Shown here piece by piece: positions 1 through 64,000 of a stretch of 64,000 nucleotides of DNA (position 1 is its first letter; each line of letters begins with the position of its first letter). This DNA is from Microbacterium protaetiae. GTDB taxonomy: Bacteria; Actinomycetota; Actinomycetes; Actinomycetales; Microbacteriaceae. The position numbers were made by a program, and so were the translations under genes. Under the pieces are notes generated by a model. The model saw only the letters and a list, made by a program, of their open reading frames with translations, did not search any database and was not told where the DNA came from. Location: the NCBI RefSeq assembly GCF_004135285.1, contig NZ_CP035494.1, positions 1,488,001 through 1,552,000 of the forward strand. The letters are read 5' to 3'.

Positions 1-2286
1 CGGCGCGATGCCGCTCGAGCCGAACGTTGCGCTGGTCAGCGTGAGCTTGTGGATGCCGCCCCAGGTCCACTGCTCGGGATTCGAGCCCTCGAGCTCGGCC
101 AGGCGGTGGTATGCGTCGGTCGCGGCCTTGACGAGCATCTGCTGCTGGCTGGTCACTGAGATCTGGTCGTTGGTCCACCAGCTCGAGTCGGGGTCGTCGA
201 GCAGATTGTCGGCGACGAGGAACAGCCGGCTCTGGCTGCCAGTGGGCGCCGGATGCTCGCGGCGGGTGAAGAGGTCCTGGGCCAGCTCGTCCCACACCAC
301 GTTCGCGTAGGCTGCCGCGGCCGAATCGACGGCGTTCTGGCCGTCCCACAGGTCGAACAGGTCGAGGGCCGACTGCACCTGCGTGTCGTCGACGGTGATG
401 TCCTTGTACGCGGTGATGAGCTTCTTGCCGATCCAGAAGTCGGTGTCGGACTGAATGTCGCGCATGTCCTGCACCGTGAGCTTGTGGTCGGCCGAGGCTC
501 GCTGGATGAGGTCGGTGATGCGCGCGGCGCGCCAGCCGTAGTCCCAGTCGTTGGTGAGGAAGTACGGATAGTCGTCGCCCGTGATCGCGTTGTTGGCCGT
601 GACGATGTACCCGTCGTCGGGGTTGTACAACACCGGCAGCTTCGCGAACGGAATGAAGCCCTTCCAGTCGTAATCCGAGTCCCAGCCCGGCTGTGGCATC
701 GACCCGTCGCCGGCACCGCGAATCGGCAGCTTGCCGGGTGCCTGGTATCCGATGTTGCCGTTGACGTCGGCGTAGATGAGGTTCTGCGCCGGCACGTCGA
801 ACTGCTCGGCCGCGGCGCGGAATCCGGCGAAGTCCTGCGCCTGGTCGAGAGTGAAGATGGCCTCGGCGGTCGTTCCCGGAGTCAGTGCCGTCCACTTCAG
901 CGCGACGGCGGTATCGCCGTCGGGCATGCTGCTCGGCTCGGTGACCTTGCCATCCGATCCGGTGACCGGATGCTGCGCGATGGCGGCATCGTCGTCGTTG
1001 ACGCTGGAGATGATCGGGCCGTTGTTGGTCGACCGGATCTCGAGGTCGACGTCTTTTCCGCCGGCGACCTTGATGGTCTCGTGCGAGATCTTCAGGGGCA
1101 CGAGCTTGCCGTCTCGCCAGTAGTCATCGCCCTGGACGCGCTCGAGGTACAGGTCGGTCACGTCGGTGGTCAGGTTGGTGAACCCCCACGCGATGCTCGT
1201 GTTGTGGCCGATGACCACGCCCGGAACGCCGGAGAAGCCGAAACCGGCGACGTCGAACGGGCAGGCCGCCGACACCTTCGCGCACCGCAGACCGATCTGA
1301 TGCCAGATGCTGGGCATGGCGGCGCCCAAGTGCGGATCGTTGCTCAGCAGCGGCATCCCACTCTCGGTCAGATCACCCGATACCACCCAGGAGTTCGAGC
1401 CTACGCCCTCGCCGACCTGCCCGATGAGCGCGCTGGCAGCCTCGACGACATTGTCGACCTGCTGCCACTGCAGCGATGCCGGGGCGGTCGAGCCCGCCTC
1501 GACGTCGGGGGTCTTCGCGTCCGGGGCATCCGTGGACAGCTCCGGCACGATGACCGGGTTCTGATCGAACGGGTAGGCGGGGTAGAGGTCGGCGATCTGC
1601 TCCTGCGTGTAGCCGGCGCCAGCCAGCAGAGCGCGGTCGGTCTCGTCGCCGAGGTTCGCGCGCAGATCCCAGGCCATCGCCTTCAGCCACGCGAGCGAGT
1701 CGGCGATCGTCCACTTCTCGATCGTGTAGTCGGGGTTCTGCAGCCCCAGCACGGCGTACTCCAGCGAGACTGCGGCGCCGTGGTGGTCGGAGAGATAGGC
1801 GTTCACCCCGTCGGCGTAGGCCTGATAGTAGGCCTTCGCGTCATCCGAGAGCAGGTCGACCTCTTGCTCGGCGACCTTGCGCCAGCCCAGCGTGCGCAAG
1901 AACGTGTCGGTGGGCAGCTGCGAGGCTCCGAACAGCTCTGAGAGCCGGCCGCTGGTCACGTGCCGGCGAAAGTCCATCTCCCAGAAGCGATCCTGCGCGT
2001 GCACGTAGCCCTGCGCGAAGAAGAGGTCGTGGGAATCGTCGGCGGTGATGGTCGGGATGCCGCGATCATCGCGCTGCACCGTGACCTTGTCGTTGAGCCC
2101 CGAGGTCGTGATGGTGCCCTCGAGCGTCGGGAACGAGCGCTGGATCGTGAAGACGACGAACCCTGCGGCGACGACGGCGATCACGACGAGTCCGGCGAGG
2201 ACGCTGAACGCGGTGATGCCGATCTTTCGGCCGAGGGGCATCTTGGCCTTGGTACGGGTGGCGGGTGCGGGGCGGGCTGCTGACAC
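1..2286 (-). CDS. penicillin acylase family protein (C-terminus off the left edge)
   Basis: N-terminal-nucleophile amidohydrolase related to penicillin G/V acylases and acyl-homoserine-lactone acylases; 762 codons are visible and the C-terminus lies outside the window. A membrane or signal segment covers about residues 22-45, so the enzyme is probably exported or anchored outside the membrane. The alpha-subunit region contains the FFAQGYVHAQDRFWEMD block typical of the family. The autocatalytic site reads GSNSWVVSG, with predicted nucleophile Ser297 becoming the N-terminus of the beta subunit. GTG at 2286 is the first start after an in-frame TAG; ATG at 2241 is an alternative. The true substrate (beta-lactam, acyl amide or lactone signal) cannot be read from sequence. 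Confidence 0.9.
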   Translation of the reverse strand, partial: MSAARPAPATRTKAKMPLGRKIGITAFSVLAGLVVIAVVAAGFVVFTIQRSFPTLEGTITTSGLNDKVTVQRDDRGIPTITADDSHDLFFAQGYVHAQDRFWEMDFRRHVTSGRLSELFGASQLPTDTFLRTLGWRKVAEQEVDLLSDDAKAYYQAYADGVNAYLSDHHGAAVSLEYAVLGLQNPDYTIEKWTIADSLAWLKAMAWDLRANLGDETDRALLAGAGYTQEQIADLYPAYPFDQNPVIVPELSTDAPDAKTPDVEAGSTAPASLQWQQVDNVVEAASALIGQVGEGVGSNSWVVSGDLTESGMPLLSNDPHLGAAMPSIWHQIGLRCAKVSAACPFDVAGFGFSGVPGVVIGHNTSIAWGFTNLTTDVTDLYLERVQGDDYWRDGKLVPLKISHETIKVAGGKDVDLEIRSTNNGPIISSVNDDDAAIAQHPVTGSDGKVTEPSSMPDGDTAVALKWTALTPGTTAEAIFTLDQAQDFAGFRAAAEQFDVPAQNLIYADVNGNIGYQAPGKLPIRGAGDGSMPQPGWDSDYDWKGFIPFAKLPVLYNPDDGYIVTANNAITGDDYPYFLTNDWDYGWRAARITDLIQRASADHKLTVQDMRDIQSDTDFWIGKKLITAYKDITVDDTQVQSALDLFDLWDGQNAVDSAAAAYANVVWDELAQDLFTRREHPAPTGSQSRLFLVADNLLDDPDSSWWTNDQISVTSQQQMLVKAATDAYHRLAELEGSNPEQWTWGGIHKLTLTSATFGSSGIAP

Positions 2287-2412
2287 GGCTGGACTCTTCG
2301 TCGTCGAGGTCTACGGAAGCGCCCACCGTTCGGGTACGCGGGCGTCCTGGCATCGTATCGCCCGGGCACGGGGAACCCCGAACCCTGTTCGGAATCCGCG
2401 TGGCGGCGCCGC

Positions 2413-4338
2413 CTACCCGATCAGGCTCGGCTGCAGGTCGCGCAGCGTGCGGCGGTGCGTCATGCGCGTGACGCCCAGCGCCGCTACCGCGAGCGAACCC
2501 ACCAGCCACAGCGCGAGCACCCCCAGATCGGCACCGGCACGGGCGAGGTCGCCGCCGTACATCAGCTGCCGCATCGCGTCGACGACATAGCCCATCGGCA
2601 GCACGTGGTGCAGGGCCGCCAGCGGCGCCGGCAGTGTCTGCCAGGGGAACGTGCCCCCGGCAGTCACCAGCTGCAGCACCATGATCACCAGACCCAGGAA
2701 CTGTCCGACCGAGCCCAGCCACACGTTCAGCGCCAGAATGATCGCCGTGTAGGTGAACGATGCCGCGACCATGACGCCGAGCGTGCCCCACGGGTTCGCA
2801 AAGCCGAATCCGAGCGCGAGCGCCAGCACGCCGAACAGCCCGATCATCTGCACCCCACCCAGCACGGCCGGGGTCAGCCATCCGGCGATGGTCACCCTGA
2901 TCGGCTTGCGCAGCGCGGTGACCGCGCGCTTGGAGATCGGCTTGACGATAAGGAACAGCGCATAGATGCCGATCCATCCGGCCAGCGCCGCGAAGAACGG
3001 CGCCAGGCCTGCGCCGTAGTCCTCGGCCGAGGCCACCTTGCCCGACTCGATCTCGACGGGGTCGGCGATGGTCTTGGCCTGCGCGGTGCGCAGCTGTGTC
3101 GTGGATGCCGGGATCTGGTCGACTCCGTCGCTCAGGCCGTCGCGCAGCTGTGCCGCACCGTCGGTGAGGGTGCCCAAGCCTTTCTGCAACGCTGTCGCGC
3201 CATCGCGCAGCTGTGTCGACCCGGTCACCGCCGCGTCGGTGCCGTCGGCGACCTGGTCGGCGCCCGACGACAGCGTGGCCGCGCCCGAGGTCAGGTCGGC
3301 GGCACCGTCGGCGACCTGCGCCGCGCCCGCCGACACCTGATCGGCGCCCGAGGCGAGCTGATCGATCTTGCCGACGGCATCCTGCACCTTCGCATCGCCG
3401 TCGCGCAGCTTGTCGGCAACCGGATCCAGCTTTGCCAGGACCGCGTCGATCTGGCTCTGGTCGAGTCCCTGCTCGGTCAGCAGGTCGGCGATGTCGCTGC
3501 GCGCGTCGGGCAGCGCGTCGGTGACGGTCTGCACGGCGCTGCCCGCGGCATCCGCGTACTCGGCGATCTGCCGTGTGCCGTCGGCCACCTGCGCCGCACC
3601 GTCGGCGACATGCGTTGCGCCTGTCGAGAGGGTGGCCGCGCCGTCTGTCAGCTGGGAGGCCCCGTCGGCGACCTGGTGTGCGCCGGTGGAGAGCTTCTGC
3701 GCGCCGGCCGAGAGCTGCGCTGCGCCGTCACGCAGTTCGCCGGCGCCGTCGTGCGCAGACTGCGCTCCGTCGGTCAGCTGCGCCGCGCCGTCGGCAGCGG
3801 TGACGAGGCTGCCGCGGATGTCGGAAAGTGCCGTGAGCATGCGGCCGGCCGCTTCGCGCCCGACCAGCTGTGCGACCGACGCGCGGATCTTCTCCACGGC
3901 CTGGTCGCCGATCGTCGAGGCGAGGTAGTTGTTGGCGTCGTTCGTCTCGAGTTCGATCGTGGCCTGCCGGGGCTGGTCGGTGGAGACGCTGGTGAGGGCG
4001 TCGGAGAAGTCCTTCGGGATCGTGACGGTGAAGTCGACCTCGCCATGGTGCAGGGCGTCGGCTGCTTCGTCGGTCGTCATGCGCTGCCAGTCAAACGCCT
4101 TGCCCTCGATCAACTCGTCGGCGATCTGGTCGCCGTAGTTCACCTCGCCCTGGCCTTCGTCGGCGACGACGAGCGCGACGGGAACCTCGCTGAACTGCCC
4201 GTAGGGGTCCTGGTTTGCCCACAGGTAGAGCCCCCCGTACAGGATCGGCACCGCCAGCAGCGCGATCAGGGCGAGGATGCCCATCTTCGTGGAGGTCAGC
4301 CGCCGCAGTTCGGCGGTGATCATCGCGGGGATCTTCAC
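2413..4338 (-). CDS. YhgE/Pip domain membrane protein
   Basis: Polytopic membrane protein of 641 residues in the YhgE/Pip (phage infection protein-like) family, related to ABC-2-type export permeases. One N-terminal membrane segment (ALIALLAVPILYGGLYL) is followed by a long extracytoplasmic domain containing many DGAAQL/DGA-type heptad-like repeats, then about five C-terminal membrane segments. GTG at 4338 was chosen because GAGGAGG lies a few bases upstream; the same reading frame stays open to 4719 but that extension is Pro/Arg-rich shadow sequence. It is the last gene of a TetR / ABC-like / YhgE operon. Family members are linked to efflux or membrane-stress phenotypes; the exported substrate here is unknown. 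Confidence 0.88.
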   Translation of the reverse strand: MKIPAMITAELRRLTSTKMGILALIALLAVPILYGGLYLWANQDPYGQFSEVPVALVVADEGQGEVNYGDQIADELIEGKAFDWQRMTTDEAADALHHGEVDFTVTIPKDFSDALTSVSTDQPRQATIELETNDANNYLASTIGDQAVEKIRASVAQLVGREAAGRMLTALSDIRGSLVTAADGAAQLTDGAQSAHDGAGELRDGAAQLSAGAQKLSTGAHQVADGASQLTDGAATLSTGATHVADGAAQVADGTRQIAEYADAAGSAVQTVTDALPDARSDIADLLTEQGLDQSQIDAVLAKLDPVADKLRDGDAKVQDAVGKIDQLASGADQVSAGAAQVADGAADLTSGAATLSSGADQVADGTDAAVTGSTQLRDGATALQKGLGTLTDGAAQLRDGLSDGVDQIPASTTQLRTAQAKTIADPVEIESGKVASAEDYGAGLAPFFAALAGWIGIYALFLIVKPISKRAVTALRKPIRVTIAGWLTPAVLGGVQMIGLFGVLALALGFGFANPWGTLGVMVAASFTYTAIILALNVWLGSVGQFLGLVIMVLQLVTAGGTFPWQTLPAPLAALHHVLPMGYVVDAMRQLMYGGDLARAGADLGVLALWLVGSLAVAALGVTRMTHRRTLRDLQPSLIG

Positions 4339-5311
4339 CGCTCGTCCTCCTCGGGCTCGGGGCGGGGTCAGCATCGGGTGCGGCCTCGCCCGGCGCGGCC
4401 TCGCCCTCTGCGGCCTCGCCCGGCGCGGCCTCGCCCTCCTCCCGGTCGGTTCCATATGGAATTTGCGAAACCACATCAATTTCGCGGCGGTTTGATGTGG
4501 TTTCGGCAATTCCATATGGAATATCCGCACGTGCATCGGCACCGGCATCCGCATCCGCATCCGCGTCGGCGTCGGCGTCGGCATCTGCATCGGCAGGCGT
4601 GCCGGCACCGGCACCGGCATCAGCCGCGGCCTCGGCCGGCGGGGCGGATGCCGGCTCGGGGGAAGGTTCCGGCTGGACGCCGGGGGCGGGGGATGCCGCG
4701 GTTTCGCCGGATGCCGCATCCATCCCGTGTAGCACCATGGCCGAGGCCCGCCCGGCGATCACGAGCATGGCGTACCCGCGGGCGGCGAAGTCCTCGACGA
4801 TGCTCCACCACTCCCGCGGGTCGCCGCCGTGTCGGTCGGGCGAGACCAGCACGATCGCCTCGACGCGGGGGCGCAGCGCTGTCAGCTCGAGCAGCAACGA
4901 CACCCGCTCGCGCGGTCCGACGGCCGAGATCGGCATCCGTCCCATCCCGCCGAAGCCGTTGTCGTCGAGCCAGCGTCGGGCCGCGATCAGGTTCGATGGG
5001 CGCCCGGCGAACATCAGTTCTTCTTCGACGAGGCCGTACACCGTGACATCCGGCGCCGGATCGCACACCTCGGGCGCATCGACCAGAGCCGTGCGCGTGC
5101 GGATCGACCGCGCATCGGCGGCGCCGTCGAGCAGCACGGTGCCAGTGTCAGGCTTCATCCGCCCCGATGCGATGAGTCCGAGCACGGCGGGGCGCTGTTC
5201 GGTCTCGGCCTCGACGAGCACCGCCGTGCCGCTCTGAAACGCCGTCGTCGTCGCGTCGAGCGCCCGCGCGCGGGCCGGCCCCTTCGCGACATCCCGCAGT
5301 TCGATCTTCAT
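4091..5311 (-). CDS. ABC-ATPase-like protein without Walker A, low-complexity frameshifted tail
   Basis: The first 200 residues or so resemble an ABC transporter ATP-binding subunit (MKIELRDVAKG start, then GTVLLDG and a P-E-V-C-D segment), but the Walker A loop is absent: the place of GxxGxGK(S/T) is filled by VEAETEQRPAVLGL. Residues after about 210 are Ala/Pro/Glu-rich with an (Ala-Asp)n run and carry the 72-bp palindrome listed separately. The frame runs 248 nt into yhgE. One added base in the run ggggcgggg (4359-4367) would end the protein as PEEDER-stop, overlapping the yhgE GTG as GTGA, so the long tail probably reflects a one-base loss or an assembly error. ATG at 5311 overlaps the tetR stop (ATGA) and has a strong GGGGGAGAAGG ribosome site. 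Confidence 0.72.
   Translation of the reverse strand: MKIELRDVAKGPARARALDATTTAFQSGTAVLVEAETEQRPAVLGLIASGRMKPDTGTVLLDGAADARSIRTRTALVDAPEVCDPAPDVTVYGLVEEELMFAGRPSNLIAARRWLDDNGFGGMGRMPISAVGPRERVSLLLELTALRPRVEAIVLVSPDRHGGDPREWWSIVEDFAARGYAMLVIAGRASAMVLHGMDAASGETAASPAPGVQPEPSPEPASAPPAEAAADAGAGAGTPADADADADADADADADAGADARADIPYGIAETTSNRREIDVVSQIPYGTDREEGEAAPGEAAEGEAAPGEAAPDADPAPSPRRTSGEDPRDDHRRTAAADLHEDGHPRPDRAAGGADPVRGALPVGKPGPLRAVQRGSRRARRRRRRPGRGELRRPDRRRVDRGQGV
4450..4521. repeat. 72-bp near-perfect palindromic element
   Basis: Two 30-base arms (4450-4479 and 4492-4521) are inverted copies with two mismatches, separated by a 12-base loop. Each outer end is itself the palindrome TTCCATATGGAA, and the inner stem is GAAACCACATCAA paired with TTGATGTGGTTTC. 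It is clearly more AT-rich than the surrounding gene and lies in the low-complexity tail of the ABC-like gene, open in all relevant frames. This looks like an interspersed palindromic unit that landed in a tolerant coding region; whether it recurs in the genome cannot be seen here. Confidence 0.85.
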
Positions 5312-5913
5312 GCCTTCTCCCCCTCGATGATCAGATCATCGATCTGCTGCCATCCCAGGCCCGCCGCGCTGAGCACGGCGCGTTCGGCGAGATGGTGGCC
5401 GCGGGTCTGTGCCGGATCCAGATGAGTGATCACGCTGCGCGCGGCCTCTTCGACCAGCCGCACAGTGACGGCGGGCGGGATGTCGCGGCGCAGCACGTCG
5501 CGCTCGAAGCCGCGCTCGCAGATCTCCAGCAGCCGCACGCGCACCGGGGCGAGAGCTTGCGCCGTGAGGCGCGCGAGCTTGTCGTTCAGAGCCACCGCGA
5601 CCGCCGCGTGCACGTGCTGCGCCTCGCCCCACAGCCCGCGGGCCAGGTGTGCAAGCGCGCTGCGCGGATCGTCATCGGTCACCGACTGTGCGATCGCGTT
5701 GAAGCGTTCGGCGCCTTCGGCGATCACGGCGGTGATGAGGGCCCCCCGGTCCTCAAAGTGGCCGTAGAAAGCGCGACGTGACAGCCCGGCGGCCTTCGCG
5801 ATCGTGTCGATGGACGCGTGTGGGTCGTCAGCCAGAACGGTGACGGCCGCAACGAGGATGCCGGCCCTGTTCTGGGCGGCGTCCTTTCGACGCGGCGGAT
5901 GCGGTGTGCTCAC
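5308..5913 (-). CDS. TetR/AcrR family transcriptional regulator
   Basis: About 201 residues with an N-terminal TetR-type helix-turn-helix (SIDTIAKAAGLSRRAFYGHFEDRGALITAV) and a helical ligand-binding C-terminus. It most likely represses its own operon, in which it is followed with 4-nt overlaps by the ABC-like gene and then yhgE. The frame is open to an ATG at 5949, but that would place the start inside a palindromic operator pair at 5931-5971, so GTG at 5913 (after TATGGAG) is preferred. The inducer is unknown; in comparable TetR-YhgE operons it is usually a membrane-active or toxic compound. Confidence 0.85.
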   Translation of the reverse strand: MSTPHPPRRKDAAQNRAGILVAAVTVLADDPHASIDTIAKAAGLSRRAFYGHFEDRGALITAVIAEGAERFNAIAQSVTDDDPRSALAHLARGLWGEAQHVHAAVAVALNDKLARLTAQALAPVRVRLLEICERGFERDVLRRDIPPAVTVRLVEEAARSVITHLDPAQTRGHHLAERAVLSAAGLGWQQIDDLIIEGEKA

Positions 5914-5930
5914 TCCATAAGAATAGAACT

Positions 5931-5971
5931 TGCACATCGGTGTGCACAATTAACCTGCACAATGCTGTGCA
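5931..5971. promoter_or_regulatory. tandem palindromic operator upstream of tetR
   Basis: Two palindromes of identical format, TGCACA-N4-TGTGCA, lie at 5931-5946 and 5956-5971, with starts 25 bases apart. They sit 18 bases or more upstream of the preferred tetR start and overlap the likely promoter (minus strand TTGTGC, 18-base spacer, TATTCT). The arrangement fits autorepression by two TetR dimers; this is inference from position and symmetry. Confidence 0.65.
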
Positions 5972-6009
5972 AAGTCTCAGCCGATTGCCGCGCCGCCGCG
6001 GCGGCACCT

Positions 6010-6095
6010 GTTCGGTTCGCAGGATGGTTGGCGTGTCCCGGGCCGGTGGCCCGGCGTGTCGCCGGTCGGTGCGCAGATGTTCCTGCGAACCGAAC
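6010..6095. repeat. large inverted repeat between tetR and argG
   Basis: A 15-base arm GTTCGGTTCGCAGGA (6010-6024) is perfectly inverted at 6081-6095. The spacer contains a second GC-rich dyad, CCGGGCCGGTGGCCCGG. No ORF of credible composition covers it. It could form a cruciform or act as a terminator between the divergent tetR promoter and the end of argG. Confidence 0.7.
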
Positions 6096-6139
6096 ACGCC
6101 GGGGTGGATGCCGGAGCCGGGGTGGATGCCGGAGAGCGA

Positions 6140-6182
6140 GGGATGCCGCGCGCCGCGCGCCGCGCGCGCGCCGCGGCATCCC
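6140..6182 (-). terminator. putative argG terminator hairpin
   Basis: GGATGCCGCG (6141-6150) pairs with CGCGGCATCC (6172-6181) around a loop made only of CG/GC steps. It lies 7 bases past the argG stop codon on the argG strand. There is no T-run, which is common in high-GC actinobacteria. The same GGATGCC/GGCATCC word is frequent elsewhere in the window, so it may instead be an interspersed element. Confidence 0.5.
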
Positions 6183-6188
6183 GCACCG

Positions 6189-7652
<1,464 letters not shown>

Positions 7653-7782
7653 TCAGCCGCGTGACCGGCCGGGCACCGGCATCCACCACCCGGGGGCAAG
7701 CACCCGCATACCGTACCGCCCGCTTGTTAGCATCGAGCCACCGCGCCCCCGCGCGGCATCCGCCACCGGAACGGAACCGACG

Positions 7783-8226
7783 ATGACCGAAAACCCCGAA
7801 AGTATCCGTCCCGCCGGCGCCGACGGTGCGGCCGGCGGTCACAAGGCCGGCGGTCACAAGGCGCGCGGTATCGCCGAGATCGTGATCGGCGCTATCTATC
7901 TCGTGATCGGTCTGCTGTTTCTGCCCGCGGTCGCACCCAGCATCGATACGGCCTTCTTCGGCACTCTTGCGGTGGTCGGCGTGGTCGCGATCGCCGACGG
8001 CATCGGCACCGTGCGAGCGGCGGGCGCCGGATGGCGCAGGGCGCACGGGTTGCTCATCGCGCTGGGCATCGTCATCGCGGTGGCCGGCTCGCTGGTCGTC
8101 TTCTTCGGGAACATCCCCGAGCGGGCGGGCGTGGGGTTCGCGCTCGGCCTGATGCTGTGGGTGCTCGGCGCGATTCCACTGCTGATCGGCCTGCGCACGT
8201 GGCGCGAGCTGCGCCTGCGTCGGTAG
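7783..8226 (+). CDS. small four-helix membrane protein
   Basis: A 147-residue protein of unknown function. A hydrophilic start with a duplicated GGHKAGGHKA motif precedes about four membrane segments (IAEIVIGAIYLVIGLLFLPAV, FFGTLAVVGVVAIADGI, LLIALGIVIAVAGSLVVFF, VGFALGLMLWVLGAIPLLIGL) and a basic C-terminus, so the tail is probably cytoplasmic. ATG at 7783 follows GGAACCGACG. The 163-base gap to argG upstream must hold both divergent promoters. No catalytic motif was seen. Confidence 0.7.
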   Translation: MTENPESIRPAGADGAAGGHKAGGHKARGIAEIVIGAIYLVIGLLFLPAVAPSIDTAFFGTLAVVGVVAIADGIGTVRAAGAGWRRAHGLLIALGIVIAVAGSLVVFFGNIPERAGVGFALGLMLWVLGAIPLLIGLRTWRELRLRR

Positions 8227-8256
8227 GCCGGACGCGGGACCGAACGTTGGCGTCGC

Positions 8257-8643
8257 TCAGGCCGCTGAAGTGCCCAGTTCGTCGCGCAACTGCGTCAATC
8301 CTTCGGGCTCCACGTCGAAGCCCACGGGAGTGCCGGGATTGACGACCAACCCGTCGGTCGCCGGCATCGTCGACAGCAGCTGCTCGCCGGAGAACGTGAC
8401 GAGATACGGGGCGATCTCGTTTACCGCTTCGGCGGCGGCGGGCGAGGTGAACACCGCCAGCATGCGGTCGGCGCCCTTCTGGTAGTAGACCGGGCGCATC
8501 CCCGAGCGGTCTGCACCGGGATCGGCGCCACTGGGCACGTAGACCGTCGACGCGGCGAACACCCACATCACACTCTGCATCGTGAGCGCGCCCGTCGTCG
8601 CACGGCGCAAGGCGCGTTCCACCAGCGGCATATCACTCGCCAT
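8257..8643 (-). CDS. SseB-like family protein
   Basis: A 128-residue soluble protein resembling the N-terminal domain of SseB-type proteins: an early VERALRRATTG helix, then VYVP, an AVFTSP strand-turn and a C-terminal LVVNPGTPVGFDVEPEGL segment. It is the third gene of a minus-strand group: polymorphic toxin, 68-residue zinc-ribbon protein, this gene. Its ATG at 8643 lies inside the end of the zinc-ribbon gene, so the two are translationally coupled. The position makes it a candidate immunity or accessory protein for the toxin; that role is inference. Confidence 0.7.
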   Translation of the reverse strand: MASDMPLVERALRRATTGALTMQSVMWVFAASTVYVPSGADPGADRSGMRPVYYQKGADRMLAVFTSPAAAEAVNEIAPYLVTFSGEQLLSTMPATDGLVVNPGTPVGFDVEPEGLTQLRDELGTSAA

Positions 8644-8839
8644 CGAAAAGACTCCCTAGCTGTTCTCGGGCCCGGATCGGGGTGATCGGATGCATGGATC
8701 TGGCATCTGAGGTCCACCAGGTCCCGCAGACCTCACACCGATAGAAGAGCGCATTACCCGCGGTCGCAGCGACGAAGTGCGGCTCAGGCCCGCCGGTGTA
8801 GATGCCGTTGCGGCAGCGTTCGCATCCCAGTTCACTCAC
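8633..8839 (-). CDS. small CxxC zinc-ribbon protein
   Basis: A 68-residue protein with two Cys pairs, CERC near the start and CEVC in the middle (CEVCGTWW), arranged as a zinc ribbon. GTG at 8839 was chosen because GAGGA lies 7 bases upstream; the frame is open to 8932, but that part is Arg-rich and improbable. It lies 43 bases downstream of the toxin stop and overlaps the SseB-like gene by 11 bases. It could be the cognate immunity protein of the toxin or a regulator. The family was not recognised. Confidence 0.65.
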   Translation of the reverse strand: MSELGCERCRNGIYTGGPEPHFVAATAGNALFYRCEVCGTWWTSDARSMHPITPIRAREQLGSLFDGE

Positions 8840-8882
8840 GGAAACGTCCTCATGACGACCCACGAGCCGTCGACGAGCTTTG

Positions 8883-10136
8883 TCAGGACGGAGCCTGAGC
8901 GCATAGGGTCTCCCCGGGAACAAGCGTCTCACGTGTCGGATTGATCAGATATGCGTCGGCGCCTGTATTCACGGCGGTGTGCCCGTAGATGGGATCTCGG
9001 CTCGTGGGATCGGCATAGAAGTGGGCCCAGCCGTCGGCGTCGGCGACCGTCGGCCTGCGCAGGGTGGTGGGGTCGACGGGGAAGTGGATGGCGTACAGAT
9101 CTCCGCCATTCAGGTACGCGTTCTGGGCCATCGGTGCCATGCCGGTCTGGCGTGCTGCGTCAGCGGGCGTGTGGATACGGGCTGCGTCTTCGGTTGGCAT
9201 GGCCCACACACTGGAGTCGGGAGCCCCCAGGTGCGCGTTGGGCGTGTCGTAGAACTGCAGCACTTGATCGCCGAAGATCGAGCTGTGGTAGCCGGAGGCC
9301 CCCATGTCGTGAAAGTCGACGTCAGTGAGCGGATCGCCGACTCGCGGTGAGTGTGCCGAGGGGGCGTGCGTGCCCGACCCGCCGTGCAGGAGTTTGCCGA
9401 ATAGTTCGCTGGCTTTGTCGAGGAGGGGTTTGAGTTCGTCGAGCAGGCCGCGCAGGGATTTGAGGGATTCGAGGAGTCGGGTGATGAATTTGCCGACTTT
9501 GCTGACCCAGGAGGCGACCCGGGTGCTGACTTGTTCGATGATCCAGGGGGTGGCAAGACCGAGGGTGAAGACGGCTTCGGAGGCCCAGGAGATCGCGGAG
9601 CCGACCAGTTGGGAGAGCACGTCGCGGACCAGGTCGTGGACGGCTTGGACGATCATGGAGGCGATGTTCAGCCCGGTGGAGAATGCCCCGGCCCAGGTGC
9701 CGGCTGCGGTCAGGTGTTTCGCGGTGTCTTGTTGGAACCGCCGGTAGGCGTCGATGGCTTGTCCGGCGAGGTCGTCCACGTCGCCGAGCACGCGGTGCAG
9801 TTCGGTGCCGGCCGCTTCCATCTGGGTGTGGATGTTGGCCCAGGTCTGCGCGAACGCCTGCACTTCGGCGGCGTTGCCGGTCAGGTCGTTGAACCAGCCT
9901 TTGAGGGGTTCGACGTGGTCGATCAGCCAGCCCAGGCCCGCGGCGATCAGAGAGCCGAGCGGGTCGGAGACGGCCGCTGCGGTGTCGAGAAGTCCGGAGA
10001 AGGCGGCCATCCCTCCCGAGACCCAGTCGCCGGAGTTCACCGCCTGGACCAGTTGTTCCCCGTCTTCGACCAGCAGGGTGCCCGCGAACGGGGAGGTGTG
10101 ATCGACCGCGGCGGCCACCAGCGGGTTGCCGGTCAT
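8883..10136 (-). CDS. polymorphic toxin with type VII-type N-terminal domain (orphan copy)
   Basis: A 417-residue protein in two parts. Residues 1 to about 280 closely match the N-terminus of the toxin at 60837-62060 (shared SPF-G-L-EDG, AAFSG, GLGW, DHV-PL-GW, TGNA-EV-AFAQTW blocks), are helical, and end in a LLESLKSLRGLLDELKPLLDKA coiled-coil-like linker. This is the layout of type VII-exported effector toxins. The C-terminal 130 residues (from about the DFHDMGASGYHSS block, including NGGDLYAIHFPVD) are unrelated to the other copy and not recognised. ATG at 10136 was set by alignment with that paralogue. Downstream zinc-ribbon and SseB-like genes are immunity candidates. Confidence 0.75.
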   Translation of the reverse strand: MTGNPLVAAAVDHTSPFAGTLLVEDGEQLVQAVNSGDWVSGGMAAFSGLLDTAAAVSDPLGSLIAAGLGWLIDHVEPLKGWFNDLTGNAAEVQAFAQTWANIHTQMEAAGTELHRVLGDVDDLAGQAIDAYRRFQQDTAKHLTAAGTWAGAFSTGLNIASMIVQAVHDLVRDVLSQLVGSAISWASEAVFTLGLATPWIIEQVSTRVASWVSKVGKFITRLLESLKSLRGLLDELKPLLDKASELFGKLLHGGSGTHAPSAHSPRVGDPLTDVDFHDMGASGYHSSIFGDQVLQFYDTPNAHLGAPDSSVWAMPTEDAARIHTPADAARQTGMAPMAQNAYLNGGDLYAIHFPVDPTTLRRPTVADADGWAHFYADPTSRDPIYGHTAVNTGADAYLINPTRETLVPGETLCAQAPS

Positions 10137-10211
10137 TGACCCAGCGCGCTCTCGATCATGAGCCCAGAATACGACCCCCCGCCGTCCGCGCATCAAGCTG
10201 AACGTCACGTC

Positions 10212-10242
10212 TTGAGAGCCCGCCGCGCCCGCCCGATAGGAT
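10212..10242 (+). promoter_or_regulatory. putative purA promoter
   Basis: TTGAGA (10212-10217) and TAGGAT (10237-10242) lie 19 bases apart, 38 bases before the purA start, in the divergent gap between the toxin gene and purA. The hexamers match sigma-70-type consensus moderately and the spacing is slightly long. Confidence 0.45.
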
Positions 10243-10279
10243 GGGGTGTAACCCGTCCTCTACCTACCGGGGGTCTCTC

Positions 10280-11563
10280 ATGCCGGGAATCGTCATCGTC
10301 GGAGTGCAATGGGGAGACGAGGGGAAGGGCAAGGCCACCGACCTTCTCGCCGATCGCACGGACTGGGTCGTGAAGTTCAACGGCGGCAACAACGCCGGGC
10401 ACACGGTCGTGGTGGGCGATGAGAAATACGCGCTGCACCTGCTGCCTTCCGGCATCCTGACCCCCGGCGTCACGCCGGTGATCGGCAACGGCGTCGTGAT
10501 CGACCTCGAGGTCCTGTTCAGCGAGCTCGAGGCACTGTCGGCGCGGGGCGTCGACGTGTCGAAGCTGAAGGTCAGCGCCAACGCGCACATCATCACGCAG
10601 TACCATCGCACGCTCGACAAGGTGACCGAGCGGTTCCTCGGCAAGCGGCAGATCGGAACCACCGGGCGCGGCATCGGCCCCTCCTACGCCGACAAGATCA
10701 ACCGCGTCGGCATCCGCGTGCAAGACCTCTTCGACGAAGGCATTCTGCGCCAGAAGATCGAGGGCGCGCTCGACCAGAAGAACCACCTGCTCGTGAAGGT
10801 CTTCAATCGCCGGGCGATCAGTTGCGACGAGGTGCTCGAAGACTTGTTGTCGTACGCCGACCGGCTGCGTCCCATGGTCGACGACACCGCTCTGCTGCTC
10901 GACAAGGCTCTCGACGCGGGCGATGTCGTCGTCTTCGAGGGCGGCCAGGCGACCATGCTCGACATCGACCATGGCACCTACCCGTTCGTCACCTCGTCGT
11001 CGGCGACCGCCGGGGGAGCGGCGACCGGCTCCGGCGTCGGCCCGGGTCGGCTCGACCGGATCGTCGGGATCGTCAAGGCGTACACGACCCGGGTCGGGGC
11101 GGGCCCCTTCCCGACCGAGCTGTTCGACGAGTCGGGTGACTGGCTGCGCTCGCGCGGCTTCGAGTTCGGCACGACCACCGGGCGTCCGCGCCGGGTGGGC
11201 TGGTACGACGCGCCCGTCACCCGCTATGCCACGCGCATCAACGGCATCACCGATCTGGTCATGACCAAGCTCGACATCCTCACCGGGCTCGAGCAGATTC
11301 CGGTGTGCGTCGCCTACGACGTCGGCGGGCAGCGTTTTGACGAGGTGCCGGTCAACCAGACCGACTTCCACCATGCGACGCCGATCTACGAGTACTTCCC
11401 CGGCTGGAGCGAAGACATCTCTCGCGCCCGCGAGTTCTCAGACCTGCCGCAGACCGCGCAGGACTACGTGCTCGCGCTCGAGAAGATGAGCGGCACCCGC
11501 ATCTCGGTCATCGGAGTGGGCGCCGCCCGCGACGCGGTCATCGTGCGCCACGATCTCGTCTGA
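10280..11563 (+). CDS. purA: adenylosuccinate synthetase
   Basis: GTP-dependent condensation of IMP with aspartate, the first committed step to AMP. Length 427 residues, as expected for the family. The N-terminal GTP-binding/catalytic loop WGDEGKGK spans residues 11-18, with [23 protein letters not shown] and [20 protein letters not shown] following in the normal order. ATG at 10280 gives the canonical [15 protein letters not shown] start. It is monocistronic as far as can be seen; the lactonase-like gene follows after 59 bases on the same strand. Confidence 0.98.
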
Positions 11564-11622
11564 CACAGGTCGCTGAGCCAGGGCCGCCCGCCCGAAACGA
11601 AGCGCCGGAACAAGGAACACGA

Positions 11623-12776
11623 ATGCGCTTTCTCACCGGCGGCTACACCGCCGACATGCACGGCTCGGCCACCGGTATCGGCGTGCTGGTGGCCGGTGCC
11701 GCCGACGATGCGCTCGCCGGTGGGCCGCTGGCCTTCACCGGGGATGCCGCAGCCACCGGCGGATCGCCGTCGTGGATCGCCGCGCACCCCACACGGGACG
11801 TGGTGTACGCGGCCCTGGAGGCAAACGGCGCCGTGCAGGCGTTCGCGCGCACGGGCGAGGCATCCTTCGTCCGTCTCGGCGAGCCGGTGGCCGCGGGTGA
11901 ATTGACCTGCCACGTCGCCGTCGCGCCCGACGGCGGTTCGTTGATCGCCGCGTGCTGGGGCGACGGGCGCGTGGTGCGGATGAGTCTGGATGCCGCGGGC
12001 CGGCCGTCATCGCCGGTGATCGCGCCGCCGGCGGCCGATCCCTATGCCGAGCCCGACCTGCGCTCGCTGGGGGCCGGGGGCTGGGGTCGCTGGGTGAGCG
12101 GGAGGTGGGTTCGCTGGGGGAGCGCGATGTGCGTTCGCTGGGTGGTCGGGAGGACGAGGGCGAGGATGCCGCGGCCGAGCGCGTTTCGCGCACCCACCAG
12201 ACGGCGTTCCTACCAGGCGGTCTGGTGGCCACCACCGACATGGGGCTCGATATCGTGCGGTTCTGGCGCGACGCCGCCGATGGCCTGCGGCCCGTCGGCC
12301 AGGTCGTACTGCCCCGCGGTTGCGGACCCCGGCACATGCGCTGGCATGTCAGCGGGCACCTGTACGTGGTCACAGAGCTCTCGCGCGAGGTCTTCGTGCT
12401 CGCACCCGAGGCGTCCGGCGCGTGGCGGGTCGTCGGCGGCACGCCCCTGGCCCCGGGCCTGCTCGACGATGACACGGCGGCCGAGCTTGCGGCATCCCGC
12501 GACGGAGAGTTCCTCTATGCCGGCGTGCGCGGCTCGAACACCATCGTGACGCTGCGGGTGCGCGGCGACGGCTCGCAGCTGCAGCCGGTGGCGCTGGGCG
12601 AGTCGGGCGTGAACTGGCCCCGGCATCACGTCGTCGTGCGCGACACGCTGTTGGTGGGCGGGCAGCTCTCCGACGAGGTCGCATCGCTGTCGCTCGACCA
12701 GCGCACGGGCGTGCCCGGTCGGGTGCGGTACCGCACCGCCGTGCCGTCGCCGACGTGCCTGCTGCCCGCGCGCTGA
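11623..12776 (+). pseudogene. beta-propeller lactonase family protein, frameshifted
   Basis: Two overlapping frames together encode one protein of the 6-phosphogluconolactonase-like beta-propeller family. The first frame (11623 to about 12075) starts MRFLTGGYTADMHG; the second (about 12075-12776) continues through GLVATTDMGLDIVRFW and RHMRWHVSGHLYVV and ends at 12776. The break lies in a repeat encoding SLGxRxxx units of 24 nt. The first unit is only 23 nt long, and adding one G to the run at 12069-12073 restores an in-frame SLGGRGLGSLGERE and a 384-residue protein. Thus a single-base loss or a homopolymer sequencing error is the likeliest cause. The lactone substrate is unknown. Confidence 0.75.
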
Positions 12777-12799
12777 GCGGCTGGCGGGCACTCGCGCGT

Positions 12800-12864
12800 C
12801 GCGCTACCGTTTCCCGCGTTCGCGCACGTCATTCGCGGTAGCGAAAGCGGAAGACGGTAGCGCG
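12800..12864. repeat. inverted repeat between convergent genes
   Basis: CGCGCTACCGT (12800-12810) is perfectly inverted at 12854-12864 (ACGGTAGCGCG). Related GCGGTAGCG and CCGCTACCGCG words lie nearby. It sits in the 156-base gap between the convergent lactonase and membrane genes, so a bidirectional terminator is a reasonable reading. Confidence 0.55.
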
Positions 12865-12932
12865 AGCCGAGCGCGGGCATCCGCGCGGCCAATTCGCACC
12901 TGTCCGCCGCACACCGCCTGCCGCCCCGACCG

Positions 12933-13766
12933 CTACCGCGGGCGAAAGGCCGAAAGCAGGCCTTCGGAGATCTCCGCCGGCGTGGATGCCGTGGCAACGC
13001 CGCCGTCGAAGAGGCGTGCCGGCGCGCGACCAGTGCCCAACTCGGCGCGCGAGGCGGGAGCGAGCCAGTACAAGCGCAGCGCGAGCACGAGCAGCAGCGG
13101 GTCCAGATCCAGAGTGAGCGGCGCGACGTCGACACGACGACGACGCGATCTGGCGACGAAGGATGTCGCGCCGGGTGCGACATCCACTCGCGCGACCATC
13201 AGGCCTCCGCTGCCCTGCGCGTAGGTGACCAGGGCGATGTCGTTCCAGTCGAGCCGTGCGTCACCGTGCGCCGTCACCGCGCGCATGCGCTGTGGTGTCA
13301 ACACCAGGCGCGGGCGATGCCGCAGCCTGAACGCGAGGGACACCGCTCCGGCGAGACAGGCCACGGCGACGATGAGCAGCACGATCCGCCAGCCGTCCGT
13401 GGTGGCGACCGCCCCCGCGGCAAGCAGAGCCGTGACGGCCGCCAGCATCACGAGCTGCCACGCCGGCACCCGGCGATTGCCGAGGATCACGACATCAGCA
13501 GTCACCGTGTCGACCGGGATGCGGCCGGGACGATACAGCACGAGCACGAACAACAGCCCCACGAGCGCCCACCACATCACGGCGACGAGCGCGAGCACGA
13601 CCAGCACCGGGGTGCGGACTCCGCCCGACACGGCGACGCCGACCGCCAGCACCGTCGCCCCGATTGTCAAGGCGACGTTGACGACCCAGAGCGCCCACCA
13701 CAACCCGCGACCGAGCATCGCCTCGGCCGCCCCCGCCGGCATCACGCGAGTCTTCTCCGAGCTCAT
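12933..13766 (-). CDS. membrane protein with PH-like cytoplasmic domain
   Basis: A 277-residue protein of unknown function. Four hydrophobic segments form two hairpins in the first 155 residues (ALWVVNVALTIGATVLAVG, LVVLALVAVMWWALVGLLFV, LVMLAAVTALLAAGAVA, IVLLIVAVACLAGAVSLAF). A soluble domain with RLVLTPQRMRAV and LDWNDIALVTY strands follows, resembling bacterial PH-like domains. ATG at 13766 follows GAGGCGG. The next upstream gene on this strand ends 8 bases away, so co-transcription with the 84-residue ORF and possibly the AI-2E permease is likely. Confidence 0.7.
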   Translation of the reverse strand: MSSEKTRVMPAGAAEAMLGRGLWWALWVVNVALTIGATVLAVGVAVSGGVRTPVLVVLALVAVMWWALVGLLFVLVLYRPGRIPVDTVTADVVILGNRRVPAWQLVMLAAVTALLAAGAVATTDGWRIVLLIVAVACLAGAVSLAFRLRHRPRLVLTPQRMRAVTAHGDARLDWNDIALVTYAQGSGGLMVARVDVAPGATSFVARSRRRRVDVAPLTLDLDPLLLVLALRLYWLAPASRAELGTGRAPARLFDGGVATASTPAEISEGLLSAFRPR

Positions 13767-13773
13767 GACCGCC

Positions 13774-14028
13774 TCATCCGAAGATCGAGTGCCAGGCGCC
13801 CGAGGCCAGGTCGCCGGTGGCTTCGCCGGTGCTGGACACCTCGTCCCACCCCGCCTTGACCGTGTCGACGAACCCGGCGCTGGCATCCTCGAAGAGATGA
13901 TCGATCGCCCCGGACGTGAACAGGCCGACGACTCCGCCGCGGAGCCGAACGCGTCGGCCGCGGCGCCCGACCAGCCGGCCAACGTCGTCCGCCGGCAGCG
14001 ACCCGCGGACGGTGTCTGGTTGACCCAC
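13774..14028 (-). CDS. small hypothetical protein, possible frameshift remnant
   Basis: The C-terminal 50 residues (GLFTSGAIDHLFEDASAGFV onward, ending WHSIFG) look like genuine protein, but the N-terminal half in this frame is Arg/Gly-rich and weak. In the neighbouring minus frame the same stretch encodes GWSGAAADAFGSAAE, which matches the WxGxxAxxF signature of WXG100-like proteins. One missing base near 13945 would join the two into one small WXG-type protein. GTG at 14028 is the only usable start in this frame. I cannot tell a real 84-residue gene from a decayed or misread one. Confidence 0.4.
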   Translation of the reverse strand: MGQPDTVRGSLPADDVGRLVGRRGRRVRLRGGVVGLFTSGAIDHLFEDASAGFVDTVKAGWDEVSSTGEATGDLASGAWHSIFG

Positions 14029-14054
14029 CGCCCCATCGTCGCACAACGCCGGGG

Positions 14055-15275
14055 CTACACCTTCGAGTCTTGTCGCGGAATCACGACCTGCTTGATGATC
14101 AGCAGAATCGACGCGGTCACCGGAATCGCGACGAGCGCCCCGAGGAGGCCGAGCAGCGTGCCGCCGACGAGTGCCCCGATGACCACCAGCGAACCGGGCA
14201 CCGAGACCGCCTTGTTCATCACCCGCGGGGTGAGCACGTACGCCTCGATCTGCATATAGATGATGTACACGATTGCGAACACGAGCGCGCCCAGCGGGCT
14301 GGCGAACAGCGCGACCGTCGAGCCGATCACCCAGAACAGCACCGAGCCGACCAGAGGAATGAGCGTGATCACGAAGGCGACGACCGCCAGCAGCAGGGGG
14401 AACGGCAACCCCAGGACCAGGTAGAGGATGAACGCGACGATCGCGTTGAAGAACGCCAGCACGACCATGCCGCCGAGGTAGCTGCCGATCGAGGTCGTGA
14501 TCTGTTCGGTGATCGAGCTGACCTTCGGACGGTTGCGTGCCGGGGCCAGCGACGTGAATGCCACCTTCATCGCCGGCAGCGACGCGAGGAAGTACAGGCT
14601 GAGCACGAGGATGATGATCAGTCCAGAGATGGTCGTGCCGATGGTCACGCCCACCTGCACGACCCCGCCGCCGATCGCCGCGATGTTGGCCGGGTCGGAG
14701 AGGAACTTCTGGATCTGGCCGACGAGGTCGCCGACCTGGTCGCCGAAGTTGTTCTGCAGCCACGCGTACACGCTCGACGACTGGAAGTCCGACACGAGCT
14801 GGGGCACGTTCTTCACGAACGCGGTGATCTGATCGATCACCGTCGGGATGATCAGCCACAGAATGCCCACGAGCACGAGCGCGAACACCGTGTAGACGAT
14901 CACGATGCCCCAGGGGCGCGCGACGCTGTGGCGCTCCAGCATCCGGACCAGCGGGTCGAGGCCCAGTGCTGCGAACATCGCGAAGACGACGTAGATGATC
15001 ACCGTGGAGAGGTTCGAGACGGCCAGCCCCAGAACGATGGCGATGAGCGCGCCCGCGGTGACGAAGAAGCCGACTGCGAACGGGTGGTTCAGGCTCGCCC
15101 AAAAGGTGCGCGAGGGCAGCGCCTCGCCCGATTGCACGGCGACGGTGTCTGTCGCCGGGCCCGTGGCAGGGGCCATGACGGGTTCGCCAGGGCTGAGTGG
15201 GCCCGGCCCAGCCGCGGCATCCGATTCTCCGATCGCCGCGCTCTCGTCGGGAGTGTGCGCCGTTGCGTCTGTCAT
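14055..15275 (-). CDS. AI-2E family transporter
   Basis: A 406-residue polytopic membrane protein of the AI-2E (formerly PerM/YdgH) superfamily. About 70 variable hydrophilic residues precede the first pair of membrane helices (FFVTAGALIAIVLGLAV, IIYVVFAMFAALGLDPLVRMLE). A periplasmic-type amphipathic region (VPQLVSDFQSSSVYAWLQNN) and five further helices with the conserved LIPLVGS motif follow. ATG at 15275 (MTDATAHTP) is preferred over upstream in-frame ATGs because the extension is atypical. Members export quorum signals, ions or other small molecules; substrate not predictable. Confidence 0.88.
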   Translation of the reverse strand: MTDATAHTPDESAAIGESDAAAGPGPLSPGEPVMAPATGPATDTVAVQSGEALPSRTFWASLNHPFAVGFFVTAGALIAIVLGLAVSNLSTVIIYVVFAMFAALGLDPLVRMLERHSVARPWGIVIVYTVFALVLVGILWLIIPTVIDQITAFVKNVPQLVSDFQSSSVYAWLQNNFGDQVGDLVGQIQKFLSDPANIAAIGGGVVQVGVTIGTTISGLIIILVLSLYFLASLPAMKVAFTSLAPARNRPKVSSITEQITTSIGSYLGGMVVLAFFNAIVAFILYLVLGLPFPLLLAVVAFVITLIPLVGSVLFWVIGSTVALFASPLGALVFAIVYIIYMQIEAYVLTPRVMNKAVSVPGSLVVIGALVGGTLLGLLGALVAIPVTASILLIIKQVVIPRQDSKV

Positions 15276-15370
15276 GCCCCACACTCTAAGCGCGTGGGGC
15301 GTCATCGAACGCAGGCTCACACGAAGAGGGCGATAGTGTCGAAGCGCACGTGCCCGCGGACGGAGAAGCC

Positions 15371-15670
15371 ATGACCGACGCCGAAGACCCCAACACCACG
15401 CTGCGTCGCTTTCGGCACAGCATCGACAACATCGATGCTGCGCTCATCTATCTGCTCGCCGAGCGGTTCAAATGCACCAAGCAGGTCGGACGACTCAAGG
15501 CTGAACATCGGATGCCGCCCTCCGACCCCGCCCGCGAAGAGCAACAGGTCGCGCGCCTGCGGCGGCTGGCCGAAGAAGCCGACCTCGACCCCGAGTTCGC
15601 GCAGAAGTGGTTCGCCTTCGTCGTCGCCGAGGTCATCCGCCACCACGAGGCCGCCGCCGACGACCTCTAG
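15371..15670 (+). CDS. chorismate mutase (AroQ type)
   Basis: A 99-residue all-helical monofunctional chorismate mutase that converts chorismate to prephenate for phenylalanine and tyrosine synthesis. The N-terminal helix (LRRFRHSIDNIDAALIYLLAERF) carries the conserved R...D..D...L...R pattern, followed by a K-x2-GR-LK motif and the EEADLDPEFAQKW helix. ATG at 15371 has GGAGAAG just upstream. It stands alone and converges on the ABC permease, separated from it by the tandem-repeat block. Confidence 0.88.
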   Translation: MTDAEDPNTTLRRFRHSIDNIDAALIYLLAERFKCTKQVGRLKAEHRMPPSDPAREEQQVARLRRLAEEADLDPEFAQKWFAFVVAEVIRHHEAAADDL

Positions 15671-15868
15671 GTTGCGACCTGTCCTCGCGTTGCGCGAGTT
15701 GTCCTCGCGTTGCGCGACCTGTCCTCGTGTTGCGCGACTTGTCCTCGCGTTGCGCGAGTTGTCCTCGGGTTGCGCGAGTTGTCCTCGGGTTGCGTGAGTT
15801 GTCCTCGGGTTGCGTGAGTTGTCCTCGGGTTGCGCGACCTGTCCCCGGGTTGCGCGACTTGTCCTGGG
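15671..15868. repeat. 10-copy 20-bp tandem repeat
   Basis: Starting directly after the chorismate mutase stop, the sequence gttgcgYgaSYtgtcctcgS recurs ten times. The first unit is 18 bases and the other nine are exactly 20 (15689, 15709 and so on to 15849). Because 20 is not a multiple of three, every frame stays open, giving spurious long ORFs. It lies between convergent genes. Confidence 0.93.
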
Positions 15869-16019
15869 GGCAACTCGGGCAACAACGGGGCAACTCGGGC
15901 AACTGGGGGACAACTCGGGCAACTGGGGGACAACTCGGCGGGGGCGGCGGCGGCCGGCGCCGTCGCGGGCGGCGGCGGCCGGCGCCGTCGCGGGCGGCGG
16001 TGGGGAGGGAGGGGCGGGG
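15869..16019. repeat. inverted and GC-rich repeat block
   Basis: Immediately after the 20-bp array, four or more units containing GGGCAACTCGG or GGACAACTCGG appear. They are reverse-complement relatives of the array unit, so the two blocks can pair into long hairpins. From about 15938 two copies of a 27-base GGCGGCGGCGGCCGGCGCCG-type repeat follow, up to the stop of the ABC permease. No gene is seen here. Confidence 0.8.
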
Positions 16020-16733
16020 TCAGGGCACCAGGCGGCGCAGCATCCCGAACGCGGTGGCGGCCAGCACGGCCATCACGCCCAGCAGAAGGAGCGAGAGCGG
16101 AACGACTCCCGCGCCGGCGATCCACCCGAAGACGGCCACCCATGCGTTCAGCCGGCCGACGATCCACAGCCCGACCACGAGCACGGCGCCGATCCCGACG
16201 AGGATGATCGTCAGGCCGATCCCGCCGAACCGCTTGAACACCGTCGCACCCCAGAATCCCGCGGTGAAGGTGAACATCGCCGCCGCGAACACCGAGAGCG
16301 CAGCGCCCAGGGGGCCGGCGGTCCATGTCCAGTCGGTGTAGAACATCCACCCGTTCAGTCCCCAGCCGTTCGTGGCCTCCTCGAGCATGCCGCCGAGCGT
16401 GAAGATGACAGCCAGCAGCGCAGCACTCATCGCCGCGGTCAGATACGTGCCGAAGAAGAACTCGCGGCGGGTCACGCTCATGGCCTGCGAGAACGGGAAC
16501 GTCAGTGTTAGCGACTGCAGACCCACGGCGAACAGGTACCAGATCAGCGCCTGCGCGCCACCCGAGTACTTCGGACCGCCGTAGGGGATCATCAGCCAGA
16601 TCGCCATCGAGAACACGAACACGCCGCCGAGGATCAGCAGGGGGATCCATCCGAACGTCATGCGGTTGATCAACTGCATGCGCACCACATTGAAGATGCG
16701 GCCGCGCGCAACGGCCGGTGTGATGGTGGTCAT
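16020..16733 (-). CDS. ABC-2-type transporter permease subunit
   Basis: A 237-residue membrane protein with about six hydrophobic segments (WIPLLILGGVFVFSMAIWLM, ALIWYLFAVGLQSLTLTF, YLTAAMSAALLAVIFTL, ALSVFAAAMFTFTAGF, GLTIILVGIGAVLVVGLWIV, VVPLSLLLLGVMAVLAATAF). Its start overlaps the stop of the ATPase gene (ATGA). Together with the GntR regulator and ATPase it forms a three-gene operon of the YtrABC type often induced by cell-envelope stress or antimicrobial peptides; the substrate is inferred only by analogy. Confidence 0.82.
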   Translation of the reverse strand: MTTITPAVARGRIFNVVRMQLINRMTFGWIPLLILGGVFVFSMAIWLMIPYGGPKYSGGAQALIWYLFAVGLQSLTLTFPFSQAMSVTRREFFFGTYLTAAMSAALLAVIFTLGGMLEEATNGWGLNGWMFYTDWTWTAGPLGAALSVFAAAMFTFTAGFWGATVFKRFGGIGLTIILVGIGAVLVVGLWIVGRLNAWVAVFGWIAGAGVVPLSLLLLGVMAVLAATAFGMLRRLVP

Positions 16734-17632
16734 CGCAGTACTCCTTCCTCGCGGCGCGTTTCGGCCGCGTGCTGCGTCATTCGCACGATCAGCTGCTGGA
16801 GCGAGACCGGGGTGGCGTCGAGACCGGATGCCGCGAGTCGGCGACGGTCGCCGTCGTCAAGCGGGCCCAACACAGTGACCGAGGTGACACGACCGAGTGA
16901 CTCACGGTGGATCACCTCACGGCCGGCGACGAAGTCCTCGACGGCCGCGGCCTCGCCGACGATCGTCGCGGCGCGCCCGCGCACCTCGTCGGTGGTCTCG
17001 TCCATCACGATGCGGCCCTGGTCGATCACCAGTACCCGCTCGATGAGGTTCGCGACTTCGTCGATGAGGTGGCTGGAGAGCACTATCGTCCGCGGGTATT
17101 CGGCATAATCGGCGAGCAGGCGATCGTAGAAGATCTGCCGGGCCACGGCATCCAACCCCAGATACGGCTCGTCGAAGAACGTGATCTCAGCACGCGATGC
17201 GACTCCGATGATCACCCCCACGGCCGACAGCTGTCCGCGTGAGAGCTTCTTGATGCGGCGGTTCATGGGCAGTTGAAACTCGGCGACGAGCTGGTCGCAC
17301 AGCTCTTGGTTCCAGTTCGGAAAGAACAGGCGTGCCGTGGCGAAAGCGTGCGGCGGCTTCGCGTCGTCGGGGTAGCGCTGACTCTCACGCACGAAGCACA
17401 TGCGCGGCAGCACGCGGGCGTTCTCGTATGGGTGCTCGCCGAACACGCGCACATCGCCCGTCGTGGCGAAATTCTGCGCGGTCAGGATCGACATGACGGT
17501 GGTCTTGCCGGCGCCGTTGCGGCCCAGCAGCCCATAGATGACGTCCTTCTCGACGGTGAAGCCGACGTCGTCGACGGCGACGGTGTCGCCGTATCGCTTG
17601 GTGAGGTGTTCCACCTCGATGACGCTGGTCAC
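16730..17632 (-). CDS. ABC transporter ATP-binding protein
   Basis: A 300-residue ATPase. Walker A GRNGAGKTT is at residues 37-45; the signature reads LSRGQ rather than LSGGQ, the Walker B is EITFFDEPYLGLD, and the switch histidine is in SSHLIDE. About 80 C-terminal residues form a small alpha/beta extension seen in export-type ABC ATPases. It overlaps both neighbours by 4 nt (GntR upstream, permease downstream), so all three should be made together. Confidence 0.93.
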   Translation of the reverse strand: MTSVIEVEHLTKRYGDTVAVDDVGFTVEKDVIYGLLGRNGAGKTTVMSILTAQNFATTGDVRVFGEHPYENARVLPRMCFVRESQRYPDDAKPPHAFATARLFFPNWNQELCDQLVAEFQLPMNRRIKKLSRGQLSAVGVIIGVASRAEITFFDEPYLGLDAVARQIFYDRLLADYAEYPRTIVLSSHLIDEVANLIERVLVIDQGRIVMDETTDEVRGRAATIVGEAAAVEDFVAGREVIHRESLGRVTSVTVLGPLDDGDRRRLAASGLDATPVSLQQLIVRMTQHAAETRREEGVLR

Positions 17633-18018
17633 AGCGTTCTCCCTCCGGTGGTGGTGGTGTGGGCGGCGGCGCGTTCACGGATGAGCGCCCGCAAGTCATC
17701 GGCGTCGAGCCCGATCTTGGCCGCTTCGGCCAGCAGCGGGTCGACATAGCGATCGGCGAACGCCGTGCGCCGCTCGTCGAGCAGCAGCCGGCGCGCGCCC
17801 GGGGCGACGAACATGCCGATTCCGCGGCGCTTGTACAACACGCCCTTGTCGACGAGCATGTTCACTCCCTTCGCGGCAGTGGCGGGGTTGATGCGATGGA
17901 ACGCGGCGAGTTCATTCGTCGACGGAGCCTGGGCCTCTTCGGCCAGGCCGCCGTCGATGATGGCGTCTTCGACACTCTCCGCGATCTGCAAGAAGAGTGC
18001 CCTGCCGTCCTCGATCAC
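17629..18018 (-). CDS. GntR family transcriptional regulator (YtrA-like)
   Basis: A 129-residue protein: an N-terminal winged helix-turn-helix (LFLQIAESVEDAIIDGGL, PSTNELAAFHRINPATAAKGVNMLVDKGVLYKRRGIGMFV) and a short C-terminal helical dimerisation tail without an effector domain, as in the YtrA subfamily. It heads and probably represses the ABC operon that follows with 4-nt overlaps. A dyad at 18038-18061 directly upstream is the likely operator. Confidence 0.9.
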   Translation of the reverse strand: MIEDGRALFLQIAESVEDAIIDGGLAEEAQAPSTNELAAFHRINPATAAKGVNMLVDKGVLYKRRGIGMFVAPGARRLLLDERRTAFADRYVDPLLAEAAKIGLDADDLRALIRERAAAHTTTTGGRTL

Positions 18019-18037
18019 ATCGTCCCCTTGGTTTCTG

Positions 18038-18061
18038 GGTTACTTACTCAACTAATTAACC
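18038..18061. promoter_or_regulatory. candidate GntR operator
   Basis: GGTTA (18038-18042) and TAACC (18057-18061) are inverted around an AT-rich core that contains TTACTCAACTAA. The site lies 20 bases upstream of the gntR start in otherwise GC-rich DNA. GTTA...TAAC half sites separated by AT-rich DNA are typical for YtrA-type regulators. Confidence 0.6.
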
Positions 18062-18406
18062 ACTGGACCGGGCAGATGTCAAGAGTGGATGCTGCGCCGG
18101 AATGGCGTGCGCGAAGCGGAGCAGAAAGATCCCGAACCGTGCTCGGGTTGCAGGCTTCTAATACTTTGCGTAACGTTGATAGAAGGGCCTTGTGCCCTGA
18201 CGACCAGTCCGCGGCCGTGTCGTCTGCCCTGAGGGCGTTCTGATGCGGGCGTATGGTCGGCGGTCTGTGCGATGGACCCGATGTGCATCGCGGACGTGCT
18301 CTGCCGCGCGGCATCCAACGGTGAATGCTGAGCAGGGCACCGATGATCGTCACCCGGGCGTAACCGATGCAGCTGCCGCATGCGGCGGCTGCCGAGGCCA
18401 AGCAAA
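18062..18406. other. intergenic region between gntR and the ProU operon
   Basis: About 345 bases without a credible gene. It contains the small dyad CCCGA-N7-TCGGG (18131-18147) and the AT-richer stretch CTTCTAATACTTTGCGTAAC with a matching TAGAAG (18155-18185), the most promoter-like part for the rightward ProU operon. No riboswitch was recognised. Confidence 0.5.
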
Positions 18407-19741
18407 GTGACCATCCCACCAGCAGTCGAGGCCAAGGGCCTCTATAAAGTGTTCGGGCGCAACCCGAAAGACGTTGTTCGCCGTCTTCAGGCCGGTCAGA
18501 CCCGCACCCAGGTCGCCGATGCCGGAACGGCCGCCGTCATCGACGCCAGCTTCACCGTGCAGCCCGGCGAGATCTTCGTGATCATGGGCCTGTCGGGCTC
18601 GGGCAAGTCGACGATCATCCGCATGCTCAACGGCCTGCTGCAGCCCACCGCCGGCGAGGTGCTCGTGCAGGGCGCCAACGTCACAACGGCCAGCCCGTCC
18701 GAACTGCGCGACATCCGTCGCCGTTCGATGTCGATGGTCTTCCAGCATTTCGCGCTACTGCCGCACCGCACCGTGCTCGACAACGCCGCTTACGGCCTGG
18801 AGATCCAGGGCGTGGGCAAGGTCGAGCGTCGCGAGCGGGCGCGAGAGATCCTGAGCAAGGTGGGACTGGGCGACCGGGTGGATGCCATGCCCGATGAGCT
18901 GTCGGGTGGCATGAAGCAGCGGGTCGGCCTGGCGCGCGGGCTCGCCGCGGGAACCGACATCCTGCTGATGGATGAGGCCTTCTCTGCCCTCGACCCGCTC
19001 ATCCGCCGTGAGCTGCAGGAGCAGCTGGTCGAACTGCAGCAAGAGCTCGGCCGCACCATCATCTTCATCACCCACGATCTGAACGAGGCCATGTTCCTCG
19101 GCGATCGCATCGCCGTCATGCGCGACGGTCGCATCGTGCAGACCGGCACCCCCGAAGAGATCCTCACCGATCCGGCCAACGACTATGTGGCCCAGTTCGT
19201 GCAGGATGTCGATCGCGCACGCGTGCTCACAGCGAGCGGCGTCATGGAGCGCCCGCTGGCGGTGCCGGTCTCGGCCGGCATTCGCGCCGCCCTGCGCGTC
19301 ATGCGCGAAGAGCAGGTGGGTGAGGTCTTCGTCGTCGAGAACCGCAAGCTCGTCGGCGTGGTCACCGACCGCGCCGTGATCCACGCGGTCAAGGCCGGCA
19401 CCACCGACCTGCGCACCATCGCCGACCGCAGCGTCCGCGGCGTCGGACCCGACGACCTGCTCACCGACATCGTCGAGCGGGCCGTCGGCAGCCCCGTGCC
19501 GCTGCCCGTCGTGGGCGAGAACGGGCGCCTGCTCGGTGTCATCCCGCGCATCACGCTGCTGGCGGCCCTCGGCAACGTGCCGGCCACGACGCAGTCGATG
19601 CCGATCATCCCGGCCACCGCGCTCGAGCTGGCCGCCGAGATCCATCAGCTCGCCCCCGGCGCGTTCGCCCGCGCGAGCGCGGCCGCCAACGGGGACAGCG
19701 CCGGCGAAGGCGTGGCCACGATGGAAGGCGGTGAGCACTGA
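18407..19741 (+). CDS. proV: glycine betaine/proline ABC transporter ATP-binding protein
   Basis: Energises import of compatible solutes such as glycine betaine or proline under osmotic stress. 444 residues from GTG at 18407 (GAGG about 10 bases upstream); an ATG at 18380 would add nine residues. Walker A GLSGSGKST is at residues 61-69, signature ELSGGMKQRVGLARGLA, Walker B ILLMDEAFSALDPLIRRE, and the typical RRRSMSMVFQHFALLPHRTV Q-loop. Two CBS domains (residues from about 280 to 400) form the expected regulatory tail. It overlaps the permease gene. Confidence 0.95.
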   Translation: MTIPPAVEAKGLYKVFGRNPKDVVRRLQAGQTRTQVADAGTAAVIDASFTVQPGEIFVIMGLSGSGKSTIIRMLNGLLQPTAGEVLVQGANVTTASPSELRDIRRRSMSMVFQHFALLPHRTVLDNAAYGLEIQGVGKVERRERAREILSKVGLGDRVDAMPDELSGGMKQRVGLARGLAAGTDILLMDEAFSALDPLIRRELQEQLVELQQELGRTIIFITHDLNEAMFLGDRIAVMRDGRIVQTGTPEEILTDPANDYVAQFVQDVDRARVLTASGVMERPLAVPVSAGIRAALRVMREEQVGEVFVVENRKLVGVVTDRAVIHAVKAGTTDLRTIADRSVRGVGPDDLLTDIVERAVGSPVPLPVVGENGRLLGVIPRITLLAALGNVPATTQSMPIIPATALELAAEIHQLAPGAFARASAAANGDSAGEGVATMEGGEH

Positions 19742-20691
19742 TGGAGATCTTCCGGATTCCCCTCGGCGACTGGGTCGAGACGTTCGTCGACTGGGTCATC
19801 GACGTGCTCGGCGGCTTCTTCGACGTCATCTCGATGATCTTCGGCGGCTTGTACGACGGTGTGGAGTGGCTGTTCCTGACGCCCCCGTTCTGGCTGGTGA
19901 TCATCGTGATCGCCGCGATCGCGTGGCTGGCCAAGGGCTGGAAACTGGCGGTCGGAGCGATCATCGGGCTGCTGCTGATCGGCACCGTCGATCAGTGGGA
20001 CAACGCCATGCAGACCATCGCGCTGACCCTCGTGGCCGTGATCATCGCGGTCGTCATCGCGATTCCGATCGGCATCTGGGCGGCGCGCTCGAAGACCGTG
20101 TCGACCATCGTGCGGCCGATCCTCGACTTCTTGCAGACGATGCCGGCGTTCGTCTACTTGATCCCCGCGATCTTCCTGTTCGGGGTGGGCGTGGTGCCCG
20201 GCATGGTCGCCACAATCTTGTTCGCCATCGCCCCGGGCGTGCGGTTGACCGAGCTGGGCATCCGCGGCGTCGACCAGGAGGTCGTCGAGGCCGGCAACGC
20301 GTTCGGCGCCGCCCCGGGTCGCATCCTGCGCCAGATTCAGCTGCCGCTGGCCATGCCCTCGATCATGGCCGGCGTCAACCAGGTCATCATGCTCGCCCTG
20401 TCGATGGCGGTCATCGCCAGCATGGTCGGCGGACCAGGCCTGGGCAAGGACATCATCCAGGCGCTCAGCCGCACCGACATCGCGCTCGGGTTCGAGGCAG
20501 GCCTTGCCGTGGTCATCATCGCGATGATCCTCGACCGCATCACGAGTGGGTTCGGAGATGCGCAGCGGTCGCGCACGCGCCGGGACGCGGCATCCGTCGA
20601 CGAAACCGTCGTCGTGATCGACGCCGGCGACCTCGCCGATGGCCCCGCGAACGCCGCAGGCGGCGGCTACCGTCGTCCGGTCAGCGGCTGA
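19741..20691 (+). CDS. proW: glycine betaine/proline ABC transporter permease
   Basis: A 316-residue inner-membrane subunit of the ProU/OpuA type. An N-terminal amphipathic region and two helices precede the binding-protein-dependent permease core (LTLVAVIIAVVIAIPIGIWAA onward). The EAA-type loop reads EVVEAGNAFGAAPGRILRQIQLPLA. The C-terminal 45 residues are hydrophilic. It starts one base before the end of proV (TGATG overlap), indicating translational coupling. Confidence 0.95.
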   Translation: MEIFRIPLGDWVETFVDWVIDVLGGFFDVISMIFGGLYDGVEWLFLTPPFWLVIIVIAAIAWLAKGWKLAVGAIIGLLLIGTVDQWDNAMQTIALTLVAVIIAVVIAIPIGIWAARSKTVSTIVRPILDFLQTMPAFVYLIPAIFLFGVGVVPGMVATILFAIAPGVRLTELGIRGVDQEVVEAGNAFGAAPGRILRQIQLPLAMPSIMAGVNQVIMLALSMAVIASMVGGPGLGKDIIQALSRTDIALGFEAGLAVVIIAMILDRITSGFGDAQRSRTRRDAASVDETVVVIDAGDLADGPANAAGGGYRRPVSG

Positions 20692-20702
20692 CATCCCTCT
20701 TC

Positions 20703-20747
20703 GGCGCCCTCATGGCGCCGGCATGCCCGCGGGGCATTCCTGCGGGC
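20703..20747 (+). promoter_or_regulatory. two intercistronic hairpins between proW and proX
   Basis: GGCGCC-CTCAT-GGCGCC (20703-20719) and GCCCGC-N11-GCGGGC (20725-20747) lie in the 101-base gap between permease and binding-protein genes. Such hairpins commonly stabilise or partly terminate mRNA so that the binding protein can be made in different amounts; this is inference. Confidence 0.45.
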
Positions 20748-20792
20748 CTCCCCAACACCCGTGACACAGCAACACGGGAGGAAAGGAATCAC

Positions 20793-21698
20793 ATGAAGAA
20801 GCGCACACTGCTCGGCGCCCTCGCCATGGGCGTGGCTGCGAGCGTCGCTCTGGTCGGCTGCGCGAGCGGCACCGGTGGCGACGCCGGCGACGCCGGCGGC
20901 GACACTCAGAGCAAGGACATCACGGTCGGCGTGTTCAACGGCTGGCCCGAGGGCGAGGCCGCCTCGTACCTGTGGCAGCAGGTCTTGCAGAAGCAGGGCT
21001 ACAACGTCGACCTCGAGTACGCCGACGCCGGCCCCGTTTTCGCGGGCTTGGCCAAGGGTGACTACGACGTGGCTTTCGACGGCTGGCTGCCCACCACGCA
21101 CGCCAGCTATTTCGACAAGTACGGCGATGACCTGGTCGACCTGGGCTCGTGGAACGACGACGCCAAGCTCACCCTCGCGGTCAACGCCGACGCTCCCATC
21201 GACTCGATCGAGGATCTCGCCGCGCACGCCGACGAGTTCGACAATCGCATCGTGGGCATCGAGCCCGGCGCGGGCCTGACCGAGGCGGTCGAGAAGAAGA
21301 CCATTCCGCAGTACGGCCTCGACGACATGGACTTCATCACGTCATCGACGCCGGCCATGCTGGCCGAGCTGAAGAAGGCACTCGACGCCGACGAGAACAT
21401 CGTCGTGACCCTGTGGCGCCCGCACTGGGCCTACGACGCGTTCGACATCAAGGATCTCAAGGACCCCAAGGGCACCCTGGGAGACGCCGAGTCGATCCAC
21501 ACGATCACGCGTACGGGTTTCTCCGACGACTTCTCTGAGGTCAACACGTGGTTCAAGGCGTTCCGCATGGACTCCGACCTACTGTTCTCGCTTGAGAACG
21601 CCATGTTCCGCGAGGAGCACAAGCAGAGCGAGTATGAGGGCATCGTCGCGCAGTGGATGGCCGACAACCAGGACTACGTCGACTCCCTGACCTCCTGA
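20793..21698 (+). CDS. proX: glycine betaine/proline substrate-binding lipoprotein
   Basis: A 301-residue extracellular binding protein of the OpuAC/ProX family. It has a lipoprotein signal peptide with lipobox LVGC (Cys22), then a Gly/Asp-rich linker. The mature domain contains VGVFNGWPEGEAASYLW, DVAFDGWLPTTHASYFDKYG and VVTLWRPHWAYDAFD; these Trp/Tyr-rich segments normally build the aromatic cage for quaternary ammonium ligands. ATG at 20793 follows GGGAGGAAAGG. It is the last gene of the operon, followed by a terminator. Confidence 0.96.
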   Translation: MKKRTLLGALAMGVAASVALVGCASGTGGDAGDAGGDTQSKDITVGVFNGWPEGEAASYLWQQVLQKQGYNVDLEYADAGPVFAGLAKGDYDVAFDGWLPTTHASYFDKYGDDLVDLGSWNDDAKLTLAVNADAPIDSIEDLAAHADEFDNRIVGIEPGAGLTEAVEKKTIPQYGLDDMDFITSSTPAMLAELKKALDADENIVVTLWRPHWAYDAFDIKDLKDPKGTLGDAESIHTITRTGFSDDFSEVNTWFKAFRMDSDLLFSLENAMFREEHKQSEYEGIVAQWMADNQDYVDSLTS

Positions 21699-21715
21699 CC
21701 CTCCCGGTCGTTGAC

Positions 21716-21750
21716 GAAGGGCCGGTGCCCCGTGCGGGTGCCGGCCCTTC
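21716..21750 (+). terminator. proX terminator
   Basis: GAAGGGCCGG (21716-21725) pairs with CCGGCCCTTC (21741-21750), with a partly paired interior, 17 bases past the proX stop. A strong GC stem without a clear U-run. Confidence 0.8.
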
Positions 21751-21821
21751 GGCATGCCTCGGCGACGGACATCTGCGCGTGCGCACCGGAATCACCCGGC
21801 ACCGAGTCGCCGAAGGCTGAC

Positions 21822-22436
21822 TCACTCGCCGAGCAGGTGCGTCCAAGCGCCGGCGAGGATGTCGAGTTCCGTTCCCGTCTCCAGGGGCCACGGATGCCGG
21901 ATCCAGCGGAGGTTCGCGCTGTTGAGCAGCTCCATCGCGAGGTAGCCGCGGAATCGGCGGGTGTCAGGGTCGAAGCGGCCTGCCTGGGCCAGGCCCTCGG
22001 TGATGTCGTCGATGACCTCACCGAACCATGCCTCGTTCAGCTCGCGGATCTCGGGGTCGACGGCCGACGCCTCGGCGACGACGATGATGTACGGGCGGAT
22101 CGCCGGCCACCGGGTCGATTGCGCACCGATCCAGCCGCGAATGGCTGCGAAGGTGCCCAGCCGGGTGGCCTCGACCAACGGCCGTGCCGTGGATCTGTGC
22201 TCCAGCCCGTCGTCCTGGCGTTCGAGGTTGCGGTTGAGCTCTTCGAACAGTGCCCGCATGAGTTCGGTCTTGTTCGCGAAATGCGCGTAGAAGGTGACCC
22301 GAGTGGTCCCGACCGACGTCGCGATGTCGTCGATCGTGGTTGCGACATAGCCATGCTCCTGGAAGAGGTTGAGCGCGTGCTCGAGGATCGCGCGACGCGT
22401 GTGCTCCTTCTGCCGTACCCGCAGGTTTGCTGCCAT
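21822..22436 (-). CDS. TetR family transcriptional regulator
   Basis: 204 residues. The N-terminal HTH (TTIDDIATSVGTTRVTFYAHFANKTELMRALFEEL) is clear; the C-terminal helical domain has the W-rich GWIGAQSTRWPAIRPYIIVVAEA segment seen in several TetR families for hydrophobic ligands. It is divergently transcribed from the MFS transporter and the catabolic genes beyond it, so it is the obvious candidate repressor of that cluster. The 125-base divergent gap carries ACGTAAG/GTGTAAAG repeats. Confidence 0.88.
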   Translation of the reverse strand: MAANLRVRQKEHTRRAILEHALNLFQEHGYVATTIDDIATSVGTTRVTFYAHFANKTELMRALFEELNRNLERQDDGLEHRSTARPLVEATRLGTFAAIRGWIGAQSTRWPAIRPYIIVVAEASAVDPEIRELNEAWFGEVIDDITEGLAQAGRFDPDTRRFRGYLAMELLNSANLRWIRHPWPLETGTELDILAGAWTHLLGE

Positions 22437-22473
22437 GTGACCACCTTAGTGAGCTATCGCAACGTAAGTTGGC

Positions 22474-22502
22474 TTGACAATACGTAAGGTAAGGGTCATC
22501 GT
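22474..22502 (+). promoter_or_regulatory. promoter and shared motif upstream of the MFS gene
   Basis: A perfect TTGACA (22474-22479) with a weak CATCGT 17 bases downstream. The 20 bases from TTGACA match 15 of 20 with the promoter at 24252. ACGTAAG or GTGTAAAG words at about 22462, 22482 and 22501 could be TetR half sites. Confidence 0.5.
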
Positions 22503-22507
22503 GTAAA

Positions 22508-22529
22508 GGCGCTCCGTCCACGGAGCGCC
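22508..22529 (+). promoter_or_regulatory. 5'-leader hairpin of the MFS gene
   Basis: GGCGCTCCG (22508-22516), loop TCCA, CGGAGCGCC (22521-22529): a perfect 9-bp stem with a 4-base loop, 33 bases before the start codon. It could be an attenuator or an mRNA-stabilising leader. Confidence 0.5.
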
Positions 22530-22561
22530 TCGCACGCGGCAAGGGACGAGGGAGTTCCCCC

Positions 22562-24217
22562 ATGACATTGACCAAGACCACCACGATCGTCGCGACCCGA
22601 GGATCGGTGACGGCGACATTCGCCGCCGCCTATATCTCGGTGGCCCTTGCTCAGATCACCAACGCCCTGCCCGGGGCTCTGAACGGCACGTTCGCCGCGG
22701 AGTTCCAGACCTCGGGCGCCGGCCTCACCTGGATCTCGGCGATCTTCTCGCTCGGGATCGTCGTGTTCGAGCTCACCTTCGGTCTGCTCGGCGATCTGTT
22801 CGGGCGAAAGAAGCTGCTCGTGGCGGGCTCGATGCTGGTCCTCGTGGGTGCGGTCATCGCCGCTCTCGCCGGCACCACCGGCGTCATGATCTTGGCCCAG
22901 GCGATCGGCGGCGTCGGCGCCGGCATCCTGTTCCCGATCGGCCTGTCGATGGTCGTGGCCCTCACGCCCGATCACCGCCGACGTGCGAGGATCATCGCCA
23001 CCTGGGCGGGATTCCTCTCGCTCGGCGCAGTCATCTCACCGGTGTTGGCCGGTCTCACGGCGCACCTTTTCACGACGGCGGACTTCAGCGGATGGCGCGT
23101 CGCGTACTGGACGGCGGCCGGTGTCGCCGTCATCCTCGTCATCATCGCCGCGAACTCGCGTGACTCGTCCGCCCCCGAGGGGCGCCGACTCGACCTGCCC
23201 GGTCAGATCACGCTCGCCGTCGGTCTCATCGCCGTGCTCTACGCCACCGTGCAGGCCGTGGATTCGGGGTTCACAGCGGTCGACGTGGTGGCCGGCTACG
23301 TGATCGGTGCGATCCTTCTCGTCGCGTTCGTGATCATCGAGGCGAAATCGCCCGCGCCGATGCTGCACCTCTCGCTGTTCAAGAACTCGGCGTATGCGAT
23401 CAGCGGCATCGTGGCCGTGACCGGGATGTTCGCCTTCCTCGCGATCTGCTTCTCGACGAGCGTCGCTGTCGGTGGTCTCGCGCAGGCCGAGACGTGGAAG
23501 ATCGGCGTGCTCTTCGTCTTCATCCAGGGACCGGCCTTCCTGCTGATCCCCGTCGTCGGTTGGCTGATCCACACGGTGTCGCCCCGCTGGGTGCTCAGCG
23601 TCGGATTCGCGTTGATGGCGATCTCGGGCATCTGGCTGTCCACGTACACGCTGGGCGTACCCGAGTCGGTCGGCGGGCCGTCGTGGACGACGTTCATTCC
23701 GCCGTTGCTGTGCCTGGGCATCGGCTTCGCCCTCACCGTCGGCTCGATCACCGCCGTTGCCATCAACACCGTCGATCCGGGATACGTCGGCATGGCATCC
23801 GCCACCACCAACCTGCTGCGCGACCTCGGTTTCGCACTGGGCCCGGTCGTCGGATCGGCGATAGCGTTCTCCATCGGCGCCGCCTTGTTCGGAACTCCGG
23901 TGCTCTCGGTTCTGAACGGCCTTGGGCTTCCGCCCGACGCGGTCGCAGGGCTCGCCCATGTGCCGCCGCTTGCGTGGCTGTCGGGCTGGGACGGCGTCAT
24001 CGGCCAGTTCAGCGGGCAGGCGCTGGCCGGGGGTGCGCCGCCGGCGACCGTCGACGGACTCGTCGCCTCGCTTCAGGGAGCGCGCGCCCAGCTGAGCGGC
24101 GCCGCCGGCACCTCGCTCGGCTCTGGATTCCAGACGGTGTACCTGGTCGCCGGCATCTCTGCGGCCGTCTCCGCCGTTCTCACTCTGTTCATCTCGCGCA
24201 ACCCGAACACGCACTGA
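22562..24217 (+). CDS. MFS transporter, DHA2 (14-helix) type
   Basis: A 551-residue major facilitator with about 14 membrane segments, as in EmrB/QacA-type drug:proton antiporters. The family loop appears as LLGDLFGRKKLLVAGS between helices 2 and 3, and motif C-like GxxxGP regions follow. The start ATG at 22562 has a GGACGAGGGAG ribosome site. It heads the catabolic gene set, divergent from tetR, and is separated from the next gene by a second promoter, so it may export (or import) the substrate or a toxic intermediate. Confidence 0.93.
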   Translation: MTLTKTTTIVATRGSVTATFAAAYISVALAQITNALPGALNGTFAAEFQTSGAGLTWISAIFSLGIVVFELTFGLLGDLFGRKKLLVAGSMLVLVGAVIAALAGTTGVMILAQAIGGVGAGILFPIGLSMVVALTPDHRRRARIIATWAGFLSLGAVISPVLAGLTAHLFTTADFSGWRVAYWTAAGVAVILVIIAANSRDSSAPEGRRLDLPGQITLAVGLIAVLYATVQAVDSGFTAVDVVAGYVIGAILLVAFVIIEAKSPAPMLHLSLFKNSAYAISGIVAVTGMFAFLAICFSTSVAVGGLAQAETWKIGVLFVFIQGPAFLLIPVVGWLIHTVSPRWVLSVGFALMAISGIWLSTYTLGVPESVGGPSWTTFIPPLLCLGIGFALTVGSITAVAINTVDPGYVGMASATTNLLRDLGFALGPVVGSAIAFSIGAALFGTPVLSVLNGLGLPPDAVAGLAHVPPLAWLSGWDGVIGQFSGQALAGGAPPATVDGLVASLQGARAQLSGAAGTSLGSGFQTVYLVAGISAAVSAVLTLFISRNPNTH

Positions 24218-24251
24218 TCGAGAGCATTGCCTGTCCACCTCGTTCAGTCAC

Positions 24252-24280
24252 TTGACAATGTGTAAAGCGAGTGGCAGGAT
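24252..24280 (+). promoter_or_regulatory. promoter of the phosphotriesterase-like operon
   Basis: TTGACA (24252-24257), 17-base spacer, CAGGAT (24275-24280), 61 bases before the preferred start of the first gene. The stretch TTGACAATGTGTAAAGCGAG resembles the one upstream of the MFS gene, suggesting common control by the divergent TetR protein. Confidence 0.6.
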
Positions 24281-24341
24281 CGAGCCATCCCTCCGGCGCG
24301 GTATCCCGCCACCGAGAGAGGACTCGATGGAGAGGAATCCT

Positions 24342-25316
24342 GTGAGTGCAAGGGTGAACACCGTTCTCGGACCGATCCAGGCTGACAGCCTGGGCGTCGT
24401 CGCCGTCCACGAGGCGCTGCTGTCGGTCGTGCCGGGCGCACAGTATGCGTACGACATCACGATCGACCGTGCGGAGATCTTCGAGATCCTGAAGAAGAAG
24501 CTCGACGCGTTCTCGCGCGCCGGCGGCGGCACGGTCGTCGACCACACGGGCATGTTCCACGGGCGTGACCTGCGGCTCTACGAGGCGCTCTCGCGCGCCA
24601 CCGGGGTGCACATCGTCGCTTCCACGGGACTCGGGCCCGAAGAGAACCTCGGCGGCTACTTCCTCACACCGCAGACAAACCCGCCGACACCCTGGCCGGC
24701 CGACCGATTCGCCGAGCTGTTCGCCGCCGAGGTCACCGAGGGCATGGTCGTCCCGCGCGTCCAGCGCCGGGCGGCGGCGGGTCTTATCGTGACCGCACTC
24801 AGTGCGACCGGCATGACGCCCACCGACGAGAGCCTGATCCGGGGTGCGGCGCGTGCCGCCGTCCAGACCGGCGCTGCGCTGTCGTTCCGTGCACCCGCCG
24901 ACCCCCGCGCGGCTCTGGAGATCGCCCTCGAAGAGCAGCTGGAGGCCGGCCGCATCGTGGTGGCGGGTGTGGATGCCGCTGCCGCAGCCGCCGCCGGCAC
25001 TGCGCGTGCGCTCGCCGAGCGCGGTGCCTACGTCGCCATCGACCACGTCGGATCGGCGGGCGGTTCGGACGACATCGACGACGACGCCCGTGCGGCACTG
25101 GTCGCCGAGCTGGTCGGCCTCGGGCTGGGCCGACGCATCGTGCTCTCTGCCGACGCCGTCGGCGTCGCGAAGGGACACCCCGACGTCGATGTCGACTACG
25201 ACGTGGTCCTGACCGGTTTCGTTCCGCGCTTGAAGGCGCAGGGTCTTGCCGCTGACGAGATCCGCGGCATCCTTGTCGACAACCCGCGTGACCTGCTCGC
25301 CGTGAAGGAGGCCTGA
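24342..25316 (+). CDS. phosphotriesterase-like protein lacking most metal ligands
   Basis: A 324-residue TIM-barrel protein of the phosphotriesterase/aryldialkylphosphatase family, homologous to the next gene (both begin RVNTVLGPI). Compared with that paralogue, the HxH pair is HEA (Ala25 replaces the second His), the carboxylated Lys position is Val in GLIVTAL, the strand-5 His is replaced in LSFRAP and the strand-6 His in VVAGVDA; only the final Asp (LSADAVG) is kept. It is therefore probably a pseudoenzyme, perhaps a partner subunit. GTG at 24342 follows GGAGAGGA by five bases; ATG at 24327 is an alternative. Confidence 0.8.
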   Translation: MSARVNTVLGPIQADSLGVVAVHEALLSVVPGAQYAYDITIDRAEIFEILKKKLDAFSRAGGGTVVDHTGMFHGRDLRLYEALSRATGVHIVASTGLGPEENLGGYFLTPQTNPPTPWPADRFAELFAAEVTEGMVVPRVQRRAAAGLIVTALSATGMTPTDESLIRGAARAAVQTGAALSFRAPADPRAALEIALEEQLEAGRIVVAGVDAAAAAAAGTARALAERGAYVAIDHVGSAGGSDDIDDDARAALVAELVGLGLGRRIVLSADAVGVAKGHPDVDVDYDVVLTGFVPRLKAQGLAADEIRGILVDNPRDLLAVKEA

Positions 25317-25317
25317 G

Positions 25318-26277
25318 ATGACCCGCGTGAACACTGTTCTGGGACCGATTGCCGTCGAAGAGCTCGGCTTCACATCCATTCATGAGCACATCGGTTACGG
25401 GATGCCCGGAAGCGAACTGGACACTCGCTGGTGGAAGGACCCCGAGGTCCGCTACAGCGAGACCGTGCCGAAGCTGCGCGCGTACCGCGAGAACGGCGGG
25501 AACACCTACGTCGACGCGACCGGCATCTGCAACGGCCGCGACGTCGACTACTACAAGTCCCTCTCGGACAAGACCGGCGTCAACATCATCGCCTGCACCG
25601 GGTTCGTCGGCGGCGACACGGCACTCAAGCACTTCGCGGATGCCGCCGTCGAGTACCTCGCCGAGCAGTTCATCCACGAGCTCACAGTGGGCATCGGACG
25701 CACCGGAGGCAAGGCCGGCATCATCAAGGTCGGCGTCAGCCGCGGCTTCAAGATGACGCCGCTCGACCTGAAGATCTACCGCGCCGCCGCCCGCGCCGCC
25801 CTCGCCACGGGTGTGCCGATCATCACCCACCTGGCGATCGACTCGCAGCCGGCGATCGACATCTTCCACGAAGAGGGGCTGCCGCTGAGCCGTGTGCTCT
25901 TCGGTCACGCGGACGACGGCGTGAGCCAAGGCAAGGTCGATGAAGAAGGCATTCTCTCTGCGGGAGGACGGATAGGGTTCGACACCTTCGGCTACGACCT
26001 CGAGTTGCCCGACCCGCCGTTCTGGGGGAGGCATCGCGACGAGCGGTTCCAGCACCTCATGCGCTTCCTGCGCGCGGGGCGGGTGGACCAGGTGCTGGTC
26101 GCGGCGGATGCCAACTGCAGCCCGCTGGGCTGGCCGGGGGTGAAGGGGCACACGATCAACTACCTCTTCGAGCAGCTGATCCCCGATCTGAGACAAGACG
26201 GCATCGACGAGGCGACCATTCACCGGTTGTTCGTCACCAACCCCGCCGATTTCTTCACCCCGAGCAAGGAGAAGTGA
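25318..26277 (+). CDS. phosphotriesterase family metallohydrolase
   Basis: A 319-residue binuclear metal hydrolase of the amidohydrolase superfamily (phosphotriesterase-like lactonase branch). All ligands are in place: His22 and His24 (IHEH), carboxylatable Lys137 (GIIKVG), His171 (IITHLA), His197 (LFGHADDG) and Asp264 (AADANC). Family members hydrolyse lactones, organophosphates or esters. It starts one base after the stop of the degenerate paralogue and precedes the monooxygenase. In this context ring-ester or lactone opening of a catabolic substrate is a reasonable guess. Confidence 0.92.
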   Translation: MTRVNTVLGPIAVEELGFTSIHEHIGYGMPGSELDTRWWKDPEVRYSETVPKLRAYRENGGNTYVDATGICNGRDVDYYKSLSDKTGVNIIACTGFVGGDTALKHFADAAVEYLAEQFIHELTVGIGRTGGKAGIIKVGVSRGFKMTPLDLKIYRAAARAALATGVPIITHLAIDSQPAIDIFHEEGLPLSRVLFGHADDGVSQGKVDEEGILSAGGRIGFDTFGYDLELPDPPFWGRHRDERFQHLMRFLRAGRVDQVLVAADANCSPLGWPGVKGHTINYLFEQLIPDLRQDGIDEATIHRLFVTNPADFFTPSKEK

Positions 26278-26278
26278 C

Positions 26279-27412
26279 ATGGAACTGAACGGCATCACCG
26301 TCGCTGTCATCGGAGCCGGCTATGCCGGGGCATCCACCGCCAAGGCACTGAGCCTGCTCGGTGCAGACGTCACGGTGTACGAGCAGGCGCAGCAGGCCGG
26401 AGAGGTCGGCGCCGGCATCGGCCTGCGGCCCTCCTCGATGGGAGCGTTCCGTGAATGGGGCATCGACGCGGCGATCGAGGCTGTCAGCTCGCCGAGCTGG
26501 GGCCTGCAGATCCTCACCCCGCAGAACGAACTCATTCACCGTGAGGAGTGGCCCGAGAAGGACGACTTCGGCACCACCACGCACTTCATCCACCGCCGTG
26601 ACTTCATCGACGCGCTGCTGAGCGTGCTGCCGGCGGGCATGGTGAAGTTCGGATACCGGATGACGGGGATCGTCGACCACGGCGACACCGCCACGGTCAG
26701 CTTTGAGAACGGCGAGTCCGTCACGGCCGACCTCGTCATCGGAGCGGACGGCATCAGCTCGCGGGTACGCCGTGCTCTGTTCAGCGACAAGCCGCCGGTG
26801 TTCGCACACGAGCACGCGTATCGTGCCGTGTTCGACCTCGACCTGATCCCGGGCGTCTACGACGACGACAACGACTTCCACATCTACTTCGATGCCCCGA
26901 CGAACCGTCACCTGTACCTTGTTCCTCTCAAGCACCGAGGTCAGGTCTCGTTCGACATCACCGTGCCCTCCGATGACGCCACCTGGTCGCCGACGGTCAC
27001 CCGGGAGCAGATCGTCGCCTCGCTGCAGGGGTTCGACCCGAGGTTCGAGGCGATCACCGCATCGATCGACCTGACGACGGTCAACTGCCGCTCGGCGCAC
27101 GACATCGACCCCGTTGATTCCTGGCACACACGATCGGTCGCCCTGGTCGGTGACGCCGCGCACGCGATGCTGCATCACCAGGGGCAGGGCGCGAATTCTG
27201 CGGTCATCGATGCGAAGGGCATCGCCGATGCGCTACGGGATGCCGACTCGATCGCTGCGGGCCTCGCGCTCTACCAGGAGCGGCGCAAACCGATCACCGA
27301 CGAATACCAGCGCATCTCGCGTGCGGGATGGGATGCCGACGGGCTCGACGACGGCTTTCCCGGACAGCACGGCACGACGGCGCCCAAGGCCGCGGCAACG
27401 GCGGAGGTCTGA
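26279..27412 (+). CDS. FAD-dependent monooxygenase
   Basis: A 377-residue class A flavoprotein hydroxylase of the UbiH/salicylate-hydroxylase type. Rossmann motif GAGYAG at residues 12-17, the DG motif GADGISSRVR at about 154, and the second FAD/ribityl motif ALVGDAAHAMLHHQGQGAN at about 288. Such enzymes hydroxylate (and may decarboxylate) aromatic substrates using NAD(P)H. It lies two bases after the phosphotriesterase-like gene, and the HSL-type hydrolase starts four bases after its stop, indicating one transcript. Confidence 0.94.
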   Translation: MELNGITVAVIGAGYAGASTAKALSLLGADVTVYEQAQQAGEVGAGIGLRPSSMGAFREWGIDAAIEAVSSPSWGLQILTPQNELIHREEWPEKDDFGTTTHFIHRRDFIDALLSVLPAGMVKFGYRMTGIVDHGDTATVSFENGESVTADLVIGADGISSRVRRALFSDKPPVFAHEHAYRAVFDLDLIPGVYDDDNDFHIYFDAPTNRHLYLVPLKHRGQVSFDITVPSDDATWSPTVTREQIVASLQGFDPRFEAITASIDLTTVNCRSAHDIDPVDSWHTRSVALVGDAAHAMLHHQGQGANSAVIDAKGIADALRDADSIAAGLALYQERRKPITDEYQRISRAGWDADGLDDGFPGQHGTTAPKAAATAEV

Positions 27413-27415
27413 CCT

Positions 27416-28342
27416 GTGCCGCTGCATCCCGAGATCGCCCGCTTCGTCGCCACGCTCCCGCACGAGGATCCGGACCCGCTCGATCCGGTAGCCATGCGTG
27501 CCGACGAAGAGGCGCACGTGCCGCCGATCCAGGAGCGCCACCCGGTGCGGCACGTCACGGACCTGATCGCGCCCACCCTGGCAGGCGAGGTTCCGGTGCG
27601 GATCTACAACGACACGGATGCGGACGTCGGTGGCGTGATCGTTTACTTTCACGGCGGAGCGTTCTTCCTGGGCAGCCTGAACACACACGATCACGTCGCG
27701 CGCCAGCTGGCCACGGCGAGTGGGCTGCGGGTGATCTCGGTCGGGTACCGGCTGGCTCCCGAGCACGCGTTCCCGGCGGCGCTGGATGACAGCGTCGGCG
27801 TCGTGGAGTGGATCATCGAGCAGGGCGCCGCGGTGGGCTGGGACGGCGGAACGCTTGCGGTCGTCGGCGACAGCGCCGGAGGCACCATCGCGACGGTGGT
27901 GGCCGCGCTGCTGCACGACCGGGGCGTGGACGCCATCACACATCAGGTGCTGTTCTACCCGTCGCTCGACCTCGACCTCGACCCGCAGCGCTACCCGTCC
28001 ATGGTCGAGAACGCGACCGGCTACGGGCTGGAGACCGCCGGGCTCGCGCCGTTCAATGCGATCTACCTGGGCAGCGGGGCCGACCCGCTCGACCCGCGCG
28101 TCTCGCCGATCAAGCGCGACGATCTGTCCGGTCTGCCGCCGGCGATCATCATGACCGGCGAGTTCGACCCCATGCGCGACGAGGGCGAGCTGTACGCCCG
28201 CCGGCTGCAGGATGCCGGCGTCCCCACGACGCTGCACCGCTACGAGGGTGCCGGCCACGGGTTCGTGCAGCATTTCTCCTGGATCCCCGAGTATGCCGCC
28301 ACCTTCGCCGAAGCCGGCGCCTTTCTGCGGGAGTCACGATGA
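27416..28342 (+). CDS. alpha/beta hydrolase, HSL-type esterase
   Basis: A 308-residue esterase of the hormone-sensitive-lipase (family IV) type. The oxyanion motif YFHGGAFF has HGG at residues 79-81; the nucleophile is Ser153 in GDSAGG. The acid is in MTGEFDPMRDEG and the catalytic His is in GAGHGFVQHF. GTG at 27416 is the start; the stop overlaps the next ATG (ATGA). Expected to cleave short-chain or aromatic esters produced by the pathway. Confidence 0.94.
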   Translation: MPLHPEIARFVATLPHEDPDPLDPVAMRADEEAHVPPIQERHPVRHVTDLIAPTLAGEVPVRIYNDTDADVGGVIVYFHGGAFFLGSLNTHDHVARQLATASGLRVISVGYRLAPEHAFPAALDDSVGVVEWIIEQGAAVGWDGGTLAVVGDSAGGTIATVVAALLHDRGVDAITHQVLFYPSLDLDLDPQRYPSMVENATGYGLETAGLAPFNAIYLGSGADPLDPRVSPIKRDDLSGLPPAIIMTGEFDPMRDEGELYARRLQDAGVPTTLHRYEGAGHGFVQHFSWIPEYAATFAEAGAFLRESR

Positions 28343-29286
28343 CCGACATCCATCCGCTCGTCGCTCCGTGGGGCCGGTTCGGCCTGCGCAGCTTCTACAT
28401 CGACGCGCCGCAGCCCGCCATCATCGACACCGGCGTCACCGAGTCGCCGGAGGGAATGCGGGCCGGTCTGGAGGCGATCGGACGTCGCATCGAAGATGTG
28501 CGCTGGATTCTGCTGACCCATGGACACATCGACCACGTCGGCGGCGCCTTCGGGCTCTGGGAGCGGACCGGACGCAAGGCCGAGGTCGTCATCCATCGTG
28601 CCGATGTGCCTTTCCTGCGCTCTCGGGAGGCCCACGTCGCCGAGTGGCGCGCCGGACGCGGGCGCTGGCTGACCGATCCAGAGGGCGAAGCGAAAGAAGA
28701 GGCGCTGCTGCGTGCGGCCATCGGAGGCGAGATGGAGCCGACGACAGTGCTTGACGGCGGTGAGGTGCTCGATCTCGGTGCGGGAGTGCGGGTGGCGACC
28801 CACTCGATTCCCGGCCACACGCCCGGCGCGATCGCGTACGTCGTGGAGGACAGTGGCGACGTGTTCGTCGGGGATGCCGTGCAGTCGTACGGCGCAGCCA
28901 GCGGATTCCCCGGCTACGAAGACCCCGACCGTTATCGCACCAGCCTGGAGCTCTTGCGCGACCGGGTGCGCCCCGAGCGTCTCTACCTCGGGCATCCGTA
29001 TCGTCGCGCCGACGGATCGCCGTTCCCCGAGGTGCTCGACGCCGCCGACGCCCTCGAGGCGATCCAGGGCAGCATCGACAACGAGGCCCGCATCCGAGCC
29101 GTCGCCCTGGCCCACCTGGCCGAAGGCCTGCATGAGACGGCGTCACCGTATTCACCGTTCCAGTCGGTCGCCGATGAGCTGGGCTACACAGGGGATCCGA
29201 CCCTCGAACCCGCACCTTTCTTCACGACCATGAACGCGTATGTCGAGCACTTCGGTGCCGCCGCCGACCAAGGAGCCCGCTCATGA
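28339..29286 (+). CDS. MBL-fold metallohydrolase
   Basis: A 315-residue metallo-beta-lactamase-fold protein. The zinc motif THGHIDHVGG provides His61, His63, Asp65 and His66; a further His comes from SIPGHTPGAIAYV and the bridging Asp from VFVGDAVQSYG. A C-terminal helical region of about 90 residues (after YLGHPYRR) follows. Members of this family hydrolyse lactones, thioesters or glyoxalase-type substrates. It overlaps both neighbours by four bases. Confidence 0.93.
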   Translation: MTDIHPLVAPWGRFGLRSFYIDAPQPAIIDTGVTESPEGMRAGLEAIGRRIEDVRWILLTHGHIDHVGGAFGLWERTGRKAEVVIHRADVPFLRSREAHVAEWRAGRGRWLTDPEGEAKEEALLRAAIGGEMEPTTVLDGGEVLDLGAGVRVATHSIPGHTPGAIAYVVEDSGDVFVGDAVQSYGAASGFPGYEDPDRYRTSLELLRDRVRPERLYLGHPYRRADGSPFPEVLDAADALEAIQGSIDNEARIRAVALAHLAEGLHETASPYSPFQSVADELGYTGDPTLEPAPFFTTMNAYVEHFGAAADQGARS

Positions 29287-31001
29287 CCGATATCCGTACC
29301 GTCACCACCGGTGCCCAGACCATCAGCGTGCGCAAGGATCTGGAGATTCCGATGCGCGACGGAGTGACCCTCGTCGCCGACGTGTACCACGCACCCGATG
29401 AGAAGCCCCGGCCGGCGCTTGTCGCACTGAGCCCCTACGGCAAAGAGCTGCAGGCGCTCGCGCTGACGATGCCGCCGCAGCAGCGGCCGAGCCCGATGTG
29501 GGACGGCTGCATCGAGGCCGGTGACATCGCGCGGGTGGTCGGCGAAGGCTACGCGCATGTGATCGGCGACCTGCGCGGGTCGGGCGGATCGGGCGGCGAA
29601 CACATCGGCAACTACAACGCCGGCGGAGTCTCGCTCGGACAAGACGCCTACGACGTCATCGAATGGGTCGCCGCCCAGCCGTGGTGCGACGGCAACGTCG
29701 GAATGATCGGCATCTCGTACTACGGGTCGATGCAGGTGCTCGCCGCCGCGGAGCGCCCGCCGCACCTGAAGGCGATCTTCGTCTCGGGCGGCCACTACGA
29801 CTTCTACGAGACCACCTACCACGGCGGGGTGATGTGGTTCATGCCCCGCGCGGCACGCGAGGGCCGCGGCGGCGATTCGGGGTGGGCATTCACCGACCGG
29901 ATCAAGAGCCGGATGCTGCAGAACCTGCCGGCCGCAGAAGTCGAGGCCCGGGTCGCCGAGCGACTGGCCGACCCCGACGTGCAGGCCTGGCCGAACCTCG
30001 TGCACACCCTGCACTATCCCGTGCATCACGAGGCGTGGTTCGACATCATCACGAACGATCTCGACGGCGAGTGGTACGAGGAGCGCAACCCGATCACCGT
30101 GGCGCCGAACATCGATGTTCCGGTATGGCTGCAGATCGACCAGGGACGCGGCTGGACGATGGACGGCACCATCGAACTGTTCCAATCACTGCGCTCGGCG
30201 CACAAGCGACTGTCCATCGGGTCATACCCGCCCATGCAGTCGCGGCCCTGGATCGAAGAGCACGACAAGATGTTCCGCTGGTACGACAAGTGGCTCAAGG
30301 GCATCGACAACGGCGTGGACGCCGAGCCCGCCGTCGAGGTGTTCGTCGAGGGATCGCGTCAGGTGGTCACCGCGGCGCAGTGGCCGCCCAAGCCGGTCGA
30401 ATACCGGGAGCTGTACCTGCGGCCGCGGCGCAAACTGTCGTTCGAGCCCGAGGTCTTCGGGCCCGAGGCAGCCGCGCCCGACGGCTTCTTCCAGGCGCCG
30501 CTGACGGTGACCGACAAGGTCGAGATCCTCTCCTGGGCGACCGAGGTGTTCACCGAGCCCGTCGAGCTGATCGGGACCGGCGCCTTCCACCTGTTCGCGG
30601 CGATCGACCAGGACGACACGAACTTCATCCTGCGACTGTGGGATGCCGCTCCGAACGGCACGCGGCAGCTGCTGACGACGGCGTACTTGAAGGCGTCGCA
30701 GCGCGAGCTCGATCTCGAGCGGTCGAAGCCGGGGGAGCCGGTCCACCCGCATACGCGCAAGGTGCCGGTGACCCCGGGCGAGATCGAGGAGTATGTGCTG
30801 CGGGTCTACCCGTTCGCTGCCACGATCCTGCCCGGTCACCGCGTGGTCGCCGAGCTGTCGTGCGACGAGCCGCTGACCGACGAGCACAACTCGCTGCTGC
30901 CGCCCGACGCCTTCCACCTGCCGGTGGGCCGCCCGGTCACGCACACGATCTACCGCGACGCGCAGCATCCCTCCCGACTCGTTCTTCCCTTCACCGTGTG
31001 A
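29283..31001 (+). CDS. CocE/NonD family hydrolase (peptidase S15-like)
   Basis: A 572-residue hydrolase of the X-Pro dipeptidyl-peptidase/cocaine esterase family. The N-terminal alpha/beta-hydrolase domain starts with IPMRDGVTLVADVY, has nucleophile Ser145 in GISYYGS, and contains GDLRGSGGSGGE; a C-terminal jelly-roll domain (from about residue 365) is typical. Related enzymes hydrolyse esters, acyl-amino compounds or polyketide-like lactones. It is the last clearly coupled gene of the catabolic operon; its GTGA/ATGA-type overlap with the MBL gene shows coupling. Confidence 0.93.
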   Translation: MTDIRTVTTGAQTISVRKDLEIPMRDGVTLVADVYHAPDEKPRPALVALSPYGKELQALALTMPPQQRPSPMWDGCIEAGDIARVVGEGYAHVIGDLRGSGGSGGEHIGNYNAGGVSLGQDAYDVIEWVAAQPWCDGNVGMIGISYYGSMQVLAAAERPPHLKAIFVSGGHYDFYETTYHGGVMWFMPRAAREGRGGDSGWAFTDRIKSRMLQNLPAAEVEARVAERLADPDVQAWPNLVHTLHYPVHHEAWFDIITNDLDGEWYEERNPITVAPNIDVPVWLQIDQGRGWTMDGTIELFQSLRSAHKRLSIGSYPPMQSRPWIEEHDKMFRWYDKWLKGIDNGVDAEPAVEVFVEGSRQVVTAAQWPPKPVEYRELYLRPRRKLSFEPEVFGPEAAAPDGFFQAPLTVTDKVEILSWATEVFTEPVELIGTGAFHLFAAIDQDDTNFILRLWDAAPNGTRQLLTTAYLKASQRELDLERSKPGEPVHPHTRKVPVTPGEIEEYVLRVYPFAATILPGHRVVAELSCDEPLTDEHNSLLPPDAFHLPVGRPVTHTIYRDAQHPSRLVLPFTV

Positions 31002-31217
31002 CACATGCTCGCAGACACCGCCTGGCGCGGAGGGCGCAGCGCGGCTCGGGCCGTGCGCTCGCGCGTGGGTGCGCGAGACTTCGGATCAGCGCTGCGCGGC
31101 TGGGGGCGGTTCGCCGAGGCTGATGGGCCTCGCCGCGCCGCAGCAAGAGCGGCTCGCGAAGACGGTGAAGGTCGAGGAGGTCGAGCTCTGATCGACGGGT
31201 CACGGCAAGATGGACCG

Positions 31218-32081
31218 GTGAGCGTCTTCATCGCCGGCCCCGCGTCGTGGAATCGCATCGTCCTGCTGGATCGGCTGCCTGAGCCCGTGCCGCACATGCA
31301 GTTCGCACTCGACGAGCGCGAGACGATCGGCGGCACCTCAGCGGGCAAGGCGCTGGGCCTGGCCGGCTTCGGCCGCGATCCGGTGCTGTATGCGCTGCTG
31401 GGCGGCGACGTCGAGGGCCGCCGGGTCGCCGATGCGCTTCGCACGGCCGGCGTCACGCTCATCGCCGGGCTGGCGCCGGCCACCGAGCGGCACCTCAATC
31501 TCATGACTGCGGCGGGGGAGCGGGTGTCGCTGTATCTGTCGGCTCCTGGCGAGGCCGACGACGAGTCATGTGCCGCAACTGCGGCATCCCTCACCGACGC
31601 CCTGCAGGCAGCCGAGGCCATTGTGCTCGACCTCTCGCCCGAAGCGCGGCGCCTCATCCCGCGAGCGCGGGCGACGGGCCGCCCTATCTGGACCGACGTG
31701 CACGACTACGACGGCATCGCCACCTTCCAGCGTCCCTTCATCGCGGCCGCCGACGCGGTGTTCATGAACGCCGACGGCATCGGCGACCCGATCCGATTCC
31801 TGCACGCGGTGATCGACCAGGGAGCCTCGCTCGCCGTCTGTACGCTCGGCGCCGATGGGGCGGTGGGGGTGGATGCCGCGGGCCGGGAACATCGCGTGCC
31901 GGCGGCACCGGTCGAGGTGGTCGACACCAACGGTGCCGGCGACGCGTTCATGGCCGGTGTCCTCGATGCCACCCTCGCCGGTGCCGACCTGCCCGAAGCC
32001 CTCGCTGCGGGTGCCCGGCATGCGGCATCCGTTCTGTCCACCCCCCACCTGCACCCGCGGCTGAACGACGTGCTGGACTGA
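31218..32081 (+). CDS. PfkB-family carbohydrate kinase
   Basis: A 287-residue ribokinase-like sugar or nucleoside kinase. The N-terminal GG loop is modified (ETIGGTSAGKALGLAGFG), and the C-terminal motif DTNGAGDAFMAGV is intact with catalytic base Asp242. GTG at 31218 was chosen since the protein then begins VSVFIAGPASWN like its family; the frame is open to 31005 but that part is Arg/Ala-rich. The roughly 216-base gap to the CocE gene has no recognisable gene, so membership of the catabolic operon is uncertain. Confidence 0.88.
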   Translation: MSVFIAGPASWNRIVLLDRLPEPVPHMQFALDERETIGGTSAGKALGLAGFGRDPVLYALLGGDVEGRRVADALRTAGVTLIAGLAPATERHLNLMTAAGERVSLYLSAPGEADDESCAATAASLTDALQAAEAIVLDLSPEARRLIPRARATGRPIWTDVHDYDGIATFQRPFIAAADAVFMNADGIGDPIRFLHAVIDQGASLAVCTLGADGAVGVDAAGREHRVPAAPVEVVDTNGAGDAFMAGVLDATLAGADLPEALAAGARHAASVLSTPHLHPRLNDVLD

Positions 32082-32101
32082 CCAGCCCCGCTCGTCGGGC
32101 G

Positions 32102-32911
32102 TCAGGCGTCGGGAGCCGAGGTGTCGCGGCGGGGAGCAGGCCAGGTCGCCGGGGCGGGTGACGCGGTCGGATGCACGATGGGCTCGGGCGTCGCCCCGGC
32201 CGGCAGCTGCAAAGCGACCTTCTTCTCGAGCACCTCGATGGCATCGTCTGAGATCGAGATGAGCCCATCGAGCTCTTCGCGCACGCGTTTGTAGGCGAGT
32301 TGCCGTTCGGCGGGCGTGGCAGCCTGGTCGACGGCGACGGTGAGCAGCTGCTTGGCCGTGTCGAGGCGCTTGCGCTCGAGTTCGCTGAACGTCGAGTCCT
32401 TCAGTCGCCGCGCCTCACGCTCGGCCACGTCGAAGGCGACCTCGAAGTCGGTGACGGCGTTGCGGTACTCGTCGAGCTGCTCTTTGCTCAACTTCACCTT
32501 GGGTGAGGCAGGGCGCAGCCGATCGGCCACCTTCTTCGCACGCAGGAACGCGGCGGTCAGCGGTTGGCGGCCGTCGCTCATCGCCGGAAAGGCGATCAGC
32601 TTCGCGACATCGAGCTCATAGTCGAGCCAGCGCTTGGTGGCTGCGTCATGCGCGTCGAGCAGCTTCTGAAGCTGCTGCTCGTGCGACTCCTGCGCGGGGG
32701 TGGATGCTGCTGCCACCACCTTCTGTCGCCCGCGATTGCGCGCCTCGGCCTGCGCCGCCTTGAGCTCGGCCTTCACCCGGATCGTTTCGAGCTTGCGCTC
32801 GTGGCGTCCCTTGGCATCACGCTGCCACGTGCGCACGGCACCACCGGCCACCCCCATGAGCGGAAAGACGAGCCACCAGAAGTGGCCGGCGAAGTCCCAA
32901 AAGTGGTCCAC
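32102..32911 (-). CDS. membrane-anchored coiled-coil protein
   Basis: A 269-residue protein of unknown function. One membrane segment near the N-terminus (FWWLVFPLMGVAGGAV) is followed by a basic, highly helical region (residues about 35-70, RKLETIRVKAELKAAQAEARNR-type) and further helices; the C-terminus is Pro/Ala-rich. Composition is typical of a single-pass protein with a cytoplasmic coiled coil. It converges on the PfkB kinase gene. Confidence 0.7.
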   Translation of the reverse strand: MDHFWDFAGHFWWLVFPLMGVAGGAVRTWQRDAKGRHERKLETIRVKAELKAAQAEARNRGRQKVVAAASTPAQESHEQQLQKLLDAHDAATKRWLDYELDVAKLIAFPAMSDGRQPLTAAFLRAKKVADRLRPASPKVKLSKEQLDEYRNAVTDFEVAFDVAEREARRLKDSTFSELERKRLDTAKQLLTVAVDQAATPAERQLAYKRVREELDGLISISDDAIEVLEKKVALQLPAGATPEPIVHPTASPAPATWPAPRRDTSAPDA

Positions 32912-32953
32912 TCTGTCATCGTAGGCCCCGCGTGCGGGGGCACGACGAGACTG

Positions 32954-33088
32954 TCAGCCGAACAGCAGGGCGAAGACGGTCGCGCCCCCCGCGACCAGAA
33001 TGAGCGCGACGATGACGACCCACGCGGTGATCTTGATGTGCCGCTGTCGCCGCTCGTTGAGCGAGCCGTACTCGTCGTCGTCCGCCAT
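32954..33088 (-). CDS. small single-pass membrane protein
   Basis: A 44-residue protein: charged N-terminus (MADDDEYGSLNERRQRHIK) and one membrane helix (TAWVVIVALILVAGGATVFALLF). The same frame is open further upstream but only as Arg-rich shadow sequence. It lies 56 bases downstream of purL on the same strand. The Shine-Dalgarno sequence is weak. Confidence 0.6.
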   Translation of the reverse strand: MADDDEYGSLNERRQRHIKITAWVVIVALILVAGGATVFALLFG

Positions 33089-33144
33089 GACCACAAGTCT
33101 ATGGCGTGGCGCGCCCGGTGCGTGAGGTGGCAGAAGCAGGCGGG

Positions 33145-35463
33145 CTACTCGGTCACGGTCGGGCCGAAGGCGGCCGGAAGGGTAGCGGCCGTGGTCGCAC
33201 GCAGCTCGGTGACCGGCACCGTGAACAGGCCCTGCACCTCGAGGGCGGCCTCGTGGCCGGCCTGGTCGGTGACGCCGATGCGCAGCACGGGGTAGCCGCG
33301 CCCCTCGCACAGTCCGCGGAACTTGACGTCCTCTTCGCGTGGCACCGTCACGATGACGCGGCCCGTCGATTCCGAGAAGAGGGCGGATGCGGCATCCACC
33401 CCATCGCGGTCGATGATCTCATCGAGCCAGACCCGTGCGCCCATGCCGAACCGCAGCACGCCGTCGGTCAGGCTCTGGGCGAGCCCGCCCTCGCTCAGAT
33501 CGTGGGCACTGGAGATGAGGTTCTCTTCGTTGGCCGCGCGCAGCAGTTCGGCCAGGCGCTGCTCGGCACCCAGGTCGACGGCCGGCGGGCGCCCGCCGAG
33601 ATGGCCGTGCACGGTCGCGGCCCACGCTGAACCCGAGAGCTCTGTCGCGGTCACGCCGAGCAGGTAGATGTTCTCGCCCTCGTCTTGCCAGCCGCTGGGC
33701 ACGCGGTGGGCGACGTCGTCGATGATGCCCATCACGCCCACCACCGGAGTCGGGTGGATCGGGGTGTCTCCGGTCTGGTTATAGAAGCTGACGTTGCCTC
33801 CGGTGACGGGAATGCCCAGTTCGAGGCATCCGTCGGCCAGCCCATCGACGGCCTGCGAGAACTGCCACATGACCTCGGGGTTCTCGGGGCTGCCGAAGTT
33901 CAGGCAGTCGGTGACGGCGGCCGGCACCGCACCGGTCACGGCGACGTTGCGGTACGCCTCGGCCAGGGCCAGCTTGGCGCCCTGGTAGGGGTCGAGCTGG
34001 CAGTAGCGTCCGTTCGCGTCGGTGGCGATGGCGAAGCCCAGCCCCGAGTTCTCGTCGACGCGGATCATGCCGGCGTCATCGGGGAACGACAGCGCCGTGT
34101 TGCCCATCACGTAGTAGTCGTACTGGTTGGTGATCCACGACGTGTCGGCCTGGTTGGGGCCGGAGACCAGGCGCACGAACTGGTCGCGCAGCGTGGCGGG
34201 GTCGTCTGTGCGCGCAAGGGCGGCGGCCGGGTCTTGCTGCAGAGCGTCGATCCAACTCGGGTACGCGACCGGCCGCTCATACACCGGGCCGTCGACGGCG
34301 ACGGTGGAGGGATCGACATCGACGATCTGCTCGCCGTGCCAGAAGATCTTCAGCCGCCCGTCACCGGTGACTTCGCCCAGAACGCTGGTTTCGACATCCC
34401 ACTTGTCGGTCACCTCGAGAAAAGCGTCGAGCTTGTCGGGCGTGACGATCGCCATCATGCGCTCTTGGCTCTCGCTCATCAGGATCTCTTCGGGCGTGAG
34501 CGTGGGGTCGCGCAGCAGCACGTTCTCAAGATCCACGCGCATGCCCGAGCCGCCATTGGCGGCCAGCTCGCTGGTCGCGCACGAGATGCCGGCGGCACCG
34601 AGGTCTTGGATCGCCTCGACCAGCTCGCCCTTGTACAGCTCGAGGCAGCACTCGATGAGCACCTTCTCGGCGAACGGGTCGCCCACCTGCACGGCTGGGC
34701 GCTTGGTCGGGCCGCCGTCGGCGAAGGTGTCGGAGGCGAGAATGGATGCTCCGCCGATGCCGTCACCGCCGGTGCGGGCGCCGAACAGCACGACCTTGTT
34801 GCCGGTGCCCGACGCGTTGGCCAGCTTGAGGTCTTCGTGGCGCAGCACGCCCACCGCGAGCGCGTTCACGAGCGGGTTGCCCTGGTACACCGGGTCGAAC
34901 ACGGTCTCGCCGCCGATGTTGGGTAGGCCCAGGCAGTTGCCGTAGAACGAGATGCCGGCGGTCACGCCATGCACGACGCGGGCCGTGTCGGGGTGGTCGA
35001 TGGCGCCGAATCGCAGCTGGTCCATGACCGCGACCGGGCGCGCACCCATCGAGATGATGTCGCGCACGATGCCGCCCACGCCCGTGGCCGCGCCCTGGAA
35101 GGGTTCGACGTAGCTGGGGTGGTTGTGGCTCTCGACCTTGAAGGTGACCGCCCAGCCCTGGCCGATGTCGACGACGCCGGCGTTCTGCCCCATGCCCACC
35201 ATGAGGTTCTTCTTCATCTCGGGCGTGACCTTCTGGCCGAACCGCTTGAGGTAGATCTTGGAGCTCTTGTACGAGCAGTGCTCGCTCCACATGACGGAGT
35301 ACATCGCCAGCTCGCCGCTGGTGGGGCGCCGGCCCAGGATCTGCTTGATCTGCTCGTACTCGTCGGGCTTGAGCCCCAGGGCGGCGTAAGGCTGCTCCTT
35401 GTCGGGCGTCGCGACGGCATTCTCAACGGTGTCTGCCACGGGGACAGAGGTGGGGGTGGGCAT
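33145..35463 (-). CDS. purL: phosphoribosylformylglycinamidine synthase subunit PurL
   Basis: The 772-residue small-type PurL, which with PurQ and PurS converts FGAR to FGAM in purine synthesis. It shows [63 protein letters not shown], and a second half with [16 protein letters not shown] and GNVSFYNQT, as expected for the duplicated AIRS-like fold. ATG at 35463 gives a variable leader of about 25 residues. PurQ and PurS are not next to it in this window. Confidence 0.97.
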
Positions 35464-35570
35464 GCGGCTGAGCTCCAGAGATCGCGGGCGCCGGACGGTA
35501 TCGATTCTAGTTGCTCGGCCTGGGCGCCCCCTTCGCCGAGGTCGCACCTGTTCTCGCCGAGTTCGCACGT

Positions 35571-35589
35571 GATCGGCCGCGGGCCGATC
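35571..35589 (-). terminator. hairpin at the end of the LD-carboxypeptidase gene
   Basis: GATCGGCC-GCG-GGCCGATC, an 8-bp perfect stem overlapping the stop codon of the LD-carboxypeptidase gene on its strand. Two near-repeats of TTCGCCGAGGTCGCACCTG lie between it and purL. Confidence 0.6.
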
Positions 35590-36619
35590 AGCGCAGCGTC
35601 TGCGTGAGCGAGCCGGCGCCGTCCGCGAAGCGCACTCGGCCCAGGGACCCGTTGACGACCGGCAGGTACGGCTGCACATGACCGCACTCGACGTCGCCGA
35701 TGATGGGCACGCCCAGTGAGCCGAGCGCATCGACGACCGCCGCGTGCTGAGTCATCGACGGCGCATCCGGGGCAGCGGTCCTGCCGACGAGCACGGCGCT
35801 GGCCTGGTCGAAGAATCCGGCCAGGCGCATGCCGTGCAGGCGGGAACAGATGGTCAGGGCGTCCTCGTCGGCGGCCTCGATGTAGACGATGAGCCCTTCG
35901 GGCGCGTGGTCGCGGGCGAACGTCGCCGTGTCGCAGAACGGGGTTCCCACGGCGTTGGCGAGCGTGTCGATGCAACCGCCGATCAGCCGTCCTGTCACGT
36001 CGATCTGGCCGGTGCTGCCGTCGAGGCGGGTCCAGCTGCCCGCGGCATCCAGGGTCATCGACGACACGTCGGGGTCCGTCACATAGTCATCCCACCCCTC
36101 GGCCCGAAATCGCCCTGGCGAGATCTGGGTGAACGAACTCCCCGTGTCGCGCGTCACGATGTCGAGCCAGCCCAGAAGACCGTCGGGAACGAGGTACGGG
36201 GTGTCCATGAGGTTGTTGCCGTGCAGCGTGGCGATGCCGGTTCGCAGCGTGATCGGCGTGAGAAGCGTCGAGATGTCGGAGAACCCGATGAACCAGGTCG
36301 GCGCGGCGGCGGTGATGGCTTGCCAGTCGAGAAGCGGCAGCAGGTCGATCGCGGTCATGCCGCCCCACGGCGGAATCACCGCTCTGATCGCCGGATCGGT
36401 GAGGAACGTGTTGAGTTCGCTTGCGCGCTGGGCGGCCGGCGCGCTGGCATGGGTGGCGCCGTCCATGCAGTCGCCGATCACGACCCGGTAGCCGCGCTGT
36501 TCGATCACGCCGACAGCGACGTCGAGCCGCGCCCGCTCGTCGGCGGTGACGCCGCTGGAGGGCGAGGTGACAGCGACGGTTTCGCCGCGGACGAGCGGCG
36601 CTGGGTAGCGGATGGGCAT
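35588..36619 (-). CDS. LD-carboxypeptidase / MccF-like peptidase (S66)
   Basis: A 343-residue serine peptidase of family S66. The nucleophile is Ser114 in FIGFSDIS, following the conserved PPWGGM motif at about 83-88; the Glu and His of the triad are expected in YIEAADED and in [11 protein letters not shown]66 enzymes either trim tetrapeptides in murein recycling or cleave microcin C-like nucleotide peptides (MccF self-immunity). The wide substrate loop ([16 protein letters not shown]) favours the MccF-like branch. It is the last housekeeping-type gene before the BREX island. Confidence 0.9.
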
Positions 36620-36668
36620 GCCCCATCCTTGCAGGCAGGGGGTGGATGCCGCGGCGCCGGCGCACGGG

Positions 36669-36753
36669 TACCGTTTGCAGCGGTTCTACGGTAGGAATTG
36701 CAGAGGTTCTGGGGTAGGAGTTGCAGAGGTTCCAGGGTGCCGTTTGCAGAGCC
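36669..36753. repeat. 23-bp tandem repeat upstream of brxA
   Basis: Three full units of 23 bases (starts 36669, 36692, 36715) and a partial fourth (36738). The shared core is TTGCAGAGGTTC-like with TAGG/TACC borders. It marks the left border of the BREX island and lies about 380 bases ahead of brxA. Confidence 0.75.
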
Positions 36754-37130
36754 TTGCTGACGGGTTCGTCATCGAGAGTGGATCGCCGACGTTCCTATGG
36801 CGGCGCGAAAGCCGGGTCCCGTCCGACGGGGCGGGAGTTCCGGCTTCTACTTCCCAACCGTCATCGGCGGCTGGGGACGCCATTCTGCGAACCATGGCGA
36901 CCTACGGGGATGAGACGCGCGACGATCTTCTTCGCCGATAGGGTGGCTGTGCATCCGTTTGGAGTCGGAGAGCTTTAGGTGTGAAGGGCCAGCAAGGCCG
37001 ATGCGTGCACGTAACCGCGGGGGCGCATGGGAGTGAGGGGGAGAATGGCGCGTGATCTTCGATGCCGTATGGCGGTTGTGCCGGGGTAGTCGCATCCTGA
37101 TCGACTTGCCGTTTTGCAGATGAGGTGCTC
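36754..37130. other. non-coding leader of the BREX operon
   Basis: About 375 bases with no credible gene; short ORFs on both strands have poor composition. It should contain the brx promoter, but no convincing -35/-10 pair was found. It ends with GAGG five bases before the brxA GTG. No BrxR-type regulator gene precedes the operon. Confidence 0.5.
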
Positions 37131-37739
37131 GTGAGCAACAACCCGGTCGCATCGTCGCGCTATGCCCTGTCGTTCACGACCGGAGGCCTCCTGGAACGTG
37201 AGGCGGCGGTGTTGGCACCCGTATACACGGAACATCGCGACTGGGCGAAGGTGCGTGACGTCGCTGTCAACGGGAACCTTCTTCAGGCGCGAACACACAG
37301 TACGGGTGTGCGTCGTGTGCGAGAAACAGTCAACCGGATGTCGGTGCTGTCCGACCCTGAGATTGAACTCTTCGCCGAGGTCACCGCCTCCGAGCGCGGT
37401 CACCTCATGTGGGTTGCCGCGTGCCGTCGCTACGATTTCATCGGGGACTTCGCCGAGGAAGTCCTCCGCGAGCGCTTCCTCACCCTGGCCAGCACGGTCT
37501 CCTACGAGGAATACGACTCGTTCTATCGGGCCAAGAGCATGTGGCATGACGAACTCGACACTGTCTCGGTGGCCACCTACAAGAAGCTGAGGCAGGTGCT
37601 CTTCAAGATGATGGTCGAGGCCGGGCTGCTGACTGCCGAGGGCGCAATCGAACCCACGCTGGTCTCCGCGCGGGTTGCCGAGTGCCTTGCCGAGCGCACG
37701 CCGAGTGACATCCGCTTCTTTCCGACGAGGGTGATCTGA
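37131..37739 (+). CDS. brxA: BREX protein BrxA (DUF1819)
   Basis: First gene of the type 1 BREX operon; 202 residues. BrxA is a small helical DNA-binding protein required in several BREX systems. The start region SSRYALSFTTGGLLEREA and the C-terminal SDIRFFPT segment are characteristic of the DUF1819 family. GTG at 37131 is preferred (GAGG five bases before); GTG at 37125 is also in frame. The stop overlaps the brxB start (TGATG). Confidence 0.93.
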   Translation: MSNNPVASSRYALSFTTGGLLEREAAVLAPVYTEHRDWAKVRDVAVNGNLLQARTHSTGVRRVRETVNRMSVLSDPEIELFAEVTASERGHLMWVAACRRYDFIGDFAEEVLRERFLTLASTVSYEEYDSFYRAKSMWHDELDTVSVATYKKLRQVLFKMMVEAGLLTAEGAIEPTLVSARVAECLAERTPSDIRFFPTRVI

Positions 37740-38350
37740 TGCCTCTGCACTCGCGGGCCACGCTGGCACAGCAAGAGGAGCACCTGTTCACGGTGCTCAG
37801 CAGTGAGCGCTTCCTGAAGATGGAGGGCCTCGGCAACGAGGTCGCTCACTTCATCTACGACTACGACCCGGGGTGGGCGCTCGACGTCGCCCGGGCCAAG
37901 AAGCGCATCAAGACGAAGCTCGACACCGAGCTGGGCATCAAAGTCCTCGAGATCAACCTCTACGATCTGTGCGTCGACCTGCTCAAGCGCCGCGGTGTCT
38001 GGGAGCGCGTCCTCGCCGCGGAGCCGACGATGGACAAACCCGACTTCCTCAAGATGCTCCAGAACATGCTCGACCCTCAGCTGCATCTCGCCCCGGCCAT
38101 CAAGGAGCGCATTGCGGAAGAGCCGTTCCAGATCCTCTTCCTCACCGGTGTGGGTGAGGTTTTCCCGTTCGTCCGCTCGCACACGGTGCTGAACAACCTG
38201 CAGACGGTCGTCTCGAACAAGCCCATGCTGATGTTCTTCCCCGGTCGGTACGAAGTATCGGCCACCCAGGGCTCATCCCTGGTTCTGTTCGGCCAGCTCA
38301 AAGACGACTCCTTCTACCGCGCCAAGCGCATCCTCGACCAGGAAGCATGA
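37739..38350 (+). CDS. brxB: BREX protein BrxB (DUF1788)
   Basis: A 203-residue protein of the DUF1788/BrxB family. Recognisable blocks are FIYDYDP near residue 40, EINLYDLCVDLLKRRG in the middle and FPFVRSHTVLNNLQ and LMFFPGRYE towards the end. BrxB associates with PglZ and other BREX proteins; the exact role is unsettled in the family. It is coupled to brxA and lies four bases before brxC. Confidence 0.93.
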   Translation: MPLHSRATLAQQEEHLFTVLSSERFLKMEGLGNEVAHFIYDYDPGWALDVARAKKRIKTKLDTELGIKVLEINLYDLCVDLLKRRGVWERVLAAEPTMDKPDFLKMLQNMLDPQLHLAPAIKERIAEEPFQILFLTGVGEVFPFVRSHTVLNNLQTVVSNKPMLMFFPGRYEVSATQGSSLVLFGQLKDDSFYRAKRILDQEA

Positions 38351-38354
38351 CCCG

Positions 38355-41300
38355 ATGAAACTCAATGAGATCTTCCTCAAAGATGTCACCCGCTCCATCG
38401 AGGGTGTCGTCAAGGCCGACGACGCCGACCACCTGGGCATCGAGGTCGAAGAATACGTCTTCACGAACGACGCCGCGAAGGGCGTCGCGCCGCTGCTGGT
38501 GGAGTACACCAACTACACGAACGCCAACGGCGTGTGGGTCTCGGGCTTCTTCGGTTCCGGAAAGTCGCACCTGCTCAAGATGCTGGCGCATCTGCTCGGT
38601 GACGTCGAGGGTCAGTCGTTCTCACGGGAACGGGTGAGTGAGAGCTTTCTCGGTAAGACTGACGACGATGCGATGCTCGTTGCTTCACTGAAGAAGGCCG
38701 CTGCTATCCCGGCGAAGAGCCTGCTTTTCAACATCGACCAGAAGGCAACCCTGATCGCCAAGGACCAGACCGACGCTCTGCTTAAGGTCTTCGTCAAGGT
38801 CTTCGACGAGAGCCGCGGCTACTTCGGCAACGATGGCGCCGTCGCCCGCTTCGAGGAGGACCTCGACAAGCGCGGCCAGTATGACGCGTTCAAGGCGGCA
38901 TTCGCCGCACATGCCGGAATCGACTGGTCACAGGGGCGCGAGCAGACGGCGCTTGAGGGCCACAACATCGACAAGGCGTTCGCCGAGGTCAACGGCGAGG
39001 CGAACCCGGGGATCATCGCGCAATATCAGAAGTCCTACGCGCTCTCGATCGAAGACTTCGCCACGTCGGTGAAGGCGTGGCTGGACAGGCAGGAGCCGGG
39101 GTTCCGGCTCAACTTCTTCGTCGATGAGGTCGGGCAGTTCATCGCCGACGACGTGAAGCTCATGCTCAACCTGCAGACGATCGCCGAGTCCCTCAACACG
39201 AAGTGCAAGGGACAGTCGTGGGTCTTCGTCACTTCTCAGGAGGATATGGACAAGGTCGTCGGCGATCGCACGAAGCAGCAGGGCAACGACTTCTCCAAGA
39301 TCCAGGCTCGGTTCCGCGTCAAGGTGAAGCTCACCAGTCAGGACGTCGAAGAAGTCATCAGCAAAAGACTGCTGGAGAAGAACGATGCGGGCGCTGCCGC
39401 CCTCGTATCGATCCACTCTCAGGAGGCAGCGAACTTCCCGACCATCTTCAACTTCGTCGACGGCGCGAAGACCTACCGCAACTATGTCGATGAGGCGCAC
39501 TTCATCAACATGTACCCGTTCGTCACGTACCAGATCCCGATGTTCCAGGCTGCGATCGAGACGCTGTCCGATCGCAACATGTTCGAGGGCAAGAACAGCT
39601 CTGTCGGCGAGCGTTCGATGCTCGGTGTCGTACAGGAGGTCGCCAAGCGCATCGGAGCCGAACAGGTTGGCTATCTCGCGACCTTCGACCAGATGTTCGC
39701 GGGCATCAGTGCCGCGCTGAAGTCGTCGGCCCAGAGCGCGATCCTCCAGGCCGAGAAACACCTGCCCGACCCAGCATCGGACATCACGATCCTCGCCAAC
39801 CGGCTGCTTAAGGCGCTGTTCCTGGTCAAATACGTCGACACCTTCAAAGCCACTCCGCGCAACCTCACCGTGCTCGTCTACGACCGCTTCGGGCTCGACC
39901 TCACCGGACTTGGTGCGCAGGTGCAGGAGGCCCTCAACCTGCTGGAATCCCAGTCGTATGTCCAGCGGAACGGCAATCTCTACCTGTATCTCACCAATGA
40001 GGAACAGGAGATCGAGAAGGAGATCAAGGCGTTCGACATCGACTCGAGCGATGTCTCGAGCAAGCTCTTCCGCTATCTCTCGTCCGACGTGCTCAAGACC
40101 AACAAGATCAAGTATGCGAAGAACGGGCAGGACTTCTCGTTCGGTTACAAGCTCGACGATGTCGTGCAGGGAAACCAGCGTGAACTGACCATCCACTTCA
40201 TCACGCCCGAGACGAGCTACAGTGACTCTGAGATCTTGGCGCAGAGCATGGGCCGGGATGAGTTGCGGGTCTTCCTCGGCCGCGACAAGCGACTGCTTGC
40301 AGACTTGCGCCTGCTCCTGAAGACCGAGAAGTACATCAAGCAGCGCACCAATTCCGGTGCGACGCCGTCGATGCAACGAATCCTGCAGTCCAAGCAGTCG
40401 CTCAATGCCGATCGGGAGAAGGAGTTCATCGAGCGACTACGCCAGGCCGTCGGCAAGGCGCAGCTGATCATCAACGCTGCGGAGATTCCCTCCGGTGCAC
40501 AGGATGCTGTGACCCGGGTCTCAGATGGATTCCAGGAACTCATCAGCCGGACCTACACGAACCTCGGATTGCTCGGCGGGAAGGTGTATTCCGAACGCGA
40601 CGTCGCCGGTGCGGTTCGCAACGACCCGGCGCTGTTCAGTTCCTCAAGCCTGAGCATGCTCGCCTCTCCCGCGACGGAGATGGAGTCGTGGATCATCACG
40701 CAGAAGACTGTCGGCGAGCAGTTGACGATCAAGAAGATCGTCGATCGCTTCGAGGCTAAGCCATACGGGTGGGATCTCGGGTCCATCGAAGTCGTGCTGG
40801 GATGGCTCGTCGGCAATGGCAGGGTGGTGCTGAGCGTCAGCTCGAATCCAGTTGTCCGCACGGAGACGATCGACCTCATCCGGAACACGGGGAAGCACCC
40901 GTATGTCGTCGTCGCGCCGCAGAAGACTTATGATCCGGCGAAGGTCGCCGCCTTCAAGAGGTTCTGCACAGAGTTCTTCGATGAGGGCGCCGTTCCGAGC
41001 GACTCCGCCGAGCTCGCCCGGTTCGGCAAGGACCGGCTCGCGTCGAGGCGTGAGGAGCTCAACACCCTCGTGAACACCAGCCGGTATCCGTTCGTCGGTC
41101 AACTCAAGAGTGCTGTCGCTTTGCTTGACGAGGTCGTCGGTAAGCCGGTCAACTGGTATCTCAGCGATTTCGACACTGCTGACGAGCTGCTGGAGGTGAA
41201 GGAGGATCTGATCGACCCGATCCGGTCCTTCCTCAATGGCCAGCAGGCGAAGATCTTCGACGAGGCGCAGGCTCTCCTGAACGCCAATGTGGGGAACCTC

Positions 41301-41843
41301 AACTATCTTCCTGCCGGCTGCGCCGATGTCGTCATGGGGCTGCTCGTGGACGCCAATGCGTTCCGCAGCAACAAGATGAATCAGCTCAAGGTCGCGGCTG
41401 ACGCTCTGCGTGGGCGTATCGACGAGGTCGTCGCCGACAAGCGCGGCAGTGTCACTGAAGCGATTCAGGGACGTAAAGCGGAGATCCTCGAGAGCGCCTA
41501 CTATGCGAGGGCCACTGCTGAGGCGCAGGAGGGTGTTGCCCGACGAATCGATCTGATCCTTGCGAGGATCGCAGGCGAGGGGCAGATCGCCCTCATTCTC
41601 CAGACGGGATCGACATTCGAGCAGGATGAGTATCCGGAACTTCTCAACAGGTTGGTTGAGTCGCCGCCGCCTGGCCCAGTCACTCCAGTCGTCGTGCCGA
41701 AGCCGATGGTGTCGGTCAAGACGATCACCGTACCCGGTGCATCGGGCGTCCTTGAGTCCGAGGACGACGTCGATGCCTACCTTGCCAAGTATCGCGCCGC
41801 ACTCGTGGCAACCCTCGACGCAGGAAAGCGAATCACGCTCTGA
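38355..41843 (+). CDS. brxC: BREX P-loop ATPase BrxC
   Basis: A 1162-residue BrxC/PglY-type ATPase. Walker A GFFGSGKS lies at residues 64-71 and a Walker B-like FFVDEVGQF at about 250. Long helical regions follow, as in the family, where BrxC probably acts as an ATP-dependent scaffold of the defence and methylation complex. The stop overlaps the pglX start (TGATG). Length and order are normal, so this part of the operon appears intact. Confidence 0.95.
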   Translation: MKLNEIFLKDVTRSIEGVVKADDADHLGIEVEEYVFTNDAAKGVAPLLVEYTNYTNANGVWVSGFFGSGKSHLLKMLAHLLGDVEGQSFSRERVSESFLGKTDDDAMLVASLKKAAAIPAKSLLFNIDQKATLIAKDQTDALLKVFVKVFDESRGYFGNDGAVARFEEDLDKRGQYDAFKAAFAAHAGIDWSQGREQTALEGHNIDKAFAEVNGEANPGIIAQYQKSYALSIEDFATSVKAWLDRQEPGFRLNFFVDEVGQFIADDVKLMLNLQTIAESLNTKCKGQSWVFVTSQEDMDKVVGDRTKQQGNDFSKIQARFRVKVKLTSQDVEEVISKRLLEKNDAGAAALVSIHSQEAANFPTIFNFVDGAKTYRNYVDEAHFINMYPFVTYQIPMFQAAIETLSDRNMFEGKNSSVGERSMLGVVQEVAKRIGAEQVGYLATFDQMFAGISAALKSSAQSAILQAEKHLPDPASDITILANRLLKALFLVKYVDTFKATPRNLTVLVYDRFGLDLTGLGAQVQEALNLLESQSYVQRNGNLYLYLTNEEQEIEKEIKAFDIDSSDVSSKLFRYLSSDVLKTNKIKYAKNGQDFSFGYKLDDVVQGNQRELTIHFITPETSYSDSEILAQSMGRDELRVFLGRDKRLLADLRLLLKTEKYIKQRTNSGATPSMQRILQSKQSLNADREKEFIERLRQAVGKAQLIINAAEIPSGAQDAVTRVSDGFQELISRTYTNLGLLGGKVYSERDVAGAVRNDPALFSSSSLSMLASPATEMESWIITQKTVGEQLTIKKIVDRFEAKPYGWDLGSIEVVLGWLVGNGRVVLSVSSNPVVRTETIDLIRNTGKHPYVVVAPQKTYDPAKVAAFKRFCTEFFDEGAVPSDSAELARFGKDRLASRREELNTLVNTSRYPFVGQLKSAVALLDEVVGKPVNWYLSDFDTADELLEVKEDLIDPIRSFLNGQQAKIFDEAQALLNANVGNLNYLPAGCADVVMGLLVDANAFRSNKMNQLKVAADALRGRIDEVVADKRGSVTEAIQGRKAEILESAYYARATAEAQEGVARRIDLILARIAGEGQIALILQTGSTFEQDEYPELLNRLVESPPPGPVTPVVVPKPMVSVKTITVPGASGVLESEDDVDAYLAKYRAALVATLDAGKRITL

Positions 41844-44452
41844 TGGATACCGCTCCGCTCAAGTCCTTCGCCACGTCGGCGCGCACGGAACTCATCCGCG
41901 AGGTGGGCGCGCGCATCACAGCGGTACTCGCGCCGGGGTCGCCCGAGCGCGTCGAACAGCCACGTGCCGTCAACGCACTGGAGCAGGCCATCGCCGCCGC
42001 CGGCGGAGGCGTCGAGGGCAAGGCACATGTGATCGACAAGGTCGCCTACACGTGGTTCAACCGCATCGTCGGCCTGCGCTTCATGGATGCCAACGGCTAC
42101 ACCGGCATCGGCATCGTCTCGCCTGCAGCCGATCAGGTCGGCCAGCCCGAAGTCCTCGCAGCCGCTAAGCGCGGGCAGGTCGACGGCGACGTGGTCAAGG
42201 GTGCTACCGCGGCGACCGTCACGGGTCTGCTCAATGGCACGCGTGTGTCGCGTCCGGGCGTCGATGCTCAAGCCGAGGCGTACGCGCTCCTCCTGGCGGA
42301 CTACTGCCGCTACTGGAATCGCGCCATGCCCTTCCTGTTCGAGCGTGAGGGTGACTACACCGAGCTGCTGATCCCCGCCAATCTGCTCGCCGAGGACTCT
42401 GTACTGAGCCGTTCTGTCACGGTGCTCACCGAGGATGTGTGCCGGGACGTCGAGGTCATCGGCTGGCTCTACCAGTTCTACATCTCGGAGCGGAAGGACG
42501 AGGTCTTCGCAGGGTTCAAGAAGAACAAGAAGGCGGGTGCCGATGAGATCCCCGCCGCCACTCAGCTCTTCACTCCGCACTGGATCGTCCGGTACCTGGT
42601 GGAAAACTCGCTCGGACGGCTGTGGATGCTCAACCATCCCGAGTCCCGTCTCGTCGACCGGATGGACTACTACATCGCGCCCGTCGATGAAGAGGCGGAC
42701 TTCCTCAAGATCACCGCACCCGAAGAACTCACAGTGATCGACCCGGCCTGCGGATCGGGGCACATGCTGACCTACGCCTTCGATCTGCTCTATGCGATCT
42801 ACGAAGAGGAGGGGTACACGCCCTCGCAGATTCCGGGTCTGATCCTTGCGAACAACATCTTCGGCACCGAGATCGACCTCCGTGCGGGGTCGCTGGCCGC
42901 ATTCGCTCTGACGATGAAAGCCACCGCGAAGCGCAAGCTCTTCCTGAAGAACCCAATCGCGCCGAACATCTGCGTATTGGAGCCGATCTCGTTCAATGCC
43001 GAGGAGCTGCGCTATCTCGTCACGGACGACGGCGACCGGCACGCGGAGGAGGCGTTCTGGAACGAGTTCGCCCACGCTGACACGTTTGGTGCGCTCATCC
43101 AGCCTGACGCGGCGCTGACCGTGCGGCTTGGCGAACACCTCGCAACCCTTGAAGCCGGGGGCGACATCTTCCGGGCTGACACACTCCGCTGGGCCCAGCG
43201 CGTCGTCGAGCAAGCCACGTACCTTGCGAGCAGCTATGGGGTGGTGGTTGCGAACCCGCCCTACATGGGCAGCAAGCAGATGAATGCTCTGCTTTCACAG
43301 TTCATGAAGGACGAGTACCTGGAGGTAAAGCAGGATCTCTACGGGGCCTTCGTGCTCCGCGGCATCGAACTCACCGACCGACACGGGCTGCTCGCCATCG
43401 TCATTGGTGACACTTGGATGTCCATCAAGTCATTCGAGGCCTTGCGGCTCCGTCTGCTGGACGGCCACGCCTTTGACTCGTTCGTCCACATGCGCGACGT
43501 GTCCAACCACCCAGATATCTTCGGCGCCAACGCCGCCTTCGTGCTGTCGATGTCTGGCAAACGCAGCAGACACGCACCGTTCATCCGACTGACGCCCCTC
43601 GGGCAGGAACGTAAGGAAGAAAATCTTCGTGTCGCTCTGGCGGAGCGAACCAGAGAATCGGGCTTCCATCGGGCATCCGGCGAAGACTTCGCCGCGATCC
43701 CCGGCTCGCCGATCGTTTACTGGCTCAGTGAAAAGATGCGCGCCATCTTCACTGCTGGTGATCTACTCGGATCGGTAGCCTCCCTGGCCGTCGGCTTGCA
43801 GACGGGGGACAACAACCGGTTTCTGCGTCAGTGGTGGGAAGTCTCTCGCGCGCGCTCCGCCTTCGGTTGCACGTCACGTGAAGAGGCCGCCGCCAGCGGC
43901 GCCCGCTGGTACCCGTACAACAAGGGCGGCGAGTTCCGGAAGTGGTACGGGAACCAGGAGTACGTCGTCAACTGGGAGAACGACGGTGCGGAGATCCGAG
44001 CATTCGGAACTGAGGATGGCAGGCGCCCGAGGTCGAGGGCACAGAACACCGAGTCATACTTTTCACCGTCAGTGTCGTGGTCGGACATTTCGTCTGGGGA
44101 AGCGGCGTTTCGTCGCTTCCCGGCCGGGTTCATCCATGACGTCAAGGGGATGTCCGCGTTCGGTGACGCCAGCCTTCTGGACGGCGTAGCTGTCCTGATG
44201 AACTCCAGCTTTACTCGCGCCATCCTCAGAGCCATCGCACCAACCGTGAACTTCCAGATCGGTGACGTGGGAAGGGTCCCGGTTGACCATCTTGCGGAGC
44301 TTCCATCGAATGCCGCGAGTCTAGTAGCAACGGCGCAGATGGATTGGGACGACTCCGAGACCTCGTGGGAGTTCGCTCGGAACCCACTCGTCGAACTATC
44401 GGAATGCGGAAAGGGCCACGCTTGGTGTCTCCGAGATCCGTATGTCAGCTGA
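41843..44452 (+). CDS. pglX: BREX adenine methyltransferase PglX, N-terminal part with current specificity region
   Basis: An 869-residue protein where complete BREX-1 PglX is about 1200. SAM motif DPACGSGHM lies near residue 300 and the N6-adenine motif NPPYMGS near 471. From residue 485 on (QFMKDEY) the sequence enters the predicted invertible segment and encodes a target-recognition region with IPGSPIVYWLSEKMR and a Trp/Tyr-rich block. It ends just after RNPLVELS, exactly where other PglX proteins continue with the C-terminal region found here as a separate gene at 46975. It is transcribed after brxC with a TGATG overlap. It should methylate host DNA at the BREX site and take part in phage exclusion. 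Confidence 0.93.
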   Translation: MDTAPLKSFATSARTELIREVGARITAVLAPGSPERVEQPRAVNALEQAIAAAGGGVEGKAHVIDKVAYTWFNRIVGLRFMDANGYTGIGIVSPAADQVGQPEVLAAAKRGQVDGDVVKGATAATVTGLLNGTRVSRPGVDAQAEAYALLLADYCRYWNRAMPFLFEREGDYTELLIPANLLAEDSVLSRSVTVLTEDVCRDVEVIGWLYQFYISERKDEVFAGFKKNKKAGADEIPAATQLFTPHWIVRYLVENSLGRLWMLNHPESRLVDRMDYYIAPVDEEADFLKITAPEELTVIDPACGSGHMLTYAFDLLYAIYEEEGYTPSQIPGLILANNIFGTEIDLRAGSLAAFALTMKATAKRKLFLKNPIAPNICVLEPISFNAEELRYLVTDDGDRHAEEAFWNEFAHADTFGALIQPDAALTVRLGEHLATLEAGGDIFRADTLRWAQRVVEQATYLASSYGVVVANPPYMGSKQMNALLSQFMKDEYLEVKQDLYGAFVLRGIELTDRHGLLAIVIGDTWMSIKSFEALRLRLLDGHAFDSFVHMRDVSNHPDIFGANAAFVLSMSGKRSRHAPFIRLTPLGQERKEENLRVALAERTRESGFHRASGEDFAAIPGSPIVYWLSEKMRAIFTAGDLLGSVASLAVGLQTGDNNRFLRQWWEVSRARSAFGCTSREEAAASGARWYPYNKGGEFRKWYGNQEYVVNWENDGAEIRAFGTEDGRRPRSRAQNTESYFSPSVSWSDISSGEAAFRRFPAGFIHDVKGMSAFGDASLLDGVAVLMNSSFTRAILRAIAPTVNFQIGDVGRVPVDHLAELPSNAASLVATAQMDWDDSETSWEFARNPLVELSECGKGHAWCLRDPYVS
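43296..43319 (+). repeat. left 24-bp inversion site candidate
   Basis: CACAGTTCATGAAGGA followed by CGAGTACC, inside pglX at codons 485-492. It matches the right copy at 23 of 24 positions in inverse orientation. Homology stops abruptly on the outer side. It includes the 8-bp palindrome TTCATGAA. Confidence 0.7.
43808..43996 (+). repeat. 189-bp inverted repeat, pglX copy
   Basis: Encodes DNNRFLRQWWEVSRARSAFG onward to NWENDGAEI. It is identical to the inverse of 44841-45029 at all but one base (C/T in GTGGTAYGGG). Two shorter identical blocks are also shared: 43703-43742 with 45095-45134, and 44058-44094 with 44761-44797. Confidence 0.92.
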
Positions 44453-45596
44453 GCGCGACCAGCGGGTTACGTTCGAAGCTCCACGACGTCTCCGAGAGGT
44501 CCCAATCTGCTCGCGAGGTCTCAACCAAGTTATCGACCCCGCAGCGAGAGAGGTCCCTGACACCTGGAGCAACCGGCACGAGGCCGACGTACCCAATATG
44601 GAAGTGAAGAGTGGGCGCCACTACTTTCATGACCTCCATCACAAACATGGAATTCAGGAGCGATGTGATCTGGTCCAGCATCGCCGGATCTCCGAACCCC
44701 GAGTGACCGGTCGAGTCATGGATGAAGCCCTGGGGATAGCGGCGGAAGGCGGCCTCGCCCGACGAAATGTCCGACCACGACACTGACGGTGAAAAGTAGG
44801 TTCCGGGATTGCGGATGACCGATCGGGGCTTGAAACCGAAGATCTCCGCACCGTCGTTCTCCCAGTTGACGACGTACTCCTGGTTCCCATACCACTTCCG
44901 GAACTCGCCGCCCTTGTTGTACGGGTACCAGCGGGCGCCGCTGGCGGCGGCCTCTTCACGTGACGTGCAACCGAAGGCGGAGCGCGCGCGAGAGACTTCC
45001 CACCACTGACGCAGAAACCGGTTGTTGTCAGCCGTAGCGAGTCCTTGTCGGAGGTTCGCCACTTCGCTCAGCGGCTTCCCTGCCGCGAAGGATCCGCGCA
45101 TCTTTTCACTGAGCCAGTAAACGATCGGCGAGCCAGGGATCGCCGCGAGGTCAGCCTGCGCCACCTCGAAGCGGTTGTATGTGGCGTCGCGGAAAAGCTT
45201 CTCGATCGTGGCGACTGACCGGACGTCAACGTGCTGCTCGAACAGGCGCCGGTAGACACCGGTCGTATTCGGCCCAGGGCGGACGTTGTCGATGACGAAG
45301 GCGACGGAGCCGAAGTCCGACCCGAAGACGCCCCGCCCGAGGTGCACCATCGAGGCGATCCGCTGGGTCCGAAGAAGGTCGTGGCGCAGATCCTCGAACG
45401 ACTTGAGTGACATCCATGACGGTAGATCGATCATGGCCCAGGACCCCCGTCGGCGCGTGAGCTCCTGCCCGCGCACCATAAATGCAGTCATAAGGTCGGC
45501 CTTGCCGCTCGGGTACTCATCCTTCATGAACTGTGTTGCCGACAGCCGGCTTCTCCAACTGCCATGGAGCTGTTCGGGGCGCAGCGCCGTTGCCAA
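44445..45596 (-). CDS. silent inverted pglX specificity cassette (no methyltransferase part)
   Basis: Reading leftwards, the part from about 45535 encodes QFMKDEY, then IPGSPIVYWLSEKMR, the same WWEVSRARSAFG block and the ending RNPLVALS-stop, i.e. an alternative version of PglX residues 485-869. Conserved blocks are nearly identical in DNA while the segments between them differ strongly, as expected for alternative target-recognition regions. The methyltransferase motifs are missing and the first 20 codons (45536-45596) are unrelated, so it is probably not expressed until inverted onto the pglX 5' part. Confidence 0.85.
   Translation of the reverse strand: MATALRPEQLHGSWRSRLSATQFMKDEYPSGKADLMTAFMVRGQELTRRRGSWAMIDLPSWMSLKSFEDLRHDLLRTQRIASMVHLGRGVFGSDFGSVAFVIDNVRPGPNTTGVYRRLFEQHVDVRSVATIEKLFRDATYNRFEVAQADLAAIPGSPIVYWLSEKMRGSFAAGKPLSEVANLRQGLATADNNRFLRQWWEVSRARSAFGCTSREEAAASGARWYPYNKGGEFRKWYGNQEYVVNWENDGAEIFGFKPRSVIRNPGTYFSPSVSWSDISSGEAAFRRYPQGFIHDSTGHSGFGDPAMLDQITSLLNSMFVMEVMKVVAPTLHFHIGYVGLVPVAPGVRDLSRCGVDNLVETSRADWDLSETSWSFERNPLVALS
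44841..45029 (-). repeat. 189-bp inverted repeat, silent-cassette copy
   Basis: Inverse copy of 43808-43996 with 188 of 189 bases identical; 844 bases separate the two arms. It allows RecA-dependent inversion as well as site-specific recombination, or may reflect gene conversion between cassettes. Confidence 0.92.
45512..45535 (-). repeat. right 24-bp inversion site candidate
   Basis: Inverse of the left site (one mismatch: GAAGGATGAG against GAAGGACGAG). It lies at the junction between the silent cassette and unrelated DNA leading to the recombinase gene. Confidence 0.7.
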
Positions 45597-45621
45597 CGTC
45601 CTCGGCGGTGGACCGACGGAT

Positions 45622-45642
45622 GGCTACCCTAATGGCTACCCT
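45622..45642 (+). repeat. left 21-bp direct repeat flanking the recombinase
   Basis: GGCTACCCTAATGGCTACCCT, a pair of GGCTACCC words 12 bases apart, ends 17 bases before the recombinase start. The same element recurs at 46890-46910 with two mismatches. Confidence 0.75.
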
Positions 45643-45659
45643 CCGGGCGACCATGGAGG

Positions 45660-46871
45660 ATGTCACAGTCGAAGCAGCGCAGCAAAGGGACAGGCTCGGT
45701 CTACCGGAACTCGCGGGGGCAGTGGGTGGCGGCCATCGAGGCAGGCTGGACCGCTCAGGGAACCAGGCATCGGCTCACGCTCAAGGCTCGGACTCAGTCG
45801 GAAGTTCTTGCCCGGCTGTCTGCGGCGCAACGACGCATCGCGACGGAGGGCCCGGCGGGGGCATGCGCCAGCGTCACGATGAAGCGCTGGGTTGACGAGT
45901 GGCTCGCCCAGCGCCAGCACATCGTGCGCCCGGGCACGTTCGTCTCGGACCGCTCGGCCGTCCGTCGGTGGATAGTCCCGGCAATCGGGCACCTGCGTCT
46001 CGATTCCTTGACGCCGTCCGACATCCGTAGAGTCGCCGCGTCGCAAGAAGGAGCCGGGCTCGCACTCGCGACGATGCAGCGTACTCACGCGGTGTTGGGG
46101 AAGATCCTCGCGGACGCGGTCGCCGATGGATATCAGGTCGCCCAACGCGCGCGGGAGACGGCCAGTCCGGGACTGGGCCCTTCGCTGAGGCAGTCGCTCG
46201 GCGTGGCTGATGCGATGAAGATCCTCGCGGTTGCCGCCGACCGACCCGATGCCTCGCGGTGGGTGGCAGCGCTCGTCGAGGGCCTCCGCCCGGCCGAGGC
46301 GCTCGGCCTGACTTGGGACATGGTCGACCTCGACGGTGCAACCATGACGCTCGCCTGGCAGCTCAAGTCGCTCCCTTATGTCGAACACCGGAATCCCCGC
46401 AGCGGCTTCCGCGTCCCGCGCGGCTTCGAATCCCGCAACCTGCAGGGCGCTTACCACCTGGTACGGCCGAAGACCCGGGCTGGCAGCCGCGTCGTCCCAC
46501 TCGTGCCGTGGCTCGTCGACGCGCTGACGGTGTGGCGCGGGCACGCGGTCTCGCCCTACGGGCTGGTGTGGCCTCGGGACGATGGCTCACCGCGATCGGC
46601 GGAGTTCGACCGGAGACAGTGGTACGAGATCGCCGAGCAGGCGAAGGTCCTCGTGACGCTGCCCGACGGTCGAACGCGGCTCCCACTGCTGTACGAAGCG
46701 CGCCATACCGCCGCCACGCTGCTGCTCGCCAACGGGATCGACGAGACCACGATCAAGGCGATCCTCGGCCATTCCTCCGTGCTGAGCACGCAGTCCTACC
46801 TGCACACCGATAAGACGCGAACCCGTGCGGCGCTCGCGACATCCGCTCGGACACTGGGGCTGGGCGGGTAG
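45660..46871 (+). CDS. tyrosine recombinase/integrase
   Basis: A 403-residue phage-type integrase. An N-terminal arm-binding domain (GSVYRNSRGQWVAAIEAG) is followed by a SAM-like core-binding domain (VDEWLAQRQHIVRPGTFVSDRSA) and the catalytic domain with Arg210 (EGLRPAEALGL), Arg348 (YEARHTAAT), His371 (LGHSS) and nucleophile Tyr380 (TQSYLH). The usual first His of the HxxR box is Tyr345. GGAGG abuts the ATG at 45660, which is unusually close. Position between the silent cassette and the PglX C-terminal gene makes it the likely catalyst of pglX inversion; prophage origin is possible. Confidence 0.93.
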   Translation: MSQSKQRSKGTGSVYRNSRGQWVAAIEAGWTAQGTRHRLTLKARTQSEVLARLSAAQRRIATEGPAGACASVTMKRWVDEWLAQRQHIVRPGTFVSDRSAVRRWIVPAIGHLRLDSLTPSDIRRVAASQEGAGLALATMQRTHAVLGKILADAVADGYQVAQRARETASPGLGPSLRQSLGVADAMKILAVAADRPDASRWVAALVEGLRPAEALGLTWDMVDLDGATMTLAWQLKSLPYVEHRNPRSGFRVPRGFESRNLQGAYHLVRPKTRAGSRVVPLVPWLVDALTVWRGHAVSPYGLVWPRDDGSPRSAEFDRRQWYEIAEQAKVLVTLPDGRTRLPLLYEARHTAATLLLANGIDETTIKAILGHSSVLSTQSYLHTDKTRTRAALATSARTLGLGG

Positions 46872-46889
46872 CCTGGAGAAACGCACATC

Positions 46890-46910
46890 GGCTACCCCCA
46901 TGGCTACCCT
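46890..46910 (+). repeat. right 21-bp direct repeat flanking the recombinase
   Basis: GGCTACCCCCATGGCTACCCT, 18 bases after the recombinase stop; matches 45622-45642 at 19 of 21 positions. An inverted GGGTAGCC also overlaps the end of the recombinase gene (46866-46873). These could be arm-type binding sites or the scar of the recombinase insertion. Confidence 0.75.
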
Positions 46911-46974
46911 TCCGTGCTCCGGCCGTGGGCCCACGGTGAAACCGGCGCTCGGCGATCCCTCGTGAGGAATCCTC

Positions 46975-47898
46975 TTGAAGACGCTTGAACAGACAGTCGC
47001 GCGGCACCGCGACGAGTGGAAGTCGCGGTCACTCGAACAGCAGCGGCTGGAGATCGAGAACAATGAGGCAGTCGCGAAGCTCTACGGACTCGAAGATGAG
47101 GTCCCTTCCTACGTTCCGCTGGAACGCGTGTCGCTGACGAACAACTCCGCGTTCCGCTGGCCGAGCAAGACGCCACAGGAGAGGGACGCACTGTTCGCAC
47201 AGTCCGCGATCATCGATCTCATCTCGTACGCCGGCGGCTGTATGTTCGGGCGCTACAGCCTGGATGAGCCGGGGTTGATTCTCGCCGACCAGGGATCCAC
47301 TCTCGACGACTATCTCGCTCGGATCCCGAACCCAACGTTCCTGCCCGACAAGGACAACGTCATCCCGATCGTCGATGGCGATGACTGGTTTGAAGATGAC
47401 ATCGTGGATCGGTTCCGGGTCTTCCTCCGCACGGTGTTCGGCGAGCAGCACTTAGAGGAGAACCTGCGGTTCGTGACCGCATCGCTTGGCGTGAAGAGAC
47501 TGCGCGACTATTTCGTGAAGTCCTTCTACAAGGATCATGTACAGCGTTACAAGAAGCGCCCGATCTACTGGCTGTTCTCCAGCCCCAAGGGCTCGTTCAA
47601 CGCCCTGATCTACATGCACCGCTACACGCCCTCGACCGTCTCGACGGTGCTCACCTACCTGCGTGAGTACGTGACCAAGCTGGAATCGGCCCTTCAGCAG
47701 GCCGAGCGCTCAGGCAATGCGAAGGAGGCGGATCGGCTGCGCAAGATCCTCGTCGAGTTGAACGAATACGAATACGCCACCCTCTTCCCGAAGGCATCGG
47801 AGAACGTCGTGATCGACCTCGACGATGGCGTCAGGGCCAACTATCCGAAGTTCGGCGCAGCGCTCAAGAAGATCCCGGGCCTGGAGGCATCCCAGTGA
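46975..47898 (+). CDS. PglX C-terminal region encoded as a separate protein
   Basis: A 307-residue protein that matches the conserved C-terminal third of BREX PglX: LEIENNEAVAKLYGLEDEV, SYAGGCMFGRYSLDEPGLI, DDWFEDDIVDRF, HLEENLRFVTASLG and KDHVQRYKKRPIYWLFSSPKGSFNAL. No methyltransferase motif is present. The frame is blocked by TGA just upstream, and TTG at 46975 has GAGGA seven bases before it, so it is translated independently. Joined after RNPLVELS of the upstream gene it would restore a PglX of about 1170 residues. I infer a two-piece PglX; loss of function is the alternative. Confidence 0.88.
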   Translation: MKTLEQTVARHRDEWKSRSLEQQRLEIENNEAVAKLYGLEDEVPSYVPLERVSLTNNSAFRWPSKTPQERDALFAQSAIIDLISYAGGCMFGRYSLDEPGLILADQGSTLDDYLARIPNPTFLPDKDNVIPIVDGDDWFEDDIVDRFRVFLRTVFGEQHLEENLRFVTASLGVKRLRDYFVKSFYKDHVQRYKKRPIYWLFSSPKGSFNALIYMHRYTPSTVSTVLTYLREYVTKLESALQQAERSGNAKEADRLRKILVELNEYEYATLFPKASENVVIDLDDGVRANYPKFGAALKKIPGLEASQ

Positions 47899-47914
47899 CA
47901 GGGGCGAGTTCGTG

Positions 47915-49357
47915 ATGGCCGATCTCCTCGCCTTGGATGCGGCAGGACGGGCGACTGCTCCCGAGGGGAAGACGCGCGAGTACAAGCGGGATCTATCCTC
48001 GCCGGCGAAGCCGCTGCGCACCATCGTCGCCTTCGCGAACTCCGCTGGCGGGCAATTGGTCATTGGCGTCGCCGATGACGGCACAGTCAGCGGGGTGGCC
48101 GATCCGCTCGCCGAGGAGGAGCGACTCTCCAGCCTGATCGCGGACAGCATCGAACCCCAGCTCGTTCCTGCCATCGACCTCGTCACCGTCGACGGTGCGA
48201 CCGTACTCGTCGTCGAGGTTCCCTTGAGCACGCGGCGGCCACACTACATGAAGGCGCAGGGGATCGACGGTGGGGTGTACGTACGCCTCGGGTCGACGAC
48301 CCGCCGAGCGGATCCCGCGCTGGTCGCCGAACTGGAGCGGACTGCGCGGGGCGTCGCGTTTGAAGATCTCCCTGAGCTGCGGGCATCGCTCGCAGACCTC
48401 GACCTCGCCCTTCTCAGTGACCTCCGCGGGCGCAGGACCACGCCGACAGACCTCGTCGCGTTAGGTCTGGCAGTCGCTGAGGGGGAGACAGCCGTTCCTA
48501 CCAATGCCGGAGTCCTCGCCGCATGCCCTGATCCGACACGGTTTATCCCCTCTGCCTGGGTGCAGTGTGGCCGACTCCGCGGTCCGCAGGGCATTGACAT
48601 CTTCGATCAGCTCGAGATCCATGAGCCGCTGCCGCAAGCGGCCGGCGAGGTGATGGCCTTCCTGACCAAGCATGCGTACAAGACAGGAGTGTTCGGTCAG
48701 GCGCGGCGCAACGATGTCTACTCGATCCCGCTGAAAGCGATACGAGAGGTGGTCGTCAACGCACTCGTCCACGCGAGTTACGCGGAGCGTGGCACTCCGA
48801 TCCGCGTCGGCTTCTACGACAGCCGGATCGTCATCGAGAGCCCCGGCGGACTCGTGTCGGGTATGACGGTGGGGATGATGCGGGGGGTGTCGCGACTCCG
48901 CAACCCGTCCTTGGCACGCATCTTCCGAGACGCCGGGCTCATCGAGCAGTGGGGAAGCGGACTTAACCGCGTCTACGACGAGATTGCCGCGGCAGGTCTT
49001 CCCGAACCGGACATCGAGGAGATCGTAGACCGGGTCCGCGTCACCATCTACATCGACGATCATTCGATGCGCCCGCAATCGAACGAGGGAGATACCTACA
49101 CGCGTAGCAAAGATCGTAGGCATGTTGGTAGGTATGATGTGGGGATGTTGAGTGCAGCGGTCGACGGCCCCGTACACCGCGATGTCCTGCTCGAAGCCGT
49201 CGGACTCAAGCCGTTGTCGCAGAACTACACGAGGCACGTTGTGCCGCTCCTAGAAGCGGGGTTGTTAGTGATGACGGTTCCCGACAAGCCACGCAGCAAG
49301 GCGCAGCGGTATCGGATCACTCCCGCTGGGTGGGATTTTCTGGAGGGCTCGAAGTGA
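47915..49357 (+). CDS. AlbA_2/Schlafen-type ATP-binding protein
   Basis: A 480-residue protein: N-terminal AlbA_2 domain (TREYKRDLSSPAKPLRTIVAFANSAGGQLVIGVADDG), then a GHKL/HATPase_c_4-like domain (AIREVVVNALVHASYAERGTPIRVGFYDSRIVIESPGG ... LRNPSLARIFRDAGLIEQWGSG) and a C-terminal winged helix. Such proteins act as regulators or helicase-like accessory factors. It starts 16 bases after the PglX C-terminal gene and its stop overlaps the pglZ GTG. It is not one of the six core BREX-1 genes, so it may regulate or extend the system. Confidence 0.88.
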   Translation: MADLLALDAAGRATAPEGKTREYKRDLSSPAKPLRTIVAFANSAGGQLVIGVADDGTVSGVADPLAEEERLSSLIADSIEPQLVPAIDLVTVDGATVLVVEVPLSTRRPHYMKAQGIDGGVYVRLGSTTRRADPALVAELERTARGVAFEDLPELRASLADLDLALLSDLRGRRTTPTDLVALGLAVAEGETAVPTNAGVLAACPDPTRFIPSAWVQCGRLRGPQGIDIFDQLEIHEPLPQAAGEVMAFLTKHAYKTGVFGQARRNDVYSIPLKAIREVVVNALVHASYAERGTPIRVGFYDSRIVIESPGGLVSGMTVGMMRGVSRLRNPSLARIFRDAGLIEQWGSGLNRVYDEIAAAGLPEPDIEEIVDRVRVTIYIDDHSMRPQSNEGDTYTRSKDRRHVGRYDVGMLSAAVDGPVHRDVLLEAVGLKPLSQNYTRHVVPLLEAGLLVMTVPDKPRSKAQRYRITPAGWDFLEGSK

Positions 49358-51846
49358 CCGATTTGACCTCCGTCCGGGATGCGATTCAGAGCCGGATCGC
49401 TTCCCAACGGGTCGTGTTCTGGCACGATCCCGCCGGCGAGTACGCTGCCGAACTCGACGCACTCGATCTTGGCGCGATCGATGTCATCCGTGTCGAGGAC
49501 AACGAGTTCGGCGTGAAGAACACGATCCTCGCCGACTCGGTCGGCACGTACCTTGTCTACCGTTCCGGTGACATCCCCCGGGAGACGGCGAATTGGCTGC
49601 TCGATCTCGAGCTTGCGTATGGCGTATTCGTGGCTGACAAGATCTCGATGATCCAGCAGGAACTCGGCCTGAACGATCCGGAACTGCTGTCGGTGATCGA
49701 GCAGCACCAGAAGTTCTTCGCCGCGAATAGCCGCAAGCGGGCTCTCGAGAAGCTCTTGGATCGCGGAGACGATGCCGCCCGCCTTCGCGCCAAGATGTGC
49801 CAGGTGCTCGTCAAATCGTCGGGCAACAAGCTGACCGACATCGTGCGTGAGCTCCTGGTCGAGAACGCCGCAGGGAGGAAAGCAAAGTTCGACGATCTCG
49901 TCACTTTCGGCCTTGACGAGTTCTTCTGGGAGGGCCTCGCGAACATCTACAAGTACCAGAGCACGTCACCGACCATCGACGACTTCGTCCTGTGGATGTT
50001 CGGCCGTGCCATGGAGGACTTCGCGTCGTCGGCGCCGGACGAGTACCGGAATATCCGCAGTGATTTCAATGGCCTGCGATACGACGTCCGTACCCAGGGG
50101 GTCATGACCAAGCTGGCCGCACGCGCCGCCGAAGCGCTCGACGTGAAGTCCAAAATCGAGGACCGCGACTTCCGTGACCTGGCCGGCGTCACGATCTTCG
50201 AGGACGTCGACCGCAAGGTGATCAGAGACCTGGCGGCGTCCGTCTCGATGCAGTCGGTGACACCCCGAGACGTCGCCGACATCGTTCGGCGGCGCCAGCA
50301 CAGCCTGTGGCGCGCCAAGTATGCCAAGCTCTACGAAGCCATTCAGAGTGGTTCGGACTTGCTCGCAGCGATCGGCGCTCTGCCATCGGCTATCGGTTCG
50401 GTGGCCGCCGGTCTGGACAAGTACCAGTCCGATTGGTTCCGCATCGACCAGCACTACCGTCGATTCACCTACGCCCACCAGACCGCCGACTTCCAGAGTC
50501 CGCTCGAAAAACTCAGGGCCGAGGTCGACAAACAATACGCCAACAGATACCTCTACGACTTCGGCGGGCTCTGGCAGCAGGCTCTTGAGCCCCTAAGCGA
50601 ATGGAAGTCGGCCGCCCTCGCGCCACAGGCAAGTTTCTTCAGCGACCACGTTGCGCCCATCGTCAAAGACGGGCGTACCAAAGCGGTGGTGATCATCTCT
50701 GACGGCATGCGTTACGAGATCGCCGAGGAACTCACATCGATCATCCGCGGTGAGGACCGATTCGCAGCGTCGCTGTCTGCCGTTCTCGGCTCGCTGCCGA
50801 GTTATACCCAGCTCGGAATGGCGTCGCTCCTACCGCAGTCGAGCCTCGAGTTGGACCCCGAGGGCCTGCCGGTGTTCGCGGACGGGAAACCCACGAACGG
50901 AACCGCAAACCGGGACAAGATCCTGGAGGCGGTCAAGGGGTGCGCCATCACCGCGGCCGAAGTCTTGTCCATGCCGGCGAGCGAGCTTCGCGAGCTGTAC
51001 ACGCGGCATCAGATCTTCTACGTCTACCACGACCGGATCGACGCTGCAGGTGACAAGGCGCCAACGGAGAGGACCGTTTTCGAGGCCGCCGAGGAGACCC
51101 TTCGAGAGCTTGCTCTGCTTGTGAAGAAGTGGACGAATGCCAACGCTACGAACATCCTGATCACCGCAGACCACGGGTTCCTCTATCAAGACATTCCGCT
51201 GGAGGAGTCGTACTACATCTCGGAGTCTCCTCGAGGTGAAGCGGTCACCAAGGTCAACCGCCGGTATGCACTCGGGCGATCGCTGAAGCCATCGCCCTCC
51301 TTCATGACATTCACCTCGCCCCAGGTGGGGCTGGCGGGCGACATCGACATTCAGATCCCCAAGTCGATTCACCGCATCCGCCAGCCCGGTGCGGGCACCC
51401 GGTACGTCCACGGCGGTGCATCGTTGCAGGAGATCGTCGTCCCTGTCATCACGGTCAACAAGAAGCGCAAGAGCGACATCCGTTCGGTCGCTGTCGACCT
51501 CATGCCCGAGACTGACAAGATCACCACCGGGCAGCTTGCGGTCAAGCTGCTCCAGCGAGAGCCCATCACCGACAAGATCCAGCCGCGCCAGGTGCGGCTG
51601 GGCCTTTACGCGGGAGAGGCCCTCATCTCCGACCAGCCCGTCCTGACATTCGACAGCGCGGCCGAAGACCAGCGCGATCGATATCAGACAGCCGTCTTGT
51701 ACTTGACCCAGGACGCCGACGAACATAACAATCATCCCGTCGAACTGCGGCTGGAAGAGCCGATCCCGAATACGACGCAGTGGAAGTCATTCTCGAAGGC
51801 GAACTACACGATCAGGCGGTCGTTCACCTCGGACTTCGACTTCTAG
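49354..51846 (+). CDS. pglZ: BREX alkaline-phosphatase-superfamily protein PglZ
   Basis: An 830-residue PglZ type A, the signature protein of BREX. A helical N-terminal half opens with SQRVVFWHDPAGEY; the alkaline-phosphatase-like domain has the metal/nucleophile region VVIISDGMRYEIAEEL at about residue 450 and the metal motif ITADHGFLY at about 605. A C-terminal beta-rich region follows. GTG at 49354 overlaps the preceding TGA and has TGGAGGGC upstream. PglZ is needed for both host DNA modification and phage exclusion in characterised systems. Confidence 0.95.
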   Translation: MTDLTSVRDAIQSRIASQRVVFWHDPAGEYAAELDALDLGAIDVIRVEDNEFGVKNTILADSVGTYLVYRSGDIPRETANWLLDLELAYGVFVADKISMIQQELGLNDPELLSVIEQHQKFFAANSRKRALEKLLDRGDDAARLRAKMCQVLVKSSGNKLTDIVRELLVENAAGRKAKFDDLVTFGLDEFFWEGLANIYKYQSTSPTIDDFVLWMFGRAMEDFASSAPDEYRNIRSDFNGLRYDVRTQGVMTKLAARAAEALDVKSKIEDRDFRDLAGVTIFEDVDRKVIRDLAASVSMQSVTPRDVADIVRRRQHSLWRAKYAKLYEAIQSGSDLLAAIGALPSAIGSVAAGLDKYQSDWFRIDQHYRRFTYAHQTADFQSPLEKLRAEVDKQYANRYLYDFGGLWQQALEPLSEWKSAALAPQASFFSDHVAPIVKDGRTKAVVIISDGMRYEIAEELTSIIRGEDRFAASLSAVLGSLPSYTQLGMASLLPQSSLELDPEGLPVFADGKPTNGTANRDKILEAVKGCAITAAEVLSMPASELRELYTRHQIFYVYHDRIDAAGDKAPTERTVFEAAEETLRELALLVKKWTNANATNILITADHGFLYQDIPLEESYYISESPRGEAVTKVNRRYALGRSLKPSPSFMTFTSPQVGLAGDIDIQIPKSIHRIRQPGAGTRYVHGGASLQEIVVPVITVNKKRKSDIRSVAVDLMPETDKITTGQLAVKLLQREPITDKIQPRQVRLGLYAGEALISDQPVLTFDSAAEDQRDRYQTAVLYLTQDADEHNNHPVELRLEEPIPNTTQWKSFSKANYTIRRSFTSDFDF

Positions 51847-51853
51847 GAGAGCC

Positions 51854-54064
51854 ATGACCAACCTTGAAGACGCTCTCGGCGACATCGACGTACTCGCCGC
51901 GGAGGAGACGGATGCCGCACCGGTGAAGTCCACGCTCGATGACAAGATCAACGAGCATTTCGCTGGCGCCGTCGTACGCAAGGATCTCGTCAAAGCGGTC
52001 CGCGGTAACGCGGTGGTGCCCTCGTACGTCCTGGAGTATCTGCTGGGTCAGTATGCGGCCTCGGACGACGAAGCGACGATCCAGGCCGGGATCGACAGCG
52101 TTCGTCAAATCCTCGCGACGCACTACGTCAACCGTAACGAGCACATGTTCGTGAAGTCGGAGATTCGTCGCAAGGGTCGCCACCGGGTGATCGACAAGGT
52201 CACGGTCACCCTCAACGAGAAGAACGACGTCCACGAAGCGGAGTTCGAGAATCTCCAGGTCAAGGGCGTCATCATCGACGATGTCACCGTCAAGCAGAAT
52301 CCCAAGCTCCTCATCGGCGGAGTCTGGTGCATCTGCGACATCGAATACTTCCACTCCGATGACCAGCGGGTGGTGCCCTGGATCCTCGGCAGTCTCAAGC
52401 CCATCCAGATCGCGGGCGTCGACATCGACCACTACCACGCGGCCCGCGAGGAGTTCACGACCGAGGAGTGGATCGACCTGCTGATGCAGTCGATCGGCCT
52501 CAACCCCGAGCAGTTCACCGACCGTGGCAAGCTGATCGCGCTGACCCGGCTGATCCCGTTCGTCGAGCGCAACTACAACGTCGTCGAACTCGGGCCGAAG
52601 GGCACTGGCAAGTCGCACACATTCAGCGAGTTCTCGCCGAACGGGATCCTCATCTCCGGTGGCGAAGTCACCGTCGCCAAGTTGTTCGTCAACAACGCCA
52701 GCGGACGTATCGGTCTGGTCGGCTACTGGGATTGCGTCGCGTTCGATGAGTTCGCCGCGAACCGGCGCACTGATCAGAACCTCGTCAACGTGATGAAGAA
52801 CTACCTCGCGAACAAGTCGTTCTCGCGAGGAACCAGTATCTATGGCGCCGAGGCGTCGATGGCCTTCATCGGCAACACGACGCACACCGTGCCCTACATG
52901 CTCAAGAACTCAGACCTATTCGATGAACTCCCCGATGCCTATCGGGATCCGGCCTGGCTCGACCGCATCCATCACTACATCCCGGGCTGGGAGGTCGAGC
53001 CGATCCGCTCAGAAATGTTCTCGACCGGGTACGGGTTCGTCGTCGATTACCTCGCCGAGATCCTTCGCGCCAAGCGGTCAGAGGACTTCTCCGACAAATA
53101 CAAGGGCTTCTTCTCACTCGACAGCTCGATCTCGACGCGCGATCAGGACGGCATCCGAAAGACGTTCTCCGGACTGATGAAGCTCGTACATCCGACGGGT
53201 AAGGCCACCGAGGACGAGCTTCGCGCGCTGCTGGAGTTCGCGATCGAGGGTCGCAAACGCGTCAAGGACGCGATCCTGCGGATCGACGCCACCATGCGCG
53301 ACACTCCCGTCCGCTTCCGGTACGCCGACAAGGCAGGCACATGGCATGACATCGCGACCTTGGAAGAGAGTCAGTACCCACAGCTGTACCGGCGGGACTG
53401 GTATGCGCCGTCTCCCGGCGACGGCGATTCGGGCGACGGCGAAGCCGTAGCCGCCCAGGTGCCGTCAGACCCGACGGCGACCGTGGATGGCACCGCATCC
53501 GATGGCACCGCATCCGCAGCAGTGGTCGTAACATCGCCGCCAACTGACGCTCCCTTGTCCGAAGGACACCGGGACTTCTCCGCCGGCCAGAAGGGCGTCT
53601 CCTACGACAGGATCCTCCTTCCCTACCTTCGTGGCGCATCCAAGATCACCATCACAGATCCTTATATCCGCATGCCCCACCAGGGACGCAACCTTGCGGA
53701 CTTGCTCAGTCTCCTTGCGGCCGCCAAGGATGACGCTGACGAGATCGACGTTGTGCTCGTTACCACAGAGGAGCCGAAGACCGAGTTCAAGCATGGCCAG
53801 CTGCTGATGCTCAAGTCGATTAAGGATGCATCCGACGCTGCAGGAGTCCGCTTGGCAGTGCGACTCGACGACACGATCCATGATCGCCGAATCGAGACAG
53901 ACCACGGCTGGCGCATTGACCTCGGCAAAGGTCTCGACATCTGGCAGAAGCCGAGCGACAACCCCTTCGACTTCGGGCGGAGCCACCAGGAGTTCCGCCT
54001 CATTGGCTCGGCGTTCAGCATCCACTATGTGAAGCTCCCCTTCGCGGGCTCCCTGAGCGACTGA
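51854..54064 (+). CDS. brxL: BREX AAA+ protein BrxL with MIT_C C-terminal domain
   Basis: 736 residues. The N-terminal DNA-binding/BrxL region (DDKINEHFAGAVVRKDLVK, PSYVLEYLLGQY) and AAA+ core (Walker A GPKGTGKSH near 247-255, GYWDCVAFDEFAA) are typical. Instead of the Lon-type S16 domain of the best-known BrxL proteins, residues from about 580 match the MIT_C (phospholipase-D-like) fold: YDRILLPYLRGASKITITDPYIR, then LDDTIHDRRIETDHGWRIDLGKGLDIW. A Ser/Thr/Asp-rich linker joins the two. It is the last gene of the island, 8 bases after pglZ. Confidence 0.92.
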   Translation: MTNLEDALGDIDVLAAEETDAAPVKSTLDDKINEHFAGAVVRKDLVKAVRGNAVVPSYVLEYLLGQYAASDDEATIQAGIDSVRQILATHYVNRNEHMFVKSEIRRKGRHRVIDKVTVTLNEKNDVHEAEFENLQVKGVIIDDVTVKQNPKLLIGGVWCICDIEYFHSDDQRVVPWILGSLKPIQIAGVDIDHYHAAREEFTTEEWIDLLMQSIGLNPEQFTDRGKLIALTRLIPFVERNYNVVELGPKGTGKSHTFSEFSPNGILISGGEVTVAKLFVNNASGRIGLVGYWDCVAFDEFAANRRTDQNLVNVMKNYLANKSFSRGTSIYGAEASMAFIGNTTHTVPYMLKNSDLFDELPDAYRDPAWLDRIHHYIPGWEVEPIRSEMFSTGYGFVVDYLAEILRAKRSEDFSDKYKGFFSLDSSISTRDQDGIRKTFSGLMKLVHPTGKATEDELRALLEFAIEGRKRVKDAILRIDATMRDTPVRFRYADKAGTWHDIATLEESQYPQLYRRDWYAPSPGDGDSGDGEAVAAQVPSDPTATVDGTASDGTASAAVVVTSPPTDAPLSEGHRDFSAGQKGVSYDRILLPYLRGASKITITDPYIRMPHQGRNLADLLSLLAAAKDDADEIDVVLVTTEEPKTEFKHGQLLMLKSIKDASDAAGVRLAVRLDDTIHDRRIETDHGWRIDLGKGLDIWQKPSDNPFDFGRSHQEFRLIGSAFSIHYVKLPFAGSLSD

Positions 54065-54161
54065 AGGACGCCTCGGGATCCTGAGCGGAGATTCCTCAAA
54101 CTGACGAGGTCCCGCGTGAACGCGTGTGCGTCATCGCGCCCATCGACAGCGCAAAATGCGG

Positions 54162-54548
54162 TCAGACCAGCCGCACCGGCGCCCCGTACTCGGCCACACG
54201 GGCGTCGTTCGTGAGAAGTGTCACGCCCTCGACGCGGGATTGGGAGACGAGCATGCGGTCGAACGGGTCGCGGTGCACGGCGGGCAGGTCGCTGACTGCG
54301 GCGACGTGTGCACCCGAGATCGGCAACTTGACGTACCCGCTCTCAATGAGGCCACGGCGCAGCACACGCGCATCGGCGTTGAAATCGTCGCGTCCGAGTG
54401 ACGCCTTGATCGCGACCTCCCAGATGCTCGCCGCGCTGAACAGTAGCTGGTTCTGCTGGTCTTCGATCGAGACCCGCGCGTCGTCGGGCAGCCGCTATGG
54501 CGCGTAGGCAGCCCACAGCACGAGATGGGTGTCGAGCAGCAGGATCAC
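54162..54548 (-). pseudogene. vapC: VapC-type PIN toxin with in-frame amber codon
   Basis: The full frame from GTG at 54548 (GTGA overlap with the antitoxin stop) encodes LLLDTHLVLWAAYAP, then TAG as codon 18 (54495-54497), then RLPDDARVSIEDQQNQLLFS and the rest of a PIN domain, including SIWEVAIKASLG, DPFDRMLVSQ and LLTNDARV. With the stop read as an amino acid the protein is 128 residues, normal for the family. The other acidic residues are intact, so this is a single nonsense change. Restart downstream could yield only a fragment lacking the first catalytic Asp. Confidence 0.88.
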
Positions 54549-54787
54549 CGCATACCCTCGAACAGGTCGGCCACGGCATCGCGGCTCATCTCATTGAAGT
54601 CGTCGGGAACGCTCGCCTGCCCGGCGAGGAATCCCAGTCGTGAAGAGCGCCCCGTCGCATCAGCGCGGGTGAGCTTGGCGACGGTGTGCCCCGACTTCGC
54701 GATGAGCACCGTCTCACCGGCCGAGGCCGCGGCGACCAGACGCGAGAAGTGCGTCTTGGCCTCGTGGATGTTGACGGGATCAGACAT
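54545..54787 (-). CDS. type II antitoxin, Phd/YefM-like
   Basis: An 80-residue antitoxin of the Phd/YefM type: NIHEAKTHFSRLVAAASAGETVLIAKSGHTVAKLTR is the canonical DNA-binding N-terminal fold, and the C-terminal VPDDFNEMSRDAVADLFEGM would wrap the PIN toxin. ATG at 54787 lies beside a TAGATCTATG dyad (54787-54798) that may be its operator. It overlaps the broken vapC gene and is likely still expressed. Confidence 0.88.
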   Translation of the reverse strand: MSDPVNIHEAKTHFSRLVAAASAGETVLIAKSGHTVAKLTRADATGRSSRLGFLAGQASVPDDFNEMSRDAVADLFEGMR

Positions 54788-54931
54788 AGATCTATGTCTA
54801 GCGGACTTAGTCCAGTTCTCGAGCATCCACGACCAGGCCATCGGGCAGGAGCGCCGTGTGCACTCCTCCCGCCCCTTTCCGCAGCCCGGCGTTCCATGGC
54901 ATGCTGAACACGGCCAGAGAGGACGTCGCCC

Positions 54932-55495
54932 ATGCTCGATCTCGGGTATCCCCGCGACCTGGTGATGACGGGCGCGATCTTCGGCCTCGCCGCCTTCATC
55001 TGGGCCGGATGGGCGCAAGAGAACCCGCCCACCCACGTGGTGTGGCGCGTCGTGCTCGCGGTCCTCTCGGCAGCCGGCCTGGCCTTGGCGGCGCTGAGCG
55101 TTCCGCTCGCGATCAAGAACTGGCGCACGCCGTCGGCGATCGACCCGCACTCTGCGGGATTCGTCTTCTATGTCATCGTGTTCTGGGTCGAGGTGGCGGT
55201 CGCCATCGTCTTGGCGATCATCGCGACGCGTGCGGGCCGGTCAGACCTTATAGCGCCGCTGATCCTCGCGATCGTCGGCATCCATTTCTTCGCACTCGCC
55301 GTCGTGTTCGGTCAGCCGGTGCTGCACCTGGCCGGGGCGCTGATCACCGCGATAGCCATCATCGCGGCCTTTCTGCCGCGCGAGGTCGCCGCGCCGAGTT
55401 TCTGGTGCGGCCTGTTCGCGGCCCCGATCTTTCTGGCGATTGGAGCCTGGTGCCTCATCGCCGGCCGTAGTGCACTGACGGGACCCGCTGCGTGA
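54932..55495 (+). CDS. six-helix membrane protein
   Basis: A 187-residue hydrophobic protein with about six membrane segments (VMTGAIFGLAAFIWAGW, RVVLAVLSAAGLALAAL, GFVFYVIVFWVEVAVAIVLA, LILAIVGIHFFALAVVF, AGALITAIAIIAAFL, GLFAAPIFLAIGAWCLIAG). Conserved-looking WAQENPP and an LIAPLILAIVGIHFFAL run are the only distinctive features. The function is unknown. The stop overlaps the GTG of the following hydrolase gene, so both are probably co-translated. Confidence 0.75.
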   Translation: MLDLGYPRDLVMTGAIFGLAAFIWAGWAQENPPTHVVWRVVLAVLSAAGLALAALSVPLAIKNWRTPSAIDPHSAGFVFYVIVFWVEVAVAIVLAIIATRAGRSDLIAPLILAIVGIHFFALAVVFGQPVLHLAGALITAIAIIAAFLPREVAAPSFWCGLFAAPIFLAIGAWCLIAGRSALTGPAA

Positions 55496-56460
55496 GCGCA
55501 CCCGAGGCACACACCGCGCCCGACCGCAGTCGTGGCCTGCTCAGCTGGGTTCTCGTCGCTCTCGGCGCCGCTGGCGTGCTCGTCGTGGCCTGGGCGTGCC
55601 TGACCGAGTGGGGCGGCGTCGTTCACGGGCATCCGGCCTATCTCATCTGGCTGGCGGTCACGGCTGCCGCATCCATCGTCACGTCCCTCATCGGCTGGCG
55701 CGGACGGCGACACAGCCTCTTGCGCGCGATCGTGGGCATCGTCGCCATCGCGCTGGGGATCGGATGGCTCGCCGCCACCGCCTGGTTGCGCCCGCACACT
55801 GCGCTCGAACCCGCATTGACCGCGATGCGATCGGATGACACTGCCACCGTCACTGAGTCGCCCACCGAGATCGTGCTGACACCGGCCGGTGTTGCCGACG
55901 GCACCGGCGTCTTCTTCCAGCCCGGCGCGCTCGTCGACGGCCGCGCATACGCTGCGGTGCTGCGGCCGATCGCCGAGGCCGGGCACATCGTCGTCATCGC
56001 CAAGCCGCCTCTCGGCATCGCGTTCCTGGCGTTGGGGGCCCTCGACGACGCACGCACGCGGTTCAGCGACGTCACCGGCTGGATCGTCGCCGGCCACTCG
56101 CTCGGCGGCACGGTCGCGGCCATCGAGGCGGATGAGCGGGATGCCGCCGCCACGGCGCCGGCGGTGGGGCTGATGTTTTTCGCGTCTTATCCCGCGAGTG
56201 ACCTCAGCGAGTCGCTGACCGCGCGAGTGCTATCGCTCTCGGGGTCAGCCGACGGCCTTTCGACACCCGAGAAGATCGAGGCGTCGCGCGCGAATCTGCC
56301 CGCCGATGCCGAGTTCGTGCAGGTCGACGGCGCCTCGCACGCCCAGTTCGGCGCATACGGGCTTCAGGCGGGCGACGGCACTCCGACGATCACCGACGAG
56401 GAAGCCCGAACCCAGATCTCGTCGGAAGCGCTGCTCTTCGTGCAGGAAGTGGCGGGCTGA
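55492..56460 (+). CDS. membrane-anchored alpha/beta hydrolase family protein
   Basis: A 322-residue protein with about three N-terminal membrane segments (up to residue 105), followed by an extracytoplasmic alpha/beta-hydrolase domain: nucleophile elbow GHSLGG, a FASYPASDL strand, an acid in SGSADGL and a His in GASHAQFGAYG. It lacks an obvious oxyanion HGG. GTG at 55492 overlaps the previous stop. The substrate is not known. Confidence 0.82.
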   Translation: MSAPEAHTAPDRSRGLLSWVLVALGAAGVLVVAWACLTEWGGVVHGHPAYLIWLAVTAAASIVTSLIGWRGRRHSLLRAIVGIVAIALGIGWLAATAWLRPHTALEPALTAMRSDDTATVTESPTEIVLTPAGVADGTGVFFQPGALVDGRAYAAVLRPIAEAGHIVVIAKPPLGIAFLALGALDDARTRFSDVTGWIVAGHSLGGTVAAIEADERDAAATAPAVGLMFFASYPASDLSESLTARVLSLSGSADGLSTPEKIEASRANLPADAEFVQVDGASHAQFGAYGLQAGDGTPTITDEEARTQISSEALLFVQEVAG

Positions 56461-56496
56461 GCGCTTCCGCCGAGGCAGCCTGTGTGGCGCGCGAGC

Positions 56497-57051
56497 TCAG
56501 GCCGTGGCCGCGCTGCGGCGCGGCAGCACCCACCCCGCCCGGGGAAAGTGGCAGGTGTACCCGTTCGGGTACGTGATGAGGTAGTCCTGGTGCTCGGGCT
56601 CGGCCTCCCAGAACGGGCCGGCCGGCTCGATCGTGGTGACCGCCTTGCCCGGCCACAGTCCCGACGCGTCGACGTCGGCGATGGTGTCGCGCGCCACCTG
56701 CTCTTGCTCGGGCGTGAGCGGGAAGATCGCCGAACGGTAGCTCGTGCCGATGTCGTTGCCCTGCCGGTTGAGCGTCGACGGGTCGTGGATCTGGAAGAAG
56801 AAGGCCAGGATGTCGCGGTACGTCGTCTTCGTCGGGTCGAACACGATTTCCACGGCCTCGGCGTGGCCCGGGTGGCTGCGGTAGGTGGCGTGGTCGTTCT
56901 GACCGCCCGTGTAGCCGACCCGGGTGTCGAGCACACCGGGCTGACGGCGGATGAGGTCTTCCATTCCCCAGAAGCAACCGCCGGCAAGAACGGCCGTCTC
57001 GGTTCCGGGCTCGCGGCGGATCTCTCCGGTGTCGTGGATGCCGCTGGTCAT
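56497..57051 (-). CDS. msrA: peptide-methionine (S)-S-oxide reductase
   Basis: A 184-residue MsrA that repairs methionine-S-sulfoxide in proteins. The catalytic motif GGCFWG contains Cys26, with [28 protein letters not shown] following as usual. ATG at 57051 has AAAAGGAGCAT upstream. No resolving Cys is obvious near the C-terminus (only YTCHFP), so regeneration chemistry may follow the shorter-type scheme. Confidence 0.96.
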
Positions 57052-57126
57052 GGTGCATGCTCCTTTTCTGGCGCTGGGCCGGTCGTCTTCATGGACAACA
57101 CCGCCGACAGCCATTTTGGTCCCGAT

Positions 57127-57597
57127 TCATGGGCGTCGGCTCCGGCGCGGTGCGGCCGCGCCGACGAAGACGACCGTGGCGATCGCGAGAGCGGGTCCCA
57201 GAGCCTCCAGAAGCGATGAGCCCGTCGGCGTCTCGTGCGCGGCAGCTGCCAACGACGAGAACCACGTGAACCCGATCCCGCTGGTCACCAGGGCGCCCGC
57301 TCCCAGCCCGAGCCCGCCGCGCACACGGGGGATGTCGTCACCGACGGCGAGCACGATGAATGTGATCAAGACACCTCCGACCAGGGCGGGGAGCAATGCC
57401 GACCAGAACGACTGCTGCAGCGGCATCCACCCCTCCGCCTCCCCGAAGACACCCCACTGCGTCGGCACGGTGCCGGGCAGATCCTGCGCGGTGAGGCGGT
57501 TGATGACGACCGCCACGGGTGCGACCCACGTTGCCGCGGCAGAGACGAGCAACCCCGCGGGCGTCTGCCGGACGATGCGCCAGGGTGCGGATGTCAC
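57127..57597 (-). CDS. membrane protein, DUF1648-like
   Basis: A 156-residue protein with about four membrane segments. The segment VPTQWGVFGEAEGWMP after the first helix resembles the PxHWxxxGxPDGW motif of DUF1648 proteins. GTG at 57597 overlaps the stop of a short upstream frame (TTG at 57677, 27 codons), which may be a coupled leader peptide. A 33-bp palindrome lies at the start of that leader. The function is unknown. Confidence 0.65.
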   Translation of the reverse strand: MTSAPWRIVRQTPAGLLVSAAATWVAPVAVVINRLTAQDLPGTVPTQWGVFGEAEGWMPLQQSFWSALLPALVGGVLITFIVLAVGDDIPRVRGGLGLGAGALVTSGIGFTWFSSLAAAAHETPTGSSLLEALGPALAIATVVFVGAAAPRRSRRP

Positions 57598-57670
57598 GGG
57601 GTCCGGCTCTCTCGCATCGCGGCAGCGATGCGCCGTTCGAGGTCGTCGAGGACTCCGATTATCGCACTCG

Positions 57671-57703
57671 TTATCAAGGTTTATGCCGCCTAAACCTTAA
57701 TAA
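57671..57703. promoter_or_regulatory. 33-bp palindromic operator candidate
   Basis: TTATCAAGGTTTA (57671-57683) and TAAACCTTAATAA (57691-57703) are inverted with one mismatch around TGCCGCC. It is strikingly AT-rich for this genome and sits directly after sufU and upstream of the DUF1648-like gene. A winged-helix (GntR/PadR-type) operator is likely, but no regulator gene adjoins it. Confidence 0.65.
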
Positions 57704-57721
57704 CGGGTCCACTATTCGGGG

Positions 57722-58168
57722 TTACGCACGCGCCAGCGCGTCTTCGAGGGCCACCCAGGCGAGCATCGCGCACTTCACGCGTGCGGTGAACTTCGAGACC
57801 CCCGACAGGGCTGCGGCATCCCCGAATCTCTCTTCGTCGAGCACAGTCTCGCCCCGGGAACGCATCGCCTCGCGGAACGAGGCGATGAGAGTGGATGCCT
57901 CGGCCCGCGGCATCCCCTCGGCATCATCGACGAGCACGGCGAGCATCGAGGCAGAGGCCTGCGAGATGGAGCATCCCGACCCCTCCCACGTGACGTCGCG
58001 GATGACGTCGCCCTCGACGCGCACGCGCAGCGTGATCTCGTCGCCGCACACCGGATTGCGCTGATGCGAGGTGGCCGTCGAACCCTCTTCGGCAGCGAGT
58101 CCGAAGCCGTGCGGGTGCTTCGAATGGTCGAGGATGAGCTCTTGATACAACGACTCGAGCCCGTTCAT
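57722..58168 (-). CDS. sufU: SUF system sulfur relay protein SufU
   Basis: A 148-residue NifU/IscU-like protein that takes sulfur from SufS for Fe-S cluster assembly. It has LYQELILDHSKHPHGFG, the first Cys in RNPVCGDEITLRV, the second in GSGCSISQASAS and the third in ARVKCAMLAW, the full zinc/sulfur ligand set of SufU. Start ATG overlaps the sufS stop by four bases. Confidence 0.96.
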   Translation of the reverse strand: MNGLESLYQELILDHSKHPHGFGLAAEEGSTATSHQRNPVCGDEITLRVRVEGDVIRDVTWEGSGCSISQASASMLAVLVDDAEGMPRAEASTLIASFREAMRSRGETVLDEERFGDAAALSGVSKFTARVKCAMLAWVALEDALARA

Positions 58169-59439
58169 CGGCCGACCCCGAAGAACGCGCGCACGCCCGA
58201 GAGCGCATCGAGGAAGGCGTCGATCTCTGCTTCTGTGGTGAAGACCGACGCGCTCGCGCGCACGGTCGCTGTCACCCCGAACCGGCGATGCAGCGGCTGT
58301 GCGCAGTGGTGTCCGACCCGCACCGCGATGCCGCGCGCGTCAAGCACCTGACCGACGTCGTGCGCGTGCACGCCGTCCACGTCGAACGCGCACAGCGCGA
58401 CCCGATCTGCGTCGGCGTCGCCGAGCAGTCGCACACCGGCGATGCCGCGGATGCCCTCGCGCAGTCGCCGTTCGAGCACGCGCTCGTGCTCGTGCACGGC
58501 CGGCATGCCCAGGGCGTCGAGATAGCGCACGGCGGCAGCCCAGCCGATGGCCTGCGACACCGGCTGCGTGCCGGCCTCGAACTTCTGCGGGGCGGGCAGA
58601 AACTCCGCCCGCTCGAGGGTGACGGTGGTGACCATCGATCCGCCGGTGGCAACCGGAGGCAGCGCCTCGAGAACGTCGCGGCGTCCGTACAGCGCACCGA
58701 TGCCGTACGGCCCGAGCATCTTGTGCGCCGAGAATGCGGCCAGATCCACGCCGAGGGCGGGCAGATCCAACGGCAGGTGCGGGGCCGATTGGCAGGCGTC
58801 GAGCACGGTGAGCGCACCGACCCGCTGGGCGAGAGCGACGAGTTCGGCGACCGGGTTGATGATGCCGAGCACGTTCGAGACGTGTGAGAACGTGACGATC
58901 TTGGTGCGCTCGCCGATGATCTCGGCGGCGGCATCCAGGTCGAGGGTGCCGTCATCGTGCACGGGGATGTGCCGCAGAACGGCACCCGTGCGCGCGGCCA
59001 GTTCTTGCCAGGGGATGAGGTTCGCGTGGTGCTCGGCTTCGGTGACGACGATCTCGTCGCCGAGTGAGAGGCGAACCGCGGATGCCGCGCCGCGGCCGAG
59101 GCTCGCGTTGCCGACCGCATAGGCGACGAGGTTGAGAGCGCATGTCGCCCCCGACGTCCACACGATGCTGTCGGGGTCTGCGCCGACGAATGCGGCGACG
59201 GCGGCGCGGGCATCCTCGAACCGCTCGGTCGCCTCGGCGGCCAGCGTGTGCGCGCCGCGGTGCACGGCGGCGTTCTCGTGCTCGAGGAAAGACCGCTCGG
59301 CATCGAGGACGACACGCGGCTTCTGGCTGGTCGCGGCCGAATCGAGGTACACGAGCGGTTCGCCGTTCACCGACTCGGAGAGAATCGGAAAGTCGGCTCG
59401 AACGGCGGTCACGTCGAAGGTGCCGGCAGCAGTTGTCAC
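58165..59439 (-). CDS. sufS: cysteine desulfurase SufS
   Basis: A 424-residue group II cysteine desulfurase providing sulfane sulfur to SufU. PLP Lys is in FSAHKMLGPYG, the PLP-stacking His in EAEHHANLIPW, and the catalytic Cys in RVGHHCAQPLHRRFG. GTG at 59439 gives VTTAAGTFDVTAVRADFP; the frame is open to 59553, but that stretch overlaps the divergent antitoxin promoter. sufU follows with a 4-nt overlap; the rest of the suf cluster is elsewhere. Confidence 0.95.
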   Translation of the reverse strand: MTTAAGTFDVTAVRADFPILSESVNGEPLVYLDSAATSQKPRVVLDAERSFLEHENAAVHRGAHTLAAEATERFEDARAAVAAFVGADPDSIVWTSGATCALNLVAYAVGNASLGRGAASAVRLSLGDEIVVTEAEHHANLIPWQELAARTGAVLRHIPVHDDGTLDLDAAAEIIGERTKIVTFSHVSNVLGIINPVAELVALAQRVGALTVLDACQSAPHLPLDLPALGVDLAAFSAHKMLGPYGIGALYGRRDVLEALPPVATGGSMVTTVTLERAEFLPAPQKFEAGTQPVSQAIGWAAAVRYLDALGMPAVHEHERVLERRLREGIRGIAGVRLLGDADADRVALCAFDVDGVHAHDVGQVLDARGIAVRVGHHCAQPLHRRFGVTATVRASASVFTTEAEIDAFLDALSGVRAFFGVGR

Positions 59440-59498
59440 GCCTTCCAGGCTACGCCGCGTGCGATGGCCGGGCTCTGGCATCCCGCCATCGAATGCAT

Positions 59499-59528
59499 TA
59501 CGTGTAACTTTCACGTATTGCGCGTAAC
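59499..59528. promoter_or_regulatory. operator/promoter region of the MazEF-type pair
   Basis: TACGTGTAAC (59499-59508) and TGCGCGTAAC (59519-59528) are near direct repeats 20 bases apart, and TACGTG is inverted as CACGTA at 59512-59517. The block lies just upstream of the antitoxin ATG and fits autoregulation by an antitoxin-toxin complex. Confidence 0.45.
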
Positions 59529-59536
59529 GTAGTGGT

Positions 59537-59740
59537 ATGAGCAACCGTGTCACCGAGTATCGAGCGCGGATGAAGCAGCGCGGTTATAAGGAAGTCCGGT
59601 ATTGGGTTCCCGATCTTGCGAGTCCCGAGTTCGGCCGTCGCATCCGGGAGGAGGCGGCTGCGCTCAACGCCGCCGATGAACGGGAGCATACGGCCGCCCT
59701 GCTCGACGAGTTCCAGAGCGATGTGATGGGTGAACGGTGA
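59537..59740 (+). CDS. antitoxin, MazE-like (DUF3018 type)
   Basis: A 67-residue antitoxin. The motif YRARMKQRGYKEVRYWVPDLASPEF is characteristic of the DUF3018 MazE-type family; the acidic C-terminal half would bind the toxin. It overlaps the toxin GTG by four bases. Confidence 0.88.
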   Translation: MSNRVTEYRARMKQRGYKEVRYWVPDLASPEFGRRIREEAAALNAADEREHTAALLDEFQSDVMGER

Positions 59741-60078
59741 CGATCGAGCCTCGGCGCGGTGAGCTCTGGACCGTCGCCGGTGGCGCGGGCAACCCCACGA
59801 GCAAGCCGCGCCCGGTGTTGATCATCACGAGCGATGTGTTCTCGGAGCTGGACTACGTCACAGTTCTGCTCGTGACGACCGACTCGACCGAAGCGTTCAC
59901 GCGCATCCCGCTTGCGGCGAACAGGCAGACGGGTCTTGCCGAACCGTCGATGATCCAGGCGGACAAGATCGTCACCGTGCATCGCCGAAACCTTCGCCAA
60001 CGCTGCGGGTACGTCACACCCACGGTGCTGGCGAAGGTGCGTGAGACCGTCAGCGCGTACCTCGGATTCGGCGGATAG
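59737..60078 (+). CDS. MazF/PemK-type mRNA interferase toxin
   Basis: A 113-residue toxin with the MazF fold: RRGELWTVAGG, then KPRPVLIITSD (conserved Arg), TVLLVTTDS, and the SMIQADKIVTVHRRNL segment carrying the usual catalytic Thr/Ser and Asp. Length is normal and the frame is intact. Start is GTG, coupled to the antitoxin stop. Confidence 0.93.
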   Translation: MTIEPRRGELWTVAGGAGNPTSKPRPVLIITSDVFSELDYVTVLLVTTDSTEAFTRIPLAANRQTGLAEPSMIQADKIVTVHRRNLRQRCGYVTPTVLAKVRETVSAYLGFGG

Positions 60079-60169
60079 CGCCCGGCGGATCCGACCGTCG
60101 GCCAGGCTCCGGCATCCGGCCTGTGGATAACTCTCGAGGCCCGATCGCGATTTCGGCCAGCATGGATCC

Positions 60170-60532
60170 ATGTTCACGGACGCGGATGAGGCGATCGCTC
60201 GGGTCGAAGACGACGTGCGTCGGGCGCAGGGGCGGGCGCAGCGGATGTCACGACTCCAGGAAGCGGCGGCGGCAGCGCGTGGCGTGGGCCGTGGGCGCGA
60301 AGTGGTCGTGCAGGTCGATCAGACCGGCGAACTTGTCGACCTACGGATCGCCGATGCCGCCCTCAGCCGCGGCGGCGCCGGTGTCGCTCGACTGGTTCTG
60401 GAGTCGATGCGGATGGCCCGCACAGACCTGCGGCGAAACCTGTTGGCGGCGGCATCCGAGATTCTCGGTGACGACGACCCGGTGCTGGGCGGGCTGCGCG
60501 CACAGCTCGAGGCGGATGCGACCGCGCGATGA
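60170..60532 (+). CDS. YbaB/EbfC-like protein of the type VII toxin locus
   Basis: A 120-residue helical protein resembling the YbaB/EbfC DNA-binding family as found beside ESX/type VII substrates (EspL-like): long helix ADEAIARVEDDVRRAQGRAQR, a beta strand VVVQVDQTGELVDLRI and a second helix. It is the first gene of a coupled set: YbaB-like, small helical protein, toxin, two immunity genes. A chaperone role for the secreted toxin is inference. Confidence 0.78.
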   Translation: MFTDADEAIARVEDDVRRAQGRAQRMSRLQEAAAAARGVGRGREVVVQVDQTGELVDLRIADAALSRGGAGVARLVLESMRMARTDLRRNLLAAASEILGDDDPVLGGLRAQLEADATAR

Positions 60533-60840
60533 CGGTCGCGTGGGACTTCGACGTGCTGCGTGAGCAGGCGCGCAGAGTCGACCAGATCGGCGATGACGTC
60601 GGCGAAGCGGCAGCGGCCGCGCGGTCATTGCACCTCTCGGGTGGGGCCTTCGGGGTGCTGTGCTCCTTTCTGGTGCCGCCGGGTGTGGCGGTCACGTCGG
60701 CGGCGGCAGAGATGATCGACGCGTCCGAAGCGCTGATGCAGCGCACCGGAACCCAGCTGCGAGGGCTCGCGGAGGACGGCGAGGAGTTCGAGCGGCTCGT
60801 CGTTGCCGGTGTGAAGACGCTGGATGGCGAGCTGGAATGA
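60529..60840 (+). CDS. small helical type VII-associated protein
   Basis: A 103-residue helical protein, related in layout to WXG100/ESX partner proteins: MTVAWDFDVLREQARRVDQI then two long helices with a VPPGVAVTSAAAEMI turn. It overlaps the YbaB-like gene (ATGA) and the toxin gene (ATGA). It most likely pairs with the toxin N-terminal domain for export. Confidence 0.72.
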   Translation: MTVAWDFDVLREQARRVDQIGDDVGEAAAAARSLHLSGGAFGVLCSFLVPPGVAVTSAAAEMIDASEALMQRTGTQLRGLAEDGEEFERLVVAGVKTLDGELE

Positions 60841-62060
60841 GTGGCTCCCTCGTCGCCGCACCGGTCGAGGCCTCCTCGCCTTTCTCGGGTGCGTTCCTGA
60901 TCGAAGACGGGCAGGCGTTGGCGGATGCCGTGCAGTCGGGCAACTGGCTCGAGGGTGGCGTGGCTGCGTTCTCGGGCGTGATCGACAGCGCCGCGGCGGT
61001 GATCGACCCGATCGGCACGTTGATCGCGAACGGGCTGGGCTGGGTGCTCGATCACGTCGACCCGTTGAGGGGGTGGCTGGACGACTTCACCGGGAACGCC
61101 GGCGAAGTCGAGGCCTTCGCCCAAACGTGGGAGAACATCGCCGGGCGCATGCATGAGTCGGGCGATGCACTGTCGCGCCGCACCGATGATGTCGCTGACA
61201 TGTCGGGCGTGGCGATCGATGCGTATCTGAGCTATGCGGCCGACGCTTCTCGGCATCTTTCCGCGGTGGGCGACTGGGCGGCGGCGATCGGCGCGGGTAT
61301 GCGGGTGGCGTCGCAGGTGGTGCAGATCGTCCATGATCTGGTGCGGGATGCTGTCTCGCAGATCGTGGGGACGGCAATCTCTGTCGCCGCCGAGACAGCG
61401 TTGACGCTGGGGATCGCCGCGCCGTTCACCATCGGGCAGATCAGCACTCGGGTCGCGTCGCTCTCGGCAACCGTAGGGCGCGCCATCACGCGGCTGCAGC
61501 GCGGATTGAAGGAGCTGATCCGGCTCATCGGCGAGCTGAAGGGTCTGTTCGCGCGGGGCAGTGGCCTGATCAGCCGGATGCTGCGCGGTGGTGGAGGCTC
61601 GTTGCCCGCTGGGTGGGGTAAGAATCAACGAGGCGTCCTGCCGAGTGGCACCGTGTTCAAGCCGGGCGAAATCCGTTTCTCGCAGAAGACGGTCTCGTAT
61701 CGCAAGGAACGCGACGGAGTCGTCTACACGTACGATGACATCCTTACGAGCATGCGAAAGCGTGGGTGGCAGGGCGAAGCGATCGACGTCGTGAAGATGA
61801 GCGACGGCGGCGTGACGAGCCTCGATAACACGCGGCTGCTCGCAGCCAACGAACTGGGAACGGATGTGTATGCCAACGTGCATGATCTCGACGAGGCCTT
61901 GAACGCCGCCGAAGTGGACCGGTTCGAGTCACTGCAGCATGGAACGCCTTCAACCTGGGGCGGTGCCGTCGACATACGTGTAGCGAAACAAGGGACGAAG
62001 TGGGCGGGAGCGAACCCGAGCGGCTCGTTCGAGTTGCCTCGCGTGACGGGGAGGGGCTGA
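60837..62060 (+). CDS. polymorphic toxin with type VII-type N-terminal domain
   Basis: A 407-residue toxin. Residues 1 to about 255 match the orphan toxin at 8883-10136. The C-terminal domain (about 275-407) starts FKPGEIRFSQKTVSYRK and contains DVVKMSDGGVTSLDNTRLLAANELG, a ParB/sulfiredoxin-like pattern found in predicted nuclease toxins, and ends in the KWAGANPSGSFELPRVTG motif. Two tandem SUKH-like immunity genes follow, the first overlapping the stop (TGATG). Nuclease activity is inferred from the fold only. Confidence 0.82.
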   Translation: MSGSLVAAPVEASSPFSGAFLIEDGQALADAVQSGNWLEGGVAAFSGVIDSAAAVIDPIGTLIANGLGWVLDHVDPLRGWLDDFTGNAGEVEAFAQTWENIAGRMHESGDALSRRTDDVADMSGVAIDAYLSYAADASRHLSAVGDWAAAIGAGMRVASQVVQIVHDLVRDAVSQIVGTAISVAAETALTLGIAAPFTIGQISTRVASLSATVGRAITRLQRGLKELIRLIGELKGLFARGSGLISRMLRGGGGSLPAGWGKNQRGVLPSGTVFKPGEIRFSQKTVSYRKERDGVVYTYDDILTSMRKRGWQGEAIDVVKMSDGGVTSLDNTRLLAANELGTDVYANVHDLDEALNAAEVDRFESLQHGTPSTWGGAVDIRVAKQGTKWAGANPSGSFELPRVTGRG

Positions 62061-62479
62061 TGGCGGGGTTCCACGTAATGCCGATAGGCGAGCGAATCGC
62101 AGAATTTCAGGCAGTGATGCCGTCTGGCTTTCGTGCACCCGCGCGGTTTCTCGTGCTCTTGCGCGAGCCTGCGTTGGTCGATATTTACCCATGGCGTTGG
62201 CTCTATCCGTATCGAGGCCATGAAGGCTCGTGGTCGAAGACAATCAGGGCGCAGTATCCCTCGCGGGCACTCGTGCCCTTTGCAAAACACGATCTCAATG
62301 ACGACGTCTTCTGCTTCGACGGGACCGACACGACGGGCAACCCACGCGTGTACATCGTGCACACATTCGCGTCACCCGGCTGGGAAGACCGCGGCTACTG
62401 GGATGACTTCGATGTGTTCATGGAGGCAGCAGAAGAAGAACACGCCGAGTGGTTGCGCGAAGAAGCGAAAGACGAGTGA
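62060..62479 (+). CDS. SUKH-like immunity protein, copy 1
   Basis: A 139-residue acidic protein resembling the SMI1/KNR4 (SUKH) immunity superfamily: LVPFAKHDLNDDVFCFDGT, then PRVYIVHTFASPGWEDRGYWDDFDVFMEAAEEEH. It starts in the toxin stop codon, the typical arrangement for cognate immunity. The next gene is a close paralogue. Confidence 0.82.
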   Translation: MAGFHVMPIGERIAEFQAVMPSGFRAPARFLVLLREPALVDIYPWRWLYPYRGHEGSWSKTIRAQYPSRALVPFAKHDLNDDVFCFDGTDTTGNPRVYIVHTFASPGWEDRGYWDDFDVFMEAAEEEHAEWLREEAKDE

Positions 62480-62484
62480 CGACG

Positions 62485-62943
62485 ATGAAGCCACCGCCAG
62501 AGCGCTCCGCGATGAGCGAGAGACTGAAAACATTCACCGCCCTATGCCCTCCGGGCCTTACTCTGCCGGCGAGCTTCGATGCAATCCTTCGACAAGAAGA
62601 ACCGCCCGACATCGAACCATGGGAGTGGCTCTTCGAATATCACGAGTGGCTGCAGTTCTGGGTGCAGACCATCAAAGAGCAGTACCCGGCGCGGCCTCCC
62701 TTGATTCCATTCGCCAAGAACGGCGGCAGCGACGACGTCTTCTGCTTCGACGGTACCGACACGGCAGGCAACCCGCGGGTGTATATCGTGCACACCTTCG
62801 CAAGCCCCGGTTGGGAGAACCGCGGCTATTGGGATGACTTCGACGACTTCATGGAAGAGGCCGAAGAGGTGAACGCCGAGTGGGTGCGAGACGAAGAAGA
62901 GTACAGGCAGCAGCAAGCGAAGGACGAAGCCGATGACCAATGA
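62485..62943 (+). CDS. SUKH-like immunity protein, copy 2
   Basis: A 152-residue paralogue of the preceding gene; both share DDVFCFDGTDT-GNPRVYIVHTFASPGWE-RGYWDDFD-FMEEA. The N-terminal third differs. ATG at 62512 is an alternative start. Its last 11 bases overlap the start of kptA. Duplication suggests either added dosage or protection against a variant toxin. Confidence 0.82.
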   Translation: MKPPPERSAMSERLKTFTALCPPGLTLPASFDAILRQEEPPDIEPWEWLFEYHEWLQFWVQTIKEQYPARPPLIPFAKNGGSDDVFCFDGTDTAGNPRVYIVHTFASPGWENRGYWDDFDDFMEEAEEVNAEWVRDEEEYRQQQAKDEADDQ

Positions 62944-63499
62944 CGTGACGCTGAGCAAGACGATGTCGCACGCGCTCCGCCATGCTCCCGAAGAGTACGG
63001 ACTGCTGTTGGATGCCGCTGGCTGGGCGGACCTCGAGAAGGTTCGCGAGGCCGTCGCGAAAGCCCTGCACACGCCGATCACGATCGATGACATCGAGCGG
63101 GTCGTCGCCGAATCGCCGAAGCGTCGTTTCGAGTCCGACGGCGTCTCTATCCGCGCCGCCTACGGCCACTCGATCGACGGACGCATCGAGCATCCCGTCG
63201 CAACGGAGGCTCCCGCACAGCTGTTCCATGCGACGGCACCGAGCGTGTTGCCCGCCATCCGCACCGAGGGCTTGCGGGCGATGGGACGGCAGTACGTGCA
63301 CCTTGCCGTCGACCGCGACGTGGCTCTCCGGGTCGGGAAGCGCAAGGCCTCCAACCCTGTCCTGCTCACGATCGAGGCCGCGAGGTTCCGTGCCGACGGG
63401 CATCCCCTCTTCGCGGCGGGACCGTACATCTTTCTCGCCGATGGCGTGGCGCCCGAGTACCTTTCTGAGGAGCCGGGCGCGGCAACCTCATACGGGTAG
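62933..63499 (+). CDS. kptA: RNA 2'-phosphotransferase KptA/Tpt1 family
   Basis: A 188-residue NAD-dependent RNA 2'-phosphotransferase, which removes an internal 2'-phosphate from RNA and forms ADP-ribose 1'',2''-cyclic phosphate. It shows LSKTMSHALRHAPEEYGLLLDAAGW, then RFESDGVSIRAAYGHSI, LFHATAPSVLPAI and YVHLAVDRDVALRVGKRK, containing the R-H-R-R catalytic set. Its ATG lies inside the end of the second immunity gene, so it is co-transcribed with the toxin locus. Bacterial substrates are mostly unknown. Confidence 0.93.
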   Translation: MTNDVTLSKTMSHALRHAPEEYGLLLDAAGWADLEKVREAVAKALHTPITIDDIERVVAESPKRRFESDGVSIRAAYGHSIDGRIEHPVATEAPAQLFHATAPSVLPAIRTEGLRAMGRQYVHLAVDRDVALRVGKRKASNPVLLTIEAARFRADGHPLFAAGPYIFLADGVAPEYLSEEPGAATSYG

Positions 63500-63528
63500 C
63501 GCGCGACGGAGCCGCGGCATCCCGCCTC

Positions 63529-64000
63529 TCATTCGTCGCCGAGAACAATGCCTTTCAGCTCGCGCAGGGACTGGATGCGGTGGGTCGCCCGCGAGAAATC
63601 CTGTGTCTTCGTGAACTCGTTGTGCACGACGGCGCAGTCGATCCCCGCGGCGACCGCAGAACTCAGACCCCGTGACGAGTCTTCGACGACGAGCGTCTCG
63701 GCCGCCGTCGCGCCGAAACGCCGCAGCCCGGCCAGATAGGGCTCGGCGTCGGGCTTGGCGCGCTCGTAGTTCTCGCGGGTGAGGACGAACTCCATGAACG
63801 GCACGATCTGACGCTTCTCGTGGATGAGGTCGAAGTCCGTGCGCTTCGACGTCGTGACGATGGCCATGCGCGCGTGCTCTGCAAGCTCGGCAAGCGTCTC
63901 GATGACGCCGGGGATCTCGATGTCTTCGGTCCGCAGGTATTCCTGGTAGTAGTCATTGCGACGGCGGCGCAACCGATCCAGGGTCTCGTCATCGACTCCG
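63529..64000 (-). CDS. HAD-superfamily hydrolase (N-terminus off the right edge)
   Basis: The 157 visible codons cover the cap and the second half of a HAD phosphatase of the beta-phosphoglucomutase-like type: IPGVIETLAELAEHARMAIVTTSKR (motif II Thr/Ser), KPDAEPYLAGLRRFG (motif III Lys) and VVEDSSRGLSSAVAAGIDCAVV (motif IV Asp). The DxD nucleophile motif lies beyond the window. Substrate is unknown. Confidence 0.9.
   Translation of the reverse strand, partial: GVDDETLDRLRRRRNDYYQEYLRTEDIEIPGVIETLAELAEHARMAIVTTSKRTDFDLIHEKRQIVPFMEFVLTRENYERAKPDAEPYLAGLRRFGATAAETLVVEDSSRGLSSAVAAGIDCAVVHNEFTKTQDFSRATHRIQSLRELKGIVLGDE

What the first reader, a model, noticed from the sequence alone, without database searches (positions are those of the whole stretch)
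41843..47898. Apparently switchable BREX methyltransferase: pglX with an inverted alternative specificity cassette and an adjacent tyrosine recombinase
The 3' part of pglX (from codon 485) has a second, inverted version immediately downstream that lacks the methyltransferase half and shares the same 24-bp border and the same stop palindrome. A tyrosine recombinase lies next to it. Inversion of 43296-45535 would give an intact alternative PglX with a different recognition region and therefore a different methylation and exclusion specificity. Recombinase-driven pglX switching has been described in lactobacilli, so the principle has precedent; the layout here, in an actinobacterium and with a split PglX, appears distinct.
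Basis: partly seen in the sequence, partly recalled or inferred. Interest (0 to 1): 0.93.

Follow-up and report, generated by a model that had tools for sequence, protein, structure and literature searches.

The report
Shuffling switch in phage-defence methyltransferase
A bacterium carries a phage-defence methyltransferase whose DNA-recognition part looks built to be flipped at four separate points by a neighbouring recombinase, so that one small locus could yield up to sixteen different recognition specificities.

Summary
A type 1 BREX locus (brxA-brxB-brxC-pglX-pglZ-brxL) has pglX as two genes: methyltransferase plus recognition region (41843-44452) and C-terminal domain (46975-47898). Between them lie an inverted second recognition region (45535-44445) and a tyrosine recombinase (45660-46871). 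With the window, 15 complete and 7 contig-truncated loci share this layout.

Besides the 24-bp border (IR1), three further inverted pairs (IR2-IR4) cut the recognition region into modules a-d. Inversion at any of the four keeps the frame; all 16 combinations give open, distinct PglX-N proteins. Across loci the modules are reshuffled between strands. The sites are held at DNA level (IR2 serine codon AGT 27/27; fused PglX 8/29). Two natural proteins share 99.8% of the methyltransferase half yet differ in modules a and d with the middle identical. Aligned to E. coli BrxX, the modules separate residues that read base pairs 1, 2, 3-4 and 6.

Best reading: a domesticated integrase runs a combinatorial specificity shufflon in a split BREX methyltransferase. 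Inversion in one strain, and the motifs, remain to be shown.

The parts
37125..37739 (+). brxA
   Evidence: Pfam BrxA 3.7e-49
37739..38350 (+). brxB
   Evidence: Pfam BrxB 4e-41; PADLOC BrxB
38355..41843 (+). brxC
   Evidence: PADLOC BrxC 1488 bits
41843..44452 (+). pglX-N, the expressed gene: N-terminal and methyltransferase part, then recognition region; 869 aa
   Evidence: PADLOC PglX 1.3e-273 over profile 1-872 of 1174; aligns to Salmonella PglX 79-390 and 440-888
43296..43319 (+). IR1, forward copy (border, FMKDEY)
   Evidence: 23 of 24 complementary to 45512-45535
45512..45535 (-). IR1, inverted copy
43320..43702 (+). module a, forward allele (part of the methyltransferase domain that holds the loop matching BrxX 587-601, base pair 6)
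   Evidence: module typing and loop residues; BrxX contacts from PMC11842806 section 9
43703..43742 (+). IR2, forward copy (SPIVYWLSEKMR)
   Evidence: 40 bp exact match to the inverted copy; core at 43715
45095..45134 (-). IR2, inverted copy
   Evidence: core 45102-45122, extended by the 40-bp match
43743..43801 (+). module b, forward allele (positions matching BrxX K681 and D684, base pair 2)
43802..43996 (+). IR3, forward copy (195 bp)
   Evidence: 98% complementary to 44841-45035
44841..45035 (-). IR3, inverted copy
43997..44056 (+). module c, forward allele (position matching BrxX R751, base pair 1)
44057..44094 (+). IR4, forward copy (YFSPSVSWS)
   Evidence: 38 bp exact match; core at 44057
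44761..44798 (-). IR4, inverted copy
   Evidence: core 44775-44798, extended by the 38-bp match
44095..44452 (+). module d, forward allele (positions matching BrxX Q784 and N823, base pairs 3 and 4)
44445..45535 (-). silent inverted recognition region with the other allele of each module
   Evidence: PADLOC PglX profile 501-870 of 1174; 57% identical to the forward region
44445..44452 (.). TCAGCTGA, overlapping stop codons of both regions
45620..45641 (+). paired GGCTACCC repeats, 12 bp apart, upstream of the recombinase (putative arm-type sites)
   Evidence: only 2 places in the window at up to 3 mismatches, none expected; recurs in relatives
45660..46871 (+). tyrosine recombinase, 403 aa
   Evidence: Pfam Phage_integrase 5.7e-13 and Phage_int_SAM_3 5.8e-9
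46888..46909 (+). paired GGCTACCC repeats downstream of the recombinase
46975..47898 (+). pglX-C, C-terminal domain of PglX as a gene of its own, 307 aa
   Evidence: PADLOC PglX; aligns to E. coli BrxX 894-1195
49330..51846 (+). pglZ
   Evidence: Pfam PglZ 3.7e-54
51854..54064 (+). brxL
   Evidence: Pfam BrxL_ATPase 4.2e-124, BrxL_N 5.4e-46

Best explanation
A type 1 BREX system whose PglX is split and whose recognition region is a combinatorial inversion shufflon. A domesticated phage-type tyrosine recombinase recombines inverted pairs of sites (IR1 to IR4) lying in the expressed and in the silent recognition region. Inversion at a site exchanges every module inward of it (IR1: a-d; IR2: b-d; IR3: c-d; IR4: d), so series of inversions let the expressed PglX-N take either allele of each module, 16 forms in all. 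The C-terminal domain comes from a separate constant gene beyond the recombinase, so only the recognition region needs to exist twice. By alignment to E. coli BrxX, module c holds the residue reading base pair 1, b base pair 2, d base pairs 3 and 4, a base pair 6; inversions would therefore change the 6-bp methylation and exclusion motif piecewise. Shown: the anatomy, open frames of all 16 states, reshuffling across loci, codon-level conservation of the sites, repeats round the recombinase. Inferred: that this recombinase acts there, that the two PglX pieces assemble, that the motif changes.
For: Same layout in 15 complete loci incl. the window; all 22 recombinases at 71% identity or more lie in it as far as their contigs reach. 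Frames open in 16 of 16 states. Module-a types differ between strands in 13 of 13 loci typed on both, and types a1, a2, a3 each occur on either strand; 20 combinations among 27 intact regions. IR2 serine AGT 27/27 and GAA 27/27, IR4 TTT 21/21 against AGT 8/29, GAA 1/6, TTT 1/7 in fused PglX. CTTTTCAC 5 times in the window, 0.5 expected, 4 at IR2/IR4, in different frames. Variable site bases agree between the strands of a locus: IR2 12 of 12, IR4 8 of 8. QFMK/RFMK border 18/18 split-length, 2/95 fused. P0328/P0334: 99.8% before IR1, a and d differ, IR2 to IR4 identical.
Against: No direct sight of two orientations in one strain. IR3 and IR4 are missing or altered in several loci (core in 18 and 20 of 27 regions), so four sites are not universal. 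Right arms of the proposed cores are poorly conserved. Five of 32 regions are broken or truncated, so some loci decay. Fused pairs with methyltransferase halves 92-97% identical also differ in recognition region (13 of 14): exchange without any shufflon is common over longer times. AlphaFold2 models of both PglX pieces failed.
Confidence: 0.74

Rival explanations
1. Two-state switch: the recombinase inverts at IR1 only; the inner identical segments come from gene conversion between two copies that face each other.
For: IR1 is the outermost pair and both IR1 and IR2 are in nearly all regions, while IR3 and IR4 are not. In L013 257 bp of the middle are identical, as conversion would leave them.
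Against: IR2 and IR4 keep rare codons and a shared DNA motif in different frames; modules b, c and d recombine independently of a across loci.
Confidence: 0.13
2. RecA-dependent homologous recombination between the inverted copies does the shuffling; the recombinase is a bystander.
For: IR3 is long (195 bp at 98% in the window, up to 257 bp exact in L013) and could serve homologous recombination.
Against: IR1, IR2 and IR4 are short; the recombinase is tied to this layout (22 of 22 at 71% identity or more; 0 of 5 at 46-53%), keeps YEARH, LGH and the tyrosine motif in 16 of 16 and has conserved flanking repeats.
Confidence: 0.08
3. A decayed locus: an integrase and a duplicated fragment broke pglX, and the pieces are remnants.
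For: pglX is in two pieces; L011, L108, L111 and L128 carry broken or truncated regions.
Against: All frames in the window are open, in all 16 states; pglX-C is conserved (mean column identity 80% in 20 chosen sequences) and found alone in many contigs; the layout recurs in 15 complete loci.
Confidence: 0.03
4. Module mosaics arose by horizontal exchange between strains, without inversion inside a cell.
For: Fused PglX proteins with methyltransferase halves 92-97% identical often differ after them (13 of 14 pairs).
Against: The base outside IR1 stays with the position whatever module follows (forward TCA 14 of 16, inverted ACA 13 of 16), each locus keeps a second copy facing the first, and site bases agree within loci.
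Confidence: 0.02

Closest known systems
Recombinase-linked pglX pair of lactobacillar type 1 BREX (L. rhamnosus, passages of PMC7513527; Goldfarb 2015 and Hui 2019 recalled, not held)
   Same: Type 1 BREX with a second, partial PglX and a site-specific integrase beside the main pglX; proposed or reported switching of PglX.
   Different: There a full-length PglX (1198 aa) and a 743-aa partial one are separated by the integrase (PMC7513527). Here PglX is split, the C-terminal domain is single and outside the inverted unit, and four inverted pairs lie inside the recognition region. Whether the lactobacillar pair also has inner sites I could not check.
Type I restriction hsdS inversion systems (recalled; e.g. 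the spnIII locus, seen only as a search listing)
   Same: Combinatorial exchange of recognition modules between an expressed and silent copies through several inverted repeats.
   Different: HsdS is a separate specificity subunit with two half-site domains; here the modules lie inside a methyltransferase that also triggers exclusion, and the cuts fall between residues for single base pairs of one non-palindromic 6-bp site.
Fused BREX PglX/BrxX (8c45, 9ewz)
   Same: Same domains in the same order.
   Different: One chain of 1205-1225 aa; in 73 fused or unresolved relatives fetched, no inverted region and no linked recombinase of this family (L019 has a 26% integrase 6 kb away).
tRNA-Thr-associated phage-type integrases (L090, L091, L116, L117)
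   Same: 46-53% identical recombinase; 12-bp-spaced repeats upstream of the gene in 4 of 4 with upstream DNA.
   Different: No PglX genes beside them; they sit by tRNA-like sequence, a full tRNA-Thr(CGT) called in L117 only.

Membership tests
Type 1 BREX | six genes brxA, brxB, brxC, pglX, pglZ, brxL together | tested here: met
   all six found in order, pglX in two pieces
Type 1 BREX | PglX as one chain with N-terminal, methyltransferase, recognition and C-terminal domains | tested here: not met
   domains present but in two genes with a cassette and a recombinase between
Type 1 BREX | 6mA methylation and phage exclusion | not testable with these tools
   no reads or assay
Tyrosine recombinase | Phage_integrase catalytic domain with its conserved residues | tested here: met
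   PF00589 5.7e-13; YEARH, LGH and YLH in 16 of 16 aligned proteins
Inversion shufflon | several inverted site pairs whose inversion keeps frames and gives different products | tested here: met
   four pairs, 16 open and distinct products in silico
Inversion shufflon | different arrangements in one clonal population | not testable with these tools
   one genome, no reads; P0328/P0334 is indirect
Lactobacillar switchable pglX | full-length PglX beside a partial PglX that includes the C-terminal part | tested here: not met
   the inverted unit lacks the C-terminal domain, which is single at 46975-47898; the description of the lactobacillar pair rests on passages and recall
Type I hsdS inversion system | HsdS specificity subunit with HsdM and HsdR | tested here: not met
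   the switched gene is PglX in a BREX operon

The most novel reading that the evidence does not exclude
A phage integrase, domesticated beside a split BREX methyltransferase, edits a 6-bp recognition motif almost base by base: successive inversions at IR1 to IR4 toggle the parts reading base 6 (module a), base 2 (b), base 1 (c) and bases 3-4 (d) independently, so that one cell lineage can step through up to 16 motifs while every other BREX protein, and the C-terminal part of PglX itself, stays constant.
Probability: 0.5. Interest if true: 0.92.

Novelty: new variant of a known kind. Interest (0 to 1): 0.84.

Why it matters
In BREX the recognition specificity lies in PglX. A locus that can deal out up to 16 recognition motifs would give a population a standing variety of phage defences, and each state would also re-mark the host genome. 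If modules map to base positions, every natural arrangement pairs a known residue set with a readable 6mA motif, which would make the PglX recognition code testable by sequencing existing strains. The separately encoded C-terminal domain also points to a place where PglX tolerates a break in its chain.

Tried and rejected
The stop-codon palindrome as a recombination site: the other loci lack it and their stops overlap or stand apart by varying lengths, so it looks incidental. More loci through plasmids: none. Through viral contigs: 4 loci, three at 53% and one at 22%; L090-L092, L116 and L117 had no PglX beside them within the DNA held (L090 and L092 hold little upstream DNA), L093 was not examined further. 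The first module typing missed modules b and c in many rows through its text pattern and was redone on alignment columns; there the cut-off lumps the two b variants together, so 20 of 27 is a low count. Five of 32 recognition regions (L011 forward, L108 inverted, L111 both, L128 forward) were dropped as broken or truncated. The pairwise alignment failed for L010. The pair analysis covered only proteins with the border motif; redid it for 119 of 120. Its control is thin: fused pairs at 97% or more, 6 of 6 with recognition regions at least 97.5% identical, but all from one group of four proteins. AlphaFold2 models: pglX-C pLDDT 64, PglX-N pLDDT 37 with 16 sequences; neither is usable and no fold search was run. 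Papers: Goldfarb 2015 and Hui 2019 are not held; what I say of them is recalled. Ten searches listed no paper whose title or abstract start describes a split PglX or several inversion sites in pglX; the library is open-licence only and most listed papers were not opened. Passages only were seen of PMC12707154, PMC7513527, PMC11341690, PMC9122589, PMC9716671, PMC6326788, PMC11406413 and PMC6256098; of PMC11842806 passages and all of section 9; PMC10164179 gave no hit for the terms asked.

Full report
What is there. The window lies in a one-contig genome of 3,790,483 bases. The genus is probably Microbacterium: G003, listed as same genus, has its match on a contig of 31,518 bases, the length of the Microbacterium sp. 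WOFB01 contig behind L023; this is an inference. The region is a type 1 BREX locus: brxA 37125-37739, brxB 37739-38350, brxC 38355-41843, pglX-N 41843-44452, pglX-C 46975-47898, a Schlafen/AlbA-type gene 47825-49357, pglZ 49330-51846, brxL 51854-54064. PglX-N aligns to Salmonella PglX (8c45) residues 79-390 and 440-888; pglX-C to E. coli BrxX (9ewz) 894-1195: together they make up one PglX. Between them lie the inverted second recognition region (45535 to 44445) and a tyrosine recombinase (45660-46871).

The layout is a conserved kind. A scan with pglX-C kept 80 loci. Six (L009, L010, L011, L013, L014, L015) have the order methyltransferase-recognition region / inverted recognition region / recombinase / C-terminal gene; L012 has the last two, as far as its contig reaches; of the other 73, none showed an inverted region and one (L019) a 26% integrase some 6 kb away. 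Searches with the recombinase matched 1 of 394 genomes (class; the window's own), 3 of 297 (order of G476), 6 of 198 (family of G482), 5 of 398 (family of G478), 5 of 200 (family of G480) and 3 of 391 (family of G1354) (cut-offs 1e-100 or 1e-120; lower bounds, since few candidates per genome were scored; some genomes recur). The recombinases at 71% identity or more make 22 loci with the window: 15 complete and 7 cut by contig ends (L012, L110, L112, L113, L124, L125, L126). All lie in this layout as far as their DNA goes, although L111 has lost most of both recognition regions; 5 of 5 relatives at 46-53% do not. Stand-alone C-terminal proteins and this recombinase family are frequent in the protein database and share contig lengths, for instance in Gordonia iterans, Brevibacterium casei and Microbacterium lacticum.

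Four inverted pairs. Comparison of the two regions within a locus shows the same islands of near-identity in locus after locus: IR1 at the border (SQFMKDEY), IR2 (SPIVYWLSEKMR), IR3 (a long middle block) and IR4 (YFSPSVSWS), with diverged stretches a, b, c, d between (L010 could not be aligned). The pair as a whole spans 2199-2278 bp in 14 of 16 loci. In the window the four pairs span 2240, 1408, 1102 and 742 bp; all combinations of inversions give 16 arrangements, each with an open and different PglX-N of 847-869 aa.

Modules are reshuffled. Sixteen loci (the 15 and L112) give 32 recognition regions, of which five broken or truncated ones were set aside. Module-a types differ between the strands in 13 of 13 loci typed on both, and types a1, a2 and a3 each occur in forward and inverted position. 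The 27 intact regions show 20 four-module combinations. The codon just outside IR1 stays with the position (forward TCA 14 of 16, inverted ACA 13 of 16) whatever module follows, which puts the crossover at or inside IR1. Distances between forward regions do not follow those between methyltransferase halves (r 0.12, 12 loci), while C-terminal and methyltransferase distances agree (r 0.74, 15 loci; recombinase with these 0.43 and 0.37).

The sites are conserved as DNA. In the 27 regions AGT is 58 of 922 serine codons elsewhere, yet 27 of 27 at IR2; GAA is 189 of 566 elsewhere and 27 of 27 at IR2; TTT is 102 of 601 elsewhere and 21 of 21 at IR4 where the motif exists. In fused PglX the matching serine is AGT in 8 of 29 (1 of 10 actinobacterial ones, by my count), the glutamate GAA in 1 of 6, the IR4-like phenylalanine TTT in 1 of 7 (which found the serine motif in 29 of 73 loci). 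The sequences are related by descent, so the Fisher values are guides only; nearby codons have drifted, however. The border motif QFMK or RFMK is in 18 of 18 split-length and 2 of 95 fused PglX among the 120 best methyltransferase matches (7 of other length left out). IR2 on the minus strand and IR4 on the plus strand share CTTTTCAC, in different reading frames; it occurs 5 times in the window against 0.5 expected, 4 of them at the sites. Bases that vary between loci inside IR2 (CTC or CTG) and IR4 (TCA, TCC or TCT) agree between the two strands in 12 of 12 and, where both copies exist, 8 of 8 loci; strand pairs of one locus agree better than pairs drawn at random at IR2 and IR3 (0 of 20000 permutations) and at IR1 and IR4 (102 and 85 of 20000). 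This is what strand exchange needing a matching overlap would leave; gene conversion would leave it too.

Origin of the recombinase. Paired GGCTACC repeats 12 bp apart stand upstream of it in 11 of 16 loci (in the other five one copy is altered) and past its stop in 10 of 15 (two more with one altered copy, three without; my count); in the window they are found only there. Distant relatives have 12-bp-spaced repeats of their own upstream of the gene, in 4 of 4 with upstream DNA, beside tRNA-like sequence with CTATTCA-TTACGAG-TGAAT (L090, L091) or CCTTTTCA-TTACGAG-TGAAAAGG (L117) (read by eye); ARAGORN calls a full tRNA-Thr(CGT) in L117 only, 1 of 5 loci. The shufflon cores can be read on a like plan: a TTCA arm, a 7-bp overlap different at each of the four sites, then mostly TG. 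That integrases use an anticodon loop as overlap is recalled. I infer a phage integrase turned to inversion with its arm sites kept; the right core arms are poorly conserved, so this model is tentative.

Natural variants. P0334 (Brevibacterium linens) and P0328 (no name given) are 99.8% identical over 484 residues before IR1; then module a differs, from IR2 to IR4 they are identical, and module d differs. P0243 and P0245 are 98.8% identical before IR1 and 46% after. Control (119 proteins): fused pairs at 97% or more agree after that point as well (6 of 6, one group of four proteins), but of 14 fused pairs at 92-97% 13 differ, so ordinary exchange of recognition regions exists too.

What switching would do. 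In E. coli BrxX base pair 1 is read by R751, 2 by K681 and D684, 3 by Q784, 4 by N823 and the last by the loop 587-601 (PMC11842806, section 9). Alignments of both window regions to BrxX put these in modules c, b, d, d and a. At K681/D684, R751, Q784 and N823 the forward region has V/Q, Q, V, N and the inverted one Q/A, R, S, H; the base-6 loop differs as well. The alignment is of moderate certainty round K681. Arginine at the R751 position goes with G at position 1 in the E. coli and Salmonella enzymes, whose motifs GGTAAG and GATCAG I saw in passages of PMC12707154. So the four crossovers fall between residues that read different bases. That the motif changes accordingly is a prediction.

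Known and new. A full and a partial PglX with an integrase are known in L. rhamnosus (PMC7513527 passages; primary papers recalled), other papers mention phase variation of pglX in general or by homopolymeric tracts (passages), and combinatorial hsdS inversion is known for type I systems (recalled). Not found in ten searches of an open-licence library: the split PglX with a constant C-terminal gene, four inverted pairs in one recognition region, DNA-level site conservation against fused PglX, and the base-wise partition. I file it as a new variant of a known kind.

Noticed in passing
window 47825-49357 (+): A Schlafen/AlbA_2 plus HATPase_c_4 gene lies inside the BREX operon between pglX-C and pglZ; the longest ORF overlaps the end of pglX-C, so its true start may lie later.
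   Followed up: no
L011 and L128 (forward region), L108 (inverted region), L111 (both): One recognition region is broken in three loci and both are truncated in L111 (inverted span 804 bp); an off state, decay or assembly error cannot be told apart.
   Followed up: partly
L012, L110, L112, L113, L124, L125, L126: 7 of 22 loci are cut by a contig end inside or next to the cassette or recombinase, which would fit mixed or repeated sequence breaking assemblies.
   Followed up: no
   Followed up: no
P0263, P0277: Fused PglX proteins (1165 and 1175 aa) that carry the QFMK border and IR2-like motif of the split kind: possible intermediates.
   Followed up: partly
G000:C1:3527843-3528373 (L003): The same genome has a second, distant relative of the recognition region (32%) in an open frame of 1066 residues.
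   Followed up: no
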